From contig NZ_CP134696.1 in the NCBI RefSeq assembly GCF_031851795.1, forward strand, positions 62,001 to 126,000: a stretch of DNA of 64,000 nucleotides, given 5' to 3'. This DNA comes from Pontibacter sp. G13. Lineage in GTDB: Bacteria > Bacteroidota > Bacteroidia > J057. Within the stretch, counting starts at the first letter, position 1; the number at the start of each line of letters is the position of its first letter. Shown here one piece after another: positions 1 through 64,000 of the stretch. A model generated the notes under the pieces. That model was given only the letters and a program-made list of their open reading frames with translations, was not told the DNA's origin and searched no databases. A program made the translations under genes and the position numbers.

Positions 1-348
1 TCGGATATCCTGAACAAATACCCCGCCGAGCTCTCTGGCGGCATGCAAAAACGGGTGGGCATTGCCCGGGCGATCCTTCATCAACCCGAGGTTTTGGTGT
101 GCGATGAACCTTCAGCAGGGCTAGATCCGGTCAATGCCGGAAAAATCGACGAACTCCTCTCCAAATGGCAAGCGTTTGAGGGACGATCCAGCCTGATCAT
201 CACTCATGACATGGAATCGGTGCGGCAATTGGCAGATCAGGTCCTCATGCTCAAAGCTGGGAGGCTCCATTTTTTCGGGCCCAAAGAAGCTTTTCTAGAA
301 TCAATCGATCCAGACATTCGGGCGTTTCTTTCCCGGGGGAGGTCCTAG
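1..348 (+). CDS. ABC transporter ATP-binding protein, MlaF-like (3' fragment)
   Basis: The reading frame is open from base 1, so the gene starts outside the window and its Walker A motif is not visible. What remains is the C-terminal half of an ABC ATPase. It has the signature ELSGGMQKR, then Walker B ending VCDEPSAGLDP, and the H-loop in IITHDM. The form of the signature and switch regions resembles MlaF/Ttg2A ATPases, which energise phospholipid movement between inner and outer membrane with MlaE and MlaD partners. Those partners would lie upstream and cannot be seen. The gene ends 64 bases before mgsA on the same strand. The ABC ATPase call is firm; the Mla assignment is an inference from motif resemblance. 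Confidence 0.8.
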   Translation, partial: SDILNKYPAELSGGMQKRVGIARAILHQPEVLVCDEPSAGLDPVNAGKIDELLSKWQAFEGRSSLIITHDMESVRQLADQVLMLKAGRLHFFGPKEAFLESIDPDIRAFLSRGRS

Positions 349-412
349 GGGAATTTGCGATTCGATCCGGCTAGACTTGGCTGAAACCTGTATATTCGAC
401 CAAACCGCTCCA

Positions 413-895
413 ATGAAAAAGACCATTGCCCTGGTGGCCCACGATTCCCTCAAGCAGACGCTTGCAGAATGGGTCAAGCAGCACGTCACACTTCTTGCCG
501 ATCATGATTTGGTCTGCACGGGTACCACAGGAACCCTGATCGAATCCGTCCTCAAGGCCAATCTCCCGACCGATTCATTTGAGAAGCTGAATATCCACAA
601 GCTGAAATCTGGGCCACTGGGTGGAGACCAGCAACTCGGTGCGCGGATCGCTGAAGGCCAAGTGGACCTCCTCATTTTCTTGTGGGACCCCATGTCTGCC
701 CAGCCTCACGATGTCGATGTAAAGGCATTGCTTCGAATCTCCGCCATTTACAACGTACCCACCGCCAACAATGAAGCCACGGCCGATTATCTGATCCAGT
801 CTCCTCTCTTCAAATCAGGCTATCAGCCCAAGGAGTTCGACTATTCGCAGTATCTGGGAAGAAAGGTCCACCAGTATCGATTGGACCAGGAATAA
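413..895 (+). CDS. mgsA: methylglyoxal synthase
   Basis: The 160-residue protein converts dihydroxyacetone phosphate to methylglyoxal and phosphate, a bypass that relieves build-up of sugar phosphates. It follows E. coli MgsA along its whole length. Landmarks are IALVAHD near the N-terminus, the phosphate-binding TGTTG, SGPLGGDQQ with the catalytic aspartate, and FLWDP followed by PHDVDVKALLR. The ATG at 413 was chosen because it gives the family N-terminus; an ATG 36 bases upstream would add residues with no family match. A hairpin shared with ispD follows the stop. Interestingly, the regulatory domain missing from CarB in this window belongs to the same fold superfamily. Confidence 0.95.
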   Translation: MKKTIALVAHDSLKQTLAEWVKQHVTLLADHDLVCTGTTGTLIESVLKANLPTDSFEKLNIHKLKSGPLGGDQQLGARIAEGQVDLLIFLWDPMSAQPHDVDVKALLRISAIYNVPTANNEATADYLIQSPLFKSGYQPKEFDYSQYLGRKVHQYRLDQE

Positions 896-912
896 ATGGG
901 AACCCAAACAGA

Positions 913-939
913 TAAGGCTGCCCGAATTGGACAGCCTTT
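913..939. terminator. Hairpin between convergent mgsA and ispD
   Basis: AAGGCTGCC and GGACAGCCTT form an imperfect stem with a short loop between the two converging genes, and TTTC follows on the plus strand. It probably ends transcription from mgsA and may work in both directions. Confidence 0.55.
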
Positions 940-965
940 CTATGAGTTGAATGGATTTCTCGAAA

Positions 966-1685
966 CTAGCTTTTCGCAGTCTGCCGTCTCAAAATCCCTT
1001 CTGCGACGAAAATGTCTTCGGGAGTGGTGATCTTGATATTTTCATAGGACCCTTCATAGATATTCACCTGATAGCCAAACGCTTCATACAAACTGGCATC
1101 ATCGGTAAAGAGCTTATCGTCGGGGACATTGGTGTATGCCTCCAATAGGTAGGTCATCGGAAAAACCTGAGGCGTCTGGACTTCCCAATAGTCCTTGCGA
1201 TCCACAGAAACACTGGAGCCATCGGAATCCATCTTTCGAAGCGAAGCCTTACTGGGCACACATACCACAGCTCCCGCTTGTTCTTCCACCCTGCCGAACA
1301 CTCCGGCCAGATGCTCCACCGAAATAAAAGGACGGACCCCATCGTGAATCCCCACTGCATAGTCCTCCGTGGAAGGAATATGTCCCATCAGGGTCTCCAA
1401 ACCATTGTGAACACTCTCTGTCCGGGTTGTCCCTCCAGCAGCCACGACAATACGCATCGCATCCTCCTCAGAGAGAAATTCCCGGGAGACCTCGTTCCAA
1501 TATTCAAAACTTGAAGTAGGCAAAACGAGGACGATCGGCATTTCCGAATCAAATTCCAGAAACCGTTTGGCGGTCAGGATCAAGATGGGCGTGCCGGCAA
1601 TGGGAAGGAATTGCTTAGGGATTTCGGCACCCATTCGGGTTCCAGATCCTCCGGCAACGATTATGGCGGCTCTTTTCTGGGGCAT
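966..1685 (-). CDS. ispD: 2-C-methyl-D-erythritol 4-phosphate cytidylyltransferase
   Basis: IspD joins CTP to methylerythritol phosphate in the non-mevalonate isoprenoid pathway. The 239-residue product shows the nucleotide-binding motif IIVAGGSGTRMG at the N-terminus with a following lysine (PKQFLP). It also has HDGVRPF in the middle, VQTPQVF, and a late FTDDASLYE, all in the expected order. The start at 1685 gives MPQKRAAIIVAGG, the normal family beginning; the frame extends 29 codons further upstream but that extension has no family likeness. It lies downstream of queA on the same strand, but a strong terminator separates them, so it probably has its own promoter. Length is normal for the family. 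Confidence 0.95.
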   Translation of the reverse strand: MPQKRAAIIVAGGSGTRMGAEIPKQFLPIAGTPILILTAKRFLEFDSEMPIVLVLPTSSFEYWNEVSREFLSEEDAMRIVVAAGGTTRTESVHNGLETLMGHIPSTEDYAVGIHDGVRPFISVEHLAGVFGRVEEQAGAVVCVPSKASLRKMDSDGSSVSVDRKDYWEVQTPQVFPMTYLLEAYTNVPDDKLFTDDASLYEAFGYQVNIYEGSYENIKITTPEDIFVAEGILRRQTAKS

Positions 1686-1750
1686 ATGTAAGGGGCAAGA
1701 ATAATAGTCGTACAAAAAATGTCTACAGCACCATCGAATGGCCAAGACAT

Positions 1751-1785
1751 AAAAAAACTGCGAATCACCCAAGGTAATTCGCAGT
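1751..1785 (-). terminator. Rho-independent terminator of queA
   Basis: On the minus strand a CTGCGAAT / ATTCGCAG stem with a CACCC-loop-GGGTG type core is followed directly by six T residues (AAAAAA at 1751-1756 on the plus strand). It sits about 20 bases after the queA stop. Confidence 0.85.
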
Positions 1786-1806
1786 ATGCAAGTTGGATTT
1801 TTTTTC

Positions 1807-2865
1807 CTAGATAATCAACATGGCGTCACCATATCCATAGAATCGATATTCCTCCTTGATCGCCTGCTCGTAGCATTCCATCATGAATTCGTATCCCATG
1901 AATGCAGCCACCATCATCAGGAGGGTGGACTTGGGACGATGGAAGTTGGTCAAGAAAGCATTGGCGATATTGAATTCGTAAGGAGGGTAAATGAACTTGT
2001 CAGTCCAATATCCGTCCTCGACAGGATTCAGCATTCTACTTGCAGAGACGCTAGACTCCAAGGATCTCATGACGGAAGTTCCCACTGCCAACACCCGGCG
2101 CTTACCGCGCTTGGCATCGTTTACGAGATCCACACATCGCTGGGGGATCTGGAAGAACTCGGAATCCATCCGGTGCTTGGACAAATCCTCCACCTCGACG
2201 GGATTGAAAGTACCAATCCCTACGTGCAGGGTCAGGTATGCCTCTTCCACTCCTTTCAGTTCGAAGCGTTTGAGCATTTCACGGGTAAAGTGAAGGCCAG
2301 CTGTAGGAGCCGCTACCGCACCTTCGTTGCGCGCGAATACTGTCTGATAGTCGTCGCGGTCACGAGATTCGACTTCCCGCTCGATGTATGGAGGAATCGG
2401 GGTCAAGCCCAATTTGTCGATCAATCCGTGAAGTTCCTCATTTTCCCCATCGAAGAGGAATCGGATGGTACGTCCACGGGAGGTGGTGTTGTCCACGACC
2501 TCGGCAACGAGATCGTTTTCACCGAAGTAGAGCTTGTTACCTACCCGGATCTTACGGGCGGGCTCTACGAGCACATCCCACAATTTTTGTCGGGCATTCA
2601 GTTCACGGAGCAAAAACACCTCGATCCGGGCCCCAGTTTTCTCTTTTTTTCCGATGAGTCTCGCAGGAAATACCTTGGTGTCGTTGAGCACCATAGTATC
2701 CCCTTCGTCGAAGTAGTCCAGAATGTCCCGGAAAGTCCTGTGCTCGATTTTACCGGTATCGCGATGAGCGACGAGCATACGGCTGGAGTCGCGAGGTTCG
2801 GCGAGATATTGAGCGGTAAGGTTTTCTGGAATTTCAAAATTGAAGGCGGAAAGTTTCATTGCCAT
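1807..2865 (-). CDS. queA: S-adenosylmethionine:tRNA ribosyltransferase-isomerase
   Basis: QueA transfers and rearranges the ribosyl part of SAM onto 7-aminomethyl-7-deazaguanine in tRNA, making epoxyqueuosine. The 352-residue protein has the family start ([19 protein letters not shown]), then [13 protein letters not shown], the [10 protein letters not shown] signature in the centre, and NPVEVEDL. Length is normal. Two in-frame ATG codons lie six bases apart at the start (2865 and 2859); either is possible. A clear Bacteroidota-type promoter lies upstream and a terminator follows. The opposite strand is open for about 400 codons across the gene, but that is a codon-bias shadow. Confidence 0.95.
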
Positions 2866-2908
2866 AGGGCCGCAATATTATTTAGCTTCCGTGATAAATT
2901 AGAATGCG

Positions 2909-2939
2909 CAAAAATAACGTCAGATCAAGGGAAAATCAA
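2909..2939 (-). promoter_or_regulatory. Promoter of queA, Bacteroidota type
   Basis: Read on the minus strand, a TTG (2937-2939) is followed after 20 bases by TATTTTTG (2909-2916), a full match to the Bacteroidota -33/-7 pattern TTG-N19-21-TAnnTTTG. It lies 44 bases before the queA start. Confidence 0.7.
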
Positions 2940-3199
2940 GCCCGATTTTACCCATTCACGCAGCAATTCGTCAGGTTTGCCCCAGATTTGTCCCAAAAAT
3001 CCATGAATTTGTTTAGGCGAAGTCCCTCTTCGTAACCAAGTCTCTTGCTCCCAACCCGTGGTGGGCGCGATCACCTTTTAAATGGAAAATGATAATTGTT
3101 CCCAGAAAAGGATTTAGGTAACTTTTTCACGGCCCACGTTTGTGATTGAGAAATTTTGGAAGAAACTTGACAAAAATTTTCAGTTACTACCAAACCTGC

Positions 3200-3207
3200 T
3201 AACTTTG
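3200..3207 (+). promoter_or_regulatory. -7 element of carB promoter
   Basis: TAACTTTG matches TAnnTTTG exactly and lies 17 bases before the carB ATG, giving a very short leader. The -33 region is weak (TTT at 3178-3180). The 359-base gap between queA and carB otherwise shows nothing more than the two divergent promoters. Confidence 0.55.
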
Positions 3208-3224
3208 CGCAAATTTTTGCGACT

Positions 3225-6041
3225 ATGCCATTAGATCCCTCCATAAAATCCGTCCTCATCATTGGGAGCGGACCCATTATTATAGGCCAAGCGTGTGAAT
3301 TTGACTACTCTGGATCCCAAGCTGCCTTAGCATTGAAGGAAGAAGGGATTAAAGTGACGTTGATCAATTCCAACCCGGCCACGATCATGACCGACCCGGT
3401 TACAGCGGATGACATTTACTTGTTGCCCCTGACCGTGGAATCGATCGAACAGATCCTCAAAGAGCGAGACATCGACGCCGTCCTTCCTACGATGGGTGGA
3501 CAAACGGCCCTGAACCTGGCTATGAATTGCCAGAAAGCAGGGATCTGGGAGAAATACAAGGTCAAGATCATCGGATCAGACATCTCAGCCATCGACAAGG
3601 CCGAAGACAGAGAGCAGTTCCGGATATGGATGAAGGATATCGACATCCCTGTTGCCCAAGCTGAAACGGCGAATTCCTTCCTCAAAGGAAAAGAAATCGC
3701 CCAGCGAATCGGCTTTCCGTTGGTAATCCGCCCATCCTACACATTGGGTGGTACCGGTGGTGCATTCGTACACGAGGAAAAGGAATTTGACGAGTTGCTC
3801 ACGCGCGGTCTTCAGGCCAGTCCAATCCATGAGGTATTGGTCGAGCAGAGCATCTTCGGGTGGAAAGAGTACGAGTTGGAGGTGATGCGCGACATCGATG
3901 GCAACAAGATTGTCATCTGTACCATCGAGAACGTGGACCCAATGGGTATCCACACCGGAGACTCCATCACCGTGGCTCCAGCCATGACCTTGCCGGACAC
4001 CACATATCAGCAAATGCGGGACTTCGGTTTCGAAGTGCTGGATGGTTTGGGTGAGTTTGCGGGTGGATGTAACATCCAGTTCTCCGTCAATCCTGAAAAT
4101 GGAGATATCATCATCATCGAGATCAATCCTCGTGTATCCCGTTCATCTGCGTTGGCATCCAAGGCGACCGGTTATCCGATCGCACGTATCGCCGCCAAAT
4201 TGGCCGTAGGATACCGTCTCGACGAATTGAATAACCAGATCACCAAGGACACCTCGGCTTTCTTCGAGCCTTCCCTTGACTATGTGATCGTCAAAATTCC
4301 TCGCTGGAACTTCAACAAGTTTATCGGCTCAGATCCCCGCCTTGGTCTTCAGATGAAATCTGTGGGTGAAGTAATGGGAATCGGTCGAAGCTTCAACGAA
4401 GCCATCCAGAAAGCCGCTCAGTCTCTCGAGATCAAGCGAAATGGCTTAGGTGCGGACGGCAAGGAAATGCGCGACCTGGAGGCGATTATGACCAGCCTCA
4501 AAGAGCCTTCCGGCGACCGTATCTTCCATGTCAAGGATGCCATGCACTTGGGCGTACCGCTCAACCGCATCCACGACACGACCAAAATCGACCCTTGGTT
4601 CCTCCGCGAAATCGAATACCTCGTGATCCTCGAAAAGGAAATGGCGAGATACACGATTCAGGATGTTCCTGCCGAACTACTGGAAGAGGCTAAGAAGAAT
4701 GGATATGCCGACCGCCAAATCGCACATATCCTCAATTGCCTCGAAAGCGAGGTCTACAAGCGCCGCAAATCCCTCGGAGTTAACCGTGTCTACAAATTGG
4801 TAGATACCTGTGCTGCCGAATTTGAGGCAAAAACGCCTTACTATTACAGCTCCTTCGATGAAGAGAATGAGTCCATCTCAGGCACCGACAAGAAGAAGGT
4901 AGTGGTATTCGGATCTGGCCCGAACCGTATCGGTCAGGGAATCGAGTTTGACTACTGCTGTGTACACGGCGTACTCGCAGCCAAGGAAGAAGGCTTTGAG
5001 ACTATCATGATCAACTGTAACCCTGAGACTGTTTCGACGGACTTCAATGTCGCCGATAAGCTCTACTTCGAGCCAGTCTTCTGGGAACACATCTACGATA
5101 TCATCGAGCACGAGAAGCCTGAAGGGGTGATCGTACAGTTGGGAGGCCAAACTGCCCTGAAATTGGCAGAAAAGCTGAACCGCTACGGAATTCCGATCTT
5201 GGGTTCCAGCTACGACTCTCTGGACATGGCAGAAGATCGCGGTCGTTTCTCCGAATTGCTCAAGCAGCTTGAAATTCCCTATCCAGACTTTGGGGTTGCT
5301 GAAAGCGCGGAAGAGGCTATCGAGATTGCCAAAAAGGTTGGCTATCCAGTATTGGTGCGCCCATCTTATGTTCTCGGTGGACAAAACATGCGAATTGTCA
5401 TCAACGACGAAGAGCTTACCCGCCACGTAATCAAGATCCTCAACGAAGTACCCGGAAACAAGGTCCTCGTCGACCACTTCTTGGACGGAGGTATCGAGGC
5501 TGAGGTGGACGCCATCGCTGACGGCGAAGATGTACACATCATCGGTATGATGGAGCACATCGAGCCAGCAGGTATCCACTCTGGGGATTCTATGGCAGTT
5601 CTGCCTCCATTCTCCTTGGCCAAGGAAACCTTGGAGGAAATGGAGCGCATCACCCGCCAATTGGCACTCGCCATGGAGGTGAAGGGACTCATCAATATCC
5701 AGTTTGCCATCAAGGACGGAAAGGTATTTGTCATTGAAGCCAACCCACGTGCTTCCCGGACTGTGCCGTTCATCGCCAAGGCAAACCAGATCCCTTACGT
5801 GAACTATGCGACCAAGGTCATGCTCGGAACGCACAAGCTGAAGGATTTCACCTTCAAGCCGAAGCTCAAGGGCTATGCCATCAAAGTTCCTGTATTCTCC
5901 TTCAACAAATTCCCGAACGTAGACAAGAACCTCGGACCTGAGATGAAATCCACAGGCGAGAAGATCTACTTCATCAAGGACTTGAAGGACCCCTTCTTCG
6001 TGAAGGCCTACAATGAGCGAAACATGTACCTAACCCGATAG
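3225..6041 (+). CDS. carB: carbamoyl-phosphate synthase large subunit, short form
   Basis: CarB makes carbamoyl phosphate from bicarbonate, ATP and ammonia for arginine and pyrimidine synthesis; ammonia comes from the CarA glutaminase, which is not in the window. The 938 residues contain two homologous halves, each with a pre-ATP-grasp motif (IIGSGPIIIGQACEFDYSG and FGSGPNRIGQGIEFDYCC) and an ATP-grasp domain with RPSYxLGG. Sequence stops at about residue 935, just after EMKSTGE, so the C-terminal MGS-like allosteric domain of the about 1070-residue enterobacterial enzyme is absent. Short CarB proteins of this length are common in many Bacteroidota, so this is lineage-typical and not a truncation. 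The gene appears monocistronic, with a terminator after it. Confidence 0.97.
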   Translation: MPLDPSIKSVLIIGSGPIIIGQACEFDYSGSQAALALKEEGIKVTLINSNPATIMTDPVTADDIYLLPLTVESIEQILKERDIDAVLPTMGGQTALNLAMNCQKAGIWEKYKVKIIGSDISAIDKAEDREQFRIWMKDIDIPVAQAETANSFLKGKEIAQRIGFPLVIRPSYTLGGTGGAFVHEEKEFDELLTRGLQASPIHEVLVEQSIFGWKEYELEVMRDIDGNKIVICTIENVDPMGIHTGDSITVAPAMTLPDTTYQQMRDFGFEVLDGLGEFAGGCNIQFSVNPENGDIIIIEINPRVSRSSALASKATGYPIARIAAKLAVGYRLDELNNQITKDTSAFFEPSLDYVIVKIPRWNFNKFIGSDPRLGLQMKSVGEVMGIGRSFNEAIQKAAQSLEIKRNGLGADGKEMRDLEAIMTSLKEPSGDRIFHVKDAMHLGVPLNRIHDTTKIDPWFLREIEYLVILEKEMARYTIQDVPAELLEEAKKNGYADRQIAHILNCLESEVYKRRKSLGVNRVYKLVDTCAAEFEAKTPYYYSSFDEENESISGTDKKKVVVFGSGPNRIGQGIEFDYCCVHGVLAAKEEGFETIMINCNPETVSTDFNVADKLYFEPVFWEHIYDIIEHEKPEGVIVQLGGQTALKLAEKLNRYGIPILGSSYDSLDMAEDRGRFSELLKQLEIPYPDFGVAESAEEAIEIAKKVGYPVLVRPSYVLGGQNMRIVINDEELTRHVIKILNEVPGNKVLVDHFLDGGIEAEVDAIADGEDVHIIGMMEHIEPAGIHSGDSMAVLPPFSLAKETLEEMERITRQLALAMEVKGLINIQFAIKDGKVFVIEANPRASRTVPFIAKANQIPYVNYATKVMLGTHKLKDFTFKPKLKGYAIKVPVFSFNKFPNVDKNLGPEMKSTGEKIYFIKDLKDPFFVKAYNERNMYLTR

Positions 6042-6065
6042 GGAACGGACTGATTCCATGATATG

Positions 6066-6104
6066 CACCCGGCACTCTCGATTGTGTCGGGTGTGTTTGT
6101 TTTT
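6066..6104 (+). terminator. Rho-independent terminator of carB
   Basis: CACCCGGCAC and GTGTCGGGTG pair over ten bases (one G-U) around an eight-base loop, followed by TGTTTGTTTTT. Confidence 0.85.
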
Positions 6105-6136
6105 GAGGCGAATCGCAACTCTTTGTATAGGTTTTG

Positions 6137-6144
6137 TACATTTG
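6137..6144 (+). promoter_or_regulatory. -7 element upstream of the patatin-like gene
   Basis: TACATTTG is an exact TAnnTTTG match, 28 bases before the ATG at 6173. No clear -33 TTG is seen at the right distance. Confidence 0.45.
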
Positions 6145-6172
6145 AACCAAAAGCGCCTTACGAAATTCGACT

Positions 6173-7027
6173 ATGCCACAAACCCGAAAAATAGATTCTA
6201 TCGGCCTAGCCCTATCTGGAGGAGGAACGAAGGGAATCGCGCACATCGGGGTCCTGAAATTGATGGAAGAGCTCAATATCCCCACACATGTGGTTGCGGG
6301 AACTTCCGCTGGTTCCATTGTAGGATCTCTCCACGCAGCAGGTCATTCAGCCGATGCCATTCTGGAATTTTTCATGGGTACCTCCTTGTTTTCCTTTTCC
6401 AACATCTTCAGTATCAGACGGGGAATCCGGGGCCTATTGGATCCCGAAAAGCTCTACCGGACCTTCGAAGACATGTTTCCCGAGGATGATTTCGACCAGA
6501 TGGAGATTCCCCTCCGGATCATTGCGACGGACATGGTTCGTGCCAGGGAGGCATTGTTCAACCGAGGCTCAGTCATCCGTGCCACGCTGGCATCCTGTGC
6601 ATTCCCCTTTGTCTTTGCCCCGATGGAAATCAATGGCCGCGTGTATTGCGATGGCGGGATCATGAATCACTTTCCTGCGGATGTCATCCGGAGAGAATGC
6701 GACCATTTGATTGGCGTGTATGTAAGTCCACTCAAGGATGTGATGCGGGACGATATGAACAGTCTGTTTCGGATTGTAGAGCGCTCGATGGAACTCAAAG
6801 GCATGTTGGCGGAGCGGCAGAAATTTGTGCTATGCGACACCATGATCTACATGGACCAGCTTCAACAATTTGACACCTTTGACACTGATTCCAAAACCAT
6901 GAAGGAGATCATGGAACTCGGATATGAGGAAGCCCAAAAACATGAGGCGGAATTCGTCCAGCTTGCAGACACCTATCGAAAATCCCAAGCAGGTATTTTG
7001 GGGGATGTATCTGATCAGGAGGCCTAG
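6173..7027 (+). CDS. patatin-like phospholipase family protein
   Basis: This 284-residue protein belongs to the bacterial patatin/RssA-like lipid hydrolases, which use a Ser-Asp dyad. The oxyanion glycine-rich motif LALSGGGTKGIAHIG is at residues 11-25. The nucleophile lies in GTSAG at about 43-47 and the aspartate in CDGG at about 160. All catalytic parts are intact. There is no signal peptide or membrane segment, so it is probably cytoplasmic or peripheral. Its stop codon overlaps the stop of the convergent DUF389 gene by four bases. The substrate cannot be read from the sequence. Confidence 0.88.
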   Translation: MPQTRKIDSIGLALSGGGTKGIAHIGVLKLMEELNIPTHVVAGTSAGSIVGSLHAAGHSADAILEFFMGTSLFSFSNIFSIRRGIRGLLDPEKLYRTFEDMFPEDDFDQMEIPLRIIATDMVRAREALFNRGSVIRATLASCAFPFVFAPMEINGRVYCDGGIMNHFPADVIRRECDHLIGVYVSPLKDVMRDDMNSLFRIVERSMELKGMLAERQKFVLCDTMIYMDQLQQFDTFDTDSKTMKEIMELGYEEAQKHEAEFVQLADTYRKSQAGILGDVSDQEA

Positions 7028-8550
7028 GGCAGACCTGTTTTGATATCCCTGTGGGCGACTACCACTTCCTGGGCTTCTATGTCGAATAGTTGCTTGAGGT
7101 ACAGTCTCACCTTGGCCTTTAGGTCCTTGGTGATCACCTTGAGCTCATTTGGCGAAGGCTTTTTCTTCCAAGTCGGTACCAGATAGAAAATATTGGCGAA
7201 GTTCTTGGATGAATCTGAATTCACGCCTTGCGCCAGCACAAACCGCTCCATCTGGGGATAGTCAATGGCAAATTGGTCCTTGAGGTAATCGACATTCCAC
7301 TGATGCCGCTCGATATTATCCAATTGACTCCGCAGGTCCTCGATGATGGAATCCCTCCTCGTGATGAATGTAAGCACATCGGGGGCATCTCCCACTCGCT
7401 GTTCGCCATCTTTGTACATGGCCTGCTGGATGAGCTTGCCAAAATCCTGTCCCTGATAAATCGAAATCTGCGCATCGGACAGCTTATAGCGATCCATTTG
7501 GCTTTCCCAGAATTGGATAGTCCGATCTGGAACATTTCCGAACAGCACCCCAATATCAATGGAGTTGGTATCAGACTTGGTATTGAACTTGACATCCACC
7601 CGGGTTCCCGGCTGCAAGGTGGGGGTAATCACTTCTTGGTAGAAATTCTCTGAACGGGTAAGAAACGCTGATTCCTCCATCAACTCCAGAAACAGGATCA
7701 CAGAGGGAGTTACCACAATAATCATGAATACAAAGGTGTAGGCCTTCACTCGATTCTCCAGCTTTTGGGATACAAACTGCCTTCTGGGAAATTTCATCAA
7801 GCGTATCACCAGAATGGTCGACAGGCAGATAAAAACCGAATTCAGGAAGAATAGGTACATGGCTCCGAAAAAATACGGCCAGTGCTGGGTCGCCAATCCA
7901 TATCCTGCAGTACAAAGGGGCGGCATCAAGGCTGTGGCAATAGCGACACCGGGTACCACGGTAATGTGTTCCCCACGATTAGCAGCGATGATCCCCGCCA
8001 ATCCTCCCAGAAAAGCCACCAAGACATCCAGCATTGTGGGATGGGTTCTGCCCAAAAGTTCACTGGTTTCACGTGTAATGGGGGAGATCCAAAAATACAG
8101 GAAGGAGACGAGCAGACTGATTCCCACCATCACCCCAAAATTTTTCAGCGAGGCAATCACCAATCTGAAATCGATCATCCCCACGCCCAACCCGATCCCA
8201 CGAATGGGTCCCATTAGCGGGGAAATCAACATAGCGCCAATGATGATGGCCGGAGAATTGGCATTCAACCCGATGGAGGCAATGCCTATCGAGCACATCA
8301 AGACCCATACATTAAATCCCTGAAAGACAATCCCTTCCTCGATCAGCTTAATGGTTTCATTGACCTGCACCTCTTCATCAAAACCCAAGACCTTCCTCAG
8401 AAAGGCATATAGATCCTTGAGGATACTTCCCAACTCACGGTCTTCGGGCAGGTGAAAGGGATCTTCCTTGACAGTTCTGCGAATCCGGGAATTTCCGTTA
8501 TTCCCGTTTCCAGATCCATTTTCCGGTTCTTTTGGAGTTTCAATCGGCAT
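7024..8550 (-). CDS. DUF389 family integral membrane protein
   Basis: The protein (508 residues from the ATG at 8550; an ATG at 8583 would add 11) has a soluble, Gly/Asn-rich N-terminus and about six membrane segments between residues 75 and 300. A soluble C-terminal part of about 190 residues follows. The conserved DUF389 block NSPAIIIGAMLISPLMGPI is plain, as are GVAIATALMPPLC and the GLAGIIAANRGE region. Members of this family have no settled biochemical role, so none is given here. The gene is convergent with the patatin gene, and its stop overlaps that stop by four bases at CTAG. It is divergent from the DUF1835 gene across a gap without a clear promoter motif. Confidence 0.85.
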   Translation of the reverse strand: MPIETPKEPENGSGNGNNGNSRIRRTVKEDPFHLPEDRELGSILKDLYAFLRKVLGFDEEVQVNETIKLIEEGIVFQGFNVWVLMCSIGIASIGLNANSPAIIIGAMLISPLMGPIRGIGLGVGMIDFRLVIASLKNFGVMVGISLLVSFLYFWISPITRETSELLGRTHPTMLDVLVAFLGGLAGIIAANRGEHITVVPGVAIATALMPPLCTAGYGLATQHWPYFFGAMYLFFLNSVFICLSTILVIRLMKFPRRQFVSQKLENRVKAYTFVFMIIVVTPSVILFLELMEESAFLTRSENFYQEVITPTLQPGTRVDVKFNTKSDTNSIDIGVLFGNVPDRTIQFWESQMDRYKLSDAQISIYQGQDFGKLIQQAMYKDGEQRVGDAPDVLTFITRRDSIIEDLRSQLDNIERHQWNVDYLKDQFAIDYPQMERFVLAQGVNSDSSKNFANIFYLVPTWKKKPSPNELKVITKDLKAKVRLYLKQLFDIEAQEVVVAHRDIKTGLP

Positions 8551-8710
8551 TTGACATGAATCTCTGAGGGAAATGCCATTCATTCAAGTCAACCCCCTCC
8601 TATGGCTTACTGAGGTGGCAAACTGGTGTCAGATAGACATTGTTGCGAAATCGGAATACCGTCTTGGGAATGCCGCGGAAAATGAGCAGTTTTTGGAAAA
8701 TCGTATCGCT

Positions 8711-9466
8711 ATGTCATCGCAAGTCCACATTCTCAACGGAGATGCACTCAAGGAAATGCTCCAACACACCCACATCGAAGGTCCTGTCTGGGTAGCAAGG
8801 GAATGCCTGATCGAAGGCCCAGTCAAGGGAGATGGACCAGCAGCTATCTGGAATACCAGAGCCCACTATCTCGATGCTCATTACGGAAACGAAGGGGAGA
8901 CTTACCTTGAAAAGGTTGTGCCCGAATTTCAAGGTATGATGAACACACCCGAAGGATCAGATATTAACCTGTGGTTTGAGGAGGACCTATTCTGTCAGGC
9001 CAATCTCTGGTTCTGCATGTACTTGTTAGAAGGCAAATTCGATTCCTGTCAATTCTTCTGGGTGCGCCCCAACCCCACGAGCGGATGGTATGGATTTGGA
9101 GGAATGAAGCCTCAAGATCTACCTGCTCAATTAAGCGAACGTATCCCATTGCCCCCGCATACTTGCAAGAAACTGACTGAGGCTTGGACCTATTTCCAAC
9201 AACATGATCTTGCGGCGCTACAGTCAACTGCCGATCAACTGAATCCCCCATTTGGACAAGTTCAGGAAGTGGTCAAAGCACATGTCGATCGATTCCCTAC
9301 CGATGAAAAATGGGGAAAACCCGAACAATTATTGGTTCAACTCATCGAGGAAAATCCGCAAGGGTCTTTCGGAGAAATCTTCCGAGCATTCAACCAGCAA
9401 GCCGGAATCTATGGATTTGGGGATTCTCAAGTGAAAAAAATGTATGACCGGGTGAATCCGAACTAA
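8711..9466 (+). CDS. DUF1835 domain-containing protein
   Basis: The 251-residue protein begins MSSQVHILNGDALKEML and continues with a WVARECLIEGPVKGD block, the pattern of DUF1835 proteins. The frame is open for 46 further codons upstream, but the ATG at 8711 gives the family start. No signal peptide or membrane segment is seen. It is rich in Trp and acidic residues (for example NLWFEEDLFCQANLWFCMYL). Molecular function is unknown for the family. The last codons and stop lie inside the hairpin that ends the convergent sugar transporter gene. Confidence 0.75.
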   Translation: MSSQVHILNGDALKEMLQHTHIEGPVWVARECLIEGPVKGDGPAAIWNTRAHYLDAHYGNEGETYLEKVVPEFQGMMNTPEGSDINLWFEEDLFCQANLWFCMYLLEGKFDSCQFFWVRPNPTSGWYGFGGMKPQDLPAQLSERIPLPPHTCKKLTEAWTYFQQHDLAALQSTADQLNPPFGQVQEVVKAHVDRFPTDEKWGKPEQLLVQLIEENPQGSFGEIFRAFNQQAGIYGFGDSQVKKMYDRVNPN

Positions 9467-9478
9467 TCCACCCGGTCA
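9445..9478 (-). terminator. Terminator of the sugar transporter, overlapping the DUF1835 stop
   Basis: A perfect 10-base inverted repeat, TGACCGGGTG and CACCCGGTCA, with a 14-base loop. On the minus strand it is followed by TACATTTTTTTC. It therefore lies largely within the 3' end of the convergent DUF1835 gene and includes its stop codon. Confidence 0.75.
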
Positions 9479-9508
9479 TCGTGATACGGGCACTGCCCAG
9501 CATTTGGA

Positions 9509-10906
9509 TCAATGTGATACCCCAGCCGGTTGCTCTTCTTTTTGGCTCACCTCCACACCCGCAAACCTAAATCCAAAGAAGGCGATGTAGGCGTAGCAGG
9601 CCATGGGAAGAAAGAATGAACCCTTGACGCCGATCGCTGCAAATTCAGACAGCCAGCCTTGCAACACCGGAACGAGGGCTCCTCCCAAAATAGCCATCAC
9701 CAACAACGAGGAAGCCTGACTGGTATGTTTCCCCAGATTGTGGATAGACAGCGTGAAGATATTGGGCCACATGATGGAATTGAATAGTCCCACAGCCAGC
9801 AGCATCCACATAGAGGCAGCTCCGGTCAAGAAAATGGTTCCGAGGATCAAGCCCACATTCACCAAGGCAAACCCTCCGAGCGTCTTTCCGGGAATTCCCT
9901 TTCCCCAAATGAATCCCAAGATATTGAGCACTACGAATAGTAGGAATGGCGCAATTTCCGAGAGGCTCAGGCTGCCCAATTGCCAAATCAATCCGAAGGT
10001 AACCAGTGAACCAGCCACCATCCCCAACCACTTCTTTTGACTCGAAAGCTTCGAAAGGGAAAGGGCTCCGGAGAATCTCCCGACCATCGCTCCACCCCAG
10101 TAACAGGCGAGATAATTGGCTGCGATGTCCTCCCCTAGCCCCATTACATCGGACATTCCGATGAACTCGATCAGGAAGCTACCAATCGTCACTTCAGCCC
10201 CTACGTAGGTAAAGATCGCCAATACCCCCAAATACACTTGGGGAAACCGAATCGCACTTCCCCCTGAAAGGGAGGCATCATTCTGAAAATGAGGAAGATT
10301 GATCCGGGAGAATCCAATCGCCATCAACACGAAAATTCCGGAAAAAAGCAGATAGGGATATTTCACGCTCTCGCCGGCCTGACCTCCTTCATCTACCAAC
10401 ATACTGATCATCGCCACTCCCAAGAGCGGCGCCAAGGTAGTCCCAAGCGAATTGAAGCCCTGCGTGAGGTTCAGGCGAGAAGAAGCCGTTTCTGAAGTGC
10501 CGAGAATGGATACATACGGATTCGCAGCGATTTGGAGCAGGGTAAATCCCAGCCCCAGCACAAACAATCCTCCAAGAAACATCCAATAGGCGCCCAGCTG
10601 TGCAGCCGGGTAGAAAAGGCCACAGCCTACCGCAGAAATCAGCAAGCCCACGACAATTCCACGTTTGTAGCCGATCTTGTTGATGGGATCTCCCTGTACC
10701 AAGGATATCAGGAAGTAGATGACAGATCCGATAAAATAGGCGCCAAAAAAGGCAAACTGGACCATCATAGCCTGTGTCCGGGAAAGATCGAACATTCCCT
10801 TGAAATGGGGAATCAGCAGGTCGTTCATGCAGGTGATGAAGCCCCATAGGAAGAACAGGGAGGTCACCACTGCCAGCGAAAACCGGGAGTTGGAATGAGA
10901 ATTCAT
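9509..10906 (-). CDS. sugar MFS transporter, FucP/GluP type
   Basis: A 465-residue, roughly 12-segment carrier of the FHS branch of the major facilitator superfamily, which imports fucose, glucose or galactose by proton symport. The family start SLFFLWGFITCMNDLLIPH is present, as are AYFIGS, LQIAANPYVSILG and RLNLTQGFNSLGTTLAPLLG. A second ATG 15 bases upstream (10921) is possible. It follows the sulfatase gene on the same strand by 100 bases, with a hairpin between, so the two may be partly co-transcribed. Together with the esterase they look like a small sugar-scavenging set. The substrate sugar is not determined. Confidence 0.9.
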   Translation of the reverse strand: MNSHSNSRFSLAVVTSLFFLWGFITCMNDLLIPHFKGMFDLSRTQAMMVQFAFFGAYFIGSVIYFLISLVQGDPINKIGYKRGIVVGLLISAVGCGLFYPAAQLGAYWMFLGGLFVLGLGFTLLQIAANPYVSILGTSETASSRLNLTQGFNSLGTTLAPLLGVAMISMLVDEGGQAGESVKYPYLLFSGIFVLMAIGFSRINLPHFQNDASLSGGSAIRFPQVYLGVLAIFTYVGAEVTIGSFLIEFIGMSDVMGLGEDIAANYLACYWGGAMVGRFSGALSLSKLSSQKKWLGMVAGSLVTFGLIWQLGSLSLSEIAPFLLFVVLNILGFIWGKGIPGKTLGGFALVNVGLILGTIFLTGAASMWMLLAVGLFNSIMWPNIFTLSIHNLGKHTSQASSLLVMAILGGALVPVLQGWLSEFAAIGVKGSFFLPMACYAYIAFFGFRFAGVEVSQKEEQPAGVSH

Positions 10907-10946
10907 AGGTAGATGATGCATGTCAAAACCCTTCCAGAACTGGAAA

Positions 10947-10975
10947 GGGGGATCGAATGTAGGTTACGATCCCCC
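10947..10975 (-). terminator. Hairpin between sulfatase and sugar transporter
   Basis: A perfect inverted repeat, GGGGGATCG and CGATCCCCC, with an 11-base loop. On the minus strand only TTTCC follows, so it may be a weak terminator or an mRNA end-stabilising hairpin between the two genes. Confidence 0.5.
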
Positions 10976-11006
10976 TATTTGCATCCTACCCTATCCTGCC
11001 CGCCAA

Positions 11007-12407
11007 TCATGGCGTCTGTATTCGGCGCTCCAGAAATTCGTAGTGACTATTGTCTGCCTTGGTTCGGATCGTCATGGGCTTGGGAAGCGCTCCCAAGTTT
11101 TCCACGGCCTGATTCATTTGCTCGATCAGTTCCAATGCTTTTTCCCGATGCTCCGAAAGCAGGTTCTGGGTCTCTCCGGGATCAGTCGACACATTCACAA
11201 GCAAGGTATCGTGCGAAGCGACTGGCTCTTTCCACTTTGCTCCCGAGAATCCCTTGTAGGGCATTTTCACCTTCCAATCGCCTTTTCGGAATCCCTCGAC
11301 CTTCATTCCATCAAAAAACAGCATCTCATCTTCAGCACGATCCCCCGTCCCTTTCAGAACATTCGTTAAATCCCTTCCATCGACCGCGATTGAATCCGGC
11401 AACTCCAAACCAGCCAGTTGGGCCATGGTCGGGAACCAGTCCATTTGGGTAGCGATGCCTGAATGGGTCGAATTCGCTTCGATGGTCCCCTGCCACATCG
11501 CGATCGTCGGCACCTTCATTCCCCCATCAAAGGTATATTGCTTTCCTTCCCGCAATTCCCCGGCAGAGCCCCCATGTTCCTTCATGACCAGCCAAGGTCC
11601 ATTGTCAGAGGAAAAGACCACTAAGGTATTTTCCAGCAATCCCAGTGATTCCAGCTTGGCTAGAATCTCCCCTACGCTCCAGTCCAATTCCTCCACGACA
11701 TCTCCATACAGACCTCGTTCCGAACGGCCTTCAAACTCCGGAGAGGCATACAACGGGACATGCGGCATATTGTGGGCGAAATACAGGAAAAATGGGGCCT
11801 CAGCATGGCGATCGATGAAATCCAATGCCTTCTGTGTATAGGCTTGGGTGAGGTAATGCTGGTCTACATGAAAATCGACAGGTTCATTTCCGGAGAGGTA
11901 GACCACGCTCTCCATGTCATTGGAATATGGAATGCCGAAGTACTCATCGAATCCATTCTGAAGAGGCAGAAAGGCATGCTGATGGCCAAGGTGCCATTTC
12001 CCCACAATGCCTGTAGCGTAACCGGCAGACTGGAGCATTTCGGCCATGGTGTATTCCTCGGCAGGAATCCCCGTGAAACTTTCAGGAAAAAACACCCCTG
12101 CCAATCCGATTCGTTGTGGGTAACGACCCGTCATCAATGCATATCGAGAGGGAGAGCAGATATGGGCAGCGGAATAGAAGTCCGTAAATTTCATTCCGGC
12201 TGTTGCCATTGCATCCAAATTGGGCGTTCGGATGTCAGAGGCTCCAAAACAGCCCAGATCGCCATACCCCAAGTCATCGGCAAAAATGTGAATGAGATTG
12301 GGCTTGCGAGCTACTTGGGATTCCTGTGGATCGGAAGGAAAGGAACAGGATTGAAGCAGATAACAGATCGGCAGTAGTCCAAAAATGTACAGGTTGAATC
12401 GGTTCAT
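11007..12407 (-). CDS. lipoprotein sulfatase (family S1)
   Basis: A 466-residue sulfatase, predicted to remove sulfate esters from sugars or glycans. The N-terminus is a lipoprotein signal with lipobox LLQSC, placing it in the periplasm or on the outer membrane. The metal-binding start PNLIHIFADDLGYGD is present. The active-site motif CSPSR, in which the cysteine becomes formylglycine, is followed by ALMTGRYPQRIG. Later HLGH and SSDNGPW blocks are also present, so the catalytic set looks complete. It lies between a CE7 esterase gene and an FHS sugar transporter gene, all on the minus strand. No SusC/SusD pair or formylglycine-generating enzyme is in the window. Confidence 0.9.
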   Translation of the reverse strand: MNRFNLYIFGLLPICYLLQSCSFPSDPQESQVARKPNLIHIFADDLGYGDLGCFGASDIRTPNLDAMATAGMKFTDFYSAAHICSPSRYALMTGRYPQRIGLAGVFFPESFTGIPAEEYTMAEMLQSAGYATGIVGKWHLGHQHAFLPLQNGFDEYFGIPYSNDMESVVYLSGNEPVDFHVDQHYLTQAYTQKALDFIDRHAEAPFFLYFAHNMPHVPLYASPEFEGRSERGLYGDVVEELDWSVGEILAKLESLGLLENTLVVFSSDNGPWLVMKEHGGSAGELREGKQYTFDGGMKVPTIAMWQGTIEANSTHSGIATQMDWFPTMAQLAGLELPDSIAVDGRDLTNVLKGTGDRAEDEMLFFDGMKVEGFRKGDWKVKMPYKGFSGAKWKEPVASHDTLLVNVSTDPGETQNLLSEHREKALELIEQMNQAVENLGALPKPMTIRTKADNSHYEFLERRIQTP

Positions 12408-12498
12408 TGAGTCATTTTGGCAATGAGATACGAACTATTCCCAATTCTCAGGTGCAGAATAATCCGAATCTTGGAAAATGAACCCACACAACTAGCCA

Positions 12499-12545
12499 AA
12501 AGCACAAATCGGCAACCTCCCAACTAGGGAAACTGCCGATTTGTG
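12499..12545 (-). terminator. Rho-independent terminator of the CE7 esterase
   Basis: A perfect 12-base inverted repeat (CACAAATCGGCA at 12503-12514 and its complement at 12534-12545). On the minus strand it is followed by CTTTTGG. Confidence 0.75.
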
Positions 12546-12562
12546 GTACGGTAAGCAGGGTT

Positions 12563-14326
12563 CTATCTAGTTCTTGTCAATCTAAACAGATCTCTCAACC
12601 ATCCATAAATCAGATTATTCACCTCTTCCCCCGGAAGTCCATGGCCGGCATAAGGGTATACTGTATATCGCTTCTCGACATTCAATTGATTGTATGCAGC
12701 GAAATTGATGTGGGGTGGGCAAACATCGTCCAGCAGACCGATCGACATGAACACTGGCGCTTCCACCATTGGAGCCAAATTCTTGATGTCAATGTAGCTA
12801 AGCGTCTCATAAACTCCTTCCCACCCTACTTCAGGATGCTCCTCCACATAGGCGGTGAACTCGTTCGCAGGCCAGGTTGCCGTCTGGAAATAATCCTTCC
12901 AATCCGAAAGGAAAGGAACCCCCGGCATGCAGGCATGTATCCGCTCTGGTGCCAAAGCAGCTGTTGCAAAACTCAAGGCACCGCCTTGACTTCCTCCCTG
13001 AACAGCCACCCGTGTGGTATCCACCTCTGGTTGTTGGTACAAGAAGTCCAATGCTCGTAGGCAGTCCATGTAGGCCCCCCGGTAAATATACAGCTCTTTG
13101 TCATCCACATGATGAAGCAGATACCCCGGAAAACCCGGATTGACATGATCTTGGCTATTGCCATGACCGCGGATATTCAACACAAACACCGCCATGTCAT
13201 TTTCCTGATACCCCGTCATGGCATCCTGGGAACTACTATAACCCTGGACATGAAGAATTGCGGGGTGAGGTCCCTCAGCAGTAGGTCGCCGATAGAATCC
13301 TCGAATGAGCACGTTGCCCAAGGATCTCATTTCAACGGTGAATATGTCCCGGTCCTCGGTAGACAGCTCCTCATTGCGAATCATCTCGAACTGAGGAGCA
13401 ACAGAGGCGAGTTCGCGCTTGGCACGTGTCCAATACGCCTCAAAATCATCTGGCCTATCCAGCGGTGACTTTACAAATTCTGGCTGAACCCCAAGCGAAT
13501 ACCTCACCGTCTTCCGCCCGAATTCCGTTTGATATCGTGCCTCCAAATGGTAGAATCCGGGACTCAAGCGCCCCAAGGGGATAATCATACTGGAGGTTTT
13601 GCCTTTGCGTACCCGGATTTCTTGTGAGCCCTGATTCAATCTCACACCAAAATCGGTCTTGATGAACCAGCTGACATTCCCTGCCAGATTTTGGCGATAG
13701 TCATTTTTCAGGTTTAGGGTCAATTCGACGGGAGCATTATCTAGATAAATATGATCAGCGGGACTTTCCAGAAAGGTCATTTCCAGTGCGTCGGCCATCC
13801 CTTTGATCCGAAGATTCTTGTCGGTTCCGTAGAGGCCGCCTCCGCCGACGTGGTCGTACGCACGAACCGCGATCACATTTCTCTTTCCAAATTTCACGAG
13901 GTCAGCAGGAATGGTATAGGACCGCTTCTGTTCATAGGCTCCCACATATTCTGGGGGAAATGCTCCGGTAGTGCCTATCAGCTCACCATTCCAATAGGTT
14001 TCATCTGCATCGTCGATGGCACCAAGATCCAATACCAAACCTCCTTCAAGCGTGGCTTGCTCCTCCCATTCTGCAGGGATAAATACTGCTTGCCGATACC
14101 AGGCGAAACCATCGTACTCAGGATAGCCTTGCCCTTCCCAGACAGATTCTCCCGAAATAGATTCCCAATCGGAATCATCAAACCTCGGCAGCAGCCAATC
14201 GAGGTTGTCCCCTGTCTTGAATTTCCAGTCCGCGGATAGGGTGCCTTGCGAAAGGACTTGGGAAATTCCGGCAGTCCCCAAGCAGCCAAGCAGTACAAGG
14301 CGAAGGAAAGTAGTGTAGGCCTTCAT
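12563..14326 (-). CDS. acetylxylan esterase-type (CE7) hydrolase with N-terminal jelly-roll domain
   Basis: The 587-residue secreted protein has a signal peptide of about 22 residues. A galactose-binding-like jelly-roll follows (about 25-195, with FDDSDWESI and WYRQAVFIP as in beta-galactosidase sugar-binding domains), then a linker sheet domain. The C-terminal alpha/beta hydrolase of the AXE1/CE7 type covers about 290-585. The triad is visible: serine in GGSQGG, aspartate in LLDDVCPP, histidine in AGHG. Such enzymes deacetylate xylan or other acetylated sugars. The added N-terminal module suggests attachment to a carbohydrate. It heads a minus-strand group with the sulfatase and transporter, but has its own terminator. 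Confidence 0.88.
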   Translation of the reverse strand: MKAYTTFLRLVLLGCLGTAGISQVLSQGTLSADWKFKTGDNLDWLLPRFDDSDWESISGESVWEGQGYPEYDGFAWYRQAVFIPAEWEEQATLEGGLVLDLGAIDDADETYWNGELIGTTGAFPPEYVGAYEQKRSYTIPADLVKFGKRNVIAVRAYDHVGGGGLYGTDKNLRIKGMADALEMTFLESPADHIYLDNAPVELTLNLKNDYRQNLAGNVSWFIKTDFGVRLNQGSQEIRVRKGKTSSMIIPLGRLSPGFYHLEARYQTEFGRKTVRYSLGVQPEFVKSPLDRPDDFEAYWTRAKRELASVAPQFEMIRNEELSTEDRDIFTVEMRSLGNVLIRGFYRRPTAEGPHPAILHVQGYSSSQDAMTGYQENDMAVFVLNIRGHGNSQDHVNPGFPGYLLHHVDDKELYIYRGAYMDCLRALDFLYQQPEVDTTRVAVQGGSQGGALSFATAALAPERIHACMPGVPFLSDWKDYFQTATWPANEFTAYVEEHPEVGWEGVYETLSYIDIKNLAPMVEAPVFMSIGLLDDVCPPHINFAAYNQLNVEKRYTVYPYAGHGLPGEEVNNLIYGWLRDLFRLTRTR

Positions 14327-14714
14327 GTGAATAGGTCTAAATGAAGTTGAGTTTTATAAAAGGATACCTTGTCAGACATATTTCAGAAGAAATCTGTCCA
14401 ATCATCTATCGAATGACCAAAGGGTGAGAAACAACATAGGGTCGAGTCTCGGAGTAGACCCACCCTGCAGGCAATGCCTGATTGCCCATGAGGATTGAAA
14501 AATAGCGATCCCGTGCTGGGAAATAAGTGCGAGTAGGTCCAGTAAGCAAGCTACTACTCCCTCCTCAATCTCCGAAACGGGATTGTATGGAAGGCAGTAC
14601 TTGACCTTTCACCCGTTTATTGTAGCTCCCGAACTGCACATATCATCGAATATTCTCCCGCTAAAGATCTAGCATGAAGACCATTATATCGTCAACATTT
14701 CATGAATGATTGAA
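14327..14714. other. 388-base gap with several nested inverted repeats
   Basis: No coding frame is convincing here. The middle (about 14420-14620) has nested complementary pairs: AGGGTG/CACCCT, GGGTC/GACCC, GGCAAT/ATTGCC and GAGTAG/CTACT. Two pairs compete with each other: ATCCCGT (14508) with ACGGGAT (14577), and AAACGGG (14575) with CCCGTTT (14612). It may be a structured RNA or a decayed element; neither strand shows a clear promoter. Confidence 0.35.
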
Positions 14715-15503
14715 CTAGAACCTCACGATCTGGAAGTATACCTGGCCGCCGGGCTGTGGAACAGGCTGATAATAAGTCCCATCCAAGACATAGTAGTTCA
14801 CGCCCCCTCGCATCGTCGTAGTGTATCCCATGGGCAATGAGGGCACCAACGCACCAACAGGCGGCGCAACGACCACATATCCTCCTCCAGGAACAGCTTG
14901 ATAATAGGTGCCATAATAGTAGAAATAGGGTGCGCCTCCTACCATAATTCGCTGATAAGAAGGTGGCAGGACCGTGATCCTGATCCCAGGGGGAGGTGGC
15001 ACCACTACGTATCTGCCGCCTTGAGGTCGATAATAGACTCCGTTGTAGTAATGATAATTCACGCCACCATAAGCCATTCGGCGAGCACCTCTGGGAGGCC
15101 CGGTCACGTATCCCCCTCTTCGCGGCATATTGCCATAATTTCTGGAGGCGTTGATATTCACGTTGACGTTTGTATTGTTATTGACATTCACATTGGTATT
15201 TCGATTGTTGTTCACATTCACGTTGGTGTTCCGGTTGTTGTTGACATTGGTATTTCGGTTGTTATTGATGTTGGTATTCCGGTTCACATTGTTGTTTCTA
15301 TTCACATTGCTATTCCGATTGTAGCTTTGGTTAGAGCTTCTATTGGCCGATGAATTTCCCGATCTCCCACTGTTTCCTTGGTTGGCGCGTGCGGCATTCC
15401 GCTGCTGCTCTCCCGGATGGACTGGACGCCCTTGGGCAAAGAGTTCAACGGTTCCCAGCCAGAGGGAAAAGAGCATGATCAGGCAGGCAAGGTGAATTCG
15501 CAT
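14715..15503 (-). CDS. secreted DUF6515-like protein with Asn-rich repeats
   Basis: The 262-residue protein begins with a signal peptide ending LFAQG. Residues about 45-118 are a low-complexity Asn/Arg/Val/Thr region built from imperfect repeats such as NRNTNVNVNN, encoded by DNA repeats of about 18-30 bases. The C-terminal part has three copies of a Tyr/Gly/Pro module of the kind YYYYGTYYQAVPGGGYVVV, with VVxPPxG ends, as in DUF6515 proteins. No function is known. The composition suggests an extracellular or periplasmic polymer-like or sticky protein. No terminator or promoter is clear. Confidence 0.75.
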   Translation of the reverse strand: MRIHLACLIMLFSLWLGTVELFAQGRPVHPGEQQRNAARANQGNSGRSGNSSANRSSNQSYNRNSNVNRNNNVNRNTNINNNRNTNVNNNRNTNVNVNNNRNTNVNVNNNTNVNVNINASRNYGNMPRRGGYVTGPPRGARRMAYGGVNYHYYNGVYYRPQGGRYVVVPPPPGIRITVLPPSYQRIMVGGAPYFYYYGTYYQAVPGGGYVVVAPPVGALVPSLPMGYTTTMRGGVNYYVLDGTYYQPVPQPGGQVYFQIVRF

Positions 15504-15585
15504 GAGATTTGAAGTTGTTTGAACCCATAGAACTCGCCTAGCTGCGGCTTGTTTAATTCCCGCGGAGCATTCAGCCCAATCTTGT

Positions 15586-15593
15586 TATCTTTG
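15586..15593 (+). promoter_or_regulatory. -7 element upstream of the 15620 gene
   Basis: TATCTTTG is an exact TAnnTTTG match, 26 bases before the ATG at 15620. The -33 element is not clear. Confidence 0.45.
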
Positions 15594-15619
15594 GGTTTTT
15601 GGATCAATGAATCCCCTCT

Positions 15620-16234
15620 ATGCCTCCACAAATCATTTCCTTTCTCCTGGACTTCCTGCTAGGCTTCGTTTGCCTCGTCCTTACCCGCCAATCCATCAGA
15701 TTGGGGCGACCCTTTTTTGCATTTGGCTTTCTGGTGATCTCGCTCACAGCGTTTTTGGGAAGCCTGATCTTGGGAGGCTATGAGCTCGGAACTGTCTGGG
15801 AGCTGAGATATCAACGGTTGATTCTAGCCTCGAAGTTTGCGGGAATGGCCGCTCTGGGGATAGGCGCTTGGCAAGTGATTCTGGGAAAACCTATTCCCCG
15901 TGCATGGTTAATGGCAGCTATCTGGACGGTATTGGGAAGCTATGTGTACATCGAAATCGTTCCGGACGAAATGCAAGGATGGGTCGGGATCATCGCGGGA
16001 GCCATCCTTTTGGTGGCACTGGGAGTCAGCCTCTTCCGCTCTATCCAACAGAAATCCCCCATCACTAAATTTGCTGGCGTAGCCCTTTCATCATTTGTAA
16101 TCATGGCCATTGGTGGCGGACAATTATTGGCTGACATCCTTCCAGCTTGGTTGAAACCGGTAGATGTGAGCCATGTGATCCTAATGGTAGCGTATGCGGC
16201 AACCGGACGTAGCTATTTTGGAAAGTCCCGCTAA
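15620..16234 (+). CDS. small integral membrane protein, unknown family
   Basis: A 204-residue protein with about seven hydrophobic segments spaced through its length and very short loops, starting MPPQIISFLLDFLLGFVCL. No catalytic motif is visible. It resembles uncharacterised membrane proteins of Bacteroidota that I cannot name with confidence. The start follows a good -7 element; an ATG at 15607 is in another frame. The stop overlaps the stop of the convergent AsmA-like gene by four bases (CTAA). Confidence 0.65.
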   Translation: MPPQIISFLLDFLLGFVCLVLTRQSIRLGRPFFAFGFLVISLTAFLGSLILGGYELGTVWELRYQRLILASKFAGMAALGIGAWQVILGKPIPRAWLMAAIWTVLGSYVYIEIVPDEMQGWVGIIAGAILLVALGVSLFRSIQQKSPITKFAGVALSSFVIMAIGGGQLLADILPAWLKPVDVSHVILMVAYAATGRSYFGKSR

Positions 16235-17973
16235 CCTTCCTTCTGGCTTTCCTTTCGCTGGCGGCGAGCTTCCTTCCGTTTTTGTCTCTCGGCCTTCTTT
16301 TTAGCCTTCCTGATCGATTTTTCAACCTGATGTGCATCGGGGATTGGACGATCTGGGACAAAGGTTGGGTCGTTGGATTTGATGGGAATTCCCAAATTCG
16401 ATACCAGTCCCGAGACCAGACTTTGTACATAGAAATGGAAAATCTGGCGATGCTTATTTCGGAGGTAGGCGATTTGGCCTGATTTGTAGAATTCATCCGA
16501 GGCCGATTTGGAATTTTTCAGGAAAAGATTCCCCAAGAAGTTTTTGACCTTTCCATCTTTGGCGGCATCGGGCGTAGGGTCAGAACCCAGCTTGAGATTC
16601 TGATAATCCATATCTACGCTCCCACGGCTTCGGGTATCATTTCCCGTGATCCGAAAACTCATCCCATTGAGATATCCCTGTGAAATATTGAGGCCCAAGG
16701 TAGGCCCCGTGAGACTGTTGAACCCAGTCAGCGGCATGCGCTTCAGAGAGCCGGATGAGGTAAATAAATCCCCAGGCCTATCCAGCCGAAAGTGTGCCTT
16801 GGCTTGCATCAAACCGGTTTTTTGGAATCTCGCGCTCAACTCCCAGATCATATCCCTCTGCCGTTTCCAATTCTCAGGATCATTGCTGAGGTGATAAATA
16901 TTGGCCCGCATCTGATCTAGCCAGACTTCCGTGGGCTTATCGGCCTTGGGAGCGAGGGTAACGGCATGGATGGAGCCCGTCCGGAGCGAAACGGTATCGA
17001 CAGTCAGGAGAAAAGGAATGGACCGGACCATCCCGGCAGGAAGTGGCTGGAAAGCGGGATTCTCTCTATAATGCTTGTTGTCTCTCTGGGTTTCGACTGT
17101 CAATTTCCCCACCTGAAGCTTCTGGACATGGATACCTGAATCGGGGTCAGCCAATCCCGACCAAAGGCCTATCGCTTCGATATTCACAGCCTCCACCGCG
17201 ATCCAAGTAGACTGATGACCCGCAAATCTAGGAACCTCAGCGGGTGGAAGCGTGGATCTGGCATACACCGAGGCGAGGTGAGTGACGTCTTGCTTGGGGA
17301 TGACCTGAAAATCCTTGGCGGAGATCCACATCAGACTATCTGGAGTCAGGTAGGCAACCGTGTCCACAAGCATGGCCAGATCACTGAAAAACCCTTTCTC
17401 CCCACTAAGTGCCATCGAATCCAAATGCAAATCCGCCACCTCCAGATCCCACAATTGAGCATAGAGCCATGTATAATGACGATCTGGGTCAATCAATCTC
17501 ACTTTCCCTTCACGGATGGAAATCCGATGAATCTCCACTGCCTGTAGGGTACTCACCGTGGAATCGGCATTCCCCTTTTCAATGGGTTCCCCTTGGGTAT
17601 GCGGCACCTCCCAGACCACCTCGGGCCCGATGATCGCCAATTCTTGAAAGGCGAGGGTTCGCTCATCCAACCATCGACTGAGATCCACCTCCTGAAAGGC
17701 GAGCTCTCCAACCCTGATGGATACAATGGGCATTTCGGAATCAGGATAGTCCACATCATTTCGAACCAATTCAATCCCCCTACAAATGACTCTCTGGCTA
17801 GCCACCTCGTAATCCATGTCCTCGATCGAAAGATCAAGTCCCTGGTCTACATTTTCCTGTACCCAACTCGCCAATCGATCCTCCAAGGATTGATCCAACC
17901 ACCAAGTAAACGCAAAATAGCCGATAAGGGCCAATGACACACATACACCAAACAGGATCAAGATTTTTTTCAC
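16231..17973 (-). CDS. AsmA-like, membrane-anchored envelope protein
   Basis: The 580-residue protein has one N-terminal membrane segment (residues about 4-26, ILILFGVCVSLALIGYFAF) followed by a long beta-rich part. The start LEDRLASWVQENVDQGLDLSIEDMDY, and later repeats of short strands with 'hydrophobic-x-hydrophobic' spacing, resemble AsmA/DUF748-type proteins. The last about 30 residues are a run rich in Lys, Arg and Glu. The AsmA-like family sits in the inner membrane facing the periplasm and is linked to lipid traffic and outer-membrane make-up; that role is only inferred here. It follows rnhB by 56 bases on the same strand, probably in one transcript. Confidence 0.6.
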   Translation of the reverse strand: MKKILILFGVCVSLALIGYFAFTWWLDQSLEDRLASWVQENVDQGLDLSIEDMDYEVASQRVICRGIELVRNDVDYPDSEMPIVSIRVGELAFQEVDLSRWLDERTLAFQELAIIGPEVVWEVPHTQGEPIEKGNADSTVSTLQAVEIHRISIREGKVRLIDPDRHYTWLYAQLWDLEVADLHLDSMALSGEKGFFSDLAMLVDTVAYLTPDSLMWISAKDFQVIPKQDVTHLASVYARSTLPPAEVPRFAGHQSTWIAVEAVNIEAIGLWSGLADPDSGIHVQKLQVGKLTVETQRDNKHYRENPAFQPLPAGMVRSIPFLLTVDTVSLRTGSIHAVTLAPKADKPTEVWLDQMRANIYHLSNDPENWKRQRDMIWELSARFQKTGLMQAKAHFRLDRPGDLFTSSGSLKRMPLTGFNSLTGPTLGLNISQGYLNGMSFRITGNDTRSRGSVDMDYQNLKLGSDPTPDAAKDGKVKNFLGNLFLKNSKSASDEFYKSGQIAYLRNKHRQIFHFYVQSLVSGLVSNLGIPIKSNDPTFVPDRPIPDAHQVEKSIRKAKKKAERQKRKEARRQRKESQKEG

Positions 17974-18029
17974 ACATCATGAATTTCAATCTAAACCCCC
18001 TCTGGAATTGAATTGTTGATTCTAGATCC

Positions 18030-18626
18030 CTAGAACAGGGTAGGCGGAATCTGCCAATTGAAGCTCATACGATGATAGGGCGATGGTCCGTGATCCCGGA
18101 TGGCTTCTTTGTGGGCCTTGGTGGGATATCCCTTGTTTCCCTTCCAGCCGTACTGGGGAAACTCCTGATCGAGCATTTCCATGATTTCATCCCGATAGGT
18201 CTTGGCGAGGATGGAAGCGGCAGCGATGTTCAGAAACCGACCATCCCCTTTGATCATGCAATCATAAGGCACATCCTCCCAGGGCCGAAACCGATTGCCG
18301 TCGATCAGGACGTGATTGGGCTTGGCTCCCAAGCCAGCCAGCGCTTCGTGCATGGCATCATACGTGGCGTTTAGGATGTTCACCTGATCGATCCGTTGGG
18401 CGGAACTCATCCCCACACACCAGTACTCGGCATGGGCCAATATTTCCTTGCGAAGCTCGTACCTTTTCTTTTCAGTGAGCTTTTTGGAGTCGTCCAATCC
18501 AGAAAGTGTGTAATCCAGCGGCAAAATCACCGCAGCGGCCACAACCGGCCCTGCAAGGCATCCACGGCCTGCTTCGTCCACTCCAGCCTCTAATTCGAGA
18601 CCCGTAAATGTCTGTTCTAACTTCAT
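18030..18626 (-). CDS. rnhB: ribonuclease HII
   Basis: RNase HII cuts the RNA strand of RNA-DNA hybrids and removes single ribonucleotides from DNA. The 198-residue protein has the catalytic start GVDEAGRGCLAGPVVAAAV with the DE pair, then GLDDSKKLTEKKR, HVLIDGN and SILAKTYRDEIM, all in family order. Length is normal. It is divergent from the first T9SS gene and sits just upstream of the AsmA-like gene, with which it may be co-transcribed. Confidence 0.95.
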   Translation of the reverse strand: MKLEQTFTGLELEAGVDEAGRGCLAGPVVAAAVILPLDYTLSGLDDSKKLTEKKRYELRKEILAHAEYWCVGMSSAQRIDQVNILNATYDAMHEALAGLGAKPNHVLIDGNRFRPWEDVPYDCMIKGDGRFLNIAAASILAKTYRDEIMEMLDQEFPQYGWKGNKGYPTKAHKEAIRDHGPSPYHRMSFNWQIPPTLF

Positions 18627-18665
18627 AAGACCCGAAAAACGCGAAAATACGAGGTTTCTAGTTGA

Positions 18666-18696
18666 TTTGGTTTCAGTATTTTTATTTATACCTTTA
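18666..18696 (+). promoter_or_regulatory. Promoter of the first T9SS gene
   Basis: TTTG (18666-18669), 19 bases, then TACCTTTA (18689-18696), a one-mismatch version of TAnnTTTG. It lies 41 bases before the ATG at 18738. The strong codon bias of the gene fits an active promoter. Confidence 0.6.
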
Positions 18697-18737
18697 AAAC
18701 TTGATTTTTTTCGATTACCAAACTAAATGCACGAAGC

Positions 18738-20996
18738 ATGAGTAAGCTTTATTCTCTGGCTCTTGCGTTGGGAATGATGTCTGGGATTTTCCTCCCGAAT
18801 CTCACCTCCGCACAAAATGCCGTCAATGACGATGTGTGTGATGCCATCGCCGTTCCAGTTGACGGAACCATTTACACCTACGACAACTTCAACTCCACCG
18901 CAGAACCGGGCGAGCAGTCCATCGTTCCTCCTTTGGGTGGTGGAGACGGAAACTTCGGCTGGTACGAGGATTCCATCACCAACTCCGTTTGGTTCACCTT
19001 TGTAGCTCCTGCCTCCGGATTCGTTACCATCGACTTGTGTAACGCCGGCGCATCCAACACCGATTTCGATACGCAGATCGCTGTTTACGATGTAGACTCC
19101 TGTGGAGACTTCTCCACCTTCCGTCTCTTGGCTGCCAATGATGACGTGAACTGCCCAGCTCCTTCCAATGTCTACGCTTCCACTGTGGACGTACCTTGCT
19201 TGGTTGCCGGTGAAACTTACTACTTCTTGGTAGATGGATGGTTGTCTCTTCCAACTTCTTCCGACACAGTAGGTAACTTCGGTGTTTCCATCACAGAGCT
19301 TCCAAACACGGGTGGTTCTGCTCTTTCAGCTAGCATCCTCTCCAAAGATCCTTCTTGCGAAGGCGTATTGGACGGAGCGCTTTCTGTTGGCGTGACTGGT
19401 GGATTCTTCCCTTACGAAATCTCTTGGAGCAACGGTGCTACCGATGCAGTGTTGACTGGATTGGACACAGGTTCCTACGTTGTGACTGTGATGGACGCTT
19501 GTGATAGCTCCTACACGGCTACCGTTTCTCTCCAGACCAGCAAATTGGTTGCTGACGCTGGCGAAGACTTGACTTTCTGCGATGGTGCCAACCTCACCGT
19601 ATTGGGAGCTACTCCTCCTGCTTCTGGTGGTAACCCAATCGCCCAAAGCCGTGTAGCTATGACCCAAGCTGGAGCATTCCTCCAAGGTCAAGTGATGGAC
19701 CCTGCTACTTACGATACCGTATTGTTCTTGCCACAAGGTAGCTACCCTGCTGGTTGCTACATCCAGAATGTATTCTTCGGAATTCAGGGAGACGACAACT
19801 TCCTCTTCATCGCGGATTTCGCCAGCAAAACTGCCACTCAGGTTGGATTGCTTGGAGCCCCTGCAGATGAGTCTTGGACTGGTTTGGATTACGATCCTGT
19901 TTCCGGACAGCTTTATGGTATCACCTACAACTCCAACACTGGTGCCAACAAGCTCTACACAGTTGACCCAGGCAACGGTGCTGCAACGTTCTCCACCAAT
20001 ATCAACATCAGTGGTCTCCTGATCTGGTTGGCAATCGACAATGACGGTACCCTCTACACTGGTGACTTGGCTACTGACGCCCTCCACACCATCGATCCGA
20101 TTACTGGTAACACTACTCAGATCGGTCCTTTCGGTGTGAATATCAACTTCCAACAGGATGCTGATATCGATCCTGAAACTGGAGACCTCTACGCTGTGAT
20201 GTACGGTAACGACTTCACCGCTTCCGAATACCGCAAAATCGACAAGACTACCGGTAACTCCCTCCCATTCGGTGATGTAGTATTCGCAGGTCAAGCACTT
20301 GCTGGTATCGGCGCGGTAGGTATCGCTCCAAAAGACCCAACTGTAGACGAGTACAACTACGTATGGCAAGGTCTGGGTATCTTGAACCCATTCCAAGCTA
20401 ACCCTGAGTTGAACGTCCCGATCTCCGGAACCTATTTCCTCTCCGTTCAGGACAACTGTAACTCAATTGACGTTGACACAGTGAACATCACCGTGAACTC
20501 CGAATTGCTGTTCTCCTTCACTACCACTCCAGTTGGAAACGGTAGCTTGGGTTCTGCATCTGTTGCGGTTGCCAACGAAACGGGAAGCTTGAGCTACCTC
20601 TGGGACAATGGCGAGACCACTTCCACCATCGTTGATCTTGACACTGGATGGTACACCGTGACCGTATTCGACGACATCGGATGTTCCAAAACTGACTCCG
20701 TATATGTAGCAAACGTGGTATCTGTCGATCCATTGGCAGCTGCTGGTATCGCTACCATGGAGATCTACCCGAATCCAAACCCTGGTATCTTCATGCTCAA
20801 CCTCGAAATGGCTACTGCCGACAAGGTGAACGTTGCGATCTTCGACCTCAAAGGTGGAATCGTTTACAAGCAAGCGCTGGGTACTCAGCAGTTCTTCGAT
20901 CAGACCATCGATCTCGGAGACATGGCTGCGGGGGTTTACAACGTACAAGTGACTACTTCTCAGGGAGTAGCTACCACCCGCATGATCGTGGAGTAA
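18738..20996 (+). CDS. secreted T9SS type A cargo with PPC-like, SprB-type and propeller domains (paralogue 1)
   Basis: The 752-residue protein has a signal peptide ending at about residue 25 (NLTSAQ). Next comes a PPC-like beta-sandwich (about 26-190, SVWFTFVAPASG and FDTQIAVYDVDSCGDF). A SprB-type repeat (about 195-265) and a propeller-like region (about 290-545, with LYTVDPGNGAAT and GLDYDPVSGQLYGITY) follow. Then an Ig-like strand set and a second SprB-type repeat lead to a T9SS sorting domain (MEIYPNPNPGIFMLNLE to the end). It should be exported through type IX secretion and attached to or released from the surface. Codons are strongly biased (GGT, GCT, AAC, TTC), suggesting high expression. 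It is the first of three paralogues in tandem. Function is unknown. Confidence 0.85.
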   Translation: MSKLYSLALALGMMSGIFLPNLTSAQNAVNDDVCDAIAVPVDGTIYTYDNFNSTAEPGEQSIVPPLGGGDGNFGWYEDSITNSVWFTFVAPASGFVTIDLCNAGASNTDFDTQIAVYDVDSCGDFSTFRLLAANDDVNCPAPSNVYASTVDVPCLVAGETYYFLVDGWLSLPTSSDTVGNFGVSITELPNTGGSALSASILSKDPSCEGVLDGALSVGVTGGFFPYEISWSNGATDAVLTGLDTGSYVVTVMDACDSSYTATVSLQTSKLVADAGEDLTFCDGANLTVLGATPPASGGNPIAQSRVAMTQAGAFLQGQVMDPATYDTVLFLPQGSYPAGCYIQNVFFGIQGDDNFLFIADFASKTATQVGLLGAPADESWTGLDYDPVSGQLYGITYNSNTGANKLYTVDPGNGAATFSTNINISGLLIWLAIDNDGTLYTGDLATDALHTIDPITGNTTQIGPFGVNINFQQDADIDPETGDLYAVMYGNDFTASEYRKIDKTTGNSLPFGDVVFAGQALAGIGAVGIAPKDPTVDEYNYVWQGLGILNPFQANPELNVPISGTYFLSVQDNCNSIDVDTVNITVNSELLFSFTTTPVGNGSLGSASVAVANETGSLSYLWDNGETTSTIVDLDTGWYTVTVFDDIGCSKTDSVYVANVVSVDPLAAAGIATMEIYPNPNPGIFMLNLEMATADKVNVAIFDLKGGIVYKQALGTQQFFDQTIDLGDMAAGVYNVQVTTSQGVATTRMIVE

Positions 20997-21025
20997 CCTC
21001 CATGTTCATGATCGGATAATATTGA

Positions 21026-21060
21026 AAAGGCCATCTACGCAAGTGGATGGCCTTTCCTTT
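21026..21060 (+). terminator. Rho-independent terminator of T9SS paralogue 1
   Basis: A perfect AAAGGCCATC / GATGGCCTTT stem with a ten-base loop, followed by CCTTT. Confidence 0.8.
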
Positions 21061-21080
21061 GAAAGTTACCAGGAATATTT

Positions 21081-21224
21081 GGGCATGCCCCGGCGGCTGG
21101 ATATCCGTTCCTCTCCTAAGAGGATGATCGCCGGGTCGGGCTGCTTCGTGGGTACGCTGGCGCTTCCGTCCCGTCGGATTCCTGTTGGTTTCAGAAAAGC
21201 CCATACTTACCTGAGAAACCAACA
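21081..21224. repeat. Palindromic REP-like element
   Basis: This GC-rich block in the gap between T9SS paralogues 1 and 2 has a chain of palindromes. They are GGGCATGCCC (21081-21090), arms CCCGGCG/CGCCGGG (21089 and 21129), GGATATCC (21099-21106) and a TCCTCT/AGAGGA hairpin (21109-21124). A perfect 10-base pair TGTTGGTTTC/GAAACCAACA (21183 and 21215) follows. The part GGGCATGCCCCGGCG...CGCCGGGTCGGGCTG recalls an interspersed repeat I have seen between genes in Bacteroidota genomes, but this was not checked. No coding frame fits. The remaining gap to 21514 shows nothing further. Confidence 0.5.
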
Positions 21225-21514
21225 ATTGGCGGAATCTATATGCCCTTCCGACAGGACCGCTCCTGAGGTCGCGCCACTACGATCCCTCATGCCGCACACC
21301 CCCACCGCACCTCATAGATTGATCCCCTCATTAGGATGAAATACACCTTTTTCCATAATGATCCAGCACCCCAAAACGTAATCCATCGTGAGCCTTGCAA
21401 GTTCATTCCCACAAAAAGCCTGTTTTCACAAACATTTTTCCTGTTATTTCGAATCGGGTTCAAATCTCAATTTCGAATATAACCCTGACTGAATTGTCCA
21501 AACCGCTCTTCCTT

Positions 21515-24500
21515 ATGCACACGATCCGGATCTGCTCTACCTTGGTCGGGTTGGCCCTGCTCTTCACCGGTCCCTTGTTTGCCCAACCTGCCAATGACGA
21601 TCTCTGCCAAGCTTCTCTCATCTCCCTCAATGTGGGCTGTACCGGCCCCAATGGAGACAATACCAATGCCACCTCCCAGGTCTCTGAACCTTCAGCTTCC
21701 TGTTTCATCGGGGGAGCCAACTCGGTCTGGTACAAATTTGCAGCCCCAGTCACAGGCCTAGTGACCATTTCCACCGATCATCTGGTGGGAGACAATACAG
21801 ATACCGAAATTGCGCTGTACGCCCTTCCCAATGGGGATTGTACAAACTTGTTAGATCTGGTTGAACTTGCGTGCGATCAGGATGGCGGAACTTCAAGCGC
21901 CTTCAACTCGACCATATCAGGCGCGCCAGTGACTCCTGGGGACACCTTTTACGTCCAAGTATCCGGCTGGAGCGGCACCGAGGGGAGCTTTTGCCTGACA
22001 GTCGATTCCCTCATCACCCCCTCCAACGACAATCTTTGCAACGCGATCGAAGCAGTCGTAGATGGATCGTGCAATGGAACCCCCAATGGGGATAATAGCG
22101 GAGCAGGCATCCAGTCAGGAGAACCCACTCCCACTTGCTTCAATTCCCAACCACATTCCGTTTGGTACTTTTTCCAAGCACCGGCATCAGGATTGGTCAA
22201 CATCTCCACCGATTTCCCGATTGGCACACTCACCGATACCGAAATCGCACTCTATGAACAGACCAGTGGAGATTGCAGCACCTTGGGGACCCTCAACCAA
22301 TTGGCTTGTGACCAAGATGGCGGCACCACAGTGAGCTTTAATTCTTTGATCACCGGGGCAATCGTGGTGCCCGGTGATACTTACTATATCCAAGTTTCAG
22401 GATGGAACGGCGCTGAGGGCTCTTTCTGCCTACAGGTGGAGTCCGTTCAACCTCCACCAAATGATTCCCTTTGCCAAGCCATCGCACTGACGCTTGGGGC
22501 GGGATGTAGTGGCACCTCCAACGGAGACAATACCGGAGCCCAGTCCCACCCCAATGAACCTGTGCCGAGCTGCTTTTCTGGAGGAGCGAATTCGGTTTGG
22601 TACTCATTCCAAGGACCCGCCACGGGCTATGTTCAGATATCCACTGATTATGCCATCGGTAGTCTCACAGACTCTGAGATGGCACTGTATCTACTTCCAA
22701 ATGGTGATTGTACAGATCTCTCGGATTTGATAGAATTGGAATGCGATCAGGATGCCGGAGTCGTTTCGAGTTTCAATTCCGTCATTGTCACTTCTGTTAC
22801 CCCAAATGAGACCTACTATATTCAGGTCTCTGGATGGAATGGAGCCGAGGGAACTTTCTGCGTGACCGTAGACGGCATCAATCCTCCTCCAGCCAATGAC
22901 ACGCTGTGCAATGCGCTTCCCATCACAGTCGGTACCAGCTGCGCGGGAACTCCCAATGTCGACAATACCAACACCTCTCTTACCCTTACGGAGCCTCTGG
23001 GATGCGCTGCAGGCGCCACCAACTCCATCTGGTATACCTTCGTCGCCCCTCCATCTGGATATGTCAATATCAAGGCAGATACCGCTTCCGTCGGTGGCAC
23101 CAATGGCCAACTCGCCTTCCATGTCTACGACCTTCAGGGGGATTGTACGGATTTCAACAATCTGGTATCTGTCGGTTGCGAGGTGCTTGACCTTGCCTCT
23201 GATGCGGCATTGGACACACTCCCGGTAACGCCAGGCGAAACCTATTATCTACAAGTACTAAGCTTGGCATTTGGGACATTTTGCCTAGAAATCGAGGAAA
23301 CTATCCCGACATTCATCCCCTCCAATGACAATGTCTGCCAGGCCATCTCCCTCCCTGTAGATGGGAGCTATGGGGTTTATTCCAACTTGAATGCTACGCT
23401 TCAATCCGGAGAATCCGCCCTAAATCCACCTCCCGGCAATGGCCAGACCAATGATGGGTGGTTTGTAGGAGACACGATGATCCAAACTTCAGTATGGTTC
23501 AGCTTTGTGGCACCTCAGTCTGGGTCCATGAGCATCGATCTCTGCAATGGAGGCAGCGCCAATACGACATTTGACACACAGATTGCGCTTTATTCCACCA
23601 CTGACTGTCAGGATTTTGGCACATTCACCTGGCTATTCGGTAATGATGACAATCCCAACCTCTGTCCCTCTCCGACCAACAATTACGCCTCCTATATGGA
23701 GGTAGAATGCCTGACACCCGGTGAGACCTATTACATCTTGGTTGACGGGTTTGATGGAGAGACTGGATCCTTTGAGATTGGACTTGCTCCCATCATTACA
23801 GATCCACTTGTGCTATCTGGATTTGGCCTCCCTCCAACTTGTCTGGGTACAAGTTCAGGCTCGGTTTCTGTGGCAGTCAAAGGGGGAAGCCAGCCATATA
23901 GATATAGCTGGAATACCGGGGATACGGTTTCCCTCATAGAAAACGTCCCAGCCGGACCGTACACCGTGGTTGTGACAGATGCGTGTAATGCGGTGGATTC
24001 TGCTTCGATACTGCTCCCCAACCCACAAGGATTGGTGGCAGATGCAGGCCCTGATCAAATTGCCTGTGACGGCACCCCGGTTCAACTGGGAGGAAATCCT
24101 ACCGCTGTGGGAGGGTATCCTTTTCCACAGTCAAGAGGATATTTCATCGAGTCCAATTTCAATACCGGCGTGCAGACCTTCTCCAAGGCTCCTCTTCGCA
24201 GGCTGAGTCCTCTTCAAGGAATCTCGACCTTGGACACACTGGGTAATATCCTAGCAGGGGATTTTGTGGAAGGTGTATTTGTGGGAATCGATGATGACAA
24301 TCGCCAATTGGTCCTGATCGACACCTCGACCGGGCTCCCGACCTTGATACCGGGTATGGCGGCGTCTTCCAATGACACCTGGACCGGATTGGCCTATGAT
24401 CGGACTTCTTCGACCTTGTATGCCACCACGAGCAGCGGATCATCGTCCACGCTCTATACAGTGGATTTATTCACCGCCACCCCTACTCCAATTGGCGTGA

Positions 24501-25474
24501 TGAATATTTCAGTACCGATTTGGCTCGCCATCGATACCCTTGGGAACCTGTTTACCCTCAACTTGGAGGACGACCAGCTCTACAGCGTCAATTCCTCCAC
24601 AGGATTTGCAACCGCAATAGGTCCTGTAGGATTTGATGCGAATTTCCCCCAAGACGCAGATTTCGATGAACGGACCAATAGGCTATACACGACCGCCTTC
24701 AATGGAGATGCCTTCTCTACGGAGTACCGAGAAATCTCCACAGACACAGGGTTGAGCAATCTGATCAGTCAGGTTGCCGGGCCGATCAATTATCCTTCAT
24801 TTGCCATCTCTCCGGGAATAGCTCCAGTCTACACCTATGATTGGACCCCAAGCATTGGTCTGGATGATTCCTCGATTGCCAATCCCATGATGAATCAGGC
24901 GTTGGATACAGAATTTGTCCTTTCCGTAACAGATGCCTGTGGGACAACCCGCACCGATACAGTGTCGGTATCAGCCTCGGTCATCAGCTTGGTGTTGAGC
25001 GCAAATCCAGATGATGGGTCCGGAAATGGTGCAGCCACTGTCAATATCTCTGGCGGCAATCCTCCATACGACATCCTCTGGTCAAATGGATCTGCCACCT
25101 CTACGATATCGGGGCTTGATCAGGGCACCTATACGGTATCAGTGACCGATTCTACGGGATGCAACAAAACAGATAGCATTGAAGTGACCGGTCCGGTTTC
25201 CATCGATCCAACCGATTTGGGAATATCGGAATATCAACTTTTCCCAGTTCCGGCTACTACAGTCCTTCAGGTTCAGGTAACCTTGGTCACCCCGGGGAAA
25301 CTATCTTTGGTGTTGGTGGATATACAGGGACGTTCGGTCAGGTCCCAAGCGGGAGATCATGTGCAAATCAGCCACCAACATCAGCTATCCGTAGAGGGAT
25401 TGGCAAGTGGGTTCTACACCCTGTACATCCAGACAGAAAGCGGAATATTTAGGCAAAAAATCAGCATCAAATAG
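21515..25474 (+). CDS. large secreted T9SS type A cargo with expanded PPC-like repeats (paralogue 2)
   Basis: From the ATG at 21515 the protein has 1319 residues with a clean signal peptide (LLFTGPLFAQ); the frame is open 40 codons further upstream but that part does not look like a leader. Four closely related PPC-like repeats of about 120-130 residues follow, each with NDxLCxA, SVWYxFxxPxxG, TEIALY and PGDTYYxQVSGW. A fifth, more divergent one resembles the single PPC-like domain of the neighbours. Then come a SprB-type repeat, the propeller-like region, a second SprB-type repeat and a C-terminal sorting domain (YQLFPVPATTVLQVQV). The sorting domain has FPVPA where most have YPNP. Codon bias is weaker than in the flanking paralogues. 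Confidence 0.85.
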   Translation: MHTIRICSTLVGLALLFTGPLFAQPANDDLCQASLISLNVGCTGPNGDNTNATSQVSEPSASCFIGGANSVWYKFAAPVTGLVTISTDHLVGDNTDTEIALYALPNGDCTNLLDLVELACDQDGGTSSAFNSTISGAPVTPGDTFYVQVSGWSGTEGSFCLTVDSLITPSNDNLCNAIEAVVDGSCNGTPNGDNSGAGIQSGEPTPTCFNSQPHSVWYFFQAPASGLVNISTDFPIGTLTDTEIALYEQTSGDCSTLGTLNQLACDQDGGTTVSFNSLITGAIVVPGDTYYIQVSGWNGAEGSFCLQVESVQPPPNDSLCQAIALTLGAGCSGTSNGDNTGAQSHPNEPVPSCFSGGANSVWYSFQGPATGYVQISTDYAIGSLTDSEMALYLLPNGDCTDLSDLIELECDQDAGVVSSFNSVIVTSVTPNETYYIQVSGWNGAEGTFCVTVDGINPPPANDTLCNALPITVGTSCAGTPNVDNTNTSLTLTEPLGCAAGATNSIWYTFVAPPSGYVNIKADTASVGGTNGQLAFHVYDLQGDCTDFNNLVSVGCEVLDLASDAALDTLPVTPGETYYLQVLSLAFGTFCLEIEETIPTFIPSNDNVCQAISLPVDGSYGVYSNLNATLQSGESALNPPPGNGQTNDGWFVGDTMIQTSVWFSFVAPQSGSMSIDLCNGGSANTTFDTQIALYSTTDCQDFGTFTWLFGNDDNPNLCPSPTNNYASYMEVECLTPGETYYILVDGFDGETGSFEIGLAPIITDPLVLSGFGLPPTCLGTSSGSVSVAVKGGSQPYRYSWNTGDTVSLIENVPAGPYTVVVTDACNAVDSASILLPNPQGLVADAGPDQIACDGTPVQLGGNPTAVGGYPFPQSRGYFIESNFNTGVQTFSKAPLRRLSPLQGISTLDTLGNILAGDFVEGVFVGIDDDNRQLVLIDTSTGLPTLIPGMAASSNDTWTGLAYDRTSSTLYATTSSGSSSTLYTVDLFTATPTPIGVMNISVPIWLAIDTLGNLFTLNLEDDQLYSVNSSTGFATAIGPVGFDANFPQDADFDERTNRLYTTAFNGDAFSTEYREISTDTGLSNLISQVAGPINYPSFAISPGIAPVYTYDWTPSIGLDDSSIANPMMNQALDTEFVLSVTDACGTTRTDTVSVSASVISLVLSANPDDGSGNGAATVNISGGNPPYDILWSNGSATSTISGLDQGTYTVSVTDSTGCNKTDSIEVTGPVSIDPTDLGISEYQLFPVPATTVLQVQVTLVTPGKLSLVLVDIQGRSVRSQAGDHVQISHQHQLSVEGLASGFYTLYIQTESGIFRQKISIK

Positions 25475-25511
25475 CCTTCTTCGGTCTTTTCAAGTTTTCT
25501 TTCGAGTAAAC

Positions 25512-25547
25512 AAACGCGCCTTCCAAGTGATTGGGAGGCGCGTTTTT
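25512..25547 (+). terminator. Rho-independent terminator of T9SS paralogue 2
   Basis: AAACGCGCCT pairs with AGGCGCGTTT, extended by CCAA/TTGG, and runs into TTTTT. Confidence 0.85.
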
Positions 25548-25807
25548 GGGCTATAAAAAACACAGGGAGGATGTGGGGCCTCAAGCCTTCCCCAAAAAGG
25601 TAAAAACCTGTGCTTCGAGAAGGCGAAAAATAGTATTGCCAAATAGTCAAGTGTATGATGATTCAGATAGTTCGAAAAACAAAGCAACTGAATTCATCGC
25701 AATATTTGACTTGTCAGGAATTTGGATTCTAGCTACATTAGTAATTCGATTTTTCATCACATCCCGGTTACAATGGGATAAACAGGGACTCCCTAACCTA
25801 ATTTACT

Positions 25808-26176
25808 ATGAAGAGGAAACATCTAGTACATGCACTATGTCTGACGGGCATGGTTGCATTCGGTGCGGTCCACGCATCCGCTCAATCCAAGCAGGCACCG
25901 GTATCTCACCAGCAAGAAGCACAAGTTGCCGCCTTCAACGCAGCGGGCAACAATCCCATCTTGAAGGTTGTGCAGGATCAGGTTGCCCAGATGGAGGCCA
26001 ACCAGCAAAATCCAGCCTATGACATGGAAGGTGCATTGAAAGTGTTGAAGAAGTACACCATGTACCCATTCAACCACTTCGAGCCTAATTTCCCGATCGT
26101 CTTGAGATCTGTTGACGCAGCCAAAGACGAGGCAGAACTACAAAAAGCCATGGAGATCTGGCAATCCAAGCAATAA
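25808..26176 (+). CDS. small secreted protein of unknown function
   Basis: The 122-residue protein has a signal peptide ending at about residue 25 (AVHASAQ). A mature part of about 96 mostly helical-looking residues follows, with no cysteine and no sorting domain. The C-terminal half (YDMEGALKVLKKYTMYPFNHFEPNFPIVLRS) is the most distinctive. I do not recognise a family. It ends 37 bases before the third T9SS paralogue on the same strand, with no terminator between, so the two are probably co-transcribed. The 333-base gap before it holds the terminator of paralogue 2 and an AT-rich stretch without a clear promoter motif. Confidence 0.7.
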   Translation: MKRKHLVHALCLTGMVAFGAVHASAQSKQAPVSHQQEAQVAAFNAAGNNPILKVVQDQVAQMEANQQNPAYDMEGALKVLKKYTMYPFNHFEPNFPIVLRSVDAAKDEAELQKAMEIWQSKQ

Positions 26177-26213
26177 TCCTTACCTGTAACCCAACAAAAC
26201 CTTCCATTACGTA

Positions 26214-28457
26214 ATGAATCATCTTTACACTTTGGCAAAATCCTTCTGCCTAACCGCAGCAGTTGCCATTTCTCAAGTTCTGGTGGCACAACCCACCAAT
26301 GACACCCCATGTAATGCGACCCTCGTCACGGTCAATGGTGCTACCGTCACTGCAAGCAATGTGGGTGCAACTGCTGATCCTGGGGAGTCCAACCTCGCCC
26401 CACCACAAGGATTCGGACAAGACTATTCCACTTGGTACTTCCAAGAAACGGATATCCAAAACAGTATTTGGTTCAAGTTTGCAGTTCCTGCTTCTGGTGC
26501 AGTAGAGATCGACTTGTGCGATGCCGGAACTACCTTCGATACTCAAATTGCGCTTTTCCTCGCTGCGAATTGTGGTGACTACAACACCTACCTTCGTATC
26601 GGCGCAAATGATGACAATCCTAGCTGTGCCAACGGCGGATTGCTTTCCTACGGAATTTGGGGATGCCTCAACCCTGGCGATACCGCTTTGTTGTTGGTTG
26701 ATGGCTATAATGCAGACACGGGTTCTGTTGCAGTTTCCATTTCAGAGTTCGTCCCTACTGCTGTTTCAGCGACCGTAACGACCAAGGATGCAGACTGCTC
26801 CGGTACCGGCGGTGGTGCTACCGTTTCCAATATCCAAGGTGGTGTACCAGGTGGTTACTCTATCTTCTGGAACAACACCACTACGGAAGAGTCCAATGGA
26901 CCTTTGGCTCCTGGAAACTACACCGTTACCGTATTTGACATTTGCTCAAACTCCACCTCCTACAACGTGACCATTGGTACCGAGACTAGCTCTCCATTGG
27001 CAGTAGATGCTGGACTTCCTGCAGTGTCCGCTTGCTCCAATGCTCAGTTGGTATTGGGAGGCACTCCAACCGCTTCTGGTGGTACGCCTATCGTAGAAAA
27101 CCGTGCATTTGGAATTGACCTCAATGGTGATGGCAATGGTACGAACCTGCTTTACACGTCGCGGTTGAACAACCAATACGTTTCAAAAGACATGGTCTTT
27201 TTGCCTAACCACGATTCTCCATATTCCGGTGACTTTGTAGGTTCACAGTTCATGTTCATCAACTCTGATGGAGCTTCCAGCCAATTGATTGCTGTAGATA
27301 CCTTGACCAAGATTCCTACTGCATTGGCAACCATCGATCCAGGTGCAGACCGCTACTGGGGAGGTATGTCCTTTGATCCTGTGAGCCAGAGCGTTTACGC
27401 ATTGAGCGTGGGTCAAAACGACATCACCCTTCATGTAATTGATCCAGGTACTGGTTTTGCCACTCAGCTTTCAACGCTGACCGGAAATGTAACCACTCCC
27501 TCTTGGTTGGCCATCAACAACACTGGCCAGATGTTCACCTTGGATGATACCGAAGATGCCATCTACTTGATCGATCCAGGATCCGGCGCAACTGCCCTGA
27601 TCGGATCTGTTGGATTTGATGCTGAATTCGTCCAAGATGCTGACTTTGACCCAGAGACTAATCTCCTTTACCTCGCTGCGTTCAACAATGATGCGGGTCA
27701 GGCTGAGTTGCGTGTTGCTGACTTGAGTACTGGCGCGACTACTTTGGTTGATCCTGCCTACAACGTATTCCAGATTGGTGCATTTGGTATCGCTCCAGCT
27801 TCAGCTCCAGCATATACCTTTGCGTGGTCTCCAAGCACTGGTTTGGATGACGCGGCAATTGCCAATCCTACCATGATCACCCCAACTGCCGGTACATACT
27901 CTGTACTTGCCACTGACCTTTGTGGAGCTTTCGCTTCAGATCAGGTTACCGTTACGCTGGCTGACGCTCCTATGGTAGCCGTAAGCGGTGTATGGAACAG
28001 TGCAACCAATACTGGTAGTGCTGCTGCTGCAGTAACTGGCGGTACCCCTCCATTTACCTACAACTGGAACACAGGTGCAACCACACAGGCGGTATCCAAC
28101 CTCCCTGCTGGTTTCTACACAGTTTCTGTTCGTGATGCAAATGGTTGTGAGACTGTAGGTGAGATCATCATCAACGAGTCTACCTCGATCAACGCAAAAT
28201 TGGCGGGAATTACTCACTTCAGCGCATATCCGAATCCAGCACAAGATCAGTTCACGCTGGAACTTGAATTGGATCGCATGCAGCAAGTACAAGTATCCTT
28301 GATGGACCTCAAAGGCCGTCAGGTATTTGGACGTGTATTCAGCAATGTCCAGAACTTGAATGAAATCATCGAGTTGGGTCATGTTTCTGCAGGTCTATAC
28401 CTCCTGAACATCACCACTGAGTCTGGACGTTCTGTCAGCAAAATCACCATCCAGTAA
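26214..28457 (+). CDS. secreted T9SS type A cargo with PPC-like, SprB-type and propeller domains (paralogue 3)
   Basis: The 747-residue protein matches paralogue 1 in domain order: signal peptide (SQVLVAQ), PPC-like domain (SIWFKFAVPASG, FDTQIALFLAANCGDY) and SprB-type repeat. The propeller-like region (SWLAINNTGQMFTLDD, QDADFDPETNLLYLAAF), a second SprB-type repeat and the sorting domain (FSAYPNPAQDQFTLELE) follow. As in paralogue 1, codon use is strongly biased. It is preceded by the small secreted protein and followed by a strong terminator. Such proteins are outer-surface or extracellular; no ligand or enzyme activity can be read. Confidence 0.85.
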   Translation: MNHLYTLAKSFCLTAAVAISQVLVAQPTNDTPCNATLVTVNGATVTASNVGATADPGESNLAPPQGFGQDYSTWYFQETDIQNSIWFKFAVPASGAVEIDLCDAGTTFDTQIALFLAANCGDYNTYLRIGANDDNPSCANGGLLSYGIWGCLNPGDTALLLVDGYNADTGSVAVSISEFVPTAVSATVTTKDADCSGTGGGATVSNIQGGVPGGYSIFWNNTTTEESNGPLAPGNYTVTVFDICSNSTSYNVTIGTETSSPLAVDAGLPAVSACSNAQLVLGGTPTASGGTPIVENRAFGIDLNGDGNGTNLLYTSRLNNQYVSKDMVFLPNHDSPYSGDFVGSQFMFINSDGASSQLIAVDTLTKIPTALATIDPGADRYWGGMSFDPVSQSVYALSVGQNDITLHVIDPGTGFATQLSTLTGNVTTPSWLAINNTGQMFTLDDTEDAIYLIDPGSGATALIGSVGFDAEFVQDADFDPETNLLYLAAFNNDAGQAELRVADLSTGATTLVDPAYNVFQIGAFGIAPASAPAYTFAWSPSTGLDDAAIANPTMITPTAGTYSVLATDLCGAFASDQVTVTLADAPMVAVSGVWNSATNTGSAAAAVTGGTPPFTYNWNTGATTQAVSNLPAGFYTVSVRDANGCETVGEIIINESTSINAKLAGITHFSAYPNPAQDQFTLELELDRMQQVQVSLMDLKGRQVFGRVFSNVQNLNEIIELGHVSAGLYLLNITTESGRSVSKITIQ

Positions 28458-28530
28458 GGATCTTGATTGAGAATCATTTCTATTTGAGGAATCGCATATT
28501 CGCAAAATACCTCCGATAGGCTCAAATAGC

Positions 28531-28567
28531 GCGGGCTACCTAATTTGGGTAGCCCGCTTTCTTTTTT
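28531..28567 (+). terminator. Rho-independent terminator of T9SS paralogue 3
   Basis: GCGGGCTACC and GGTAGCCCGC pair perfectly around TAATTTG, followed by TTTCTTTTTT. Confidence 0.9.
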
Positions 28568-28703
28568 ACCACAAGCAAAGCATCAGTCCATTCCTTTGGC
28601 ATCAGGGAAATTGCGATCTGCACCAGATTTCTCCATTGGTAGAACTACCGCCGAAGATTCCCAATAGGAGATCAACCAATCCTGCTCCTAGACACTTAAC
28701 ACA

Positions 28704-28736
28704 GAAAAGGGACCCCAAGATGAGGTCCCTAAAAAG
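28704..28736 (-). terminator. Terminator of the 28757 lipoprotein gene
   Basis: AGGGACC and GGTCCCT pair around a nine-base loop. On the minus strand TTTTC follows. On the plus strand AAAAAG follows instead. Confidence 0.7.
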
Positions 28737-28756
28737 TTAGCTATCGTCTCTATAGG

Positions 28757-29281
28757 TTAAATACTTCTTTCAGATTGGGCTTGATCGAGCCATTCCTGAA
28801 AATCGTCTTCCAGCAACAGATCGTCAAAGGTTTCGGCATCGAAGTCCGATAAATTTTGCTTTTCAAGCAGTTGCAATTCCTGCATAAGCAAGCCAACGTC
28901 TGGAATCGAGGTAGGTTCAAGCTTCACTCTCCATTGGCCGGATTGCTCAATCAGCAGCAACTCTCCCTCTCCATATCCCTCTACTTCATAAATCACAGTA
29001 TCCACTGCGGTATGAGAAGACTTGGCGATTCGTTTGAGCCGATACCCTACGTTGGGTTCCTTCGCAGCCGATTCGGCTTCTTCAAGTGCCAAGATTTCGA
29101 GTTCATCAAATGTTTCGTGGCTCTCTCTCGATACGTATTTCTTGGCAAGCTGAAAGTTTTGGGCCAATCTCGCATCTAGATACTTGTGGGCAGTTTCTCG
29201 GATGGAAGAATGGCTATCATCTTGGCAACCAACAATGACAGAAATCAGACAAGACAGAGCAAAAAGGGAACCAGCGCGCAT
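28757..29281 (-). CDS. lipoprotein with DUF4878-like fold
   Basis: A 174-residue lipoprotein: signal with lipobox VIVGCQ. A domain with the pattern of small NTF2-like/DUF4878 proteins follows (AHKYLDARLAQNFQLAKKYVS, later GEGELLLIEQSGQWRVKL), then an acidic C-terminal tail (DFDAETFDDLLLEDDFQEWL). Function is unknown; DUF4878 likeness is a judgement by eye. It follows the WecA-like gene on the same strand by 84 bases, and a 19-base palindrome lies in that gap. Confidence 0.65.
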   Translation of the reverse strand: MRAGSLFALSCLISVIVGCQDDSHSSIRETAHKYLDARLAQNFQLAKKYVSRESHETFDELEILALEEAESAAKEPNVGYRLKRIAKSSHTAVDTVIYEVEGYGEGELLLIEQSGQWRVKLEPTSIPDVGLLMQELQLLEKQNLSDFDAETFDDLLLEDDFQEWLDQAQSERSI

Positions 29282-29305
29282 GAGGTGTGGATTTCAAGAG
29301 GCAAC

Positions 29306-29324
29306 TATTGAAAGCGTTTCAATA
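29306..29324. promoter_or_regulatory. 19-base palindrome upstream of the lipoprotein gene
   Basis: TATTGAAA-GCG-TTTCAATA has perfect eight-base arms, and lies 25 bases before the lipoprotein ATG. There is no T run, so it looks more like an operator than a terminator. Confidence 0.4.
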
Positions 29325-29365
29325 TAACCATTAATCTTTCCCATCAAAAGATCCACGAATAAGTT

Positions 29366-30502
29366 TTAGCTGGCTTTGCCTTTCACCTTCTTCATGTGGA
29401 TCATTTTCACATGTGGAGCAGCAGCGGGTTCTGCAAGTGCCTCTAGGTATTTTCTGCGTCGATAACTCCTGTACCCGTGGAGGCCAATGACGGAAGCCAA
29501 TGCGAAAAAGAAAATGATGACCAGGATAGTCTGATTGGAAATTCCCATGAAAAATCCTGCCAATACCAGACCGACCAAACCCAACGTATAGGTGTAAAGC
29601 GCCAAGGTCGCATACATGACAGAGAGTCCGCAAGCAAGCAACAAGTGATGGATATGATTCCTATCCGCACTAAATGGAGAACGACCTCTAATCATCCTAC
29701 CAATCATCACCTGTAGGGTATCCATAACTGGGACAGCCAGCAAGGCAAACAAGATCACGGGGCCGAAATTGTGCATCCCCGTCATCATCCCAAGGCCATG
29801 GCTGATTTTCAGGAATTCAACAGATAAAACCGCCAGTAAAAACCCCACGGGTAAGGAACCCGTGTCTCCCATGAATATCTTGGCCGGATTGAAATTGTGT
29901 CCGAGGAATCCCATCAATCCGCCTGCGAGTCCAAAGGACAGAAGGGCAAAAGACATGCTCCCAACCAATAGAAATGCGATCCCTAGTGCGATTGAGGCAA
30001 TGATCCCAATGCCTGCGGCTAACCCATCGATCCCGTCAATGAGGTTGTAGGCATTCGTCAAACCCGTGATGAAGACAATGGTCAATCCTAGTTGGACAAT
30101 CACCGGAAGATCAGTGATTCCCAGAAGTCCAAACAAGGACTCAATCCTCACCCCAGACCAAACTACCACACAGATCATAATGAACTGGAAAAAACCCTTT
30201 CTACGGGCTGACATGGCGATCAGGTCATCGCCCAATCCAATCATCATAAAGGTGATGGCTGAAAACACCACAATCAGGAATCGAGGATCTATCTCGACTT
30301 GAGTCATGAGCATCGTGGATGCCAAGGTTCCCAGCATGATCGCGAGCCCTCCCATGGGCGGGATCGGATTGACATGAGCTTTTCTTCCACCAGGTTCATC
30401 CATGAGAGATTTCAAGTGGGCAATTTTGACAATAGTTGGAATCAGAAAGAAGCTGACGAGGGAGCCTATGAAAAAGGCAGAGACTAGCAGAAGGTAATCC
30501 AT
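29366..30502 (-). CDS. MraY/WecA family undecaprenyl-phosphate sugar-1-phosphate transferase
   Basis: The 378-residue, about ten-segment membrane enzyme moves a sugar-1-phosphate (often GlcNAc) from UDP-sugar to undecaprenyl phosphate, the first step of many cell-surface glycans. The motifs are complete: GLGDD, the NAYNLIDGIDGLA block with two aspartates, NFNPAKIFMGDTGS, and a DRNHIHHLLL histidine motif typical of WecA/TagO and not of MraY. A basic tail of about 30 residues ends the protein. Another surface-glycan gene, the DUF1972 glycosyltransferase, lies about 5.5 kb upstream on the same strand. The product glycan is not known. Confidence 0.9.
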   Translation of the reverse strand: MDYLLLVSAFFIGSLVSFFLIPTIVKIAHLKSLMDEPGGRKAHVNPIPPMGGLAIMLGTLASTMLMTQVEIDPRFLIVVFSAITFMMIGLGDDLIAMSARRKGFFQFIMICVVVWSGVRIESLFGLLGITDLPVIVQLGLTIVFITGLTNAYNLIDGIDGLAAGIGIIASIALGIAFLLVGSMSFALLSFGLAGGLMGFLGHNFNPAKIFMGDTGSLPVGFLLAVLSVEFLKISHGLGMMTGMHNFGPVILFALLAVPVMDTLQVMIGRMIRGRSPFSADRNHIHHLLLACGLSVMYATLALYTYTLGLVGLVLAGFFMGISNQTILVIIFFFALASVIGLHGYRSYRRRKYLEALAEPAAAPHVKMIHMKKVKGKAS

Positions 30503-30800
30503 CGTGTATTTCGTATGATCACAAATTACCTATTTGGGTGATCCTTTCCCGATTGGGATGGTGAACATACACACAATTGCATTTTGGCAATATCATACGA
30601 TTCATTTCACCAGAAAGGCCATCCATGCGCCAACAACAATAAACATAAAGCACTCATTAATAGCACATTAACCCTCAAAAGCATTCACCAAAAAGTATAT
30701 CGATTACATGTAATTTATGTACATCCATACTCCTGCACACGATTTCCTTTCCAGCAATATCCTGAAATTCGGACCAGATGTTACGAAAAACCGCAATTAC
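30503..30800. other. AT-rich non-coding gap upstream of the WecA-like gene
   Basis: No convincing coding frame, RNA gene or repeat was seen in these about 300 bases. They should hold the promoter of the WecA-like gene; a near match to the -7 element lies at about 30521-30528 on the minus strand. Confidence 0.3.
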
Positions 30801-30842
30801 CCAAAAAACAGTCGGCCCGGAGGGAATTCCCTCCGGGCCGAC
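30801..30842 (-). terminator. Terminator of the PorP-OmpA fusion gene: 32-base perfect palindrome
   Basis: Bases 30811-30842 form a perfect palindrome with 16-base half-arms (GTCGGCCCGGAGGGAA and its complement) and no spare loop. On the minus strand TGTTTTTTGG follows. This is a very strong terminator. Confidence 0.85.
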
Positions 30843-30869
30843 CTCTAGGTTCGGAATCGTTAAATAGCA

Positions 30870-33122
30870 TCAAGGAGCATTCAGGATCAGTTCTGATCTA
30901 CGATTTCGTGCTCGACCATTTGAAGATCCATTATTGGCCTTGGGTAAATTTTCCCCGTAGGAAATCGTGGCCATTCTACTTTTCGACACTCCCTTCGCTG
31001 TCAGATACTGAATGATGGCCACAGCTCGGTTTTGCCCCAGAACCATATTGTACATAGGGGTCCCTTCATTGTCTGTATGCCCAGCAATCTGAATGGAATG
31101 CTCGGGGTTGCTCACCAAGTACTCTGCGAGCTCGTCCAGCATTTGGAAGTATTTCGGTTTGATAATCGCCTGATCCGTATCAAACTCCACCACGCCAAAA
31201 ACGGGCTCTCCATCCATTTTTGAACGAATCCCCATATTGGCCTGCGTAGGACACCCGCCATTGGATTCTGGTCCGTACCTGAGTGGGCAATTATCCACTA
31301 GGTCCGAGATTCCATCCTTATCGCTATCTGGGCACCCAAACAACGCCTTGATTCCTGGGACATAGGGGCATTCATCTATATGATTCAGGACCCCATCCCC
31401 ATCCGCATCCATGTTCCTTTGTTGGCCAATCGGACAGCCTCGATGCTCTTTGGGACCGGGGGTATTGGGACATTGATCCTCAAAGTCAGATACCCCATCC
31501 ATATCCGCATCCGGACAACCTGCCAAGGACACCACCCCAGCCACAGTCGGGCATTCATCCAATCGATCCATGACCCCATCCTTGTCCGAATCTACAGCAC
31601 CTTCGGGACATCCCTGAGAAAGCCTCGTACCTGCAATAGTCGGACAAAGATCTTCGTAATCAGAGATCCCGTCTCCATCTTGATCTGGACAGCCTTGGAG
31701 TTCAGGTACTCCAGGATGTTGAGGACAAAGGTCAATCTTATCGGGAATACCATCTCCATCTGCATCGATATCCGAGTGCGGGCAACCAGCCCGATAGCGT
31801 GGTCCCGGTTGAGTTGGGCATTTGTCCAAATGATCAGGCAAGTCATCCCCATCAAAATCTGGACATCCCCTAAATGCAATGAGACCGGGATCAGAGGGAC
31901 AGAGATCCGCATTATCCAAAATACCATCTCCATCTCGATCATTCGGCGGACAGCCTTGCATCGAAGCCAAGCCAGGTATGGAAGGACAAAGATCTTCCTC
32001 ATCCCGAATTCCATCGCCATCACTATCAGGACACCCCTGAAAAGGCTTGATCCCAGGAATATCCGGACAGGCATCCTTGCTATCTACAATCCCATCTTGG
32101 TCCCGATCGTTGGGCCTCAATTTGGCGGATGGATAGCTTTGGGTGCTTGGTTTTACCGTTCTTCTTGTGGGAATTCGATATCTAAGGCCTACTTCAGGTC
32201 CACCTTGTCCAGAGTTGAAGGAAGAAAGGCTTGAAGTGGTTATGTCATAGCCAAACCTCACATCCAGTTGTCCATATTCGATCCCCAGAAATAATCCCAC
32301 CGCATCGTCCCATCGATACATCGCCCCCCCTCGGAGCGTCAACATGCTATCGACTTCATACCCTAGTATGGCAGAGAGATTTACTTCATTCGCAGTACCT
32401 TGCTCCAAATACCATAGCTCCGGGGAAATCGTGGTGCGCTCTCCCAATCCGAGATCCATGGAGCCCGAAAGCGCCATCCTCATAGGCAGCTCCCCATCTC
32501 CGCCGAGAAACGAAAACGAAGGCTGAGTCAAATGTCCAAAGGAAGCCCCAACCATAAATCCCCGAAGAACAGCATCTGTCTGTGCCTGATAGCGCCAATT
32601 AAACCCCGCATGAAGATCCCCGCGGGTGATGCTGGTAGATTCGAAAATCTCCCCGTTTGGAAGATTGGGATCGAATCCAAAATCCGGGTTGTATTGGTTG
32701 TCAAAACTCAACCGAGCCGGGTCAAATCGTTTCTGGACAAATCCTCCCTGAAAACCCAAGCTCAATCGGTGGGAAGGCCTAATGGGCGCATGGAAGGCGA
32801 ACCCAACGGATAGCTGGGTATGCTTCATACCCCCTCCCCCAATTCCGGAATCGTAAACGGACAGGCCGAGCCCTAGCTGTTCCAATCGCCCATCCACCGA
32901 AAACATGGAGGTGATAAATGGGTCGTTCAATGATCCCCATTGCCTCCGGTGGTATCCCTGTAGATTAATTTCATTGGGATTGGCTCCTACAAGACCGGGA
33001 TGGTAATACATCCCTTCCGGTCGGACAAATGGGCTCCCATGCGGGTCCTGTCCCTTTACAGATCCACCCCCGAAAACCATCACGCTACAGAATGCAAAAA
33101 GAGTAATCAATCTTTTGGTCAT
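30870..33122 (-). CDS. PorP/SprF-like outer-membrane protein fused to TSP3 repeats and an OmpA peptidoglycan-binding domain
   Basis: The 750-residue protein has a signal peptide (SVKGQ) and then a beta-barrel-like part (about 26-325) of the PorP/SprF type (MYYHPGLVGANPNEINLQGY, LSVGFAFHAPI, RLSFDNQYNP). Next are ten calcium-binding thrombospondin type 3-like repeats (about 336-622), each ending in a CPxxxG...GCP pattern with DxDGDGIxD loops. A C-terminal OmpA domain (about 635-750) includes VVEFDTDQAIIKP and IAGHTDNEG. PorP/SprF proteins assist type IX export of type B cargos, and OmpA domains bind peptidoglycan. The gene starts inside the last four bases of the type B cargo gene before it, so the two are translationally coupled. 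Confidence 0.85.
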   Translation of the reverse strand: MTKRLITLFAFCSVMVFGGGSVKGQDPHGSPFVRPEGMYYHPGLVGANPNEINLQGYHRRQWGSLNDPFITSMFSVDGRLEQLGLGLSVYDSGIGGGGMKHTQLSVGFAFHAPIRPSHRLSLGFQGGFVQKRFDPARLSFDNQYNPDFGFDPNLPNGEIFESTSITRGDLHAGFNWRYQAQTDAVLRGFMVGASFGHLTQPSFSFLGGDGELPMRMALSGSMDLGLGERTTISPELWYLEQGTANEVNLSAILGYEVDSMLTLRGGAMYRWDDAVGLFLGIEYGQLDVRFGYDITTSSLSSFNSGQGGPEVGLRYRIPTRRTVKPSTQSYPSAKLRPNDRDQDGIVDSKDACPDIPGIKPFQGCPDSDGDGIRDEEDLCPSIPGLASMQGCPPNDRDGDGILDNADLCPSDPGLIAFRGCPDFDGDDLPDHLDKCPTQPGPRYRAGCPHSDIDADGDGIPDKIDLCPQHPGVPELQGCPDQDGDGISDYEDLCPTIAGTRLSQGCPEGAVDSDKDGVMDRLDECPTVAGVVSLAGCPDADMDGVSDFEDQCPNTPGPKEHRGCPIGQQRNMDADGDGVLNHIDECPYVPGIKALFGCPDSDKDGISDLVDNCPLRYGPESNGGCPTQANMGIRSKMDGEPVFGVVEFDTDQAIIKPKYFQMLDELAEYLVSNPEHSIQIAGHTDNEGTPMYNMVLGQNRAVAIIQYLTAKGVSKSRMATISYGENLPKANNGSSNGRARNRRSELILNAP

Positions 33123-36070
33123 CGCAAGAGGGTTGTAATGCCAGTCAAAGTATGTCTAGAACCGTCAAAAAGGGTGATCGTGGCCACATAGAGGTAACTA
33201 TCTGTCGCCACCGCACTTCCTTCAAAAGTGCCATCCCAGCCGATCGCTGGATTTTCGCTCCTGAAAATCATCTGGCCCCATTCGTTGTAAACCCTGAAAT
33301 CAAGGCGATCGATGTTGTTTCCCCTGACCCTAAGCACATCGTTTTCTCCGTCATTGTTGGGGGAAAAGGCTGAGGGGATGAAGAGGTTTGCTTGCTCTGC
33401 CTGATGCTGGACCGCATCCACTTGCATCAATGTGTCCTGACAGCGAGCACTCGCTTGGGCAATGAGGATAACCGTATAAGCGCCATAAGCTTCGTAGGTG
33501 TGAGAAACGAAGGTTCCTGAACCTGTATTCAATAGGCCGGAGGCTGGATCACCAAAATCCCACAGATAGTTCCATGACAAGGCTCCTACAGCAGAAAAAT
33601 CCACTTGGAGACTGCCATTGGCAAGCATGGTCTCATCTGTAGAGAAGGTGGCTTCCGGGTTGGGAATGGCAACAACCTGAAAGATGCGCCCGAATAGGGT
33701 ATCTCCAGTCGAGGTTTCCCCTCTCACCTCAAACTCAAAGGTGCCAACTGTAGGAAAATTGATAACGAAGAAGCTATCTGGAGACCTTTGGAGCAGGAAA
33801 CCATCTTGGAAGAAGGAATAGGAATCAAAACCAGCGGAGTCCGCTACGAGCGTCAATTCGTCCCCTACACAAATGGAATCGCCAGAATTCAAGATAGTCC
33901 CAGCCTGATTCTCGACATGCCAATCCAAATTCCCCAACCTCAGGGTTTCATAAGTGGTGTCTGCGCATCCATGTTCTGAGAAAGCGATCAACCTGGCCTG
34001 AAAGGAGGCATTGGATTCGTAGATATACTCAGGGTTGAATTCGGAGGAAGTGTCCTGAGCAGCCAGATTAGAATCACCAAAATCCCAAAAATAGGTACTC
34101 GCGTTTTCGGATTCATTGATGAATTGGACCTCATGCATACCGCTTGGCAACTCTGTCTGCTGGTGGGAAAATGCTGCAATAGGCTGAGGTACTACACATA
34201 GTTCAAATGGAGTAGTAGTCGCATCTCCATCATTTCCAGATCCGATTACTGATATGTTGTAACAACCGACGGAATCCCATTGAGTAGTCCAAGTGGAGTC
34301 AGATCCGCGCTGTATGGTATCCCCATTTACAATCCAACGGTATTGCGAAAAAAGCCCTGCCCCTTCTGCCGCAAGGAATGACACTTCGGTAGCGGTGCAG
34401 ATGGTATCTCCTGTCATTTGCAGTTCTGGCTCAGTCGTGATCCGCAAAGGGGACACGGATATGGTTTGTGTTTTGCTCTGTAAGCATCCTAGATGTGAGG
34501 TTGTGGTCAAGGTCACCGAGAAGGATCCAAATGTTTCATAGACATGCAGAGGGTTGGGGGTGAAAGAGGAATTGGCGGCTCCGGAAAGTGGGTCCCCGAA
34601 ATCCCATTCATAGGCACTGGCGAATGGATAATTGGGGGAAAAGAACACTTGGACACCTGTTGGAACGGTTTGTTGGGTGTGGGTAAAGCCTGCATCCACT
34701 CCAGGGTTGACGATAAAACGAAAAGGATTTGATTCGGAGGACAAGACCGCTCCCTTATACGCCTTGACTACTACTGCTTGAATCCCCGACTCTTCAAATA
34801 TCCAGCTAAACTGTCGGGAACTTGAGGTCGCCTTCGATTCTCCATTGACCACAAATTCATATTGATCAAATGTATCAGGAGACGCAAAAAACCGAACATG
34901 TTCACCTAGGCATATCGAATCGCCTTCGGAAATGGAATCGGCCTCCAGAATTACTGCGGGAACGAAAGTCACCTTCCTGATCAAATTGTTAAAGGCATCC
35001 CCTACGTAAATTGCCTCATCGGGGACTGAGTAGCATAATGCCGTCGCCCCGCTAAATGATGCATCCACGCCGTATCCATCCGTTCCCCCTTGGGTACCGG
35101 GCTCCCCGATAAAAGTGGTTACCACCCCATTCTGGATTTGGCGCATGGTATGATTATATCCATCCATGACATAGATCCCTCCATCAGGAAGCGCCACGAG
35201 ATCCCACGGAAAATTAAAGTCTGCTACTAGAGAATCACCATCTTGACTCCCGATGAATCCTGAACCCGCAACCGTGGTAGTCGTCCCGTCAGGTTGCACC
35301 CTGCGAATCTTGTGGTTCCATTCGTCTGCTACCAAAATGGAACCGTCGTGATCCAACTCGATGCCATAAGGTCGATAGAACCGCGCTTGACTTCCTGTTC
35401 CATCATCATCTCCCTCCAGAAATGCCGTTCCCGCTATCGTGGAAACATTGCCGCTGGTGGAAATTCTTCGGATTGTATGAGCCAAATGATCACACACATA
35501 CACCGTACCATCGGGGGTAACGGTAATTCCCGTAGGGTCAGCAAAACGAGCCACACTGGAAGGCCCGTTGGCCACCCCAAAGGATCCAGTCCCTGCAACC
35601 GTAGAAACGATCCCCAGAGTATCGATTTTCCGGATCAAATAGTTTTTGGTATCCGCCACATAGACATTTCCTACAGAATCACAGGCGATCCCCCACGGGG
35701 AATAAAATCTTGCAACTGAACCTGGGCCATCCTCTCTTCCAATGGTCCCATTTCCAGCAAGCGTATAGACAGTATCCCGGCGCGTATCCAGCACCCTGAT
35801 TTTGTGGTTCCATCTATCGGCAATGTAGACTCGGCCAAATTTATCGCAAGCAATCCCATGAGGATTACTGAACATAGCTCCATTGAGCGGATCTCCATCA
35901 ATATCTCCTGCCAATTCGAGTCTTCCCGCAACCGTAATAACTTGTTGAGCAATTGACTGAATTGGAATCAAAACGGACAGACAGAATGTGATTACAAGAA
36001 CTGAGCGGTTACTCCACCTGAGATTGGAGTTTGCCTTTTCCTTCCAAAGCGTATTCAATGGATTGTGCAT
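33119..36070 (-). CDS. T9SS type B cargo with NHL propeller and PKD-like repeats
   Basis: The 983-residue secreted protein has a leader with a hydrophobic stretch ending PIQSIAQ. An NHL-repeat beta-propeller (about 45-370, with YIADRWNHKIRVLD, VYVADTKNYLIRKID, ILVADEWNHKIRRV) follows. Several PKD-like modules (YEWDFGDP, YFWDFGDS, YLWDFGDP) come next. The C-terminal gliding-motility type sorting domain begins FIPSAFSPNNDGENDVLRV, includes YNEWGQMIF and ends in TLLR. The ATG at 36070 was chosen; another ATG at 36112 is in frame. Both lie within the end of the glycosyltransferase gene. Probably a large adhesin or scaffold on the cell surface. Confidence 0.85.
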   Translation of the reverse strand: MHNPLNTLWKEKANSNLRWSNRSVLVITFCLSVLIPIQSIAQQVITVAGRLELAGDIDGDPLNGAMFSNPHGIACDKFGRVYIADRWNHKIRVLDTRRDTVYTLAGNGTIGREDGPGSVARFYSPWGIACDSVGNVYVADTKNYLIRKIDTLGIVSTVAGTGSFGVANGPSSVARFADPTGITVTPDGTVYVCDHLAHTIRRISTSGNVSTIAGTAFLEGDDDGTGSQARFYRPYGIELDHDGSILVADEWNHKIRRVQPDGTTTTVAGSGFIGSQDGDSLVADFNFPWDLVALPDGGIYVMDGYNHTMRQIQNGVVTTFIGEPGTQGGTDGYGVDASFSGATALCYSVPDEAIYVGDAFNNLIRKVTFVPAVILEADSISEGDSICLGEHVRFFASPDTFDQYEFVVNGESKATSSSRQFSWIFEESGIQAVVVKAYKGAVLSSESNPFRFIVNPGVDAGFTHTQQTVPTGVQVFFSPNYPFASAYEWDFGDPLSGAANSSFTPNPLHVYETFGSFSVTLTTTSHLGCLQSKTQTISVSPLRITTEPELQMTGDTICTATEVSFLAAEGAGLFSQYRWIVNGDTIQRGSDSTWTTQWDSVGCYNISVIGSGNDGDATTTPFELCVVPQPIAAFSHQQTELPSGMHEVQFINESENASTYFWDFGDSNLAAQDTSSEFNPEYIYESNASFQARLIAFSEHGCADTTYETLRLGNLDWHVENQAGTILNSGDSICVGDELTLVADSAGFDSYSFFQDGFLLQRSPDSFFVINFPTVGTFEFEVRGETSTGDTLFGRIFQVVAIPNPEATFSTDETMLANGSLQVDFSAVGALSWNYLWDFGDPASGLLNTGSGTFVSHTYEAYGAYTVILIAQASARCQDTLMQVDAVQHQAEQANLFIPSAFSPNNDGENDVLRVRGNNIDRLDFRVYNEWGQMIFRSENPAIGWDGTFEGSAVATDSYLYVATITLFDGSRHTLTGITTLLR

Positions 36071-37151
36071 ACTGGTTGCTGACTTGATTCCATGTGTAAC
36101 GGCGATCTGCAATTTCCTTCATATCCATGGAGATCTCGGTTAAAGTGACCTGTTCCACGGTGTTCATGAGCTGGATCAATTCCCCTGAAGTAGCGAAATA
36201 CCGAGCCTTACCCTCCGTTGTCGCAAAGTTGAAATTCACATCATAGGCGAAAACAGGACGAGAAAGATTCATGGCTTCGACAAGTGCAGGATTTGTGCCT
36301 CCTGCAGAATGCCCATGGATATACACCCGACAATTTCCCCGAAGGAGATCGAGTGTCCGCATGTCTGAAATGTAGTCGATGATATGGATGTTGTCGTACC
36401 CAGAGTACTGCGCCTTGAGGGAGCGACCATAAGCACTACTATCCCAGTTTCCGACCAGTGCAAAAGGCTGATCAGGCATATTGGCAAATGCCTCCAGAAT
36501 CATCCCGATATTGTTCTCGGGTTCAATCCTCCCTACCATCATCGAATAGGATTCTGCCAAGAATGGGTAAGCCACAATATCTTCTGGAGTAATTTCCACA
36601 CGATTGACATGATCTCCGCCATACGCGATGAGATCAAGGCCTTGAGAACGGCCATAGTGATCTACGACATAGTGCTGGATCCATTCATTGTCCGCAACGA
36701 TTCGATCCGCGAAACGAACCGCAATGCGTTCGGCGAACTTGAGATATTTCTTGGCAAATGTTCCCCACTTGGGACGGCGCCACTCCAACCCATCAATATT
36801 GATCACCCAAACCTTGTTGGGAAACAGCATTTTGAAAAGTGGAAGCGCCAAACACCCAGAAACCCCCAAGACCACCATCACATCTGACTGCCTCACAGAT
36901 TTCATCATCGCGACGATGTCATATGGGATACTTTGGATGCCATTGGCCTCCAAGGGAAGATACTCCATTTGGGCACCTTCCCAGTTCTCCATTCGCTCCT
37001 CAGGCTTGTATACCTTCTGAGAATTGAAGACCGTAATCTGATATCGATCAGCCAGATTGAGTACAAAATGATGGGCAAGCGTTTCGAATCCTCCATATCG
37101 GGCGGGAACCCCGACTACCCCTATTACCGATACCCGAGCAGTATGATGCAT
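36009..37151 (-). CDS. DUF1972-type glycosyltransferase
   Basis: A 380-residue GT-B glycosyltransferase. The N-terminal DUF1972 part shows GVVGVPARYGGFETLAHHF. The acceptor/donor part has NIDGLEWRRPKWG, and a C-terminal GT1/GT4-like part has YSMMVGRIEPENN, GHSAGGTNPALVEAM and the DVNFN loop. Relatives include rhamnosyltransferases of surface polysaccharide pathways; the sugar here is unknown. It is cytoplasmic with no signal peptide. It is the first gene of an overlapping three-gene unit; its last about 60 bases lie within the next gene. Confidence 0.85.
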   Translation of the reverse strand: MHHTARVSVIGVVGVPARYGGFETLAHHFVLNLADRYQITVFNSQKVYKPEERMENWEGAQMEYLPLEANGIQSIPYDIVAMMKSVRQSDVMVVLGVSGCLALPLFKMLFPNKVWVINIDGLEWRRPKWGTFAKKYLKFAERIAVRFADRIVADNEWIQHYVVDHYGRSQGLDLIAYGGDHVNRVEITPEDIVAYPFLAESYSMMVGRIEPENNIGMILEAFANMPDQPFALVGNWDSSAYGRSLKAQYSGYDNIHIIDYISDMRTLDLLRGNCRVYIHGHSAGGTNPALVEAMNLSRPVFAYDVNFNFATTEGKARYFATSGELIQLMNTVEQVTLTEISMDMKEIADRRYTWNQVSNQYAQSIEYALEGKGKLQSQVE

Positions 37152-37690
37152 AGCTATGATTGAAAAGAATAAGGAAATGGTTATCGTAGGACGAATCGCA
37201 TATTATCAATTTTCAATATTCTAATAAAACGAAATAATGCATCCGGCAAACACCCTCTCGATCGAGTAATATTTACACCTAAGCGTAGAATATGAGTCCG
37301 GAAAAGGAAGGGAATATCACGGGGCCTTACGTAGGGAAATGCCCAAAGGTGGGAAGGAAACCGGGAAGTCGCATACTTTCCCCATAATGGGTGCCGGCCA
37401 ATTCTTAGGGTGCACTGGATATCCATCAATTATCAAATCAATGTCAATATCCGCCTATCCTTGTTTTTGCCCAGCTACCGGGATATGGAAAAATCGGCTT
37501 CTACAGAAAAAAGTAAATAGAATCGGGAAGATTATCGATATCAATTGTTATTCCAATAAGTAGCATTTCTCCTATCCGGCATAATCTGCTTTCCCCAATT
37601 AGCAACTCCCATGAATGCATGTAATGTGCAATTGCAAAATGTAATCGCCTACCCACCTTCGCCAGCTATTTTGCGTCAACTTTCTACACT
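37152..37690. other. 539-base non-coding gap between divergent genes
   Basis: No frame here looks coding. It should hold the promoters of the glycosyltransferase operon (leftward) and the 76-residue protein (rightward). Purine-rich and G-rich runs with complementary C runs (about 37310-37420) could fold, but no known element was recognised. Confidence 0.3.
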
Positions 37691-37921
37691 ATGGGTTCTT
37701 ATTCACATCTCACCTTGTTGCAGACTATCCATGAAGACCTCTTTCCGGAGGCTTCTAGGATCTTGACACCTGACACTCCTATGGAGCAAGTAGGCTTTGG
37801 GGATCATTGGAGTCAAGAGGCATGGGCAAAGAGACTCAATCGACTTTACGCATTGTCGAGCGATGAAATCGACAAAGCACAAACCATGGAGGATCTATCC
37901 AGATTGCTTCCCCCAGTCTAG
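37691..37921 (+). CDS. small protein of unknown function (76 residues)
   Basis: The product is acidic and soluble, with no signal peptide or membrane segment: it begins MGSYSHLTLLQTIHEDLF and ends DLSRLLPPV. Two helix-like stretches are likely (residues about 5-20 and 40-70), with a WSQEAWAKRLNRLYALS core. No family is recognised. It stands alone, 108 bases before the CDGSH gene. It is accepted because of its coding-like composition and its ATG after an AT-rich region, but it could be spurious. Confidence 0.45.
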   Translation: MGSYSHLTLLQTIHEDLFPEASRILTPDTPMEQVGFGDHWSQEAWAKRLNRLYALSSDEIDKAQTMEDLSRLLPPV

Positions 37922-38029
37922 CGATTGTGGCACCTCCTTTATTTAGACTAAGCATAAATTGCAGTTGCAACATCAATGTTCAAACATTGTATTGTTTTTT
38001 TCGCTAGCTTGAGTAAAAATTAATTGAGC

Positions 38030-38269
38030 ATGTCCGATCAACCCACTATTGCCCAAAAGCAACCTTACGTAATGGAACTAGAGGCTGGCACCTACTACTG
38101 GTGTTCTTGTGGCCAAAGCAGCAAACAGCCTTTTTGCGACGGTTCACATAAAGGTACCTCCTTCACGCCGATCAAGACCGAAATTGAAGAGACCAAGAAG
38201 GTAGCACTATGTGGTTGCAAGCACTCCCAGAAAGCTCCTTTCTGTGATGGCGCACACGCCAAGCTGTAA
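38030..38269 (+). CDS. CDGSH iron-sulfur domain protein with two motifs
   Basis: A 79-residue protein with two CDGSH motifs in tandem: CSCGQSSKQPFCDGSH (residues about 25-40) and CGCKHSQKAPFCDGAH (about 61-76). Each has the C-x-C-x2-S-x3-P-x-C-D-G-x2-H ligand set for a [2Fe-2S] cluster held by three Cys and one His. Soluble bacterial members of this family are thought to act in electron transfer or iron-sulfur handling. The ATG at 38030 is used; a TTG two codons upstream is unlikely. A strong terminator follows. Confidence 0.9.
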   Translation: MSDQPTIAQKQPYVMELEAGTYYWCSCGQSSKQPFCDGSHKGTSFTPIKTEIEETKKVALCGCKHSQKAPFCDGAHAKL

Positions 38270-38292
38270 TCACACCAAGAGATTCAATCTTT

Positions 38293-38329
38293 GGCAGGAG
38301 CTTTTTCGAAAGCTTCTGCCTTTTTTTTG
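38293..38329 (+). terminator. Rho-independent terminator of the CDGSH gene
   Basis: GGCAGGAGCTT and AAGCTTCTGCC pair (one G-U) over a short loop, followed by eight T residues. Confidence 0.9.
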
Positions 38330-38408
38330 CAAAAATTTATTAGGGGTAATTAAGGGGCTACAGCATCCCGGAATGTTGTTGATTGGCGGGACAAATTACC
38401 AAAAAGGA

Positions 38409-38918
38409 TCAAGCGTCAGGCTGCGGGGTATTTTCGAAGAGCCTTCCAGTCATGCTCACAATGCCATAGATCTTCTCGTCCTTTTCATCGTCTGCATATA
38501 CTTTGAGAGAATACGTTTTCCCAGCCTCAATCGTGAGAGAAGGAATAGCGACATGCGTGAGATAATAATCTATCTCATTTTCATGCATCAGGCCTTTCCA
38601 TTGACCGTTCTCTTTGAGAGGAATCTGGGTGGTGAATTCCTTGATTTGATGAAGGTCATTGTCTTCCAAGACCATGAACAACGGCAAGGTATTCCGGGCG
38701 ATTCCTGTATAGTAAGTCAGGGAAAACTCTAGATAAGCCTGGACATCTGGTTGTCCGGGGGGTAGGGAAATGGTGAACTCGACTGGCTCAGAAAACGATA
38801 GCGTGAACTGTTCGGGCTGCTTATCCTCCTTCCATACGGGTCCAATATCCCCGCATCCTTGAAAAAGCATGACCATCAAAAGGCAGCATACTACCGAAAC
38901 CAATCCTAGGTTTTTCAT
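38409..38918 (-). CDS. lipoprotein, GldH-like
   Basis: A 169-residue lipoprotein with lipobox LFQGC. The mature part has beta-strand patterns (QAYLEFSLTYYTGIARNTLPLF, then KEFTTQIPLKENGQWKG). These recall GldH, a lipoprotein linked to gliding motility and type IX secretion, in which a long strand is followed by a LxxxxGxWxG motif. The likeness is weak, and the usual C-terminal end of GldH is not obvious, so the name is left out. It stands alone, divergent from nothing close and upstream of accA's terminator. Confidence 0.6.
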   Translation of the reverse strand: MKNLGLVSVVCCLLMVMLFQGCGDIGPVWKEDKQPEQFTLSFSEPVEFTISLPPGQPDVQAYLEFSLTYYTGIARNTLPLFMVLEDNDLHQIKEFTTQIPLKENGQWKGLMHENEIDYYLTHVAIPSLTIEAGKTYSLKVYADDEKDEKIYGIVSMTGRLFENTPQPDA

Positions 38919-38949
38919 GAAAATCCCAAATTACCGAGTCCAACCAATA

Positions 38950-38957
38950 CAAAAGTA
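38950..38957 (-). promoter_or_regulatory. -7 element of the GldH-like gene
   Basis: TACTTTTG on the minus strand matches TAnnTTTG exactly, 32 bases before the ATG. The -33 is weak. Confidence 0.45.
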
Positions 38958-39038
38958 CTATTCTATCCGGAAATTCTAAAGTATCGGAAGCCTAAAATTG
39001 AATACCAAAAATAAAATATCTACATATTCGAAATAAAG

Positions 39039-39083
39039 CCCCAAAAAAAGACAGCGAAAATCCCGTCCGCTGTCTTTTTTGGG
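39039..39083. terminator. Bidirectional terminator after accA
   Basis: CCCAAAAAAAGACAGCG and CGCTGTCTTTTTTGGG form a long stem with A runs on one side and T runs on the other, so it can stop transcription in both directions. Its main client is accA on the minus strand. Confidence 0.9.
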
Positions 39084-39097
39084 TAAAGAATGTCTAT

Positions 39098-40102
39098 TTA
39101 GGCCAATTCTTTTTCTTTGAGTTCGGCAACGTCTGCCTCAACCTCTTCACGTACAACGCCCATTTGGGTGAATTTATCGATTCGCTTGGCGATCATTTCA
39201 TCCACATCCATTTCGGCGAAAGTATTGAGGTCGTTGAGCAGTTGCTCTTTGACGGATACGAAAGCATCTTCAGGATTTCGATGCGCACCTCCGAGAGGCT
39301 CGTTCACGATTCCATCGATGATTCCCAATCGCAGATTATCTTTTGCAGTCAGCTTCAAAGCTTCAGCGGCCTGCTCCTTATTTTCCCAACTTCTCCACAG
39401 GATAGAAGAACAAGATTCAGGTGAGATCACCGAGTACCAAGTGTTCTCCATCATGTATACCTTGTCTCCAATTCCAATTCCCAAAGCACCACCGGAAGCA
39501 CCCTCACCGATGACTACACAGATGATGGGCACACGGAGAACTGACATTTCCAACAAGTTTCGGGCAATAGCCTCGCCTTGTCCACGCTCTTCGGCTTCCA
39601 ATCCGGGATAGGCACCAGGCGTATCAATCAAGCAAACCACTGGAATCTGGAATTTCTCCGCCATTTTCATCAATCTCAGCGCCTTCCGGTAGCCCTCCGG
39701 ATTTGGCATGCCAAAGTTGCGATACTGGCGTTCCTTGGTGGTGCGGCCTTTTTGTTGGCCAATGAACATGACTGACTGGTTACCAATCCTTCCAATCCCA
39801 CCGATCATGGCCTTATCATCCCGGAAATTGCGATCTCCGAAGAGTTCAACAAATTCATCCGTGATGTTGTGGATATAATCGAGGGAATATGGTCTCTCAG
39901 GGTGGCGGGACATTTGTACACGCTGCCAACGGGAGAGATTGTGGTAAATATTGAGTTTCAGATCCTGAATTTTGGACTCGAGATCGGCCGTCGCAGCTTC
40001 CATTTCTACGCCATTTTCATCTGCAATCTTACGCATCTCTACGAGCTTGCTTTCCAGCTCTACGATCGGCTTTTCGAAGTCAAAAATGTTATTCGGCATC
40101 AT
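39098..40102 (-). CDS. accA: acetyl-CoA carboxylase carboxyltransferase subunit alpha
   Basis: AccA, with AccD, moves the carboxyl group from biotin to acetyl-CoA, giving malonyl-CoA for fatty acid synthesis. The 334-residue protein has the family start ([13 protein letters not shown]), then [58 protein letters not shown] and [15 protein letters not shown], all in order. The length is normal. A second ATG follows the first directly. It is separated from the upstream gltA gene by a terminator; accD is not in the window. Confidence 0.96.
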
Positions 40103-40192
40103 AGCACCTTGATGTTAGTGTATCCTAAGGTACGAAATTTCTCCATACGGAGGACATCTGTTGTGATTTTTACCCTGAGGGCTAAACAACAA

Positions 40193-40222
40193 ATAAGGCC
40201 TGCAAGATATACAGGCCTTCAA
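40193..40222 (-). terminator. Terminator of gltA
   Basis: AAGGCCTG and CAGGCCTT pair perfectly around a nine-base loop. On the minus strand ATTTGTTG follows, a modest T run. Confidence 0.65.
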
Positions 40223-40246
40223 AAAATACAATATTTCCTCGAAAAT

Positions 40247-41533
40247 TTAACGTTGACCCAACTCAACGTAGTCTCTTGTCGTCTCGCCGGTGTAGATCTG
40301 ACGAGGGCGGCCAATAGGCTCTCCATTCTCGCGCATTTCCTTCCATTGAGCGATCCATCCTGGCAAACGGCCCAGTGCAAACATGACCGTAAACATATTC
40401 ACGGGGATGCCCAAGGCGCGATAAATGATTCCTGAGTAGAAGTCTACATTCGGGAACAATTTACGCTGAGCGAAGTACTCGTCGTTCAATGCCGCTTGCT
40501 CCAATCCTTTGGCGATATCCACTACAGGATCTTCCAAATTCAAGGAATCCAACACTTGATCAACATATTTTTTGATGACACGAGCGCGTGGATCGTAGTT
40601 TTTGTAGACACGGTGACCAAAGCCCATCAAACGGAAAGGATCAGATTTGTCCTTCGCCTTTTGGATGTACTTGTCGGCATCTCCTCCATCCTGACGAATG
40701 GCCTCCAACATCTCAAGTACCTTCTGGTTGGCTCCCCCATGAAGAGGTCCCCAGAGTGCATTATTCGCAGCGCCAATGGCAGCGAAAAGGTTTACGTGGG
40801 AAGATCCGACAAAACGTGCGGTAGAAGCGGAACAGTTCTGCTCGTGATCAGCATGAAGGATCAACAGCGTATCCAAAGATTCCACCAACTTAGCATCGGC
40901 GGACCCGAATGTCATATTCAGGAAATTCTCAACGTATCCCAGGCTAGTGTCCGGATCGATATACTCCAGCCCTTTTTGGCGGCGGTAGATGTACGCAGCC
41001 ATCACAGGCATATTAGCCAAAAGGGTGTAGATCGTCTTCCAACGGATCGCCTCATCGGTCCAAGAATCCAAGGATTCAGGCATGAACCCTGGCAAGCTGT
41101 TTAGCATGACAGACAACATCCCCATTGGATGGAGATCGTCTGGAAGGGCATTGAGCACATCCCGGATTTGGGCTGGCAAACCAGTGTGGTCCTTGATCGC
41201 CTGCTCGAATTCTGCCAACTCAGCGGTGTTGGGCAGCTTTTCGTGAAACAGCAAATAGACGATTTCCAAGAAGCTGGAATTCTCGGCCAATTGCTCGATT
41301 CGGTAACCCCTGTGCTCAAGGATTCCCTTTTCGCCGTCGATAAAGGTAATGGTACTGCGCGTCGAACCGGTGTTCTTGAATCCCGTGTCAAGCGTGACAT
41401 ATCCTGACATTCCTCGTAGCTTCGAAATGTCAATGCCTTTTTCTTGATAGGATCCTACGATAACGGGAAGCTTAAATGACTCCTCGCCAATCTTTATTTC
41501 AACCGTCTCGTTCAGTTCTGAAATCTGGGACAT
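40247..41533 (-). CDS. gltA: citrate synthase
   Basis: Citrate synthase joins acetyl-CoA and oxaloacetate at the start of the TCA cycle. The 428-residue protein is of the bacterial type II form. It has HADHEQNCSASTARFVGSS, LWGPLHGGANQKVLEML, GFGHRVYKNYDPRARVIK and NVDFYSGIIYRALGIP, which include the two catalytic histidines and the aspartate. Length is normal. It lies downstream of nadE on the same strand, with a gap of 154 bases holding two palindromes. A possible promoter (TTG 41606-41608, 18 bases, TATTTTCG 41580-41587 on the minus strand) lies in front. Confidence 0.96.
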   Translation of the reverse strand: MSQISELNETVEIKIGEESFKLPVIVGSYQEKGIDISKLRGMSGYVTLDTGFKNTGSTRSTITFIDGEKGILEHRGYRIEQLAENSSFLEIVYLLFHEKLPNTAELAEFEQAIKDHTGLPAQIRDVLNALPDDLHPMGMLSVMLNSLPGFMPESLDSWTDEAIRWKTIYTLLANMPVMAAYIYRRQKGLEYIDPDTSLGYVENFLNMTFGSADAKLVESLDTLLILHADHEQNCSASTARFVGSSHVNLFAAIGAANNALWGPLHGGANQKVLEMLEAIRQDGGDADKYIQKAKDKSDPFRLMGFGHRVYKNYDPRARVIKKYVDQVLDSLNLEDPVVDIAKGLEQAALNDEYFAQRKLFPNVDFYSGIIYRALGIPVNMFTVMFALGRLPGWIAQWKEMRENGEPIGRPRQIYTGETTRDYVELGQR

Positions 41534-41579
41534 ATCTTAGGTTGATTTATAGCGGAATTTATTGTCTAAAACAATCCCA

Positions 41580-41608
41580 CGAAAATAGGTATTCAGGTAC
41601 ACAATCAA
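41580..41608 (-). promoter_or_regulatory. Possible gltA promoter
   Basis: On the minus strand TTG (41606-41608), then 18 bases, then TATTTTCG (41580-41587), one mismatch from TAnnTTTG, 47 bases before the gltA ATG. Confidence 0.4.
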
Positions 41609-41672
41609 AAATCTATTCCCCCGACAAACAACCAAATCTGGCTGGAATGGGCGTTCGCGAATTCCAACGGGG

Positions 41673-41686
41673 TGCGAATATTCGCA
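41673..41686. other. 14-base perfect palindrome after nadE
   Basis: TGCGAATATTCGCA is fully self-complementary and sits directly after the nadE stop; a second palindrome, TTCGCGAA, lies at 41654-41661. Neither is followed by a T run. Confidence 0.35.
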
Positions 41687-41687
41687 A

Positions 41688-43655
41688 CTAATAAGATTCC
41701 CCATCAGCAGGAGCTGCCAAAAATGTTTCATTGGCATAGTGGTCCATTTCCTCAAGCGCAGCCCAGTAGCCCCCATTGAGAATCGGAAATCGGCACCAGG
41801 TCTTAGGATCTAGATTTTCGTCATCCAGGTGAAAAGAAGGAGCATAACGTTCTCGCTTCCATTGATTTCGGCTCCATAGCAGGAAAAATTTGCGGATATA
41901 CCCAGTCAATTGCTTGTCAGGATATGATCCTCTCAGGGTCTTGAATACCTCCAAAGGAGACTTGTAATCCCGAATGGCGCATTTCTCAATATCATCCAAC
42001 ACTCCGTAAGGCATCAAATCCGCCTCATCCGTTTGGTCGTAATCCGAAGGCCTCAGCTCGGCCGTAGGTTTGAGTGCGTTGACGTATCCAAGTTCTGGGA
42101 TATCCAGAGATTTCTCTGCCCACTGCAACCATTGAAGGATGAAGTCCTTGTCAACTCCCCCAAGTGGAGCAAGTCCACCTGATGTATCCCCATCCATGGT
42201 CGCATATCCCACTGCTGCCTCACTTCGATTACTGGTGGTCAGCAAAAGGGCTCCCTTGAGATTCGCCAGCATCCAAATACCGGGAGCCCGAAGTCTCGCC
42301 TGGATATTTTGAAGGGCCAAGTCATCCCGATCCCATGTCAGCTCTCTTCCCATCGCACTTGTAGCCAGGGAAACGTAGGTTTTCCTCAAGTCCTCCACAT
42401 TCCATTCATGAAACGTCCCTCCTACCCCATCAGTCAATTGCATCGCACTTTCCAGCGTTTCAGGCCCAGAGTTTCGAGTACCTTGGTAGACACAAGTCAG
42501 CAATTGCGACATCAAGCTCTTTCCTTCCTCAAAATCCATATAGCCCAGCTTTTGAATCAGACGTTCCCGCCCTAATTCTCTCGAAGCTCGCATAAGCGAT
42601 TCTGCACACAAGACACAGCATGTGGAAGAATCGGCTCCACCGGAAAGCGAGAGGACAAATCCCCGACTCCGGGACTTTCGCATATAATCGAATAGCCCCA
42701 GCGTCTCTGCCATGTAAAACTCCTCCTCCTTGGTCTCAAGGGGAGCAATATCTCCCGTACGATAAGGAGGCACTGACTCCTCATACAGATCAGGGAGTTG
42801 AACCAGGTGCTCGGGGAAAACCGGGTCGAAATTGAAGGATTTTTTTCTGCGAATATGAATCTTCTCCACATCGATGTCGACGTCCATAATTTGGAAATCA
42901 TCATAGGAGAATCGACGGTTCCTAGCCAGCAATTCGCCGTCCTGAGCAATGAGGATTTCTCCATCATAGATAATGCGTCCGGCCTCATTTCCCAGCAAAT
43001 TGCTGTAAATGTAGGTGCAATTGTATGCTCGGCTGGTTTCTGTAACCAATCTTTCCCGGGTCTGCCCTTTTCCAAAAGCAAAATTGGAAGCGGAGGGATT
43101 CAAGATGACATCCACATTGTGGAGATAATGTCGCTGGGCAGGTCGAATCCCATTCCAAGCATCTTCACATATCTCAAATCCGAATCGAACCCCGCCGATT
43201 TCGAAGATCAAATCCCCAAAAGGATATTGAGAATCAGCCCAAGGCAATGCAACAATTGCCCCCTCATGCCAAGGCTTGAACCATCGAGGTTCGTAGTAGA
43301 TCCCATCACCCGCCAACTCCTGCTTGGCCACGAACCCGACCAACCTAGCATCGTGGATCACCGCGACCACGTTGTAAAGGCAGTGCTCGTATTCCATGGG
43401 AAGTCCTACTGTAACGGTAAGCCCTTCGGTATGCGGGATGATTTGAGATAAGCCCTCAAGGGAAGATTGGAGGAGATAATCAGAAAAGAAGGTGTCCTCG
43501 CATCCGTAGCCGCTAATGGCCAGTTCGGGAAGGCAAAGTAATTGGACTGATCGGGCCTTTGCCTCTTCAATCGCATCGAGGATATTGCGGACATTGCCGC
43601 CAAAATCCATTGGGGTCTGATTCAGGCATCCGCCTGCAATGCGAATCAGCTTCAT
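41688..43655 (-). CDS. nadE: glutamine-dependent NAD+ synthetase
   Basis: NadE amidates nicotinic acid adenine dinucleotide to NAD. The 655-residue protein has an N-terminal nitrilase-type glutaminase domain (about 1-290) with the glutamate in CLPELAISGYGCED and the cysteine in FEICEDAW. A C-terminal ATP-dependent synthetase domain has LSLSGGADSSTCC and TSNRSEAAVGYATMDGD. It can therefore use glutamine directly. The ATG at 43655 gives the family start MKLIRIAGGCLNQTP; an ATG at 43706 adds 17 residues. A Nudix-HTH regulator gene diverges from it, and an inverted repeat lies between. Confidence 0.95.
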   Translation of the reverse strand: MKLIRIAGGCLNQTPMDFGGNVRNILDAIEEAKARSVQLLCLPELAISGYGCEDTFFSDYLLQSSLEGLSQIIPHTEGLTVTVGLPMEYEHCLYNVVAVIHDARLVGFVAKQELAGDGIYYEPRWFKPWHEGAIVALPWADSQYPFGDLIFEIGGVRFGFEICEDAWNGIRPAQRHYLHNVDVILNPSASNFAFGKGQTRERLVTETSRAYNCTYIYSNLLGNEAGRIIYDGEILIAQDGELLARNRRFSYDDFQIMDVDIDVEKIHIRRKKSFNFDPVFPEHLVQLPDLYEESVPPYRTGDIAPLETKEEEFYMAETLGLFDYMRKSRSRGFVLSLSGGADSSTCCVLCAESLMRASRELGRERLIQKLGYMDFEEGKSLMSQLLTCVYQGTRNSGPETLESAMQLTDGVGGTFHEWNVEDLRKTYVSLATSAMGRELTWDRDDLALQNIQARLRAPGIWMLANLKGALLLTTSNRSEAAVGYATMDGDTSGGLAPLGGVDKDFILQWLQWAEKSLDIPELGYVNALKPTAELRPSDYDQTDEADLMPYGVLDDIEKCAIRDYKSPLEVFKTLRGSYPDKQLTGYIRKFFLLWSRNQWKRERYAPSFHLDDENLDPKTWCRFPILNGGYWAALEEMDHYANETFLAAPADGESY

Positions 43656-43716
43656 GAAATCATCTTCAAGGGTTGGGAAGTCCAGAACCCGTTTCCCGGG
43701 CTCCATCTGGCAAATA

Positions 43717-43733
43717 TGAGTAATATCTACTCA
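43717..43733. promoter_or_regulatory. Inverted repeat, candidate operator between nadE and the Nudix-HTH regulator
   Basis: TGAGTA-N5-TACTCA, perfect six-base arms, about 60 bases before nadE and about 80 before the regulator. Its position suits a repressor controlling one or both genes. No such site is known to me for this lineage. Confidence 0.45.
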
Positions 43734-43810
43734 AATTCCACGATCAGGTTCTCTCTGATTGAAAAAATATGCTTATGTTGGCCTGAAACCCCCAAAGCTC
43801 GGATTTGCGC

Positions 43811-44500
43811 ATGCATACTCAATCAGATATCCTCCTCAGTGTAGACGCCGTTGTTTTCGGATATAACCCGCAGGAGGGGATTTCTGTTCTTTTGATCAGT
43901 CGAAGATTTCCCCCTCACCAAGGCAAATGGGCCTTACCCGGTGGTTTCGTGAAGCCAGAAGAGTCCCTGGAAGATGCTGTACATCGGGAACTCAAGGAGG
44001 AAACCGGGATTTCCATTCACTATCTGGAACAGCTTTACACGTTTGGAAAACCTGAGAGAGATCCCCGAAAGCGAGTGGTTTCGGTCGCTTATTACGGATT
44101 GGTGAGGCCCGAACAGTTTGAACTTCACGCTGATACCGATGCGGCTGATGCTGAGTGGTTCACCATTTCAGAAGTCCCCAAGCTCGCATTCGACCATCAG
44201 GAGATCATGGAAATGGCGCTCCAGAGGCTCAAAGGCAAAATCATTTACCAGCCTGTGGGATTTGGGCTCTTGGATGAAAAATTCACCTTTGCAGAGCTAC
44301 AGAACCTATACGAACAATTATTGGAACGCCGGATTGACAGGGGGAACTTCCGCAAGCGCATACGAAACCTAGACATCCTAGAGGAATTGGACGAGTGGAA
44401 AAAACCTGAAGGGTCTGGGCGCCCCGCCCGGATGTTCCGATTCAATGAAAGGAAATACCGCGAACTTGCCGAAAAAGGAATTGATTTTGAACTTTGGTAG
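43811..44500 (+). CDS. Nudix-HTH regulator, NrtR-like
   Basis: The 229-residue protein has an N-terminal Nudix domain whose box is intact (GGFVKPEESLEDAVHRELKEETGI, matching G-x5-E-x7-REL-x-EE-x-G). A C-terminal winged-helix part follows (about 155-229, FTFAELQNLYEQLLERRIDRGNFRKRIRNL). That is the layout of NrtR, a repressor of NAD genes that binds ADP-ribose, and of related sugar-pathway regulators of Bacteroidota. Placement directly divergent from nadE favours NAD control. Because the catalytic box is intact, a hydrolase activity is also possible. ATG 43811 is the start; a TTG two codons upstream is less likely. Confidence 0.85.
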   Translation: MHTQSDILLSVDAVVFGYNPQEGISVLLISRRFPPHQGKWALPGGFVKPEESLEDAVHRELKEETGISIHYLEQLYTFGKPERDPRKRVVSVAYYGLVRPEQFELHADTDAADAEWFTISEVPKLAFDHQEIMEMALQRLKGKIIYQPVGFGLLDEKFTFAELQNLYEQLLERRIDRGNFRKRIRNLDILEELDEWKKPEGSGRPARMFRFNERKYRELAEKGIDFELW

Positions 44501-44514
44501 GTCAGTACCTCCAA

Positions 44515-46215
44515 CTAGGAGCTCATCAATTCCGCAGCATTCTTCATGGCGGATTCTGTTGGAGAGGCCCCACTGAGCATTTCTGCCAGAACTTTGACGC
44601 GCTCCTCATGTGCCAGGGTTTCTACGGTAGATTGGGTAGAATCTCCTACCACGCGTTTTTTCACCTGAAGGTGATTGGCTCCTTTCGCAGCAATTTGGGG
44701 AAGGTGGGTAATGGAAAGAATCTGAAATCTCCGTGATAGCTTCTTCATCACGTTTCCTACCTTGTTGGCGATCTCACCACTGATTCCCGTATCGATCTCA
44801 TCAAATATCATGACGGGAAAGTCTGATTTCTCAGCAAGTGCGGCCTTGATTGCCAGCATCACGCGGGAAACCTCACCACCCGATGCAATTTGGGATAGCG
44901 GGCCCGCAGGCATTCCGGGGTTGGTCTGAATGAGGAAGTAGACCTTATTGATTCCTTTCGAAATCGGTTTCACTCTTTGACCTTCAATTTCCAGCAACCC
45001 ATCGGCATGCTCATTTCGCTCAATGGCTACTTCGAATCTCGCCTTTTCGAATCCGACCTCCGATAAGAGATTGGTGACTAGCTTCTCGAGATTACCTTTG
45101 CCCTGAATTCTTGCCTGTTCTAGCTGCTGACCAATGATCGTCAACTCCTCCAGTACCTTGGATCGTTGCTGTTCCAGATCGCCGATTCTCCCTTCAAGAG
45201 ACTGGAATTCATCCAATTTCCCAACTGTAGAGTCCAGCAATCCAACCAAATCCGCTCCGGACTGGCAATTGTATTTCAGTTTCAGGCCATGGTAAAGCGA
45301 TAAGCGTTCTTCGAGAAAAGCCAGACGTTCAGGATCTGAGCCCACCGTATCCAGCATATTCTGGAATGAAAAAGCAGATTCCTTGACGGACTCTTGAACT
45401 TCCATCAAACGAGACACTTCTTCTGCGATGGATTTGTCAACTCCTTCGACACGCTTCAATGGGTCGAGCAACTCTCCCAATTGGTTGAAAATGGCTTGAT
45501 CTTGTTGATACAATCGTTCCACGGCCATCCCCAATGCTTCACGAACATCTTCGGAATTTTGGAGGAGATTCAGCTCCTGCTCCAACTGCTCTTCTTCCTC
45601 TGCCTGAAGTTCCGCTTTCTCTAGCTCGTCCACCATGAATCGGAAATACTCCAATTGGCGACTGGACTCCTCTTCTTGGGCGCGGACAGAATCAAGCTCT
45701 TCGGAGATTTTATCGAGGCGGACCATCTTGATTCCAAATGCATCCACGAGATGACTGCTTTCTGCATAGGCATCCACCAAGTCCATTTGCTTGTCGGCGG
45801 AAAGCAACATCTGGTTCTCATTCTGCCCATGAAGGTCCAGCAAGAGAGAACTTACCTGCTTGAGCATTTGCAAAGATACCGGCGTGTCATTGATAAAGGC
45901 CCTAGACTTACCGTTTGGCCGAATTTCCCTGCGAATAATCACCTCCCCATCATCAGCGTCAAAATCCTCAAACTTGCCCATGATCCGCTTGACACTTCTG
46001 GAAAGCTTCTGAAATCTCGCCTCGACAATGCATTTTTCATCGGAGAGCAAGAGGACAGACCCATCCACCCTACGGCCCATGATCAACCCCAAGGCTCCGA
46101 CCAACAGGGATTTACCGGCACCTGTTTCACCCGTCAGGATCGTGAGCCCTTCGGGAATAGCAATGTCGGCTTCAGAGAAAAGCGCGTAGTTCTTGATGTA
46201 AAGCTGGGTAAGCAT
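44515..46215 (-). CDS. recN: DNA repair protein RecN
   Basis: RecN is an SMC-like ATPase acting early in double-strand break repair. The 566-residue protein has the N-terminal NYALFSEADIAIPEG and Walker A TGETGAGKS, then RAFINDTPV and LLLDLHGQNENQMLL. A long coiled-coil middle (about 160-390) follows, then the ABC-type signature ASGGEVSRVMLA and Walker B FPVMIFDEIDTGISGEIA. All parts are present. It converges with the Nudix-HTH gene with 14 bases between. A good -7 element lies upstream. Confidence 0.95.
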   Translation of the reverse strand: MLTQLYIKNYALFSEADIAIPEGLTILTGETGAGKSLLVGALGLIMGRRVDGSVLLLSDEKCIVEARFQKLSRSVKRIMGKFEDFDADDGEVIIRREIRPNGKSRAFINDTPVSLQMLKQVSSLLLDLHGQNENQMLLSADKQMDLVDAYAESSHLVDAFGIKMVRLDKISEELDSVRAQEEESSRQLEYFRFMVDELEKAELQAEEEEQLEQELNLLQNSEDVREALGMAVERLYQQDQAIFNQLGELLDPLKRVEGVDKSIAEEVSRLMEVQESVKESAFSFQNMLDTVGSDPERLAFLEERLSLYHGLKLKYNCQSGADLVGLLDSTVGKLDEFQSLEGRIGDLEQQRSKVLEELTIIGQQLEQARIQGKGNLEKLVTNLLSEVGFEKARFEVAIERNEHADGLLEIEGQRVKPISKGINKVYFLIQTNPGMPAGPLSQIASGGEVSRVMLAIKAALAEKSDFPVMIFDEIDTGISGEIANKVGNVMKKLSRRFQILSITHLPQIAAKGANHLQVKKRVVGDSTQSTVETLAHEERVKVLAEMLSGASPTESAMKNAAELMSS

Positions 46216-46250
46216 AGAATCTAGCAGAAATGGGGTACAAGTGATTGGTA

Positions 46251-46258
46251 CAAAGGTA
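46251..46258 (-). promoter_or_regulatory. -7 element of recN
   Basis: TACCTTTG on the minus strand is an exact TAnnTTTG match, 36 bases before the ATG. Confidence 0.5.
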
Positions 46259-46462
46259 GGAGAAAAAATGAAACGGAACAGTGAAGCAAAGGGATTTTTG
46301 CAAAATTTCTTAGCAAGCCCGTTTTTTTTAGCATCGTGTGAGAAATCCGATTATTTGGCCATCCCCAAAACCTCCAGAAGGATTGCGAGTTATAGGGTAC
46401 AACATTTGGGTAGGGTCCTTATCCCCTCCCAGATCTGTTCAACCTGAAACATCACATTCGTT

Positions 46463-46924
46463 ATGAAGATTTTGTTGAAGACACTATTCGCAGGGTTGCT
46501 CGCCCTTTTGATCGTACCCGCTGCCATGGCTCAAGACGCCTCACCTTTTGACCCAGTGGCCATAGCCAGTCAGCGTATCGATGCAATGAACAAGTTTTGC
46601 TCAGAGAACCTCGCATTGACTGCAGAGCAAAACGCTCAATTCACAGAAGCCAACAAACAATTGCTTGCCGATGTGAAAAACCTCAATGAAAGTTCCATTT
46701 CTGACGGAGACAAGGCCGATCAAGTGGATAAGCTCAATGAAGCCCGCAAAACTTCCTTGAGAGATATGCTTTCTTCTTCTGATTACGAGAAACTGCAGAA
46801 CTGGCAGAAAGAGGAAGCCAAAGCATTCAAGCAAGGCGTACACGTGCCAAACATTGGTAACGAAATCATCGACAAAAACGGAAAATTGACCATGAAGGCG
46901 ATTAGCAAGATTCTAGCCCTCTAG
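46463..46924 (+). CDS. small secreted helical protein, unknown
   Basis: A 153-residue protein with a signal peptide ending IVPAAMAQ and a charged, helical mature part (LALTAEQNAQFTEANKQLLADVKNL, then LREML-like SLRDMLSSSDYEKLQNWQKEE). The LTAEQ...F start and a following pair of amphipathic helices recall Spy/CpxP-like or DUF4890-type periplasmic proteins, but the likeness is only to the general pattern. A terminator follows. Function not known. Confidence 0.7.
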   Translation: MKILLKTLFAGLLALLIVPAAMAQDASPFDPVAIASQRIDAMNKFCSENLALTAEQNAQFTEANKQLLADVKNLNESSISDGDKADQVDKLNEARKTSLRDMLSSSDYEKLQNWQKEEAKAFKQGVHVPNIGNEIIDKNGKLTMKAISKILAL

Positions 46925-46940
46925 GACAATTCCACCTACC

Positions 46941-46975
46941 GAGAAAGGCTGCCCCAACAGGTAGCCTTTCTTCCT
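46941..46975 (+). terminator. Terminator of the 46463 gene
   Basis: AGAAAGGCTGCC and GGTAGCCTTTCT pair with one mismatch around a short loop, with TTCC after it. Confidence 0.7.
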
Positions 46976-47043
46976 TTACAGCCAAACCAATCCTCGGAGA
47001 TAGAAGAGGAGCCTCACTATCCCCCGTTTAAAAAACCAAAACC

Positions 47044-47088
47044 TGCCAAAATGACACCGCCCACTTCATCTAGAGTGCCATAATGGCA
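47044..47088. promoter_or_regulatory. Two related inverted repeats upstream of clpB
   Basis: TGCCAAAATGACA (47044-47056) and TGCCATAATGGCA (47076-47088) agree at 11 of 13 positions and start 32 bases apart, about three helical turns. The second is a perfect palindrome extended to GTGCCAT-A-ATGGCAC. They lie 75-119 bases before the clpB ATG and may be a stress-response operator. Confidence 0.5.
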
Positions 47089-47162
47089 CAGGCAGTCCAT
47101 TTGGAAGACCTTTTGCCCTAGCATCGCAGACAATAGACAATCAAACAGACGCATTCTTATAC

Positions 47163-49778
47163 ATGAATTTCAATAACTACACCATCAAAGCCCAGGAAGC
47201 TGTCCAGAAAGCCGCAGATGTGGCCAAAGGCTTCCAACAACAAGCGATCGAAGGCGAGCATCTGCTTCTTGCCATGCTCGGCTTAGATGAGAGCATCATT
47301 CCCTACATGCTAAAGAAATTGGGAGTGAATACGGAATTCCTGATTGGAAAACTCAAAGAACAAGTTGAATCTTACCCAAAAGTCTCAGGTGCTACCGGGG
47401 GCCAATATCTGTCCAATGACCTCCACGCTATTCTGGAATCTGCCAATCAAATCGCGGGTTCCATGGAGGATGAATTCGTCAGCCTCGAACACCTTCTCCT
47501 AGCGATGGCCCAATCAAAAGCCAAGATTGGGACCCTGCTCAAGGAACAAGGTGTCAAGCCATCCGACCTTGAGAAGGTGGTAGAAGAAATCCGCGGCGGA
47601 TCCAAGGTTACGGACCAAAACCCCGAAGCGCGTTACAACGCCCTGAATAAATATGCACGGAACCTCAACGATATGGCCAGAAAGGGCAAACTAGACCCGG
47701 TCATCGGAAGAGATGAGGAAATCCGAAGGGTGATCCAGATTCTATCGCGGCGTACCAAAAACAACCCGATCCTTGTAGGCGAACCCGGCGTCGGAAAGAC
47801 AGCCATTGCAGAAGGCATGGCTCACCGCGTAGTCCAGGGTGATGTCCCAGAGAATCTCAAATCCAAGACCATTTATTCCCTAGATATGGGAGCGCTCATC
47901 GCAGGTGCTAAATTCCGGGGGGAATTCGAAGAGCGGCTCAAGGCAGTGGTCAAGGAGGTCGTGGAATCTGAAGGAAGCATCTTCTTATTCATTGACGAGA
48001 TCCACACGCTGGTTGGCGCTGGAAAGTCCGATGGAGCGATGGATGCCGCCAACATTCTCAAGCCTGCACTAGCTCGGGGAGAATTGCGTGCGATCGGCGC
48101 CACAACGTTGGATGAATACCAGAAATATATCGAACAAGACAAGGCATTGGCTCGCCGCTTTCAGGCGGTTGTGATCAATGAGCCTTCCGTAGAAGATACG
48201 GTATCCATTCTCCGAGGCCTCAAGGAAAAGTATGAAGTCCATCATGGAGTTCGGATCACGGACGGGGCAATCGTTGCTGCGGCAGAATTATCGGATCGAT
48301 ATATCTCAGACAGGTTCCTTCCGGATAAAGCCATTGACTTGGTGGACGAGGCTGCCTCCAAATTGAGACTGGAGATGGATTCCATGCCAGCCGAATTGGA
48401 CGAAACCGAAAGGAAGATTCGACATTTGGAGATTGAGCGGGAAGCACTCAAACGTGAAAAGGAGACCGATAAGCTCAAGCAGATTGAAGAAGACCTCGCC
48501 AACCTGAATGAGGAGCGGAATAGGCTGAAAGCACATTGGGAAGCTGAAAAGGGCATCATTGACCAAATCAATCAAGCCAAAGAGGAGCAGGAACGCCTCA
48601 AAGTGGAAGCCGAACAGGCCGAGCGAAATGCCGATTTTGGACGGGTAGCCGAGATCAGGTATGGTGCCCTTCAGGCCAAGGACGAGGAAATCGCCAGACT
48701 AAAATCCGAATTGCAGGGTACGCAGTCCGAATTGCGCATGCTGAAGGAAGAAGTCGAATCCGAAGACATTGCAGAAATCGTTTCTCGGTGGACTGGTATT
48801 CCTGTAAGCAAAATGGTCGAATCAGAGCGGCAGAAACTCCTCCATCTCGAAGAAGAGCTTCACCGGAGAGTGGTGGGTCAAGATGAAGCCATCGAGGCCG
48901 TCTCGGATGCTATCCGAAGAAGCCGGGCAGGTCTTCAAGATCCGAATCGCCCCATTGGTTCATTTATCTTCCTTGGATCTACAGGGGTCGGTAAAACCGA
49001 GCTTGCCAAGGCTCTCGCCGAATTCCTATTCGACGATGAACGGTCGCTGATTCGGATAGACATGTCGGAGTATCAAGAAAAGCATTCCGTCAGCAGATTG
49101 GTTGGAGCGCCTCCGGGGTACGTTGGGTACGATGAAGGCGGACAACTGACGGAAGCGGTAAGGCGGAAGCCCTACTCGGTAGTTTTGCTGGATGAAATCG
49201 AGAAGGCACATAAGGATGTTTTCAACATTCTCCTGCAGGTGTTGGATGATGGCAGGCTCACGGATAATAAAGGGCGCGTGGTGAATTTCAAAAACACCAT
49301 CATCATCATGACCTCGAATATGGGAGCGCACTACATTCAGGACAAATTCGAGGAAATGAACGACTCGAATAGAGATGCCCTGATGGTGATGATCAAGGAC
49401 CAGGTGATGGACATGATGAAGCAGCAGCTTCGGCCAGAATTCCTGAATCGAATCGATGAGATCATTGTATTCACCCCACTTTCGGAAGAAAACGTCCGAG
49501 AAATTGTCCAGATTCAGGCAAACAGCCTTACAAGCAAACTGGATGAAATGGGGGTATTTCTGGAGTTCACACCCGAAGCGATCGATTTCATTGCCCACAT
49601 CGGCTATGATCCTCAATTCGGAGCGCGGCCTGTTAAACGGGTACTTCAAAAAGAAGTGATCAATCAACTTTCGAAAGATATCCTTTCTGGCAAGGTATCG
49701 CGAGATCAAGCCATCCGAGTGATCGTGCGTAACGGCAACATAGATTTCGAACCCGGAGTGGCTATTTCCCAAGAATAG
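47163..49778 (+). CDS. clpB: ATP-dependent disaggregase ClpB
   Basis: ClpB rescues aggregated proteins with DnaK. The 871-residue protein has an N-terminal Clp repeat domain (about 1-145) and a first AAA+ domain with [13 protein letters not shown] and [14 protein letters not shown] coiled-coil middle part (about 410-530) is rich in Glu and Lys. The second AAA+ domain has [21 protein letters not shown] and [11 protein letters not shown]. Length and order are normal. It is monocistronic, with a strong terminator after it. Paired inverted repeats in its upstream region suggest heat-stress control. Confidence 0.97.
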
Positions 49779-49796
49779 CGGAAGGTTCCCAATTTG

Positions 49797-49843
49797 AAAG
49801 CGGCATTCCTTATTTGGTATCAAATAGGGAATGCCGCTTTTGC
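49797..49843 (+). terminator. Rho-independent terminator of clpB
   Basis: A 20-base, nearly perfect stem (AAAGCGGCATTCC at the base, ATTTG at the top) with a GTAT loop, followed by TTTTG. Confidence 0.9.
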
Positions 49844-49951
49844 GTTGTCATGCCAAGCGAAAAATGATTTATCGAATACGCATCAAACAGAATGGGGGCC
49901 TCAATCGTCTAATATGATAATCAATTCTTTACAAGACTAACCTACCTGACT

Positions 49952-50464
49952 ATGCCAGACAAGCGAAGAAATTTCTGGATACTCCTTACGCTGTTTGCGC
50001 TACTCTTCACGGGAGCCAAATGGCTGGATGGGAAGCAAAGGCAGCACAAGGCCAAGTGCTTGTCATACGCCTCAAAATATGCTTGCGCATCCCACTTGAA
50101 AAAACGGGCTCATCACCGGGACTACAAGCGCAAATGCCGAAAGCGAATGGCCATCCATACCCCCGCCATTGATGAAATCCTTTATGTACAAAAAGAGCCA
50201 ATTCCATTGAATAAGGCTCGTATTCAGCGAAAAATCGGTTATCCTACTTATTTGAGAGATGCCGGCATCGAGGGGGCAGTAGTAGCTAGAATCTTGGTAG
50301 ATGAGCACGGTAATTATCTGAGACATCAAGTGGTCAGCCAATCTCATCCTTGTCTCCGAAGAAGATGTGAAAAGTATCTGCATCAGTTACAGTTTACTCC
50401 AGCATTAAAGGACGGGCGCCCGATCAGATATTGGGTAAATGTTCCATTCCTGTTTGGAGAATAG
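49952..50464 (+). CDS. TonB C-terminal-domain protein with a Cys-rich basic linker
   Basis: The 170-residue protein has one N-terminal membrane segment (about 8-21). A basic region with three cysteines (about 30-66) follows, then a TonB-type C-terminal domain (about 85-170, with YPTYLRDAGIEGAVVARILVDEHGN and LQFTPALKDGRPIRYWVNVPF). TonB-type domains pull on outer-membrane receptors using ExbB/ExbD energy. No exbB/exbD is near, and the usual proline-rich spacer is replaced by the short basic one, so action at long range is unlikely. It has a paralogue just downstream. Function is open. Confidence 0.8.
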   Translation: MPDKRRNFWILLTLFALLFTGAKWLDGKQRQHKAKCLSYASKYACASHLKKRAHHRDYKRKCRKRMAIHTPAIDEILYVQKEPIPLNKARIQRKIGYPTYLRDAGIEGAVVARILVDEHGNYLRHQVVSQSHPCLRRRCEKYLHQLQFTPALKDGRPIRYWVNVPFLFGE

Positions 50465-50483
50465 ACAAACAATCTTGATTCCT

Positions 50484-50519
50484 GTCCCCGGTAGAATCGC
50501 TTCTGCCGGGGACTTTTTT
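50484..50519 (+). terminator. Rho-independent terminator between the two TonB-domain genes
   Basis: GTCCCCGGtAGAA and TTCTgCCGGGGAC pair around a short loop, followed by TTTTTTG. It separates the two paralogues into two transcripts. Confidence 0.9.
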
Positions 50520-50614
50520 GTTGATCGTCAAAAAATCATTACCTCGAAAGCCGTCCAAATGAAACTGGCACGGAGTTTGAAAATTGACGAATCACGAAAA
50601 CAAACCTAATTGCC

Positions 50615-51034
50615 ATGGTCTTTCAAACTAACGCTATCTGGACAGTATCGATGTTGGTAATGTTGGCACCTGCCGCGACAATGACTCCATTCGGGAAGGA
50701 GTTGGTCGGGGAAGCCATCGAAACCACGGAAACCGTATACAACGAATCCGAAGTCGACGAACGGGTAGTCGCGCTCAACTACGAAGAGGTAGCAGATTAC
50801 ATTGGCTATCCTCGAACTGCGAAAAACGCTGGCATTGAAGGCAAAGTGGAAGTGATGGTATTGGTCAACGAACACGGAGAAGTAGTCGAGGTCAAGGATC
50901 CTGTCGATGGGCACCCCTTGTTGGCGATTCCTTCCGAAGCTGGAGCCCGATTCATCCAATATCGTCCCGCCTTCAAAAATGGGAAGGCAGTAAAATGCTG
51001 GACCACCACAACATTTGATTTTGTTCTCCCTTAG
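50615..51034 (+). CDS. TonB C-terminal-domain protein, short form
   Basis: The 139-residue protein has a hydrophobic start (IWTVSMLVMLAPAATMTPFG), perhaps a signal peptide, and then a TonB-type domain (about 55-139: YPRTAKNAGIEGKVEVMVLVNEHGE, FIQYRPAFKNGKAVKCW). The key strand pattern IEGxVxVxxLVxEHGxV is shared with the gene before it. Such free TonB-CTD proteins are common in Bacteroidota and their targets are mostly unknown. The gene ends in a strong terminator. Confidence 0.8.
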   Translation: MVFQTNAIWTVSMLVMLAPAATMTPFGKELVGEAIETTETVYNESEVDERVVALNYEEVADYIGYPRTAKNAGIEGKVEVMVLVNEHGEVVEVKDPVDGHPLLAIPSEAGARFIQYRPAFKNGKAVKCWTTTTFDFVLP

Positions 51035-51063
51035 GGTATTCTGGGTCTAATCCCATATATAAT

Positions 51064-51110
51064 AAAAACTCCCCATTGCGGTTGTCCGACAATGGGGAGT
51101 TTTTATTTTT
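51064..51110. terminator. Bidirectional-looking terminator after the second TonB-domain gene
   Basis: AAAAACTCCCCATTG and its exact complement (51090-51104) surround a loop, with TTTTT on the plus side and TTTTT on the minus side as well. Confidence 0.9.
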
Positions 51111-51216
51111 CGATTATATTGAATATATACATTCCGCATAACGCAGGAGCTTGTTTTTTTCGTAATTTTCCGCTCGGATTCGGGCGCACCCTACAACCGA
51201 ATGAATCTTTAACCTC

Positions 51217-53763
51217 ATGATGCAAAGACTTTACGCAATTCTGCTGAAAGGAATCTGCATGTCCCTCCTGCTTTCTCAAGTGGGAATGTTGGACCAATTG
51301 CATGCGCAGATCAACACTTATCCCTATTATCAAGGGTTCGAAACTTCCAATGGTGGCTGGAGCTCCTCCACGATCGACTCCACCGGCAATGGCCCAAACT
51401 CATGGGTCTGGGGCAGCCCTCCGAATCCCGCCACTGTCATCTCCACTTCCGTTGCGGTGATTTTCCCAGGCGCCAGTAACAGTTCCAAATGCTGGATGAC
51501 TGGAAACAATGGCTTTGTCCTTCCTCCCAACCTTCCACACGGCTATTTCCCAGGGGAGCAGTCGGCTGTGGTGAGTCCCGCTTTTGACTTTACCAACCTT
51601 ATCAATCCCCACGTGAAATTCCAGATTTGGTGGGAAACGGAATTCAACAAAGATGGGGTGGTTTTTCAGGCATCTACCGATAGCGGTGCCACCTGGCAAA
51701 AAGTGGGTGGATACCTTGATCCAGATGCATGGTTTAATGCCAATCAAGTTGTATCCCTTCCCGGAGGAGATACCATTGCTTGGTCTGGACACTCCGGAAA
51801 CTCCACCAGTCTAGGACAATGGACTGAGACGCAGCACAAGTTGGATGGACTGGCAGGTGCTCCCAACGTGATGTTCCGGTTTGCCTTTGCATCAGACAAC
51901 TCCACCTCAGCCACCTCCATTTATGATGGCATTGCCTTCGATGAGTTCGAAATCGTAGACTTGCCTGCTCTGGACCTTTCTCCAACAGGGGGGGACACGA
52001 TCTGTTTTGCAGACACCGCCTACCTAGATGCTTGTATCCAAGGTGCCGTTGCCTGGAAATGGAAACTCCAAGGAAACTTCAACCCCAATGATACCCTATG
52101 TTCTTACGTAGCTGTCAGCACGGGGAACTACGTGGTCGAAGTTGAGCACTCCTCTGGTTTCAACATGCGAGACACTTTCGACCTATTCGTGTCTCCAACC
52201 TATGTATATCTCGGTCAGGACACCCTGCTGTGCCCAGGTGATACCTTGGAGTTGAATATGGGGAACGCCTCGGCAAGTCATTCTTGGATACCCAGTAGTT
52301 CTACCTCCCAATTTCTAGAAGTCACCGAAGCAGGAACCTACACGGGAATCGCCACGGATGGATTCGGTTGCGTTGAGGAAGACTCCATCAAAGTATTCTT
52401 TGACTTTGTTCCAGATGTAGACTTAGGAAATGACACTACATTCTGTGCAGGAGAATCCATCATTTTGGATGCAGGAACGGCCAACCCGGGCACAACCTAT
52501 GACTGGAATCCAATCAATGCCCAAACCCAAACCGTTTTCGTCTCCCAACCCGGGATATACGATGTATTGGTTACAACGCCAGCTGGTTGTGAAGTATGGG
52601 ATACCATTCAGGTGACGGTTGAACTTGACCCTGTAGTGGACCTTGGTCCCAATCGAATTGAGTGCGATAGCTTCATCCTAAATGCACTCAACCCCGGATC
52701 TAGCTACCTTTGGAGCACCAATGACACCACCCAATCCATCTCCAGCAGCACACCTGGCATGTACTGGGTGGAGGTAACCAATCCAGCCGGATGTTCAAGT
52801 GTTGATACTGTCGTGATTTCCCTTGCTTCCGCTCCGGTGGTGGATTTGGGACCTGATGATATCATTTGTAACGGCAACCCTGTGACCCTCAATGCTGGCA
52901 ATCCAGGAGCGACCTTCCTCTGGAACGATGGGTCCTTCAACCAGACCTTGACCACAGATCTTCCCGGCCAGTATATCGTCGCCGTCACCAACGCATCCAA
53001 CTGTGTGACCAATGACACCATCATGCTGACGGAATCAGGACTCTATGTGAATTTGGGAGCAGATATCGACGTGTGCGAAGGAACCACAGTGACCCTCAAT
53101 GCTGGTAATAATGGAACCAACTACATGTGGAACACCAATGATACAACCAATACCATTGACGTTTCACTTGCAGGAACCTACTGGGTAGATGTATTCGATG
53201 CTCAAGGGTGTGTCATTTCTGACTCGATTCAGGTCAACACCTTCCAGAATTTCACTTCCGACTTCGACTATCCGCTTATTCCAGCGCCAGTTCTTTACGC
53301 ACCAATCTCCTTTACCAATACCACTCCAGGATCGCCTACGACCTACTATTGGGAATTTGGAGATGGCAATACTTCCACCTTGCAAAATCCGACTCACACT
53401 TACCAGTCTCTCGGAACCTTCACCGTTTGCCTGACCGTGAGCAACGCAGTATGTTCCAACACCTATTGCGAAGAGATTTTCGTGGACATTTTCCAAGATA
53501 TCGAAGACGAGTTGACGCATAACTTGGAGGTTTATCCGAATCCAAACAACGGCCAGTTCCATTTGGCGATGGATTTGAAACAACTTTCAGAAGTTTCCTA
53601 TGAACTGTATGATCTGTCTGGAAAGGCGATCTCTATGCGCAATCTCGGCACTCAATTCTCAGTGAATGAGGAGATTGAGCTTGGACAGGCGAATGCGGGT
53701 GTGTATCTCTTGAAGATTTCCATCGATGGCCAAGGTATTTATCGGAAGGTAATGGTCCGATAA
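51217..53763 (+). CDS. secreted T9SS type A cargo with Ig-like repeats and a PKD domain
   Basis: The 848-residue protein has a signal peptide ending at about residue 31 (DQLHAQ). An N-terminal jelly-roll-like domain (about 35-250, with PYYQGFETSNGGW and WETEFNKDGVVFQASTDSGATW) follows. About five similar Ig-like repeats come next, marked by VDLGxxxxxC...LNAGNPGxxYLWxxxDTTQ. A PKD domain (TTYYWEFGDGNTSTLQNPTHTY) leads to a type A sorting domain (LEVYPNPNNGQFHLAM to the end). Probably a surface adhesin or extracellular protein. It stands alone with its own terminator. Confidence 0.85.
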   Translation: MMQRLYAILLKGICMSLLLSQVGMLDQLHAQINTYPYYQGFETSNGGWSSSTIDSTGNGPNSWVWGSPPNPATVISTSVAVIFPGASNSSKCWMTGNNGFVLPPNLPHGYFPGEQSAVVSPAFDFTNLINPHVKFQIWWETEFNKDGVVFQASTDSGATWQKVGGYLDPDAWFNANQVVSLPGGDTIAWSGHSGNSTSLGQWTETQHKLDGLAGAPNVMFRFAFASDNSTSATSIYDGIAFDEFEIVDLPALDLSPTGGDTICFADTAYLDACIQGAVAWKWKLQGNFNPNDTLCSYVAVSTGNYVVEVEHSSGFNMRDTFDLFVSPTYVYLGQDTLLCPGDTLELNMGNASASHSWIPSSSTSQFLEVTEAGTYTGIATDGFGCVEEDSIKVFFDFVPDVDLGNDTTFCAGESIILDAGTANPGTTYDWNPINAQTQTVFVSQPGIYDVLVTTPAGCEVWDTIQVTVELDPVVDLGPNRIECDSFILNALNPGSSYLWSTNDTTQSISSSTPGMYWVEVTNPAGCSSVDTVVISLASAPVVDLGPDDIICNGNPVTLNAGNPGATFLWNDGSFNQTLTTDLPGQYIVAVTNASNCVTNDTIMLTESGLYVNLGADIDVCEGTTVTLNAGNNGTNYMWNTNDTTNTIDVSLAGTYWVDVFDAQGCVISDSIQVNTFQNFTSDFDYPLIPAPVLYAPISFTNTTPGSPTTYYWEFGDGNTSTLQNPTHTYQSLGTFTVCLTVSNAVCSNTYCEEIFVDIFQDIEDELTHNLEVYPNPNNGQFHLAMDLKQLSEVSYELYDLSGKAISMRNLGTQFSVNEEIELGQANAGVYLLKISIDGQGIYRKVMVR

Positions 53764-53784
53764 TCCAAGTGAACTGTTATATTT

Positions 53785-53822
53785 ACGCGTCATCTCGATT
53801 GCTCGGGATGACGCGTTTTTTC
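53785..53822 (+). terminator. Rho-independent terminator of the 51217 gene
   Basis: ACGCGTCATC and GATGACGCGT pair perfectly with a short loop, followed by TTTTTTC. Confidence 0.9.
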
Positions 53823-53859
53823 TTGCCCGCCCCCCGATTCACCCTACCTTTTTGATTTC

Positions 53860-54792
53860 ATGGCACAGGAAGTACATGTATTCGCCCCGGCAACCGTGGC
53901 GAACGTGGCATGCGGATTCGATACGATGGGATTCGCGCTGAACAGACCGGGGGACGAAATCATTGCCACCTTCTCCCAAACATCGGGTATCACCATTTCC
54001 ATCGAGGGAGATCATGGAAAGCTCCCTACTATCCCAGAAAAAAACACGGCAGGGGTAGCTGCACTGGCTCTTCTGGAAAAATTGGGAGAAACGCGCGGCA
54101 TTCACCTTCACATCATCAAAGGCATACCCATTGGCAGCGGTCTGGGCTCTAGTGCATGCAGTGCCGTCGCTGCCGCATTCGCCGTGAATGAACTCTTGGG
54201 ACGCCCACTTACCCGCAAGGAACTGCTCCCATTTGCCCTTGCAGGCGAAGCGATTGCAAGTGGCGGCGCCATTCACGCAGACAATGTAGGTCCTTGTTTG
54301 TTGGGAGGAATGGTCCTGGTACGTTCCAATAAGGAAAATGACACCGTAAACATTCCGACTCCCAACAATCTCTTTGCCGTAGCAGTGCTGCCAGACCTCC
54401 AAATTCTCACTTCGGAGGCAAGGGCCATTCTCAGAGACGAAATCCCCATGAAAGACGCCATTAACCAATGGGGGAATCTCGGTGGATTGGTGGCAGGTCT
54501 CATGAAATCCGACTACCAACTCATCGGAAGATCTTTGGTGGATGTAGTAGCAGAGCCTTACCGATCCCGTCTCATTCCCGGATTCGAAACAGTCAAACAG
54601 GCTGCCATGAACACAGGGGCACTCGGATGTAGCATTTCAGGGGCAGGTCCATCTGTCTTTGCCCTTTGCGAAGGTGATGCGACGGCCTTTCAAGTAGCTT
54701 CAGTCATGGAAGCGGCCTTTGCCCAGCATGGTATCAAGTCCACCAGATACGTTTCGACGATCAACCAAAAAGGAACTGAGCGGTTCCGATAA
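53860..54792 (+). CDS. thrB: homoserine kinase
   Basis: ThrB phosphorylates homoserine, the step before threonine synthase. The 310-residue GHMP kinase has the family start FAPATVANVACGFDTMGFAL, the ATP-loop PIGSGLGSSACSAVAAA, and a late GCSISGAGPSVFAL. All parts are there. thrC follows 55 bases downstream with no terminator, so the two form an operon. The usual upstream partner thrA (aspartokinase-homoserine dehydrogenase) is not present; the gene before thrB is an unrelated secreted protein. Confidence 0.95.
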   Translation: MAQEVHVFAPATVANVACGFDTMGFALNRPGDEIIATFSQTSGITISIEGDHGKLPTIPEKNTAGVAALALLEKLGETRGIHLHIIKGIPIGSGLGSSACSAVAAAFAVNELLGRPLTRKELLPFALAGEAIASGGAIHADNVGPCLLGGMVLVRSNKENDTVNIPTPNNLFAVAVLPDLQILTSEARAILRDEIPMKDAINQWGNLGGLVAGLMKSDYQLIGRSLVDVVAEPYRSRLIPGFETVKQAAMNTGALGCSISGAGPSVFALCEGDATAFQVASVMEAAFAQHGIKSTRYVSTINQKGTERFR

Positions 54793-54847
54793 TCCCTAGC
54801 CCTACTCTACTCTCGGGAATTCAAGCGCCAAACATTATCAACATCTC

Positions 54848-56143
54848 ATGCTACTGTATAGTACCCGTAATGCGGGCCAATTCGTCGATTTGAAGGAAGC
54901 AGTACTCAACAGCCTTCCCAAGGACAAAGGGCTGTATATGCCCAATCGGATAACCCCCTTGCCTGAATCCTTTTTCCGGGGTCTACCCAACATGACCTTT
55001 CCTGAATTAGCGAAAACGGTCACCACTCATTTGCTATCCGAGGCGGTTGATCCATCCTACATAAACGAGATTATCGAGCAGGCCGTCAATTTCGATGCTC
55101 CCATCGTCTCCTTGAAAGAGGATCTCCACATTTTGGAGCTTTTCCATGGGCCTACATTGGCTTTCAAGGATTTCGGCGCGAGGTTTATGGCCGGACTCAT
55201 GGGACATTTTGTGCGAAACGAAGATAGGGAGTTGACTATTCTGGTCGCTACTTCGGGAGATACGGGCGGGGCAGTTGCCAATGGATTTCACCATACCCCA
55301 GGTGTTAATGTCGTGATTCTTTATCCCAAAGGTAAGGTGAGCAAATTGCAGGAAAAGCAGCTCACCACCCTTGGAGGCAATATTCAGGCGCTGGAGGTAG
55401 ATGGAACGTTCGATGATTGCCAACGCATGGTCAAAACCGCTTTTTTGGATGAGGATCTCCAGCAGCGGCGTGCGCTAAGCTCTGCCAATTCCATCAATAT
55501 CGCGAGACTGATCCCGCAATCCTTTTATTACTTCCGAGCTTGGCAACAATTGAAGCAACCGGGAACTCACACCTCCTTCTGTGTACCTAGTGGCAATTTT
55601 GGCAACCTGACCGCTGGACTTCTAGCTCAAAAACTGGGACTTCCCTGTGGCCCATTCATTGCCGCTACCAATTCCAACGATATTGTCCCTACTTTCCTCA
55701 AAACGGGCTCATACGATCCAAGGCCTTCGGTAGCGACTATATCCAATGCCATGGATGTCGGAAATCCCAGTAATTGGGCACGAATTCTGGATTTATTCGG
55801 AGAAAACTGGGGTCAAATCCGGGCGCATATCAAGGGATTTGCATATTCTGACGAGCAAACTCGGGAAGCCATCAAGGAAGTTTACCAGCAATTCGACTAC
55901 CAGATTGATCCCCATGGTGCAGTCGGGTATCTCGCGGCTCAGGCATTTCAAGCACAGCAGCCGAATTCAGAAGTGGTGATTCTAGAAACCGCTCATCCAG
56001 CCAAATTCCCCGATACGGTCGAAGCTGAGACGGGAAAGGCGGTCTGCATCCCGGAGGCACTTGCCAAACTTGCAGATCTGGAAGGTTCGAAAATCAGTAT
56101 CAGTCGTCAATTTGAGGACCTCAAGACTTATTTGATGGATTAA
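54848..56143 (+). CDS. thrC: threonine synthase
   Basis: ThrC makes threonine from O-phosphohomoserine with pyridoxal phosphate. The 431-residue protein has the family start (LYSTRNAGQFVDLKEAVLNSL) and the PLP lysine in FHGPTLAFKDFGARF. ATSGDTGGAVANGF and FCVPSGNFGNLTAG for phosphate binding also fit. Length is normal for the bacterial class with an N-terminal extension. It is the last gene of the thrB-thrC operon, followed by a hairpin with a T run. Confidence 0.95.
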   Translation: MLLYSTRNAGQFVDLKEAVLNSLPKDKGLYMPNRITPLPESFFRGLPNMTFPELAKTVTTHLLSEAVDPSYINEIIEQAVNFDAPIVSLKEDLHILELFHGPTLAFKDFGARFMAGLMGHFVRNEDRELTILVATSGDTGGAVANGFHHTPGVNVVILYPKGKVSKLQEKQLTTLGGNIQALEVDGTFDDCQRMVKTAFLDEDLQQRRALSSANSINIARLIPQSFYYFRAWQQLKQPGTHTSFCVPSGNFGNLTAGLLAQKLGLPCGPFIAATNSNDIVPTFLKTGSYDPRPSVATISNAMDVGNPSNWARILDLFGENWGQIRAHIKGFAYSDEQTREAIKEVYQQFDYQIDPHGAVGYLAAQAFQAQQPNSEVVILETAHPAKFPDTVEAETGKAVCIPEALAKLADLEGSKISISRQFEDLKTYLMD

Positions 56144-56169
56144 GGGCTTATAGTTCAAGTAGCCTCAAT

Positions 56170-56212
56170 ACCCATTCTTGGATTGTTCCATGAATGGGTT
56201 TTCTCTTTTTTC
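56170..56212 (+). terminator. Terminator of thrBC
   Basis: ACCCATTC and GAATGGGT pair with a loop of 14 bases, followed by TTTCTCTTTTTTC. Confidence 0.8.
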
Positions 56213-56337
56213 GGCGCTCCAAATGCTCGCATACCTTCCAAAGTTTGGAAAAATCGAATTTCGTGCAAGCATTTTTATGCTCAATTACTATCTTGAGTTT
56301 TACTTCCAAAAATTCATCCCACTTAGGCCCCTTGTCT

Positions 56338-57723
56338 ATGTTTCGCTACCTACTTGCCTTGCTGGTGGTTGTGGTCATCGGTGCAGGATTGTATCTGAAC
56401 CACATTCTGCCGGTAGCCTCTTCGTACTCAGCCAAAATCATGTGTTCTTGTGTTTTCGTCGGAGATCGAAACCCCGAAGAAGTACAAGTCCAGGAGCTAG
56501 CCAATTTATTCTATACACAATCCGAAGTAAACCGGGAAGCCAAAACCGTTACCTCCAGTGTGTATGGCCTCAAAAAACGGACAGCTATTTACCGAGAAGG
56601 CCTTGGCTGCACGTTGGTTTCGGGCATGAATGAAGAAACGCTCTCCTCTCAATCCTACCAGAATCCCCAAATCCCAAAGCCAGACTCCCTGGCATTCTGG
56701 CCTATGGGTGACCTAGATACCACTTCCAGCATTCTCGGCGTAGACTCCGTGCTTCTGGCAGCAGCGATGGATCACGTAATGGCAGAACAAAACCCAGAAT
56801 TGCCTAAATGGACCCGAGCTGCACTTGTGGTTTATCGGGGTAAAATTATCGCAGAACGCTATGCCGATGGATATGACGCCCAAAGCAAGCTCATGGGTTG
56901 GTCCATGACCAAAAGTGTAACCAACGCGTTCATCGGGCTGCTCGTCAAGGACGGAAAGCTAGATATCATGGAACCTGCTCCTGTACCCGAATGGTCAGAC
57001 CCTGCCGATCCCAGACACGCGATCACTACCGATCAACTCCTGCGGATGAGCAGCGGTTTGGAGTTCGATGAAAACTATGGCACACGTGCGGATGCCACTG
57101 AAATGCTGTTCCTACAACCTGACGCTGGCACCTACGCAGTCAACAAGCCTCTTATCCATGAACCTGGGACCTTCTGGGACTATTCTTCGGGAACCACCAA
57201 TATCCTGGCAAGAATGGTGAAGGATCAATTTCCAGATCGGGATGCATACATGGAATATGTCTATAGCAGGCTCTTCAGGCCCTTGGGCATGTACACCACC
57301 ACCATCGAGCCAGATGCCAGCGGAACCTTCGTAGGATCTTCGTATATGTATGCTTCGGCGAGAGACTGGGCCCGCTTCGGCCTACTTTATCTACAAGACG
57401 GTCAGTTCAATGGGCAGCAGATCCTGCCAGAAGGTTGGACGACCTATAGCGGAACTCGCACTCCGACAGCACCTCATGGGGAATATTCAGCTCAGTTCTG
57501 GAACAATGCCACCTCTCCCACGGGCGAAATCACCAGAAGGTATTGGCCAGAAGTTCCTGAGGATGCCTATTATTGCTCTGGTTTCGAAGGACAGAATGTG
57601 GTCATTATTCCTTCCAGGGATGTCGTTATCGTTCGCCTTGGTCTTTCTCATTCACGAGCGGCTTGGGATGTTGGCACCTTTTTAGAAGAGGTATTGGCTG
57701 CACTTCCGGATTCAGAGGAATAA
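56338..57723 (+). CDS. serine hydrolase of the beta-lactamase class C family
   Basis: From the ATG at 56338 the protein has 461 residues. The frame is open 48 codons further upstream, but that part lies across the terminator of thrBC. One N-terminal membrane segment (FRYLLALLVVVVIGAGLYL) suggests a membrane-anchored or exported enzyme. The catalytic SxxK motif is SMTK in GWSMTKSVTNAF, and a tyrosine motif (YSSGTTN) follows later. Relatives include beta-lactamases, carboxypeptidases and esterases; substrate not known. An N-terminal part of about 130 residues has two cysteines (MCSCVF) of unknown use. Confidence 0.8.
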   Translation: MFRYLLALLVVVVIGAGLYLNHILPVASSYSAKIMCSCVFVGDRNPEEVQVQELANLFYTQSEVNREAKTVTSSVYGLKKRTAIYREGLGCTLVSGMNEETLSSQSYQNPQIPKPDSLAFWPMGDLDTTSSILGVDSVLLAAAMDHVMAEQNPELPKWTRAALVVYRGKIIAERYADGYDAQSKLMGWSMTKSVTNAFIGLLVKDGKLDIMEPAPVPEWSDPADPRHAITTDQLLRMSSGLEFDENYGTRADATEMLFLQPDAGTYAVNKPLIHEPGTFWDYSSGTTNILARMVKDQFPDRDAYMEYVYSRLFRPLGMYTTTIEPDASGTFVGSSYMYASARDWARFGLLYLQDGQFNGQQILPEGWTTYSGTRTPTAPHGEYSAQFWNNATSPTGEITRRYWPEVPEDAYYCSGFEGQNVVIIPSRDVVIVRLGLSHSRAAWDVGTFLEEVLAALPDSEE

Positions 57724-57784
57724 ACACGCTTATTATTGAGGGCAAAATTTCCATGCTATCCGGATACAAATCGTGGAGCTTAGT

Positions 57785-57823
57785 GATCCGGTGCGTTTCA
57801 CTGATATATTGAAGCGTACCGGA
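57785..57823. other. Hairpin upstream of the acyltransferase gene
   Basis: ATCCGGTGCGTTTCA pairs with TGAAGCGTACCGGAT over 15 positions with two G-U pairs and a nine-base loop. No T run follows. It ends 37 bases before the acyltransferase ATG and may be an mRNA hairpin or operator. Confidence 0.4.
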
Positions 57824-57860
57824 TGCTCTGCCATTTATCGAAAGCCCAAAAATTCGATCC

Positions 57861-58745
57861 ATGAGCAAGCGATCTTCCCATGACGTATTCAGCTACACTG
57901 AGCCAGGCGATCCCATATGGAAACAATTGCTGATTAGCACTGTAGAATGGTTTTCCGGCAAATCGGATCTTACCAGAAGATATGATGAGCTAGTCGCAGC
58001 GAATATTCCTCCCCATCAGGTATGGGCAGCTGCATTGGAACAGCTAGAGATAGCGGTAGATTGGAATTGGGGTAGAATCCATCAAATCCCCAAATCAGGC
58101 CCCCTTGTGGTCATCGCCAATCATCCGTTTGGGATATTGGATGGGTTGATGCTGGCGAATCTCATGAGTCAGCGAAGGCAGGATTTTTCATTTATGGTGA
58201 ATTCGGTTCTGTGCCGAGATTCCATCGTATCAGACCATCTATTGCCGATCTCTTTTGATCCCACCAAAGAAGCGCAAGCACTCAATATACAAACACGAAA
58301 GCAGGCATTAGATCGCCTTCACCGGGGAGAGGCTATGCTCATTTTCCCGGCTGGAGGAGTCGCCACCATGAATGGCCCATTTGGCAAGGTAGAGGATCTC
58401 GAATGGAAGCGGTTCACTGCACAGTTGATCCAGCGGTCTCATGCAACCGTCCTGCCCGTATTTTTTCACGGGAAAAACAGTCCGATATTCCAATGGGCCA
58501 GTCAGATCAGTCAGAATTTGAGGTTAGGGCTTTTGCTTCATGAAGTTCGTAACAAAATGGGCACCACCTTGAAAATGGAAATTGGCGCTCCAATTCCTTT
58601 CGATGAAATCTCGCACATCAAATCGCGTCAGGAGTTGCTGGATCACCTAAAGGAAGTTGTATTCAATTTGGGCGATCAAATAGCTGACGATGGTACTGAC
58701 CTCAGTTCTGATGACGCTCATCGTACAATGCTCGGGCTTCCGTGA
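57861..58745 (+). CDS. 1-acyl-glycerol-3-phosphate acyltransferase family protein
   Basis: The 294-residue protein carries the PlsC/hemolysin-type acyltransferase motifs: NHPFGILD (the NHxxxxD block) near residue 90, then LLPISFD, and IFPAGGVATM (the FPxG block). Such enzymes add fatty acyl groups to lysolipids or related acceptors such as ornithine lipids. The final part suggests a substrate other than plain lysophosphatidate, but this is a guess. No membrane segment stands out. The gene's 3' end overlaps the convergent HxlR gene by 44 bases. Confidence 0.85.
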   Translation: MSKRSSHDVFSYTEPGDPIWKQLLISTVEWFSGKSDLTRRYDELVAANIPPHQVWAAALEQLEIAVDWNWGRIHQIPKSGPLVVIANHPFGILDGLMLANLMSQRRQDFSFMVNSVLCRDSIVSDHLLPISFDPTKEAQALNIQTRKQALDRLHRGEAMLIFPAGGVATMNGPFGKVEDLEWKRFTAQLIQRSHATVLPVFFHGKNSPIFQWASQISQNLRLGLLLHEVRNKMGTTLKMEIGAPIPFDEISHIKSRQELLDHLKEVVFNLGDQIADDGTDLSSDDAHRTMLGLP

Positions 58746-59097
58746 TTTCATCCACGCTGTCATGCGCCCAACTCAAGATTCCTTTGATTTGCACGAGAAA
58801 CTCCCTTCCCATTTTCGTCAAGCTATACTCCACTCTAGGAGGCACCTCTGGGAACACATCTCGCTTGACCAATCCATCGCGTTCAAGCGATCTTAGGGTA
58901 ACGGTGAGCATTCGTTGAGAAATCCCGTCGACTCGCCTTCTCAACTCATTGAATCTCAGCCTATCTTCAGCGCCTAGATGAAAGGTCACCAACAATGACC
59001 ATTTATCCCCTACCCGACCGAAAAAATCCCTAACCGGGCAGAAACGCTCATCCTTTTCCAACAAATTCGGCGATCCTTTTGAAAAACCTGGATTCAT
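58702..59097 (-). CDS. HxlR family transcriptional regulator
   Basis: A 131-residue winged-helix regulator with the HxlR layout: CPVRDFFGRVGDKWSLLVTFHL, then RFNELRRRVDGISQRMLTVTLRSLERDGLV, and VEYSLTKMGREFL. The early CP cysteine may sense thiol stress or aldehydes, as in known relatives. It diverges from the doxX-like gene; repeated GTTAC/GTAAC half-sites lie in the gap, so it probably controls that gene and itself. Confidence 0.92.
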   Translation of the reverse strand: MNPGFSKGSPNLLEKDERFCPVRDFFGRVGDKWSLLVTFHLGAEDRLRFNELRRRVDGISQRMLTVTLRSLERDGLVKRDVFPEVPPRVEYSLTKMGREFLVQIKGILSWAHDSVDEITEARALYDERHQN

Positions 59098-59119
59098 AAT
59101 AGACTGATAATCAGCAATA

Positions 59120-59204
59120 GTTACTATTTTGTTTCTAGGTAACCAGAAAATTCCTTCTTGTTTTCAAACAAAATAGGGAATTATCTTTGGTTACCAAAAG
59201 TAAC
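59120..59204. promoter_or_regulatory. Candidate HxlR operator sites in the hxlR/doxX gap
   Basis: Two pairs of half-sites, GTTAC-N14-GTAAC (59120-59143) and GTTAC-N5-GTAAC (59190-59204). The second overlaps the expected transcription start of doxX. Confidence 0.5.
59158..59189 (+). promoter_or_regulatory. Promoter of the doxX-like gene
   Basis: TTG (59158-59160), 21 bases, TATCTTTG (59182-59189), a good Bacteroidota -33/-7 pair 31 bases before the ATG. Confidence 0.65.
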
Positions 59205-59219
59205 TAAAGGAACCCGCTT

Positions 59220-59609
59220 ATGAAACGTGATAAGATTCTTTATTGGGTATTTACAGGTCTTCTGTGTGCCATGTACCTGATGTCCGCGACGATGTATCTC
59301 CTCAACTACGACGAAATTGCAGGCGTCTACGAGATCCTGGGCTATCCCACCTACATTGTATATCCATTTGCTGTAGTCAAGATTCTGGCTGTTGTGGCGA
59401 TTCTTTCGAATCTTTCCCCGTTGCTCAAGTATTTGGCTTACGCGGGCATTTTCTACAACACCATCCTTGCAGCAAGTGCGCATATCATGGTAGGAGACGG
59501 AGAAGCAGGAGGAGCTATTGCAGCATTTACCCTCTGTATCCTGTCCTTCATTTTTGATCGTAGACGAGCTAAGGCAGCTGTTCCTGTCCAGGAAGCCGCT
59601 ACCGTCTAA
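59220..59609 (+). CDS. DoxX-like membrane protein
   Basis: The 129-residue protein has four membrane segments and the pattern of DoxX-like proteins (WVFTGLLCAMYLMSATMYLLN, then LGYPTYIVYPFAVVKILAVVAIL). The function of the family is not settled; members often sit beside HxlR-type regulators and may act in redox stress. A strong terminator follows. Confidence 0.85.
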   Translation: MKRDKILYWVFTGLLCAMYLMSATMYLLNYDEIAGVYEILGYPTYIVYPFAVVKILAVVAILSNLSPLLKYLAYAGIFYNTILAASAHIMVGDGEAGGAIAAFTLCILSFIFDRRRAKAAVPVQEAATV

Positions 59610-59628
59610 CCTAGTTCTCTACAGAATC

Positions 59629-59670
59629 AATCCGCTTTGAGCTTGCTGCTCGAAGCGGATTATTATTTTT
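59629..59670 (+). terminator. Terminator of the doxX-like gene
   Basis: AATCCGCTT and AAGCGGATT pair, extended by GAGC/GCTC, then ATTATTTTT. Confidence 0.85.
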
Positions 59671-60121
59671 CAAAAGGATTTTTCAAAATTTCAAAAAGCT
59701 GTTCGACATAACTTTTAAAGCTTCGATATACTCGGGAAAATCCTATATGCCTAGCCCTTGAGAAGTTCATCATAGTCATACCGATCCATTTTAGATGAAA
59801 ACCATTTTAAGCGAATGTTAAGTGGAATTCGTTTAACCAAATACGAAAAAAATACAACAATTAGCCCATTGAAGCACTAGTACCCCAATCAACTGGGTCT
59901 AAATTTTCAATCTTGCAATTAGTTTACCAGAAGCGATCTTCCCCAAGATCAAGTATCCACTACCCATACATTACCCCATTATTACAAATTCAGCTCACAA
60001 GCCCCAATTGTTCATATAAGCCTAAAAAGTTGCTATCAATCGGCTAACCATCTGCACTCAATTTGCGGCGCAGAGAGGATATACCTCTCGATTTATCCTA
60101 CCAAAAACTTCAAGTAGTCCA
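59671..60121. other. 451-base AT-rich gap upstream of the PhoX-like gene
   Basis: No coding frame or RNA gene is apparent. Near its end a hairpin GAGAGG-ATATA-CCTCTC (60073-60089) lies 32 bases before the ATG and may cap the mRNA. A near match to the -7 element (TCAATTTG, 60058-60065) is close by. Confidence 0.4.
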
Positions 60122-61951
60122 ATGAAAAAGTTTTATGCTTTGGCGGCTGCTCTCGGTTTGATGGGCGGAGCGGCGCAAGCGCAGATCTCCTTCGACCCTT
60201 CTACCGAAGCAAACTTCGAGCCCACAACCGTAGTCATGCCTGCGTCTCCACTGACCATGCAGGTATTGTTCATCGGTGGTGTTGACGAAGTACAAACTCT
60301 TGACTCCAACGGAAACCCTAACGGATCCACTCCTGCCAAAGAATGGCATGACTTCCTCGGATTCACTGCTGACGACGCTTCCAACGATCTCGGATGGGTG
60401 TCTGTCAACCACGAGCGTATCCAAACTGACGCCAAAATTGGTGACGGTGGTGGTATGACCGCTTTCAAAGTTGCACGTGACGCGAACACCGATTCTTTGG
60501 TTGTTGTTGCTCAAACTTTGTCTGACGGACGTACAGGTGATTTCTTCAACGTTGATTTCGTCAACACTGTAGGAGAAACTGGTATGAACTGTGGTGGTAT
60601 CGTTTCTCCTGTAGACGGTCGTATCTGGACTGCAGAGGAGTGGTTCCGCGGCGACAACGCTTCTATCTACGCGAGTGGTGCTGGTGTATTGGATACTTCC
60701 GATTACACAATCGCGGGTTCTGGTATTGCTATCGCTGACGGACAGACTGTTGCCCGTTACGAGAACTTCAACTACATGGTTGAAATCGATCCTCGCGAAG
60801 CTGTAGCTATCCGCAAGCAGTACAACTGGGGACGCCAGCCATTCGAGGGTGGTACTGTAATGCCTGACAACAAGACTGTATACTTGGGTGCTGACGCGAC
60901 TCCTGGTTTCTTGACCAAATTCGTTGCTGACGTAGCTGGTGACTTCACTGTAGGTACTACTTACGTGTACAAGCAAGACGATCCAAACAACTGGGTTGAG
61001 ATTGACAACTCTGACTTCAACAACATGTTGAACTTCGCTGACAAGGCTGTTGAAGCTGGCGCGACTATGTTCAACCGTTTGGAGTGGGTAGCTTACAACC
61101 CTGCTGACGGAAACGTTTATGTGACTGAAACTGGCCGTGACAATCCTGCTTCTCGCTGGGTTGACGAAAAAGCTGAAGGAGCTGACTATGCAGAGCACCA
61201 CTATGCACGTGCTTTGGCTCAAGATCCTTCCTATACGCCTGATTCTGCTGGATACTGGGATTACTATGGCCGTGTATTGAAAATCGACGTGGCTATGGAT
61301 ACCGTTTATCCTTACCTCGAAGGTGGACCATACTTCGCGTCCGTTACTCCTGAGAACTACCCAGAAAAGCATCTCTCCAACCCAGACGGACTGTCCTTCA
61401 TGACTGTTAAGCCTGGTACTTCTGAAGAGCGCACTTACATGGTTGTTCAGGAAGACTTGAACGGTACTTCTTACGGTCGTATGCCAGATGGTATCTCCAA
61501 CCGTGGATGTGAGTTGTTCTTGTTGGACATGACTGTAGCCAACCCAACTGTTGACGACTTGGTACGCATCACCACTACTCCGCTTGGATCTGAGGTTACA
61601 GGTGCAGTTGCTACTCCTGATGGAAAATCTTTGTTGGTGAACAGCCAGCACCCATCCGGTGACAACCCATTCCCATTCAACCACTCCTTGACTTTCGCTA
61701 TCAACGGCTTTGACAAGGCGGCTGTATCCAACGATGATTTGATCGACGAGTCTGCTTTCCAAATCTATCCAAACCCTGTTTCTCGCATCTTGAACTTCAC
61801 TGAGAAGACTGACGTTGCGATCTTCACTTTGGACGGACAGCGTGTACGTGTAGCCAACAACACTACTTCTATCTCTGTAGAAGGTCTTGCTACCGGCGTT
61901 TACGTGATCAAGAACAAAGAAGGCCAGATCCGCAAATTGATCGTGGAGTAA
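60122..61951 (+). CDS. PhoX/DUF839-like secreted protein with T9SS type A sorting domain
   Basis: The 609-residue protein has a signal peptide (GGAAQAQ) and a PhoX-like (DUF839) beta-propeller (about 40-520). Visible landmarks are GWVSVNHERI, NCGGIVSPVDGRIWTAEEW, YNWGRQPFEGGTVMPD and WVAYNPADGNVYVTETG. A C-terminal sorting domain (FQIYPNPVSRILNF to the end) follows. PhoX enzymes are calcium/iron phosphatases, usually exported by Tat. Here there is no twin-arginine motif, so if it is a phosphatase it is exported by Sec and type IX secretion. Codons are the most biased of the window (GGT, GCT, GTT, AAC, TTC), pointing to very high expression; this also opens a long frame on the other strand. 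Confidence 0.85.
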   Translation: MKKFYALAAALGLMGGAAQAQISFDPSTEANFEPTTVVMPASPLTMQVLFIGGVDEVQTLDSNGNPNGSTPAKEWHDFLGFTADDASNDLGWVSVNHERIQTDAKIGDGGGMTAFKVARDANTDSLVVVAQTLSDGRTGDFFNVDFVNTVGETGMNCGGIVSPVDGRIWTAEEWFRGDNASIYASGAGVLDTSDYTIAGSGIAIADGQTVARYENFNYMVEIDPREAVAIRKQYNWGRQPFEGGTVMPDNKTVYLGADATPGFLTKFVADVAGDFTVGTTYVYKQDDPNNWVEIDNSDFNNMLNFADKAVEAGATMFNRLEWVAYNPADGNVYVTETGRDNPASRWVDEKAEGADYAEHHYARALAQDPSYTPDSAGYWDYYGRVLKIDVAMDTVYPYLEGGPYFASVTPENYPEKHLSNPDGLSFMTVKPGTSEERTYMVVQEDLNGTSYGRMPDGISNRGCELFLLDMTVANPTVDDLVRITTTPLGSEVTGAVATPDGKSLLVNSQHPSGDNPFPFNHSLTFAINGFDKAAVSNDDLIDESAFQIYPNPVSRILNFTEKTDVAIFTLDGQRVRVANNTTSISVEGLATGVYVIKNKEGQIRKLIVE

Positions 61952-61964
61952 GGAATCTTCAATA

Positions 61965-61990
61965 GGTGGATAATCAAACGATTATCCACC
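61965..61990 (+). terminator. Hairpin after the PhoX-like gene
   Basis: GGTGGATAATC and GATTATCCACC pair perfectly around AAAC. There is no T run on the plus strand, so it may protect the mRNA end as well as stop transcription. Confidence 0.6.
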
Positions 61991-62017
61991 AAACCCTGAA
62001 TCATAGATTCAACTGTG

Positions 62018-62051
62018 GAATGCCCGGATGCCGATGGTAGTCCGGGTATTC
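62018..62051. other. Second hairpin between the PhoX-like and peroxidase genes
   Basis: GAATGCCCGGA and TCCGGGTATTC pair over 11 positions (one G-U) around a 12-base loop, 25 bases before the peroxidase ATG. Confidence 0.45.
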
Positions 62052-62075
62052 TGCCTATCAAATCCAACCAATATC

Positions 62076-64000
62076 ATGGGACGTTTCAAATTTGTCATGC
62101 TCACGGTGCTTATTGGTGCCCTCCTTGCAGGAGCCTATGCCGATAGACACCTCATCTCGGTTTCCCTGCCTGCCGAGGAAACAGCCAAAATGTATCGAAG
62201 TGATCTGCAGAAATTTTCAGATCAACTCGAAGCACTTCAGCAGGAAGCCCAAGAAGCAACCCAACCTCACCAACTCCGCGAGTCTTTTCTCAAAACCCGA
62301 TTGGCGTACAAACGCATTGAATTTCTGTTGGCTTGGTTTCAGGAGGAAACCGTTACCCTTCACATCAATGGCGCCCCCCTCCCCAAAGTCAACAAGCAGA
62401 ATGCCAGTTTCGTAGAAATCTCCGAACCCAAGGGACTACAAATTCTGGATGAAATGATCTTTTCGGAGGAATCGGATCTACCCAAGGTCAAGAAACTCAT
62501 TCATGAACTCCGACTCCAAACCGATCGCCTGATATTTACCCAGCAGTCTACCACGCTCAATCACCGATTGGTCTTCGAGGCTTATCGCGCTCAACTCATC
62601 CGCTTGGTTTCCATGGGGATCACCGGGTTTGATACGCCCATGTCCGGACATGCTATGGAAGATGCAGTAGCTTCCTGGACCTCCATGATGGACGTGTGGA
62701 AGCTATATCATCCGTCTCTCCATTCGCAGGCCCCCACCCTAGCTGAAGAAATCCAACTCACCTTCGAAGCGGGTAAATCCATGCTGGAAAAGGGAGATTT
62801 TGACACCTTTGACAGATTGGCCTTTACCCGGGATATCGCCAATCCACTGTATGGCAAGATCTTGGATGCTCAAATGGCCCTTTCAATCGAAACCATTTAC
62901 GAGGTGACGCCAAGGCTTCAATCCTTGAATCACCAAGGCAAGGAAATTTTCAGTACAGATTTTCTTGATGCCGCCTATTTCACAAGTCGCCCCATCAGCG
63001 AAGAGAACCAAGCTCGAATCGAATTGGGGAAAATGCTGTTCTTCGACCCGGCGCTTTCCCAGAATGGTCAAGTTTCATGCGGCACTTGCCATCAACCAGA
63101 CAAGGGTTTTTCCGATGGGCAACCCAAAAGTCGTGAAGCTGCCGGGCACGGAACCGTGAAACGAAATGCACCGGGGCTGGTCAACACCGTGTTTGCGGAC
63201 AAATTCTTCCATGATCTTAGGGCAGATCGATTGGACAGACAGGTAGAACAGGTGATTTTTGCCACAAAAGAGTTCAATACCGACTATTCCAATCTAGTTT
63301 CGAGATTAAAGCAGAGCTCTGAATATCGCACACGATTTCAGGAGGCTTTTGGGTACATGGGCAAATATGCATTGAGTGGCTCCAGTATCAAGGAGGCGAT
63401 TGCAGCCTATATGTTTACACTTCGAAGCTTCAATAGCCCAGTAGACAGATACATCCGAGGAGAATCCGATGAGCTTAGCCAGGAAGTAAAGCGCGGATTC
63501 AATCTTTTCATGGGAAAGGCTGCATGCGGCACCTGCCATTTCGCTCCTACCTTCAATGGCTCTGTACCCCCTCGATATTTGGAGTCTGAAAGTGAGGTAT
63601 TGGGAGTACCGAAGGAGGCAGGAACCCATCCAACAGAACTCGACCCGGATTTGGGCAGATACGGCAACGGATTTCCTAGGGATCAAGCCCCCTTCTTCAA
63701 GCATTCCTTCAAGACCCCAACCGTTCGGAATATCGCCCTAACCGCGCCCTATATGCACAATGGGGTTTACGAAACGCTGGAGGAGGTCATCACCTTCTAC
63801 AATGCAGGCGGTGGTGCAGGAATGGGACTGGATGTACCCTACCAAACCCTTCCAGCCGACTCCCTGCATTTGACAGATCAGGAGCAAGCTGACTTGGTAT
63901 CCTTTATGATGGCACTTACGGATACCGCTGGACTTACCCAATTGCCCAGTCATCTACCGGAGTTTCCCGATAGCATGGGATATCCAAACGATCGATTGGT
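62076..64000 (+). CDS. di-haem cytochrome c peroxidase family protein (5' part)
   Basis: The frame runs from the ATG at 62076 to the window edge (641 codons seen) without a stop. A signal-like segment (FVMLTVLIGALLAGAYA) starts it. A helical domain of unknown function fills about 25-290 (RLAYKRIEFLLAWF, LQILDEMIF). The peroxidase part begins ELGKMLFFDPALSQNGQVSCGTCH with the first CxxCH haem site (about 325-340), then GFSDG and RNAPGLVNTVF. A second CGTCHF is at about residue 483, followed by KTPTVRNIALTAPYMHNG with the conserved methionine region. It belongs to the CCP/MauG group, periplasmic. It follows the PhoX-like gene and may share its transcript. Confidence 0.9.
   Translation, partial: MGRFKFVMLTVLIGALLAGAYADRHLISVSLPAEETAKMYRSDLQKFSDQLEALQQEAQEATQPHQLRESFLKTRLAYKRIEFLLAWFQEETVTLHINGAPLPKVNKQNASFVEISEPKGLQILDEMIFSEESDLPKVKKLIHELRLQTDRLIFTQQSTTLNHRLVFEAYRAQLIRLVSMGITGFDTPMSGHAMEDAVASWTSMMDVWKLYHPSLHSQAPTLAEEIQLTFEAGKSMLEKGDFDTFDRLAFTRDIANPLYGKILDAQMALSIETIYEVTPRLQSLNHQGKEIFSTDFLDAAYFTSRPISEENQARIELGKMLFFDPALSQNGQVSCGTCHQPDKGFSDGQPKSREAAGHGTVKRNAPGLVNTVFADKFFHDLRADRLDRQVEQVIFATKEFNTDYSNLVSRLKQSSEYRTRFQEAFGYMGKYALSGSSIKEAIAAYMFTLRSFNSPVDRYIRGESDELSQEVKRGFNLFMGKAACGTCHFAPTFNGSVPPRYLESESEVLGVPKEAGTHPTELDPDLGRYGNGFPRDQAPFFKHSFKTPTVRNIALTAPYMHNGVYETLEEVITFYNAGGGAGMGLDVPYQTLPADSLHLTDQEQADLVSFMMALTDTAGLTQLPSHLPEFPDSMGYPNDRL

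Follow-up and report, generated by a model that had tools for sequence, protein, structure and literature searches.

Type B cargos of the T9SS are described as being held by their carriers (PMC12635249, PMC9143113), and two fates have been proposed for them: propulsion by the gliding track, or fixation to the wall by PorP-PorE pairs (PMC9143113, PMC12618676). In Flavobacterium johnsoniae, the type B cargo SprB is paired with the PorP-family carrier SprF, whose C-terminal tail contains a CxC motif that forms a disulfide with the moving GldK; movement of SprB needs this disulfide, whereas export does not, and SprB is exported but hardly moves in the absence of the tail cysteines (PMC12635249). 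Static wall anchoring has been proposed for PG1035 of Porphyromonas gingivalis, which forms a complex with PorP and PorE and is part of a proposal that sets static against mobile proteins (PMC9143113). PorE holds peptidoglycan through Asp576, Asn584 and Arg591 (PMC7192894). Similarly, Fjoh_3952 of F. johnsoniae, encoded beside a PorE-like gene, has been reported to be static (PMC12618676).

We analysed a locus within a 64,000-nucleotide stretch (the window) of the 7.67 Mb genome of Pontibacter sp. G13, in which a PorP/SprF barrel, TSP3 repeats and an OmpA domain are joined in one protein encoded directly after a type B cargo. As with SprB-SprF, the cargo gene is followed by a PorP-family carrier gene; however, the carrier lacks a C-terminal cysteine and has the TSP3-OmpA part instead of the SprF tail. 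The PG1035-PorP-PorE set likewise comprises a type B cargo, a PorP barrel and an OmpA-type domain with the D/N/R residues, but the last two are separate proteins there and a single chain here. N-terminal of its OmpA domain, PorE carries TPR, propeller and CRD parts, where the fusion has the PorP barrel and TSP3 repeats, and the fusion scores 65.4 bits against the PorE model NF052230 (cut-off 600). Fjoh_3952-Fjoh_3951-Fjoh_3950 has the same order of cargo, SprF-like carrier and PorE-like gene, although its OmpA-type part is also a separate protein.

Two more distant systems resemble the locus in part. TraA-TraB of Myxococcus xanthus is likewise an overlapping two-gene operon for a surface receptor and an OmpA-domain partner (PMC3325183), and the window fusion scores 235 bits against the TraB model NF033763 (cut-off 700), the best stretch being the last TSP3 repeats and the OmpA domain. 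However, the N-terminal part of TraB is described as having no significant homology (PMC3325183), whereas that of the fusion is PorP, and TraA bears a MYXO-CTERM tag, in contrast to the T9SS sorting domain of the window cargo. PorZ of P. gingivalis is, like the cargo, a T9SS surface protein with beta-propellers, and it binds polysaccharide (PMC8545088); unlike the cargo, it acts in the PorU attachment complex. A search of open-licence papers, by title and the start of the abstract among the matches listed, returned no report of a PorP-OmpA fusion or of such an operon, and we found no such fusion in the excerpts of PMC7192894, PMC5053529 and PMC9143113. The gene pair occurs in some Bacteroidota, usually amid surface-polymer genes, and probably encodes a surface protein and a wall-anchored carrier that holds it still.

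A PorP/SprF-TSP3-OmpA protein encoded with a type B cargo

On the minus strand of the window, a DUF1972-type glycosyltransferase gene is followed by the cargo gene, the fusion gene and a WecA-like transferase gene (Table 1). The glycosyltransferase and cargo genes overlap by 62 bases, the fusion gene starts within the last four bases of the cargo gene, as the earlier note had described, and a gap of 367 bases separates the fusion from the WecA-like gene. The glycosyltransferase scores 176 bits against the rhamnosyltransferase model NF046071, under the cut-off of 500. Beyond the WecA-like gene, a 174-aa frame (28757-29281) had no match in a search of NCBIfam.

Table 1 Features of the Pontibacter sp. 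G13 operon, in positions of the window
Feature	Position	Strand	Basis or remark
DUF1972/GT4-type glycosyltransferase	36009..37151	-	operon's first gene; PF09314 and PF00534
Type B T9SS cargo (983 aa, start codon ATG at 36070)	33119..36070	-	NHL, PKD, CHU_C and TIGR04131 above cut-off
Cargo NHL beta-propeller (predicted), residues 41-377	34940..35950	-	AlphaFold2 model and Foldseek
Cargo type B sorting domain, residues about 898-981	33128..33379	-	TIGR04131 (912-995 when numbered from TTG 36112)
Cargo Glu930 in N-E-W-G	33281..33283	-	N-R-W-G is the usual form in type B domains
Stop/start overlap (ATGA) between the cargo and fusion genes	33119..33122	-	sequence
PorP/SprF-TSP3-OmpA fusion, 750 aa	30870..33122	-	profile matches, AlphaFold2 model, Foldseek
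Fusion PorP/SprF 14-strand barrel (predicted), residues 23-318	32169..33056	-	PF11751, TIGR03519, model, Foldseek
Array of ten TSP3-like repeats, residues 339-626, with 10 Cys pairs (20 Cys)	31245..32108	-	PF02412, repeat starts, Cys positions, 5wtl match
OmpA peptidoglycan-binding domain (predicted), residues 647-741, with D684, N692 and R699	30900..31184	-	PF00691
WecA/TagO-like polyprenyl-phosphate sugar-phosphate transferase	29366..30502	-	PF00953, 126.6 bits

The cargo open reading frame is listed from a TTG; the in-frame ATG used in Table 1 precedes, as judged by eye, a signal-peptide-like stretch, and hence the cargo end given in the earlier note is right. That note had read the protein as a type B cargo with an NHL propeller and PKD repeats, in agreement with the profile matches, which include CHU_C at 52.2 bits (cut-off 27) and TIGR04131 at 47.2 bits (cut-off 35). 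The AlphaFold2 model of the cargo has a mean pLDDT of 74.5 and contains a confident beta-propeller at residues 41-370 (block pLDDT 79-96), which Foldseek placed close to the NHL propellers of a teneurin-like protein, SOQ1, NHLRC2 and Bacteroides BT_3476.

The description of the second protein as a PorP-like barrel fused to ten TSP3-like repeats and an OmpA domain was likewise borne out, with profile scores well above curated cut-offs. Residues 23-305 match PF11751 (PorP_SprF) with an E-value of 1.2e-39 and 136.9 bits (cut-off 22.3), and the protein scores 165.2 bits against TIGR03519 (cut-off 90.55), 116 bits against PF02412 (TSP_3) and 74.9 bits against PF00691 (OmpA). The AlphaFold2 model (mean pLDDT 70.8) builds the front domain from 14 strands, with block pLDDT values of 80-97, and includes the OmpA domain; the TSP3 section is of low confidence. 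PDB matches found by Foldseek for the barrel include FadL (2r88) and two chains of T9SS translocon entries, 8gl6_F and 6h3i_F, which we take to be PorV. For the remainder of the fusion, matches were to Capnocytophaga OmpA (5wtl), Pal and the C-terminal domain of PorE (6top). As modelled, the front domain is a FadL-type outer-membrane barrel of the PorP/SprF family, and the pairing of the genes makes the fusion the predicted carrier for the type B cargo. The earlier note had named a front domain of another kind as a refuting finding, and this is not what the profiles and model give.

The pair in other genomes

We searched an order set of 22 genomes and, more widely, 395 genomes of the class and three families (24, 199 and 35 genomes). 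Within the order, the pair is present in five genomes of five genera, all in the family of the window, and the four-base overlap is retained in all five (ATGA, once GTGA), indicating that it is not due to chance. The matches listed from all searches include at least 51 fusions, which come from 50 genomes. One fusion is truncated at a contig end and was kept out of the counts, and two (L197 and L201) have a degenerate OmpA domain; identical proteins were taken once, and L192 was excluded because it lies on the same contig as L112. L197 and L201 were treated as unfused in the neighbour, tree, NHL-propeller and repeat/linker counts, and as fused in the motif, five-gene-marker and OmpA contact-residue counts. 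Among the best 80 of 509 relatives kept from a scan of named genomes, only four are fused. A plasmid search yielded nothing useful, returning three records with distant PorP matches (24-26% identity).

The search for further fusion-cargo pairs that the earlier note had called for found that, where the gene directly upstream of a fusion could be seen (45 cases), it encodes a type B sorting domain on the same strand in 44 (exception, L205). A type B cargo also directly precedes 66/120 unfused PorP genes, and 39/43 of those from the same families, indicating that an adjoining cargo is normal for these carriers. The kind of cargo differs: an NHL propeller is found in the upstream cargo of 38/44 fusions, compared with 3/66 unfused PorP. 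Two of these three are the degenerate fusions, and the third, L207, is the tandem neighbour of a fusion. At that locus (genome G433, 2185-10897), a first module consists of a glycosyltransferase, an NHL cargo and an unfused PorP of 324 aa with no C-terminal cysteine, and a second, in tandem, of a glycosyltransferase, an NHL cargo and a PorP-TSP3-OmpA fusion; the two modules may reflect either acquisition of the fusion or its loss. The six fusions with no NHL cargo are L199 and L200, where the cargo is cut by a contig end, L098, whose cargo has a different architecture with PKD repeats, and L208, L219 and L268. The last three form a separate PorP-TSP3-OmpA group with short cargos of ~400 aa; polysaccharide markers are absent from the stretch of three genes around them. 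Pfam identified SprB repeats in the cargos of L208 and L268, the two scanned.

Fusion-partner cargos also differ in their sorting domains. The type B motif is N-R-W-G in 57/64 cargos of unfused PorP, with Q or E at the R position in 4/64, whereas Q or E occupies this position in 40/46 cargos of fusions, and the three with R are those of the divergent group. Within the window genome, 24/30 sorting domains have R; the window cargo has E and three others have Q or E. Five type B sorting-domain motifs have been described as needed, yet insufficient, for the choice of carrier (PMC12618676). We ruled out that the variant denotes static cargos in general. Nine unfused carriers are directly followed by an OmpA gene and have a cargo in view; seven of these cargos have N-R-W-G and two, at L115 and L157, have N-Q-W-G, and the carriers of these two keep the C-terminal cysteine. 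N-Q/E-W-G instead marks the partners of the fused group.

The fusion could, in principle, be a general OmpA-like tether between outer membrane and wall, unrelated to the neighbouring cargo, and its TSP3-OmpA part is indeed closest to Capnocytophaga OmpA (5wtl). However, the regular presence of a preceding type B cargo, the frequent NHL propeller and the sorting-domain variant all speak against this possibility, which we consider highly improbable.

The part of the fusion that varies is the middle. The number of TSP3 repeats ranges from 10 to 0 (G009 has none), some fusions have a Pro/Ala/Glu-rich linker, and the distance from barrel to OmpA domain ranges from 36 to 373 residues, with a median of 149. 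On these data, we ruled out that the design centres on the TSP3 stalk. The barrel and the OmpA domain are, by sequence comparison, the constant part.

Carrier tails and wall-binding residues

A cysteine is present within the last 30 residues of 102/121 unfused PorP proteins (here, those of <430 aa) but of 0/48 fusions, including that of the window. The contig-cut fusion (G001/L036) is outside the 48, and L197 and L201, being neither fused nor <430 aa, are outside both counts. In the window fusion, every one of the 20 cysteines beyond the signal peptide sits in a TSP3 pair. In 16/48 fusions, at least one cysteine lies outside such pairs, but none of these is among the 30 C-terminal residues. 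Of the 102 Cys-tailed unfused proteins, 91 have a C-P/Y-x-F/L-like ending. Many unfused PorP proteins, for example those at the Chitinophaga loci L118, L129 and L142, end in C-P-K/R-F, with a lone cysteine four residues from the end instead of the CxC of SprF. Such an ending may serve PorP proteins generally as the link to the track or the ring.

In place of such a tail, the fusions have a predicted peptidoglycan-binding domain. D684, N692 and R699 of the window fusion have the same spacing (+8/+15) as the contact residues of PorE, and are invariant across nine aligned fusions. All three contact residues are kept in 37/50 fusions; the other 13 have lost at least one of them, in ten cases the Asp, indicating that wall binding is not universal. 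All 13 belong to family f29, in which the loci with decayed contact residues and a retained fusion are L100, L101, L112, L193-L201 and L228.

The earlier note had suggested a variant of the gliding machinery, that is, an SprF variant that moves on the track with its OmpA domain loosely on peptidoglycan. The barrel does belong to the SprF family, the host genome encodes GldK, GldL and GldM above cut-off (as well as a GldJ/GldK-like lipoprotein under the cut-offs), and the 13 decayed sites could be read in this way. However, the absence of a tail cysteine from every fusion counted, and the presence of the putative wall-binding residues in the window fusion and in 37/50 overall, led us to reject gliding as the main reading; we regard it as very unlikely. 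The combination of a Cys-less tail with OmpA residues matching those of PorE makes a static anchor more likely than gliding. Hence, from the earlier picture of a self-contained surface protein with a wall-tied partner, we retain the conserved pairing and the carrier with a wall anchor, but neither gliding nor an essential ten-repeat stalk.

We therefore favour, as the likely explanation, a fusion that does in one chain what PorP and PorE do together, exporting its own cargo and stapling it to the wall. The barrel would receive its own type B cargo at the T9SS translocon and retain it at the cell surface in the way that SprF retains SprB. The tail would not be tied to the moving GldK track, but would pass through TSP3 repeats or another linker to an OmpA domain gripping peptidoglycan, so that carrier and cargo would be fixed in place. 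The sequences themselves supply the architecture, the pairing and overlap, the missing C-terminal cysteine, the peptidoglycan-contact residues and the polysaccharide neighbours; from these we infer cargo export by the barrel, peptidoglycan binding and immobility. The result for the sorting motif and the 13 decayed OmpA sites slightly lower the odds we give to this explanation and to the wider scheme, set out below, in which a polysaccharide is also held. That several families maintain a natural PorP-OmpA fusion beside its cargo supports, on genetic grounds, a wall-fixed class of type B proteins, and the fusion provides a one-gene construct with which to test that class. The fate of a type B protein may be predictable from the sequence of its carrier: if that wider scheme is true, the carrier tail, with a cysteine for the moving track or an OmpA domain for the wall, would tell mobile from static.

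Separate OmpA genes give a related lead. The C-terminal cysteine is missing from 8/11 unfused PorP proteins whose gene has an OmpA gene directly downstream, compared with 10/103 others (Fisher 1e-5). Among same-family controls, 6/7 with a downstream OmpA gene are Cys-less, compared with 3/35 others (Fisher 1e-4). Independent pairs in the tree (three pairs) showed no trend, and since they do not confirm the link between cysteine loss and a separate OmpA gene, we treat it as no more than a lead. Both a C-terminal cysteine and a downstream OmpA gene are present at L115, L157 and L239.

The Pontibacter sp. G13 genome encodes four PorP proteins, the fusion included, and the further PorP genes are found elsewhere in it. 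At L107 and L108 (C1:3461000-3480000 and C1:4208000-4227000), each PorP gene lies beside a gene for an FGE-fold lipoprotein. In one of the two, a GldJ/GldK-like lipoprotein (under cut-offs) accompanies a Cys-tailed PorP; in the other, GldK (above cut-off), GldL and GldM accompany a PorP with no C-terminal cysteine. At L106 (3616-11605), a PorP gene whose product has two cysteines in its tail is followed, rather than preceded, by a gene for a protein of 2281 aa. This protein shows PKD-like motifs when inspected by eye, and its type B match, at 23.8 bits, is under the cut-off.

Polysaccharide genes around the pair

The earlier note was silent on the polysaccharide genes that flank the pair, a glycosyltransferase gene on one side and a WecA-like gene on the other. 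Considering only loci with at least five of six neighbours, 31/38 fusions have a marker (a WecA-like, DUF1972-type or Wzc gene) no more than three genes away, compared with 0/34 unfused PorP genes of families f29 and f69, from which alone the same-family controls were taken, and 2/90 unfused PorP genes overall. These two are the degenerate fusion L197 and the tandem neighbour L207. Note that the type B sorting-domain model was built from the 15 of 30 loci that fitted a pattern, and that fusion loci supplied the seeds of the marker models; this could favour fusions, though the controls are 0/34. A WecA-like gene lies directly downstream of 21/46 fusions and of 0/117 unfused PorP genes, and a homologue of the DUF1972 glycosyltransferase lies two genes upstream of 21/41 fusions. 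When the three divergent fusions are left out and the two degenerate ones added, 35/37 have a marker within five genes, again compared with 0/34 controls; L190 and L218 have no polysaccharide marker within that distance. Pfam identified polysaccharide export proteins (PF02563) at both L098 and L213, and L098 also has a polysaccharide flippase. In 13 genomes, there are 3 to 5 PF00953 genes per genome, MraY included, making a chance neighbour unlikely.

These associations suggest a use for static type B proteins. A surface polymer made by the WecA-like enzyme and the glycosyltransferases of the operon might be bound or organised by the wall-fixed NHL cargo and so be kept on the cell, which extends the wall-staple explanation and does not oppose it. 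In addition to the marker counts and the export and flippase genes, this proposal has a precedent in PorZ, also a T9SS beta-propeller protein that binds polysaccharide (PMC8545088). Glycan binding by the predicted NHL propeller is nevertheless a guess, two fusions are markerless within five genes and independent events are few; we put the proposal forward tentatively, as somewhat doubtful. More doubtful again is the scheme as a whole, in which a T9SS-exported NHL protein would hold the operon's polysaccharide, a wall-binding carrier would staple both, and the type of tail would predict mobile or static behaviour.

Alternatively, the polysaccharide genes might glycosylate the cargo, or make a glycan that is joined to T9SS proteins, with the cargo binding nothing. 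The WecA-like gene and the DUF1972 transferase gene share the operon of the cargo, and in P. gingivalis, A-LPS is the glycan to which type A cargos become attached (PMC9143113). However, type B cargos are described as carrier-held (PMC12635249, PMC9143113), and with several PF00953 genes in each genome, the copy at the locus need not be the general one. We consider this alternative unlikely.

Kinship between the fusions affects how these counts should be read. In a tree of the barrels (near copies removed, leaving 143 of 173 rows; several branches are long and the detail is unsure), the fused state is clustered, with six changes of which at least four are forced by supported branches, or five changes with three forced when the degenerate L201 is scored as fused. 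Three changes in the tree may represent one gain and two losses. Since the fused state is clustered and independent cases are few, the Fisher values of 6e-14 for polysaccharide genes and 5e-19 for the sorting motif, both of which ignore kinship, overstate the evidence. Tests on independent pairs had 3 to 5 pairs each, too few for significance: for fusion and polysaccharide genes (n = 4), about 1.8 pairs agree, 0.1 disagree and 2.1 show no difference; for OmpA anchor and Cys-less tail (n = 5), about 0.3 agree, 0.1 disagree and 4.6 show no difference.

Adjoining the operon on the opposite strand, the window encodes two type A T9SS sorting-domain proteins with SprB repeats (21395-25474 and 26214-28457), those of the second scoring under the cut-off.
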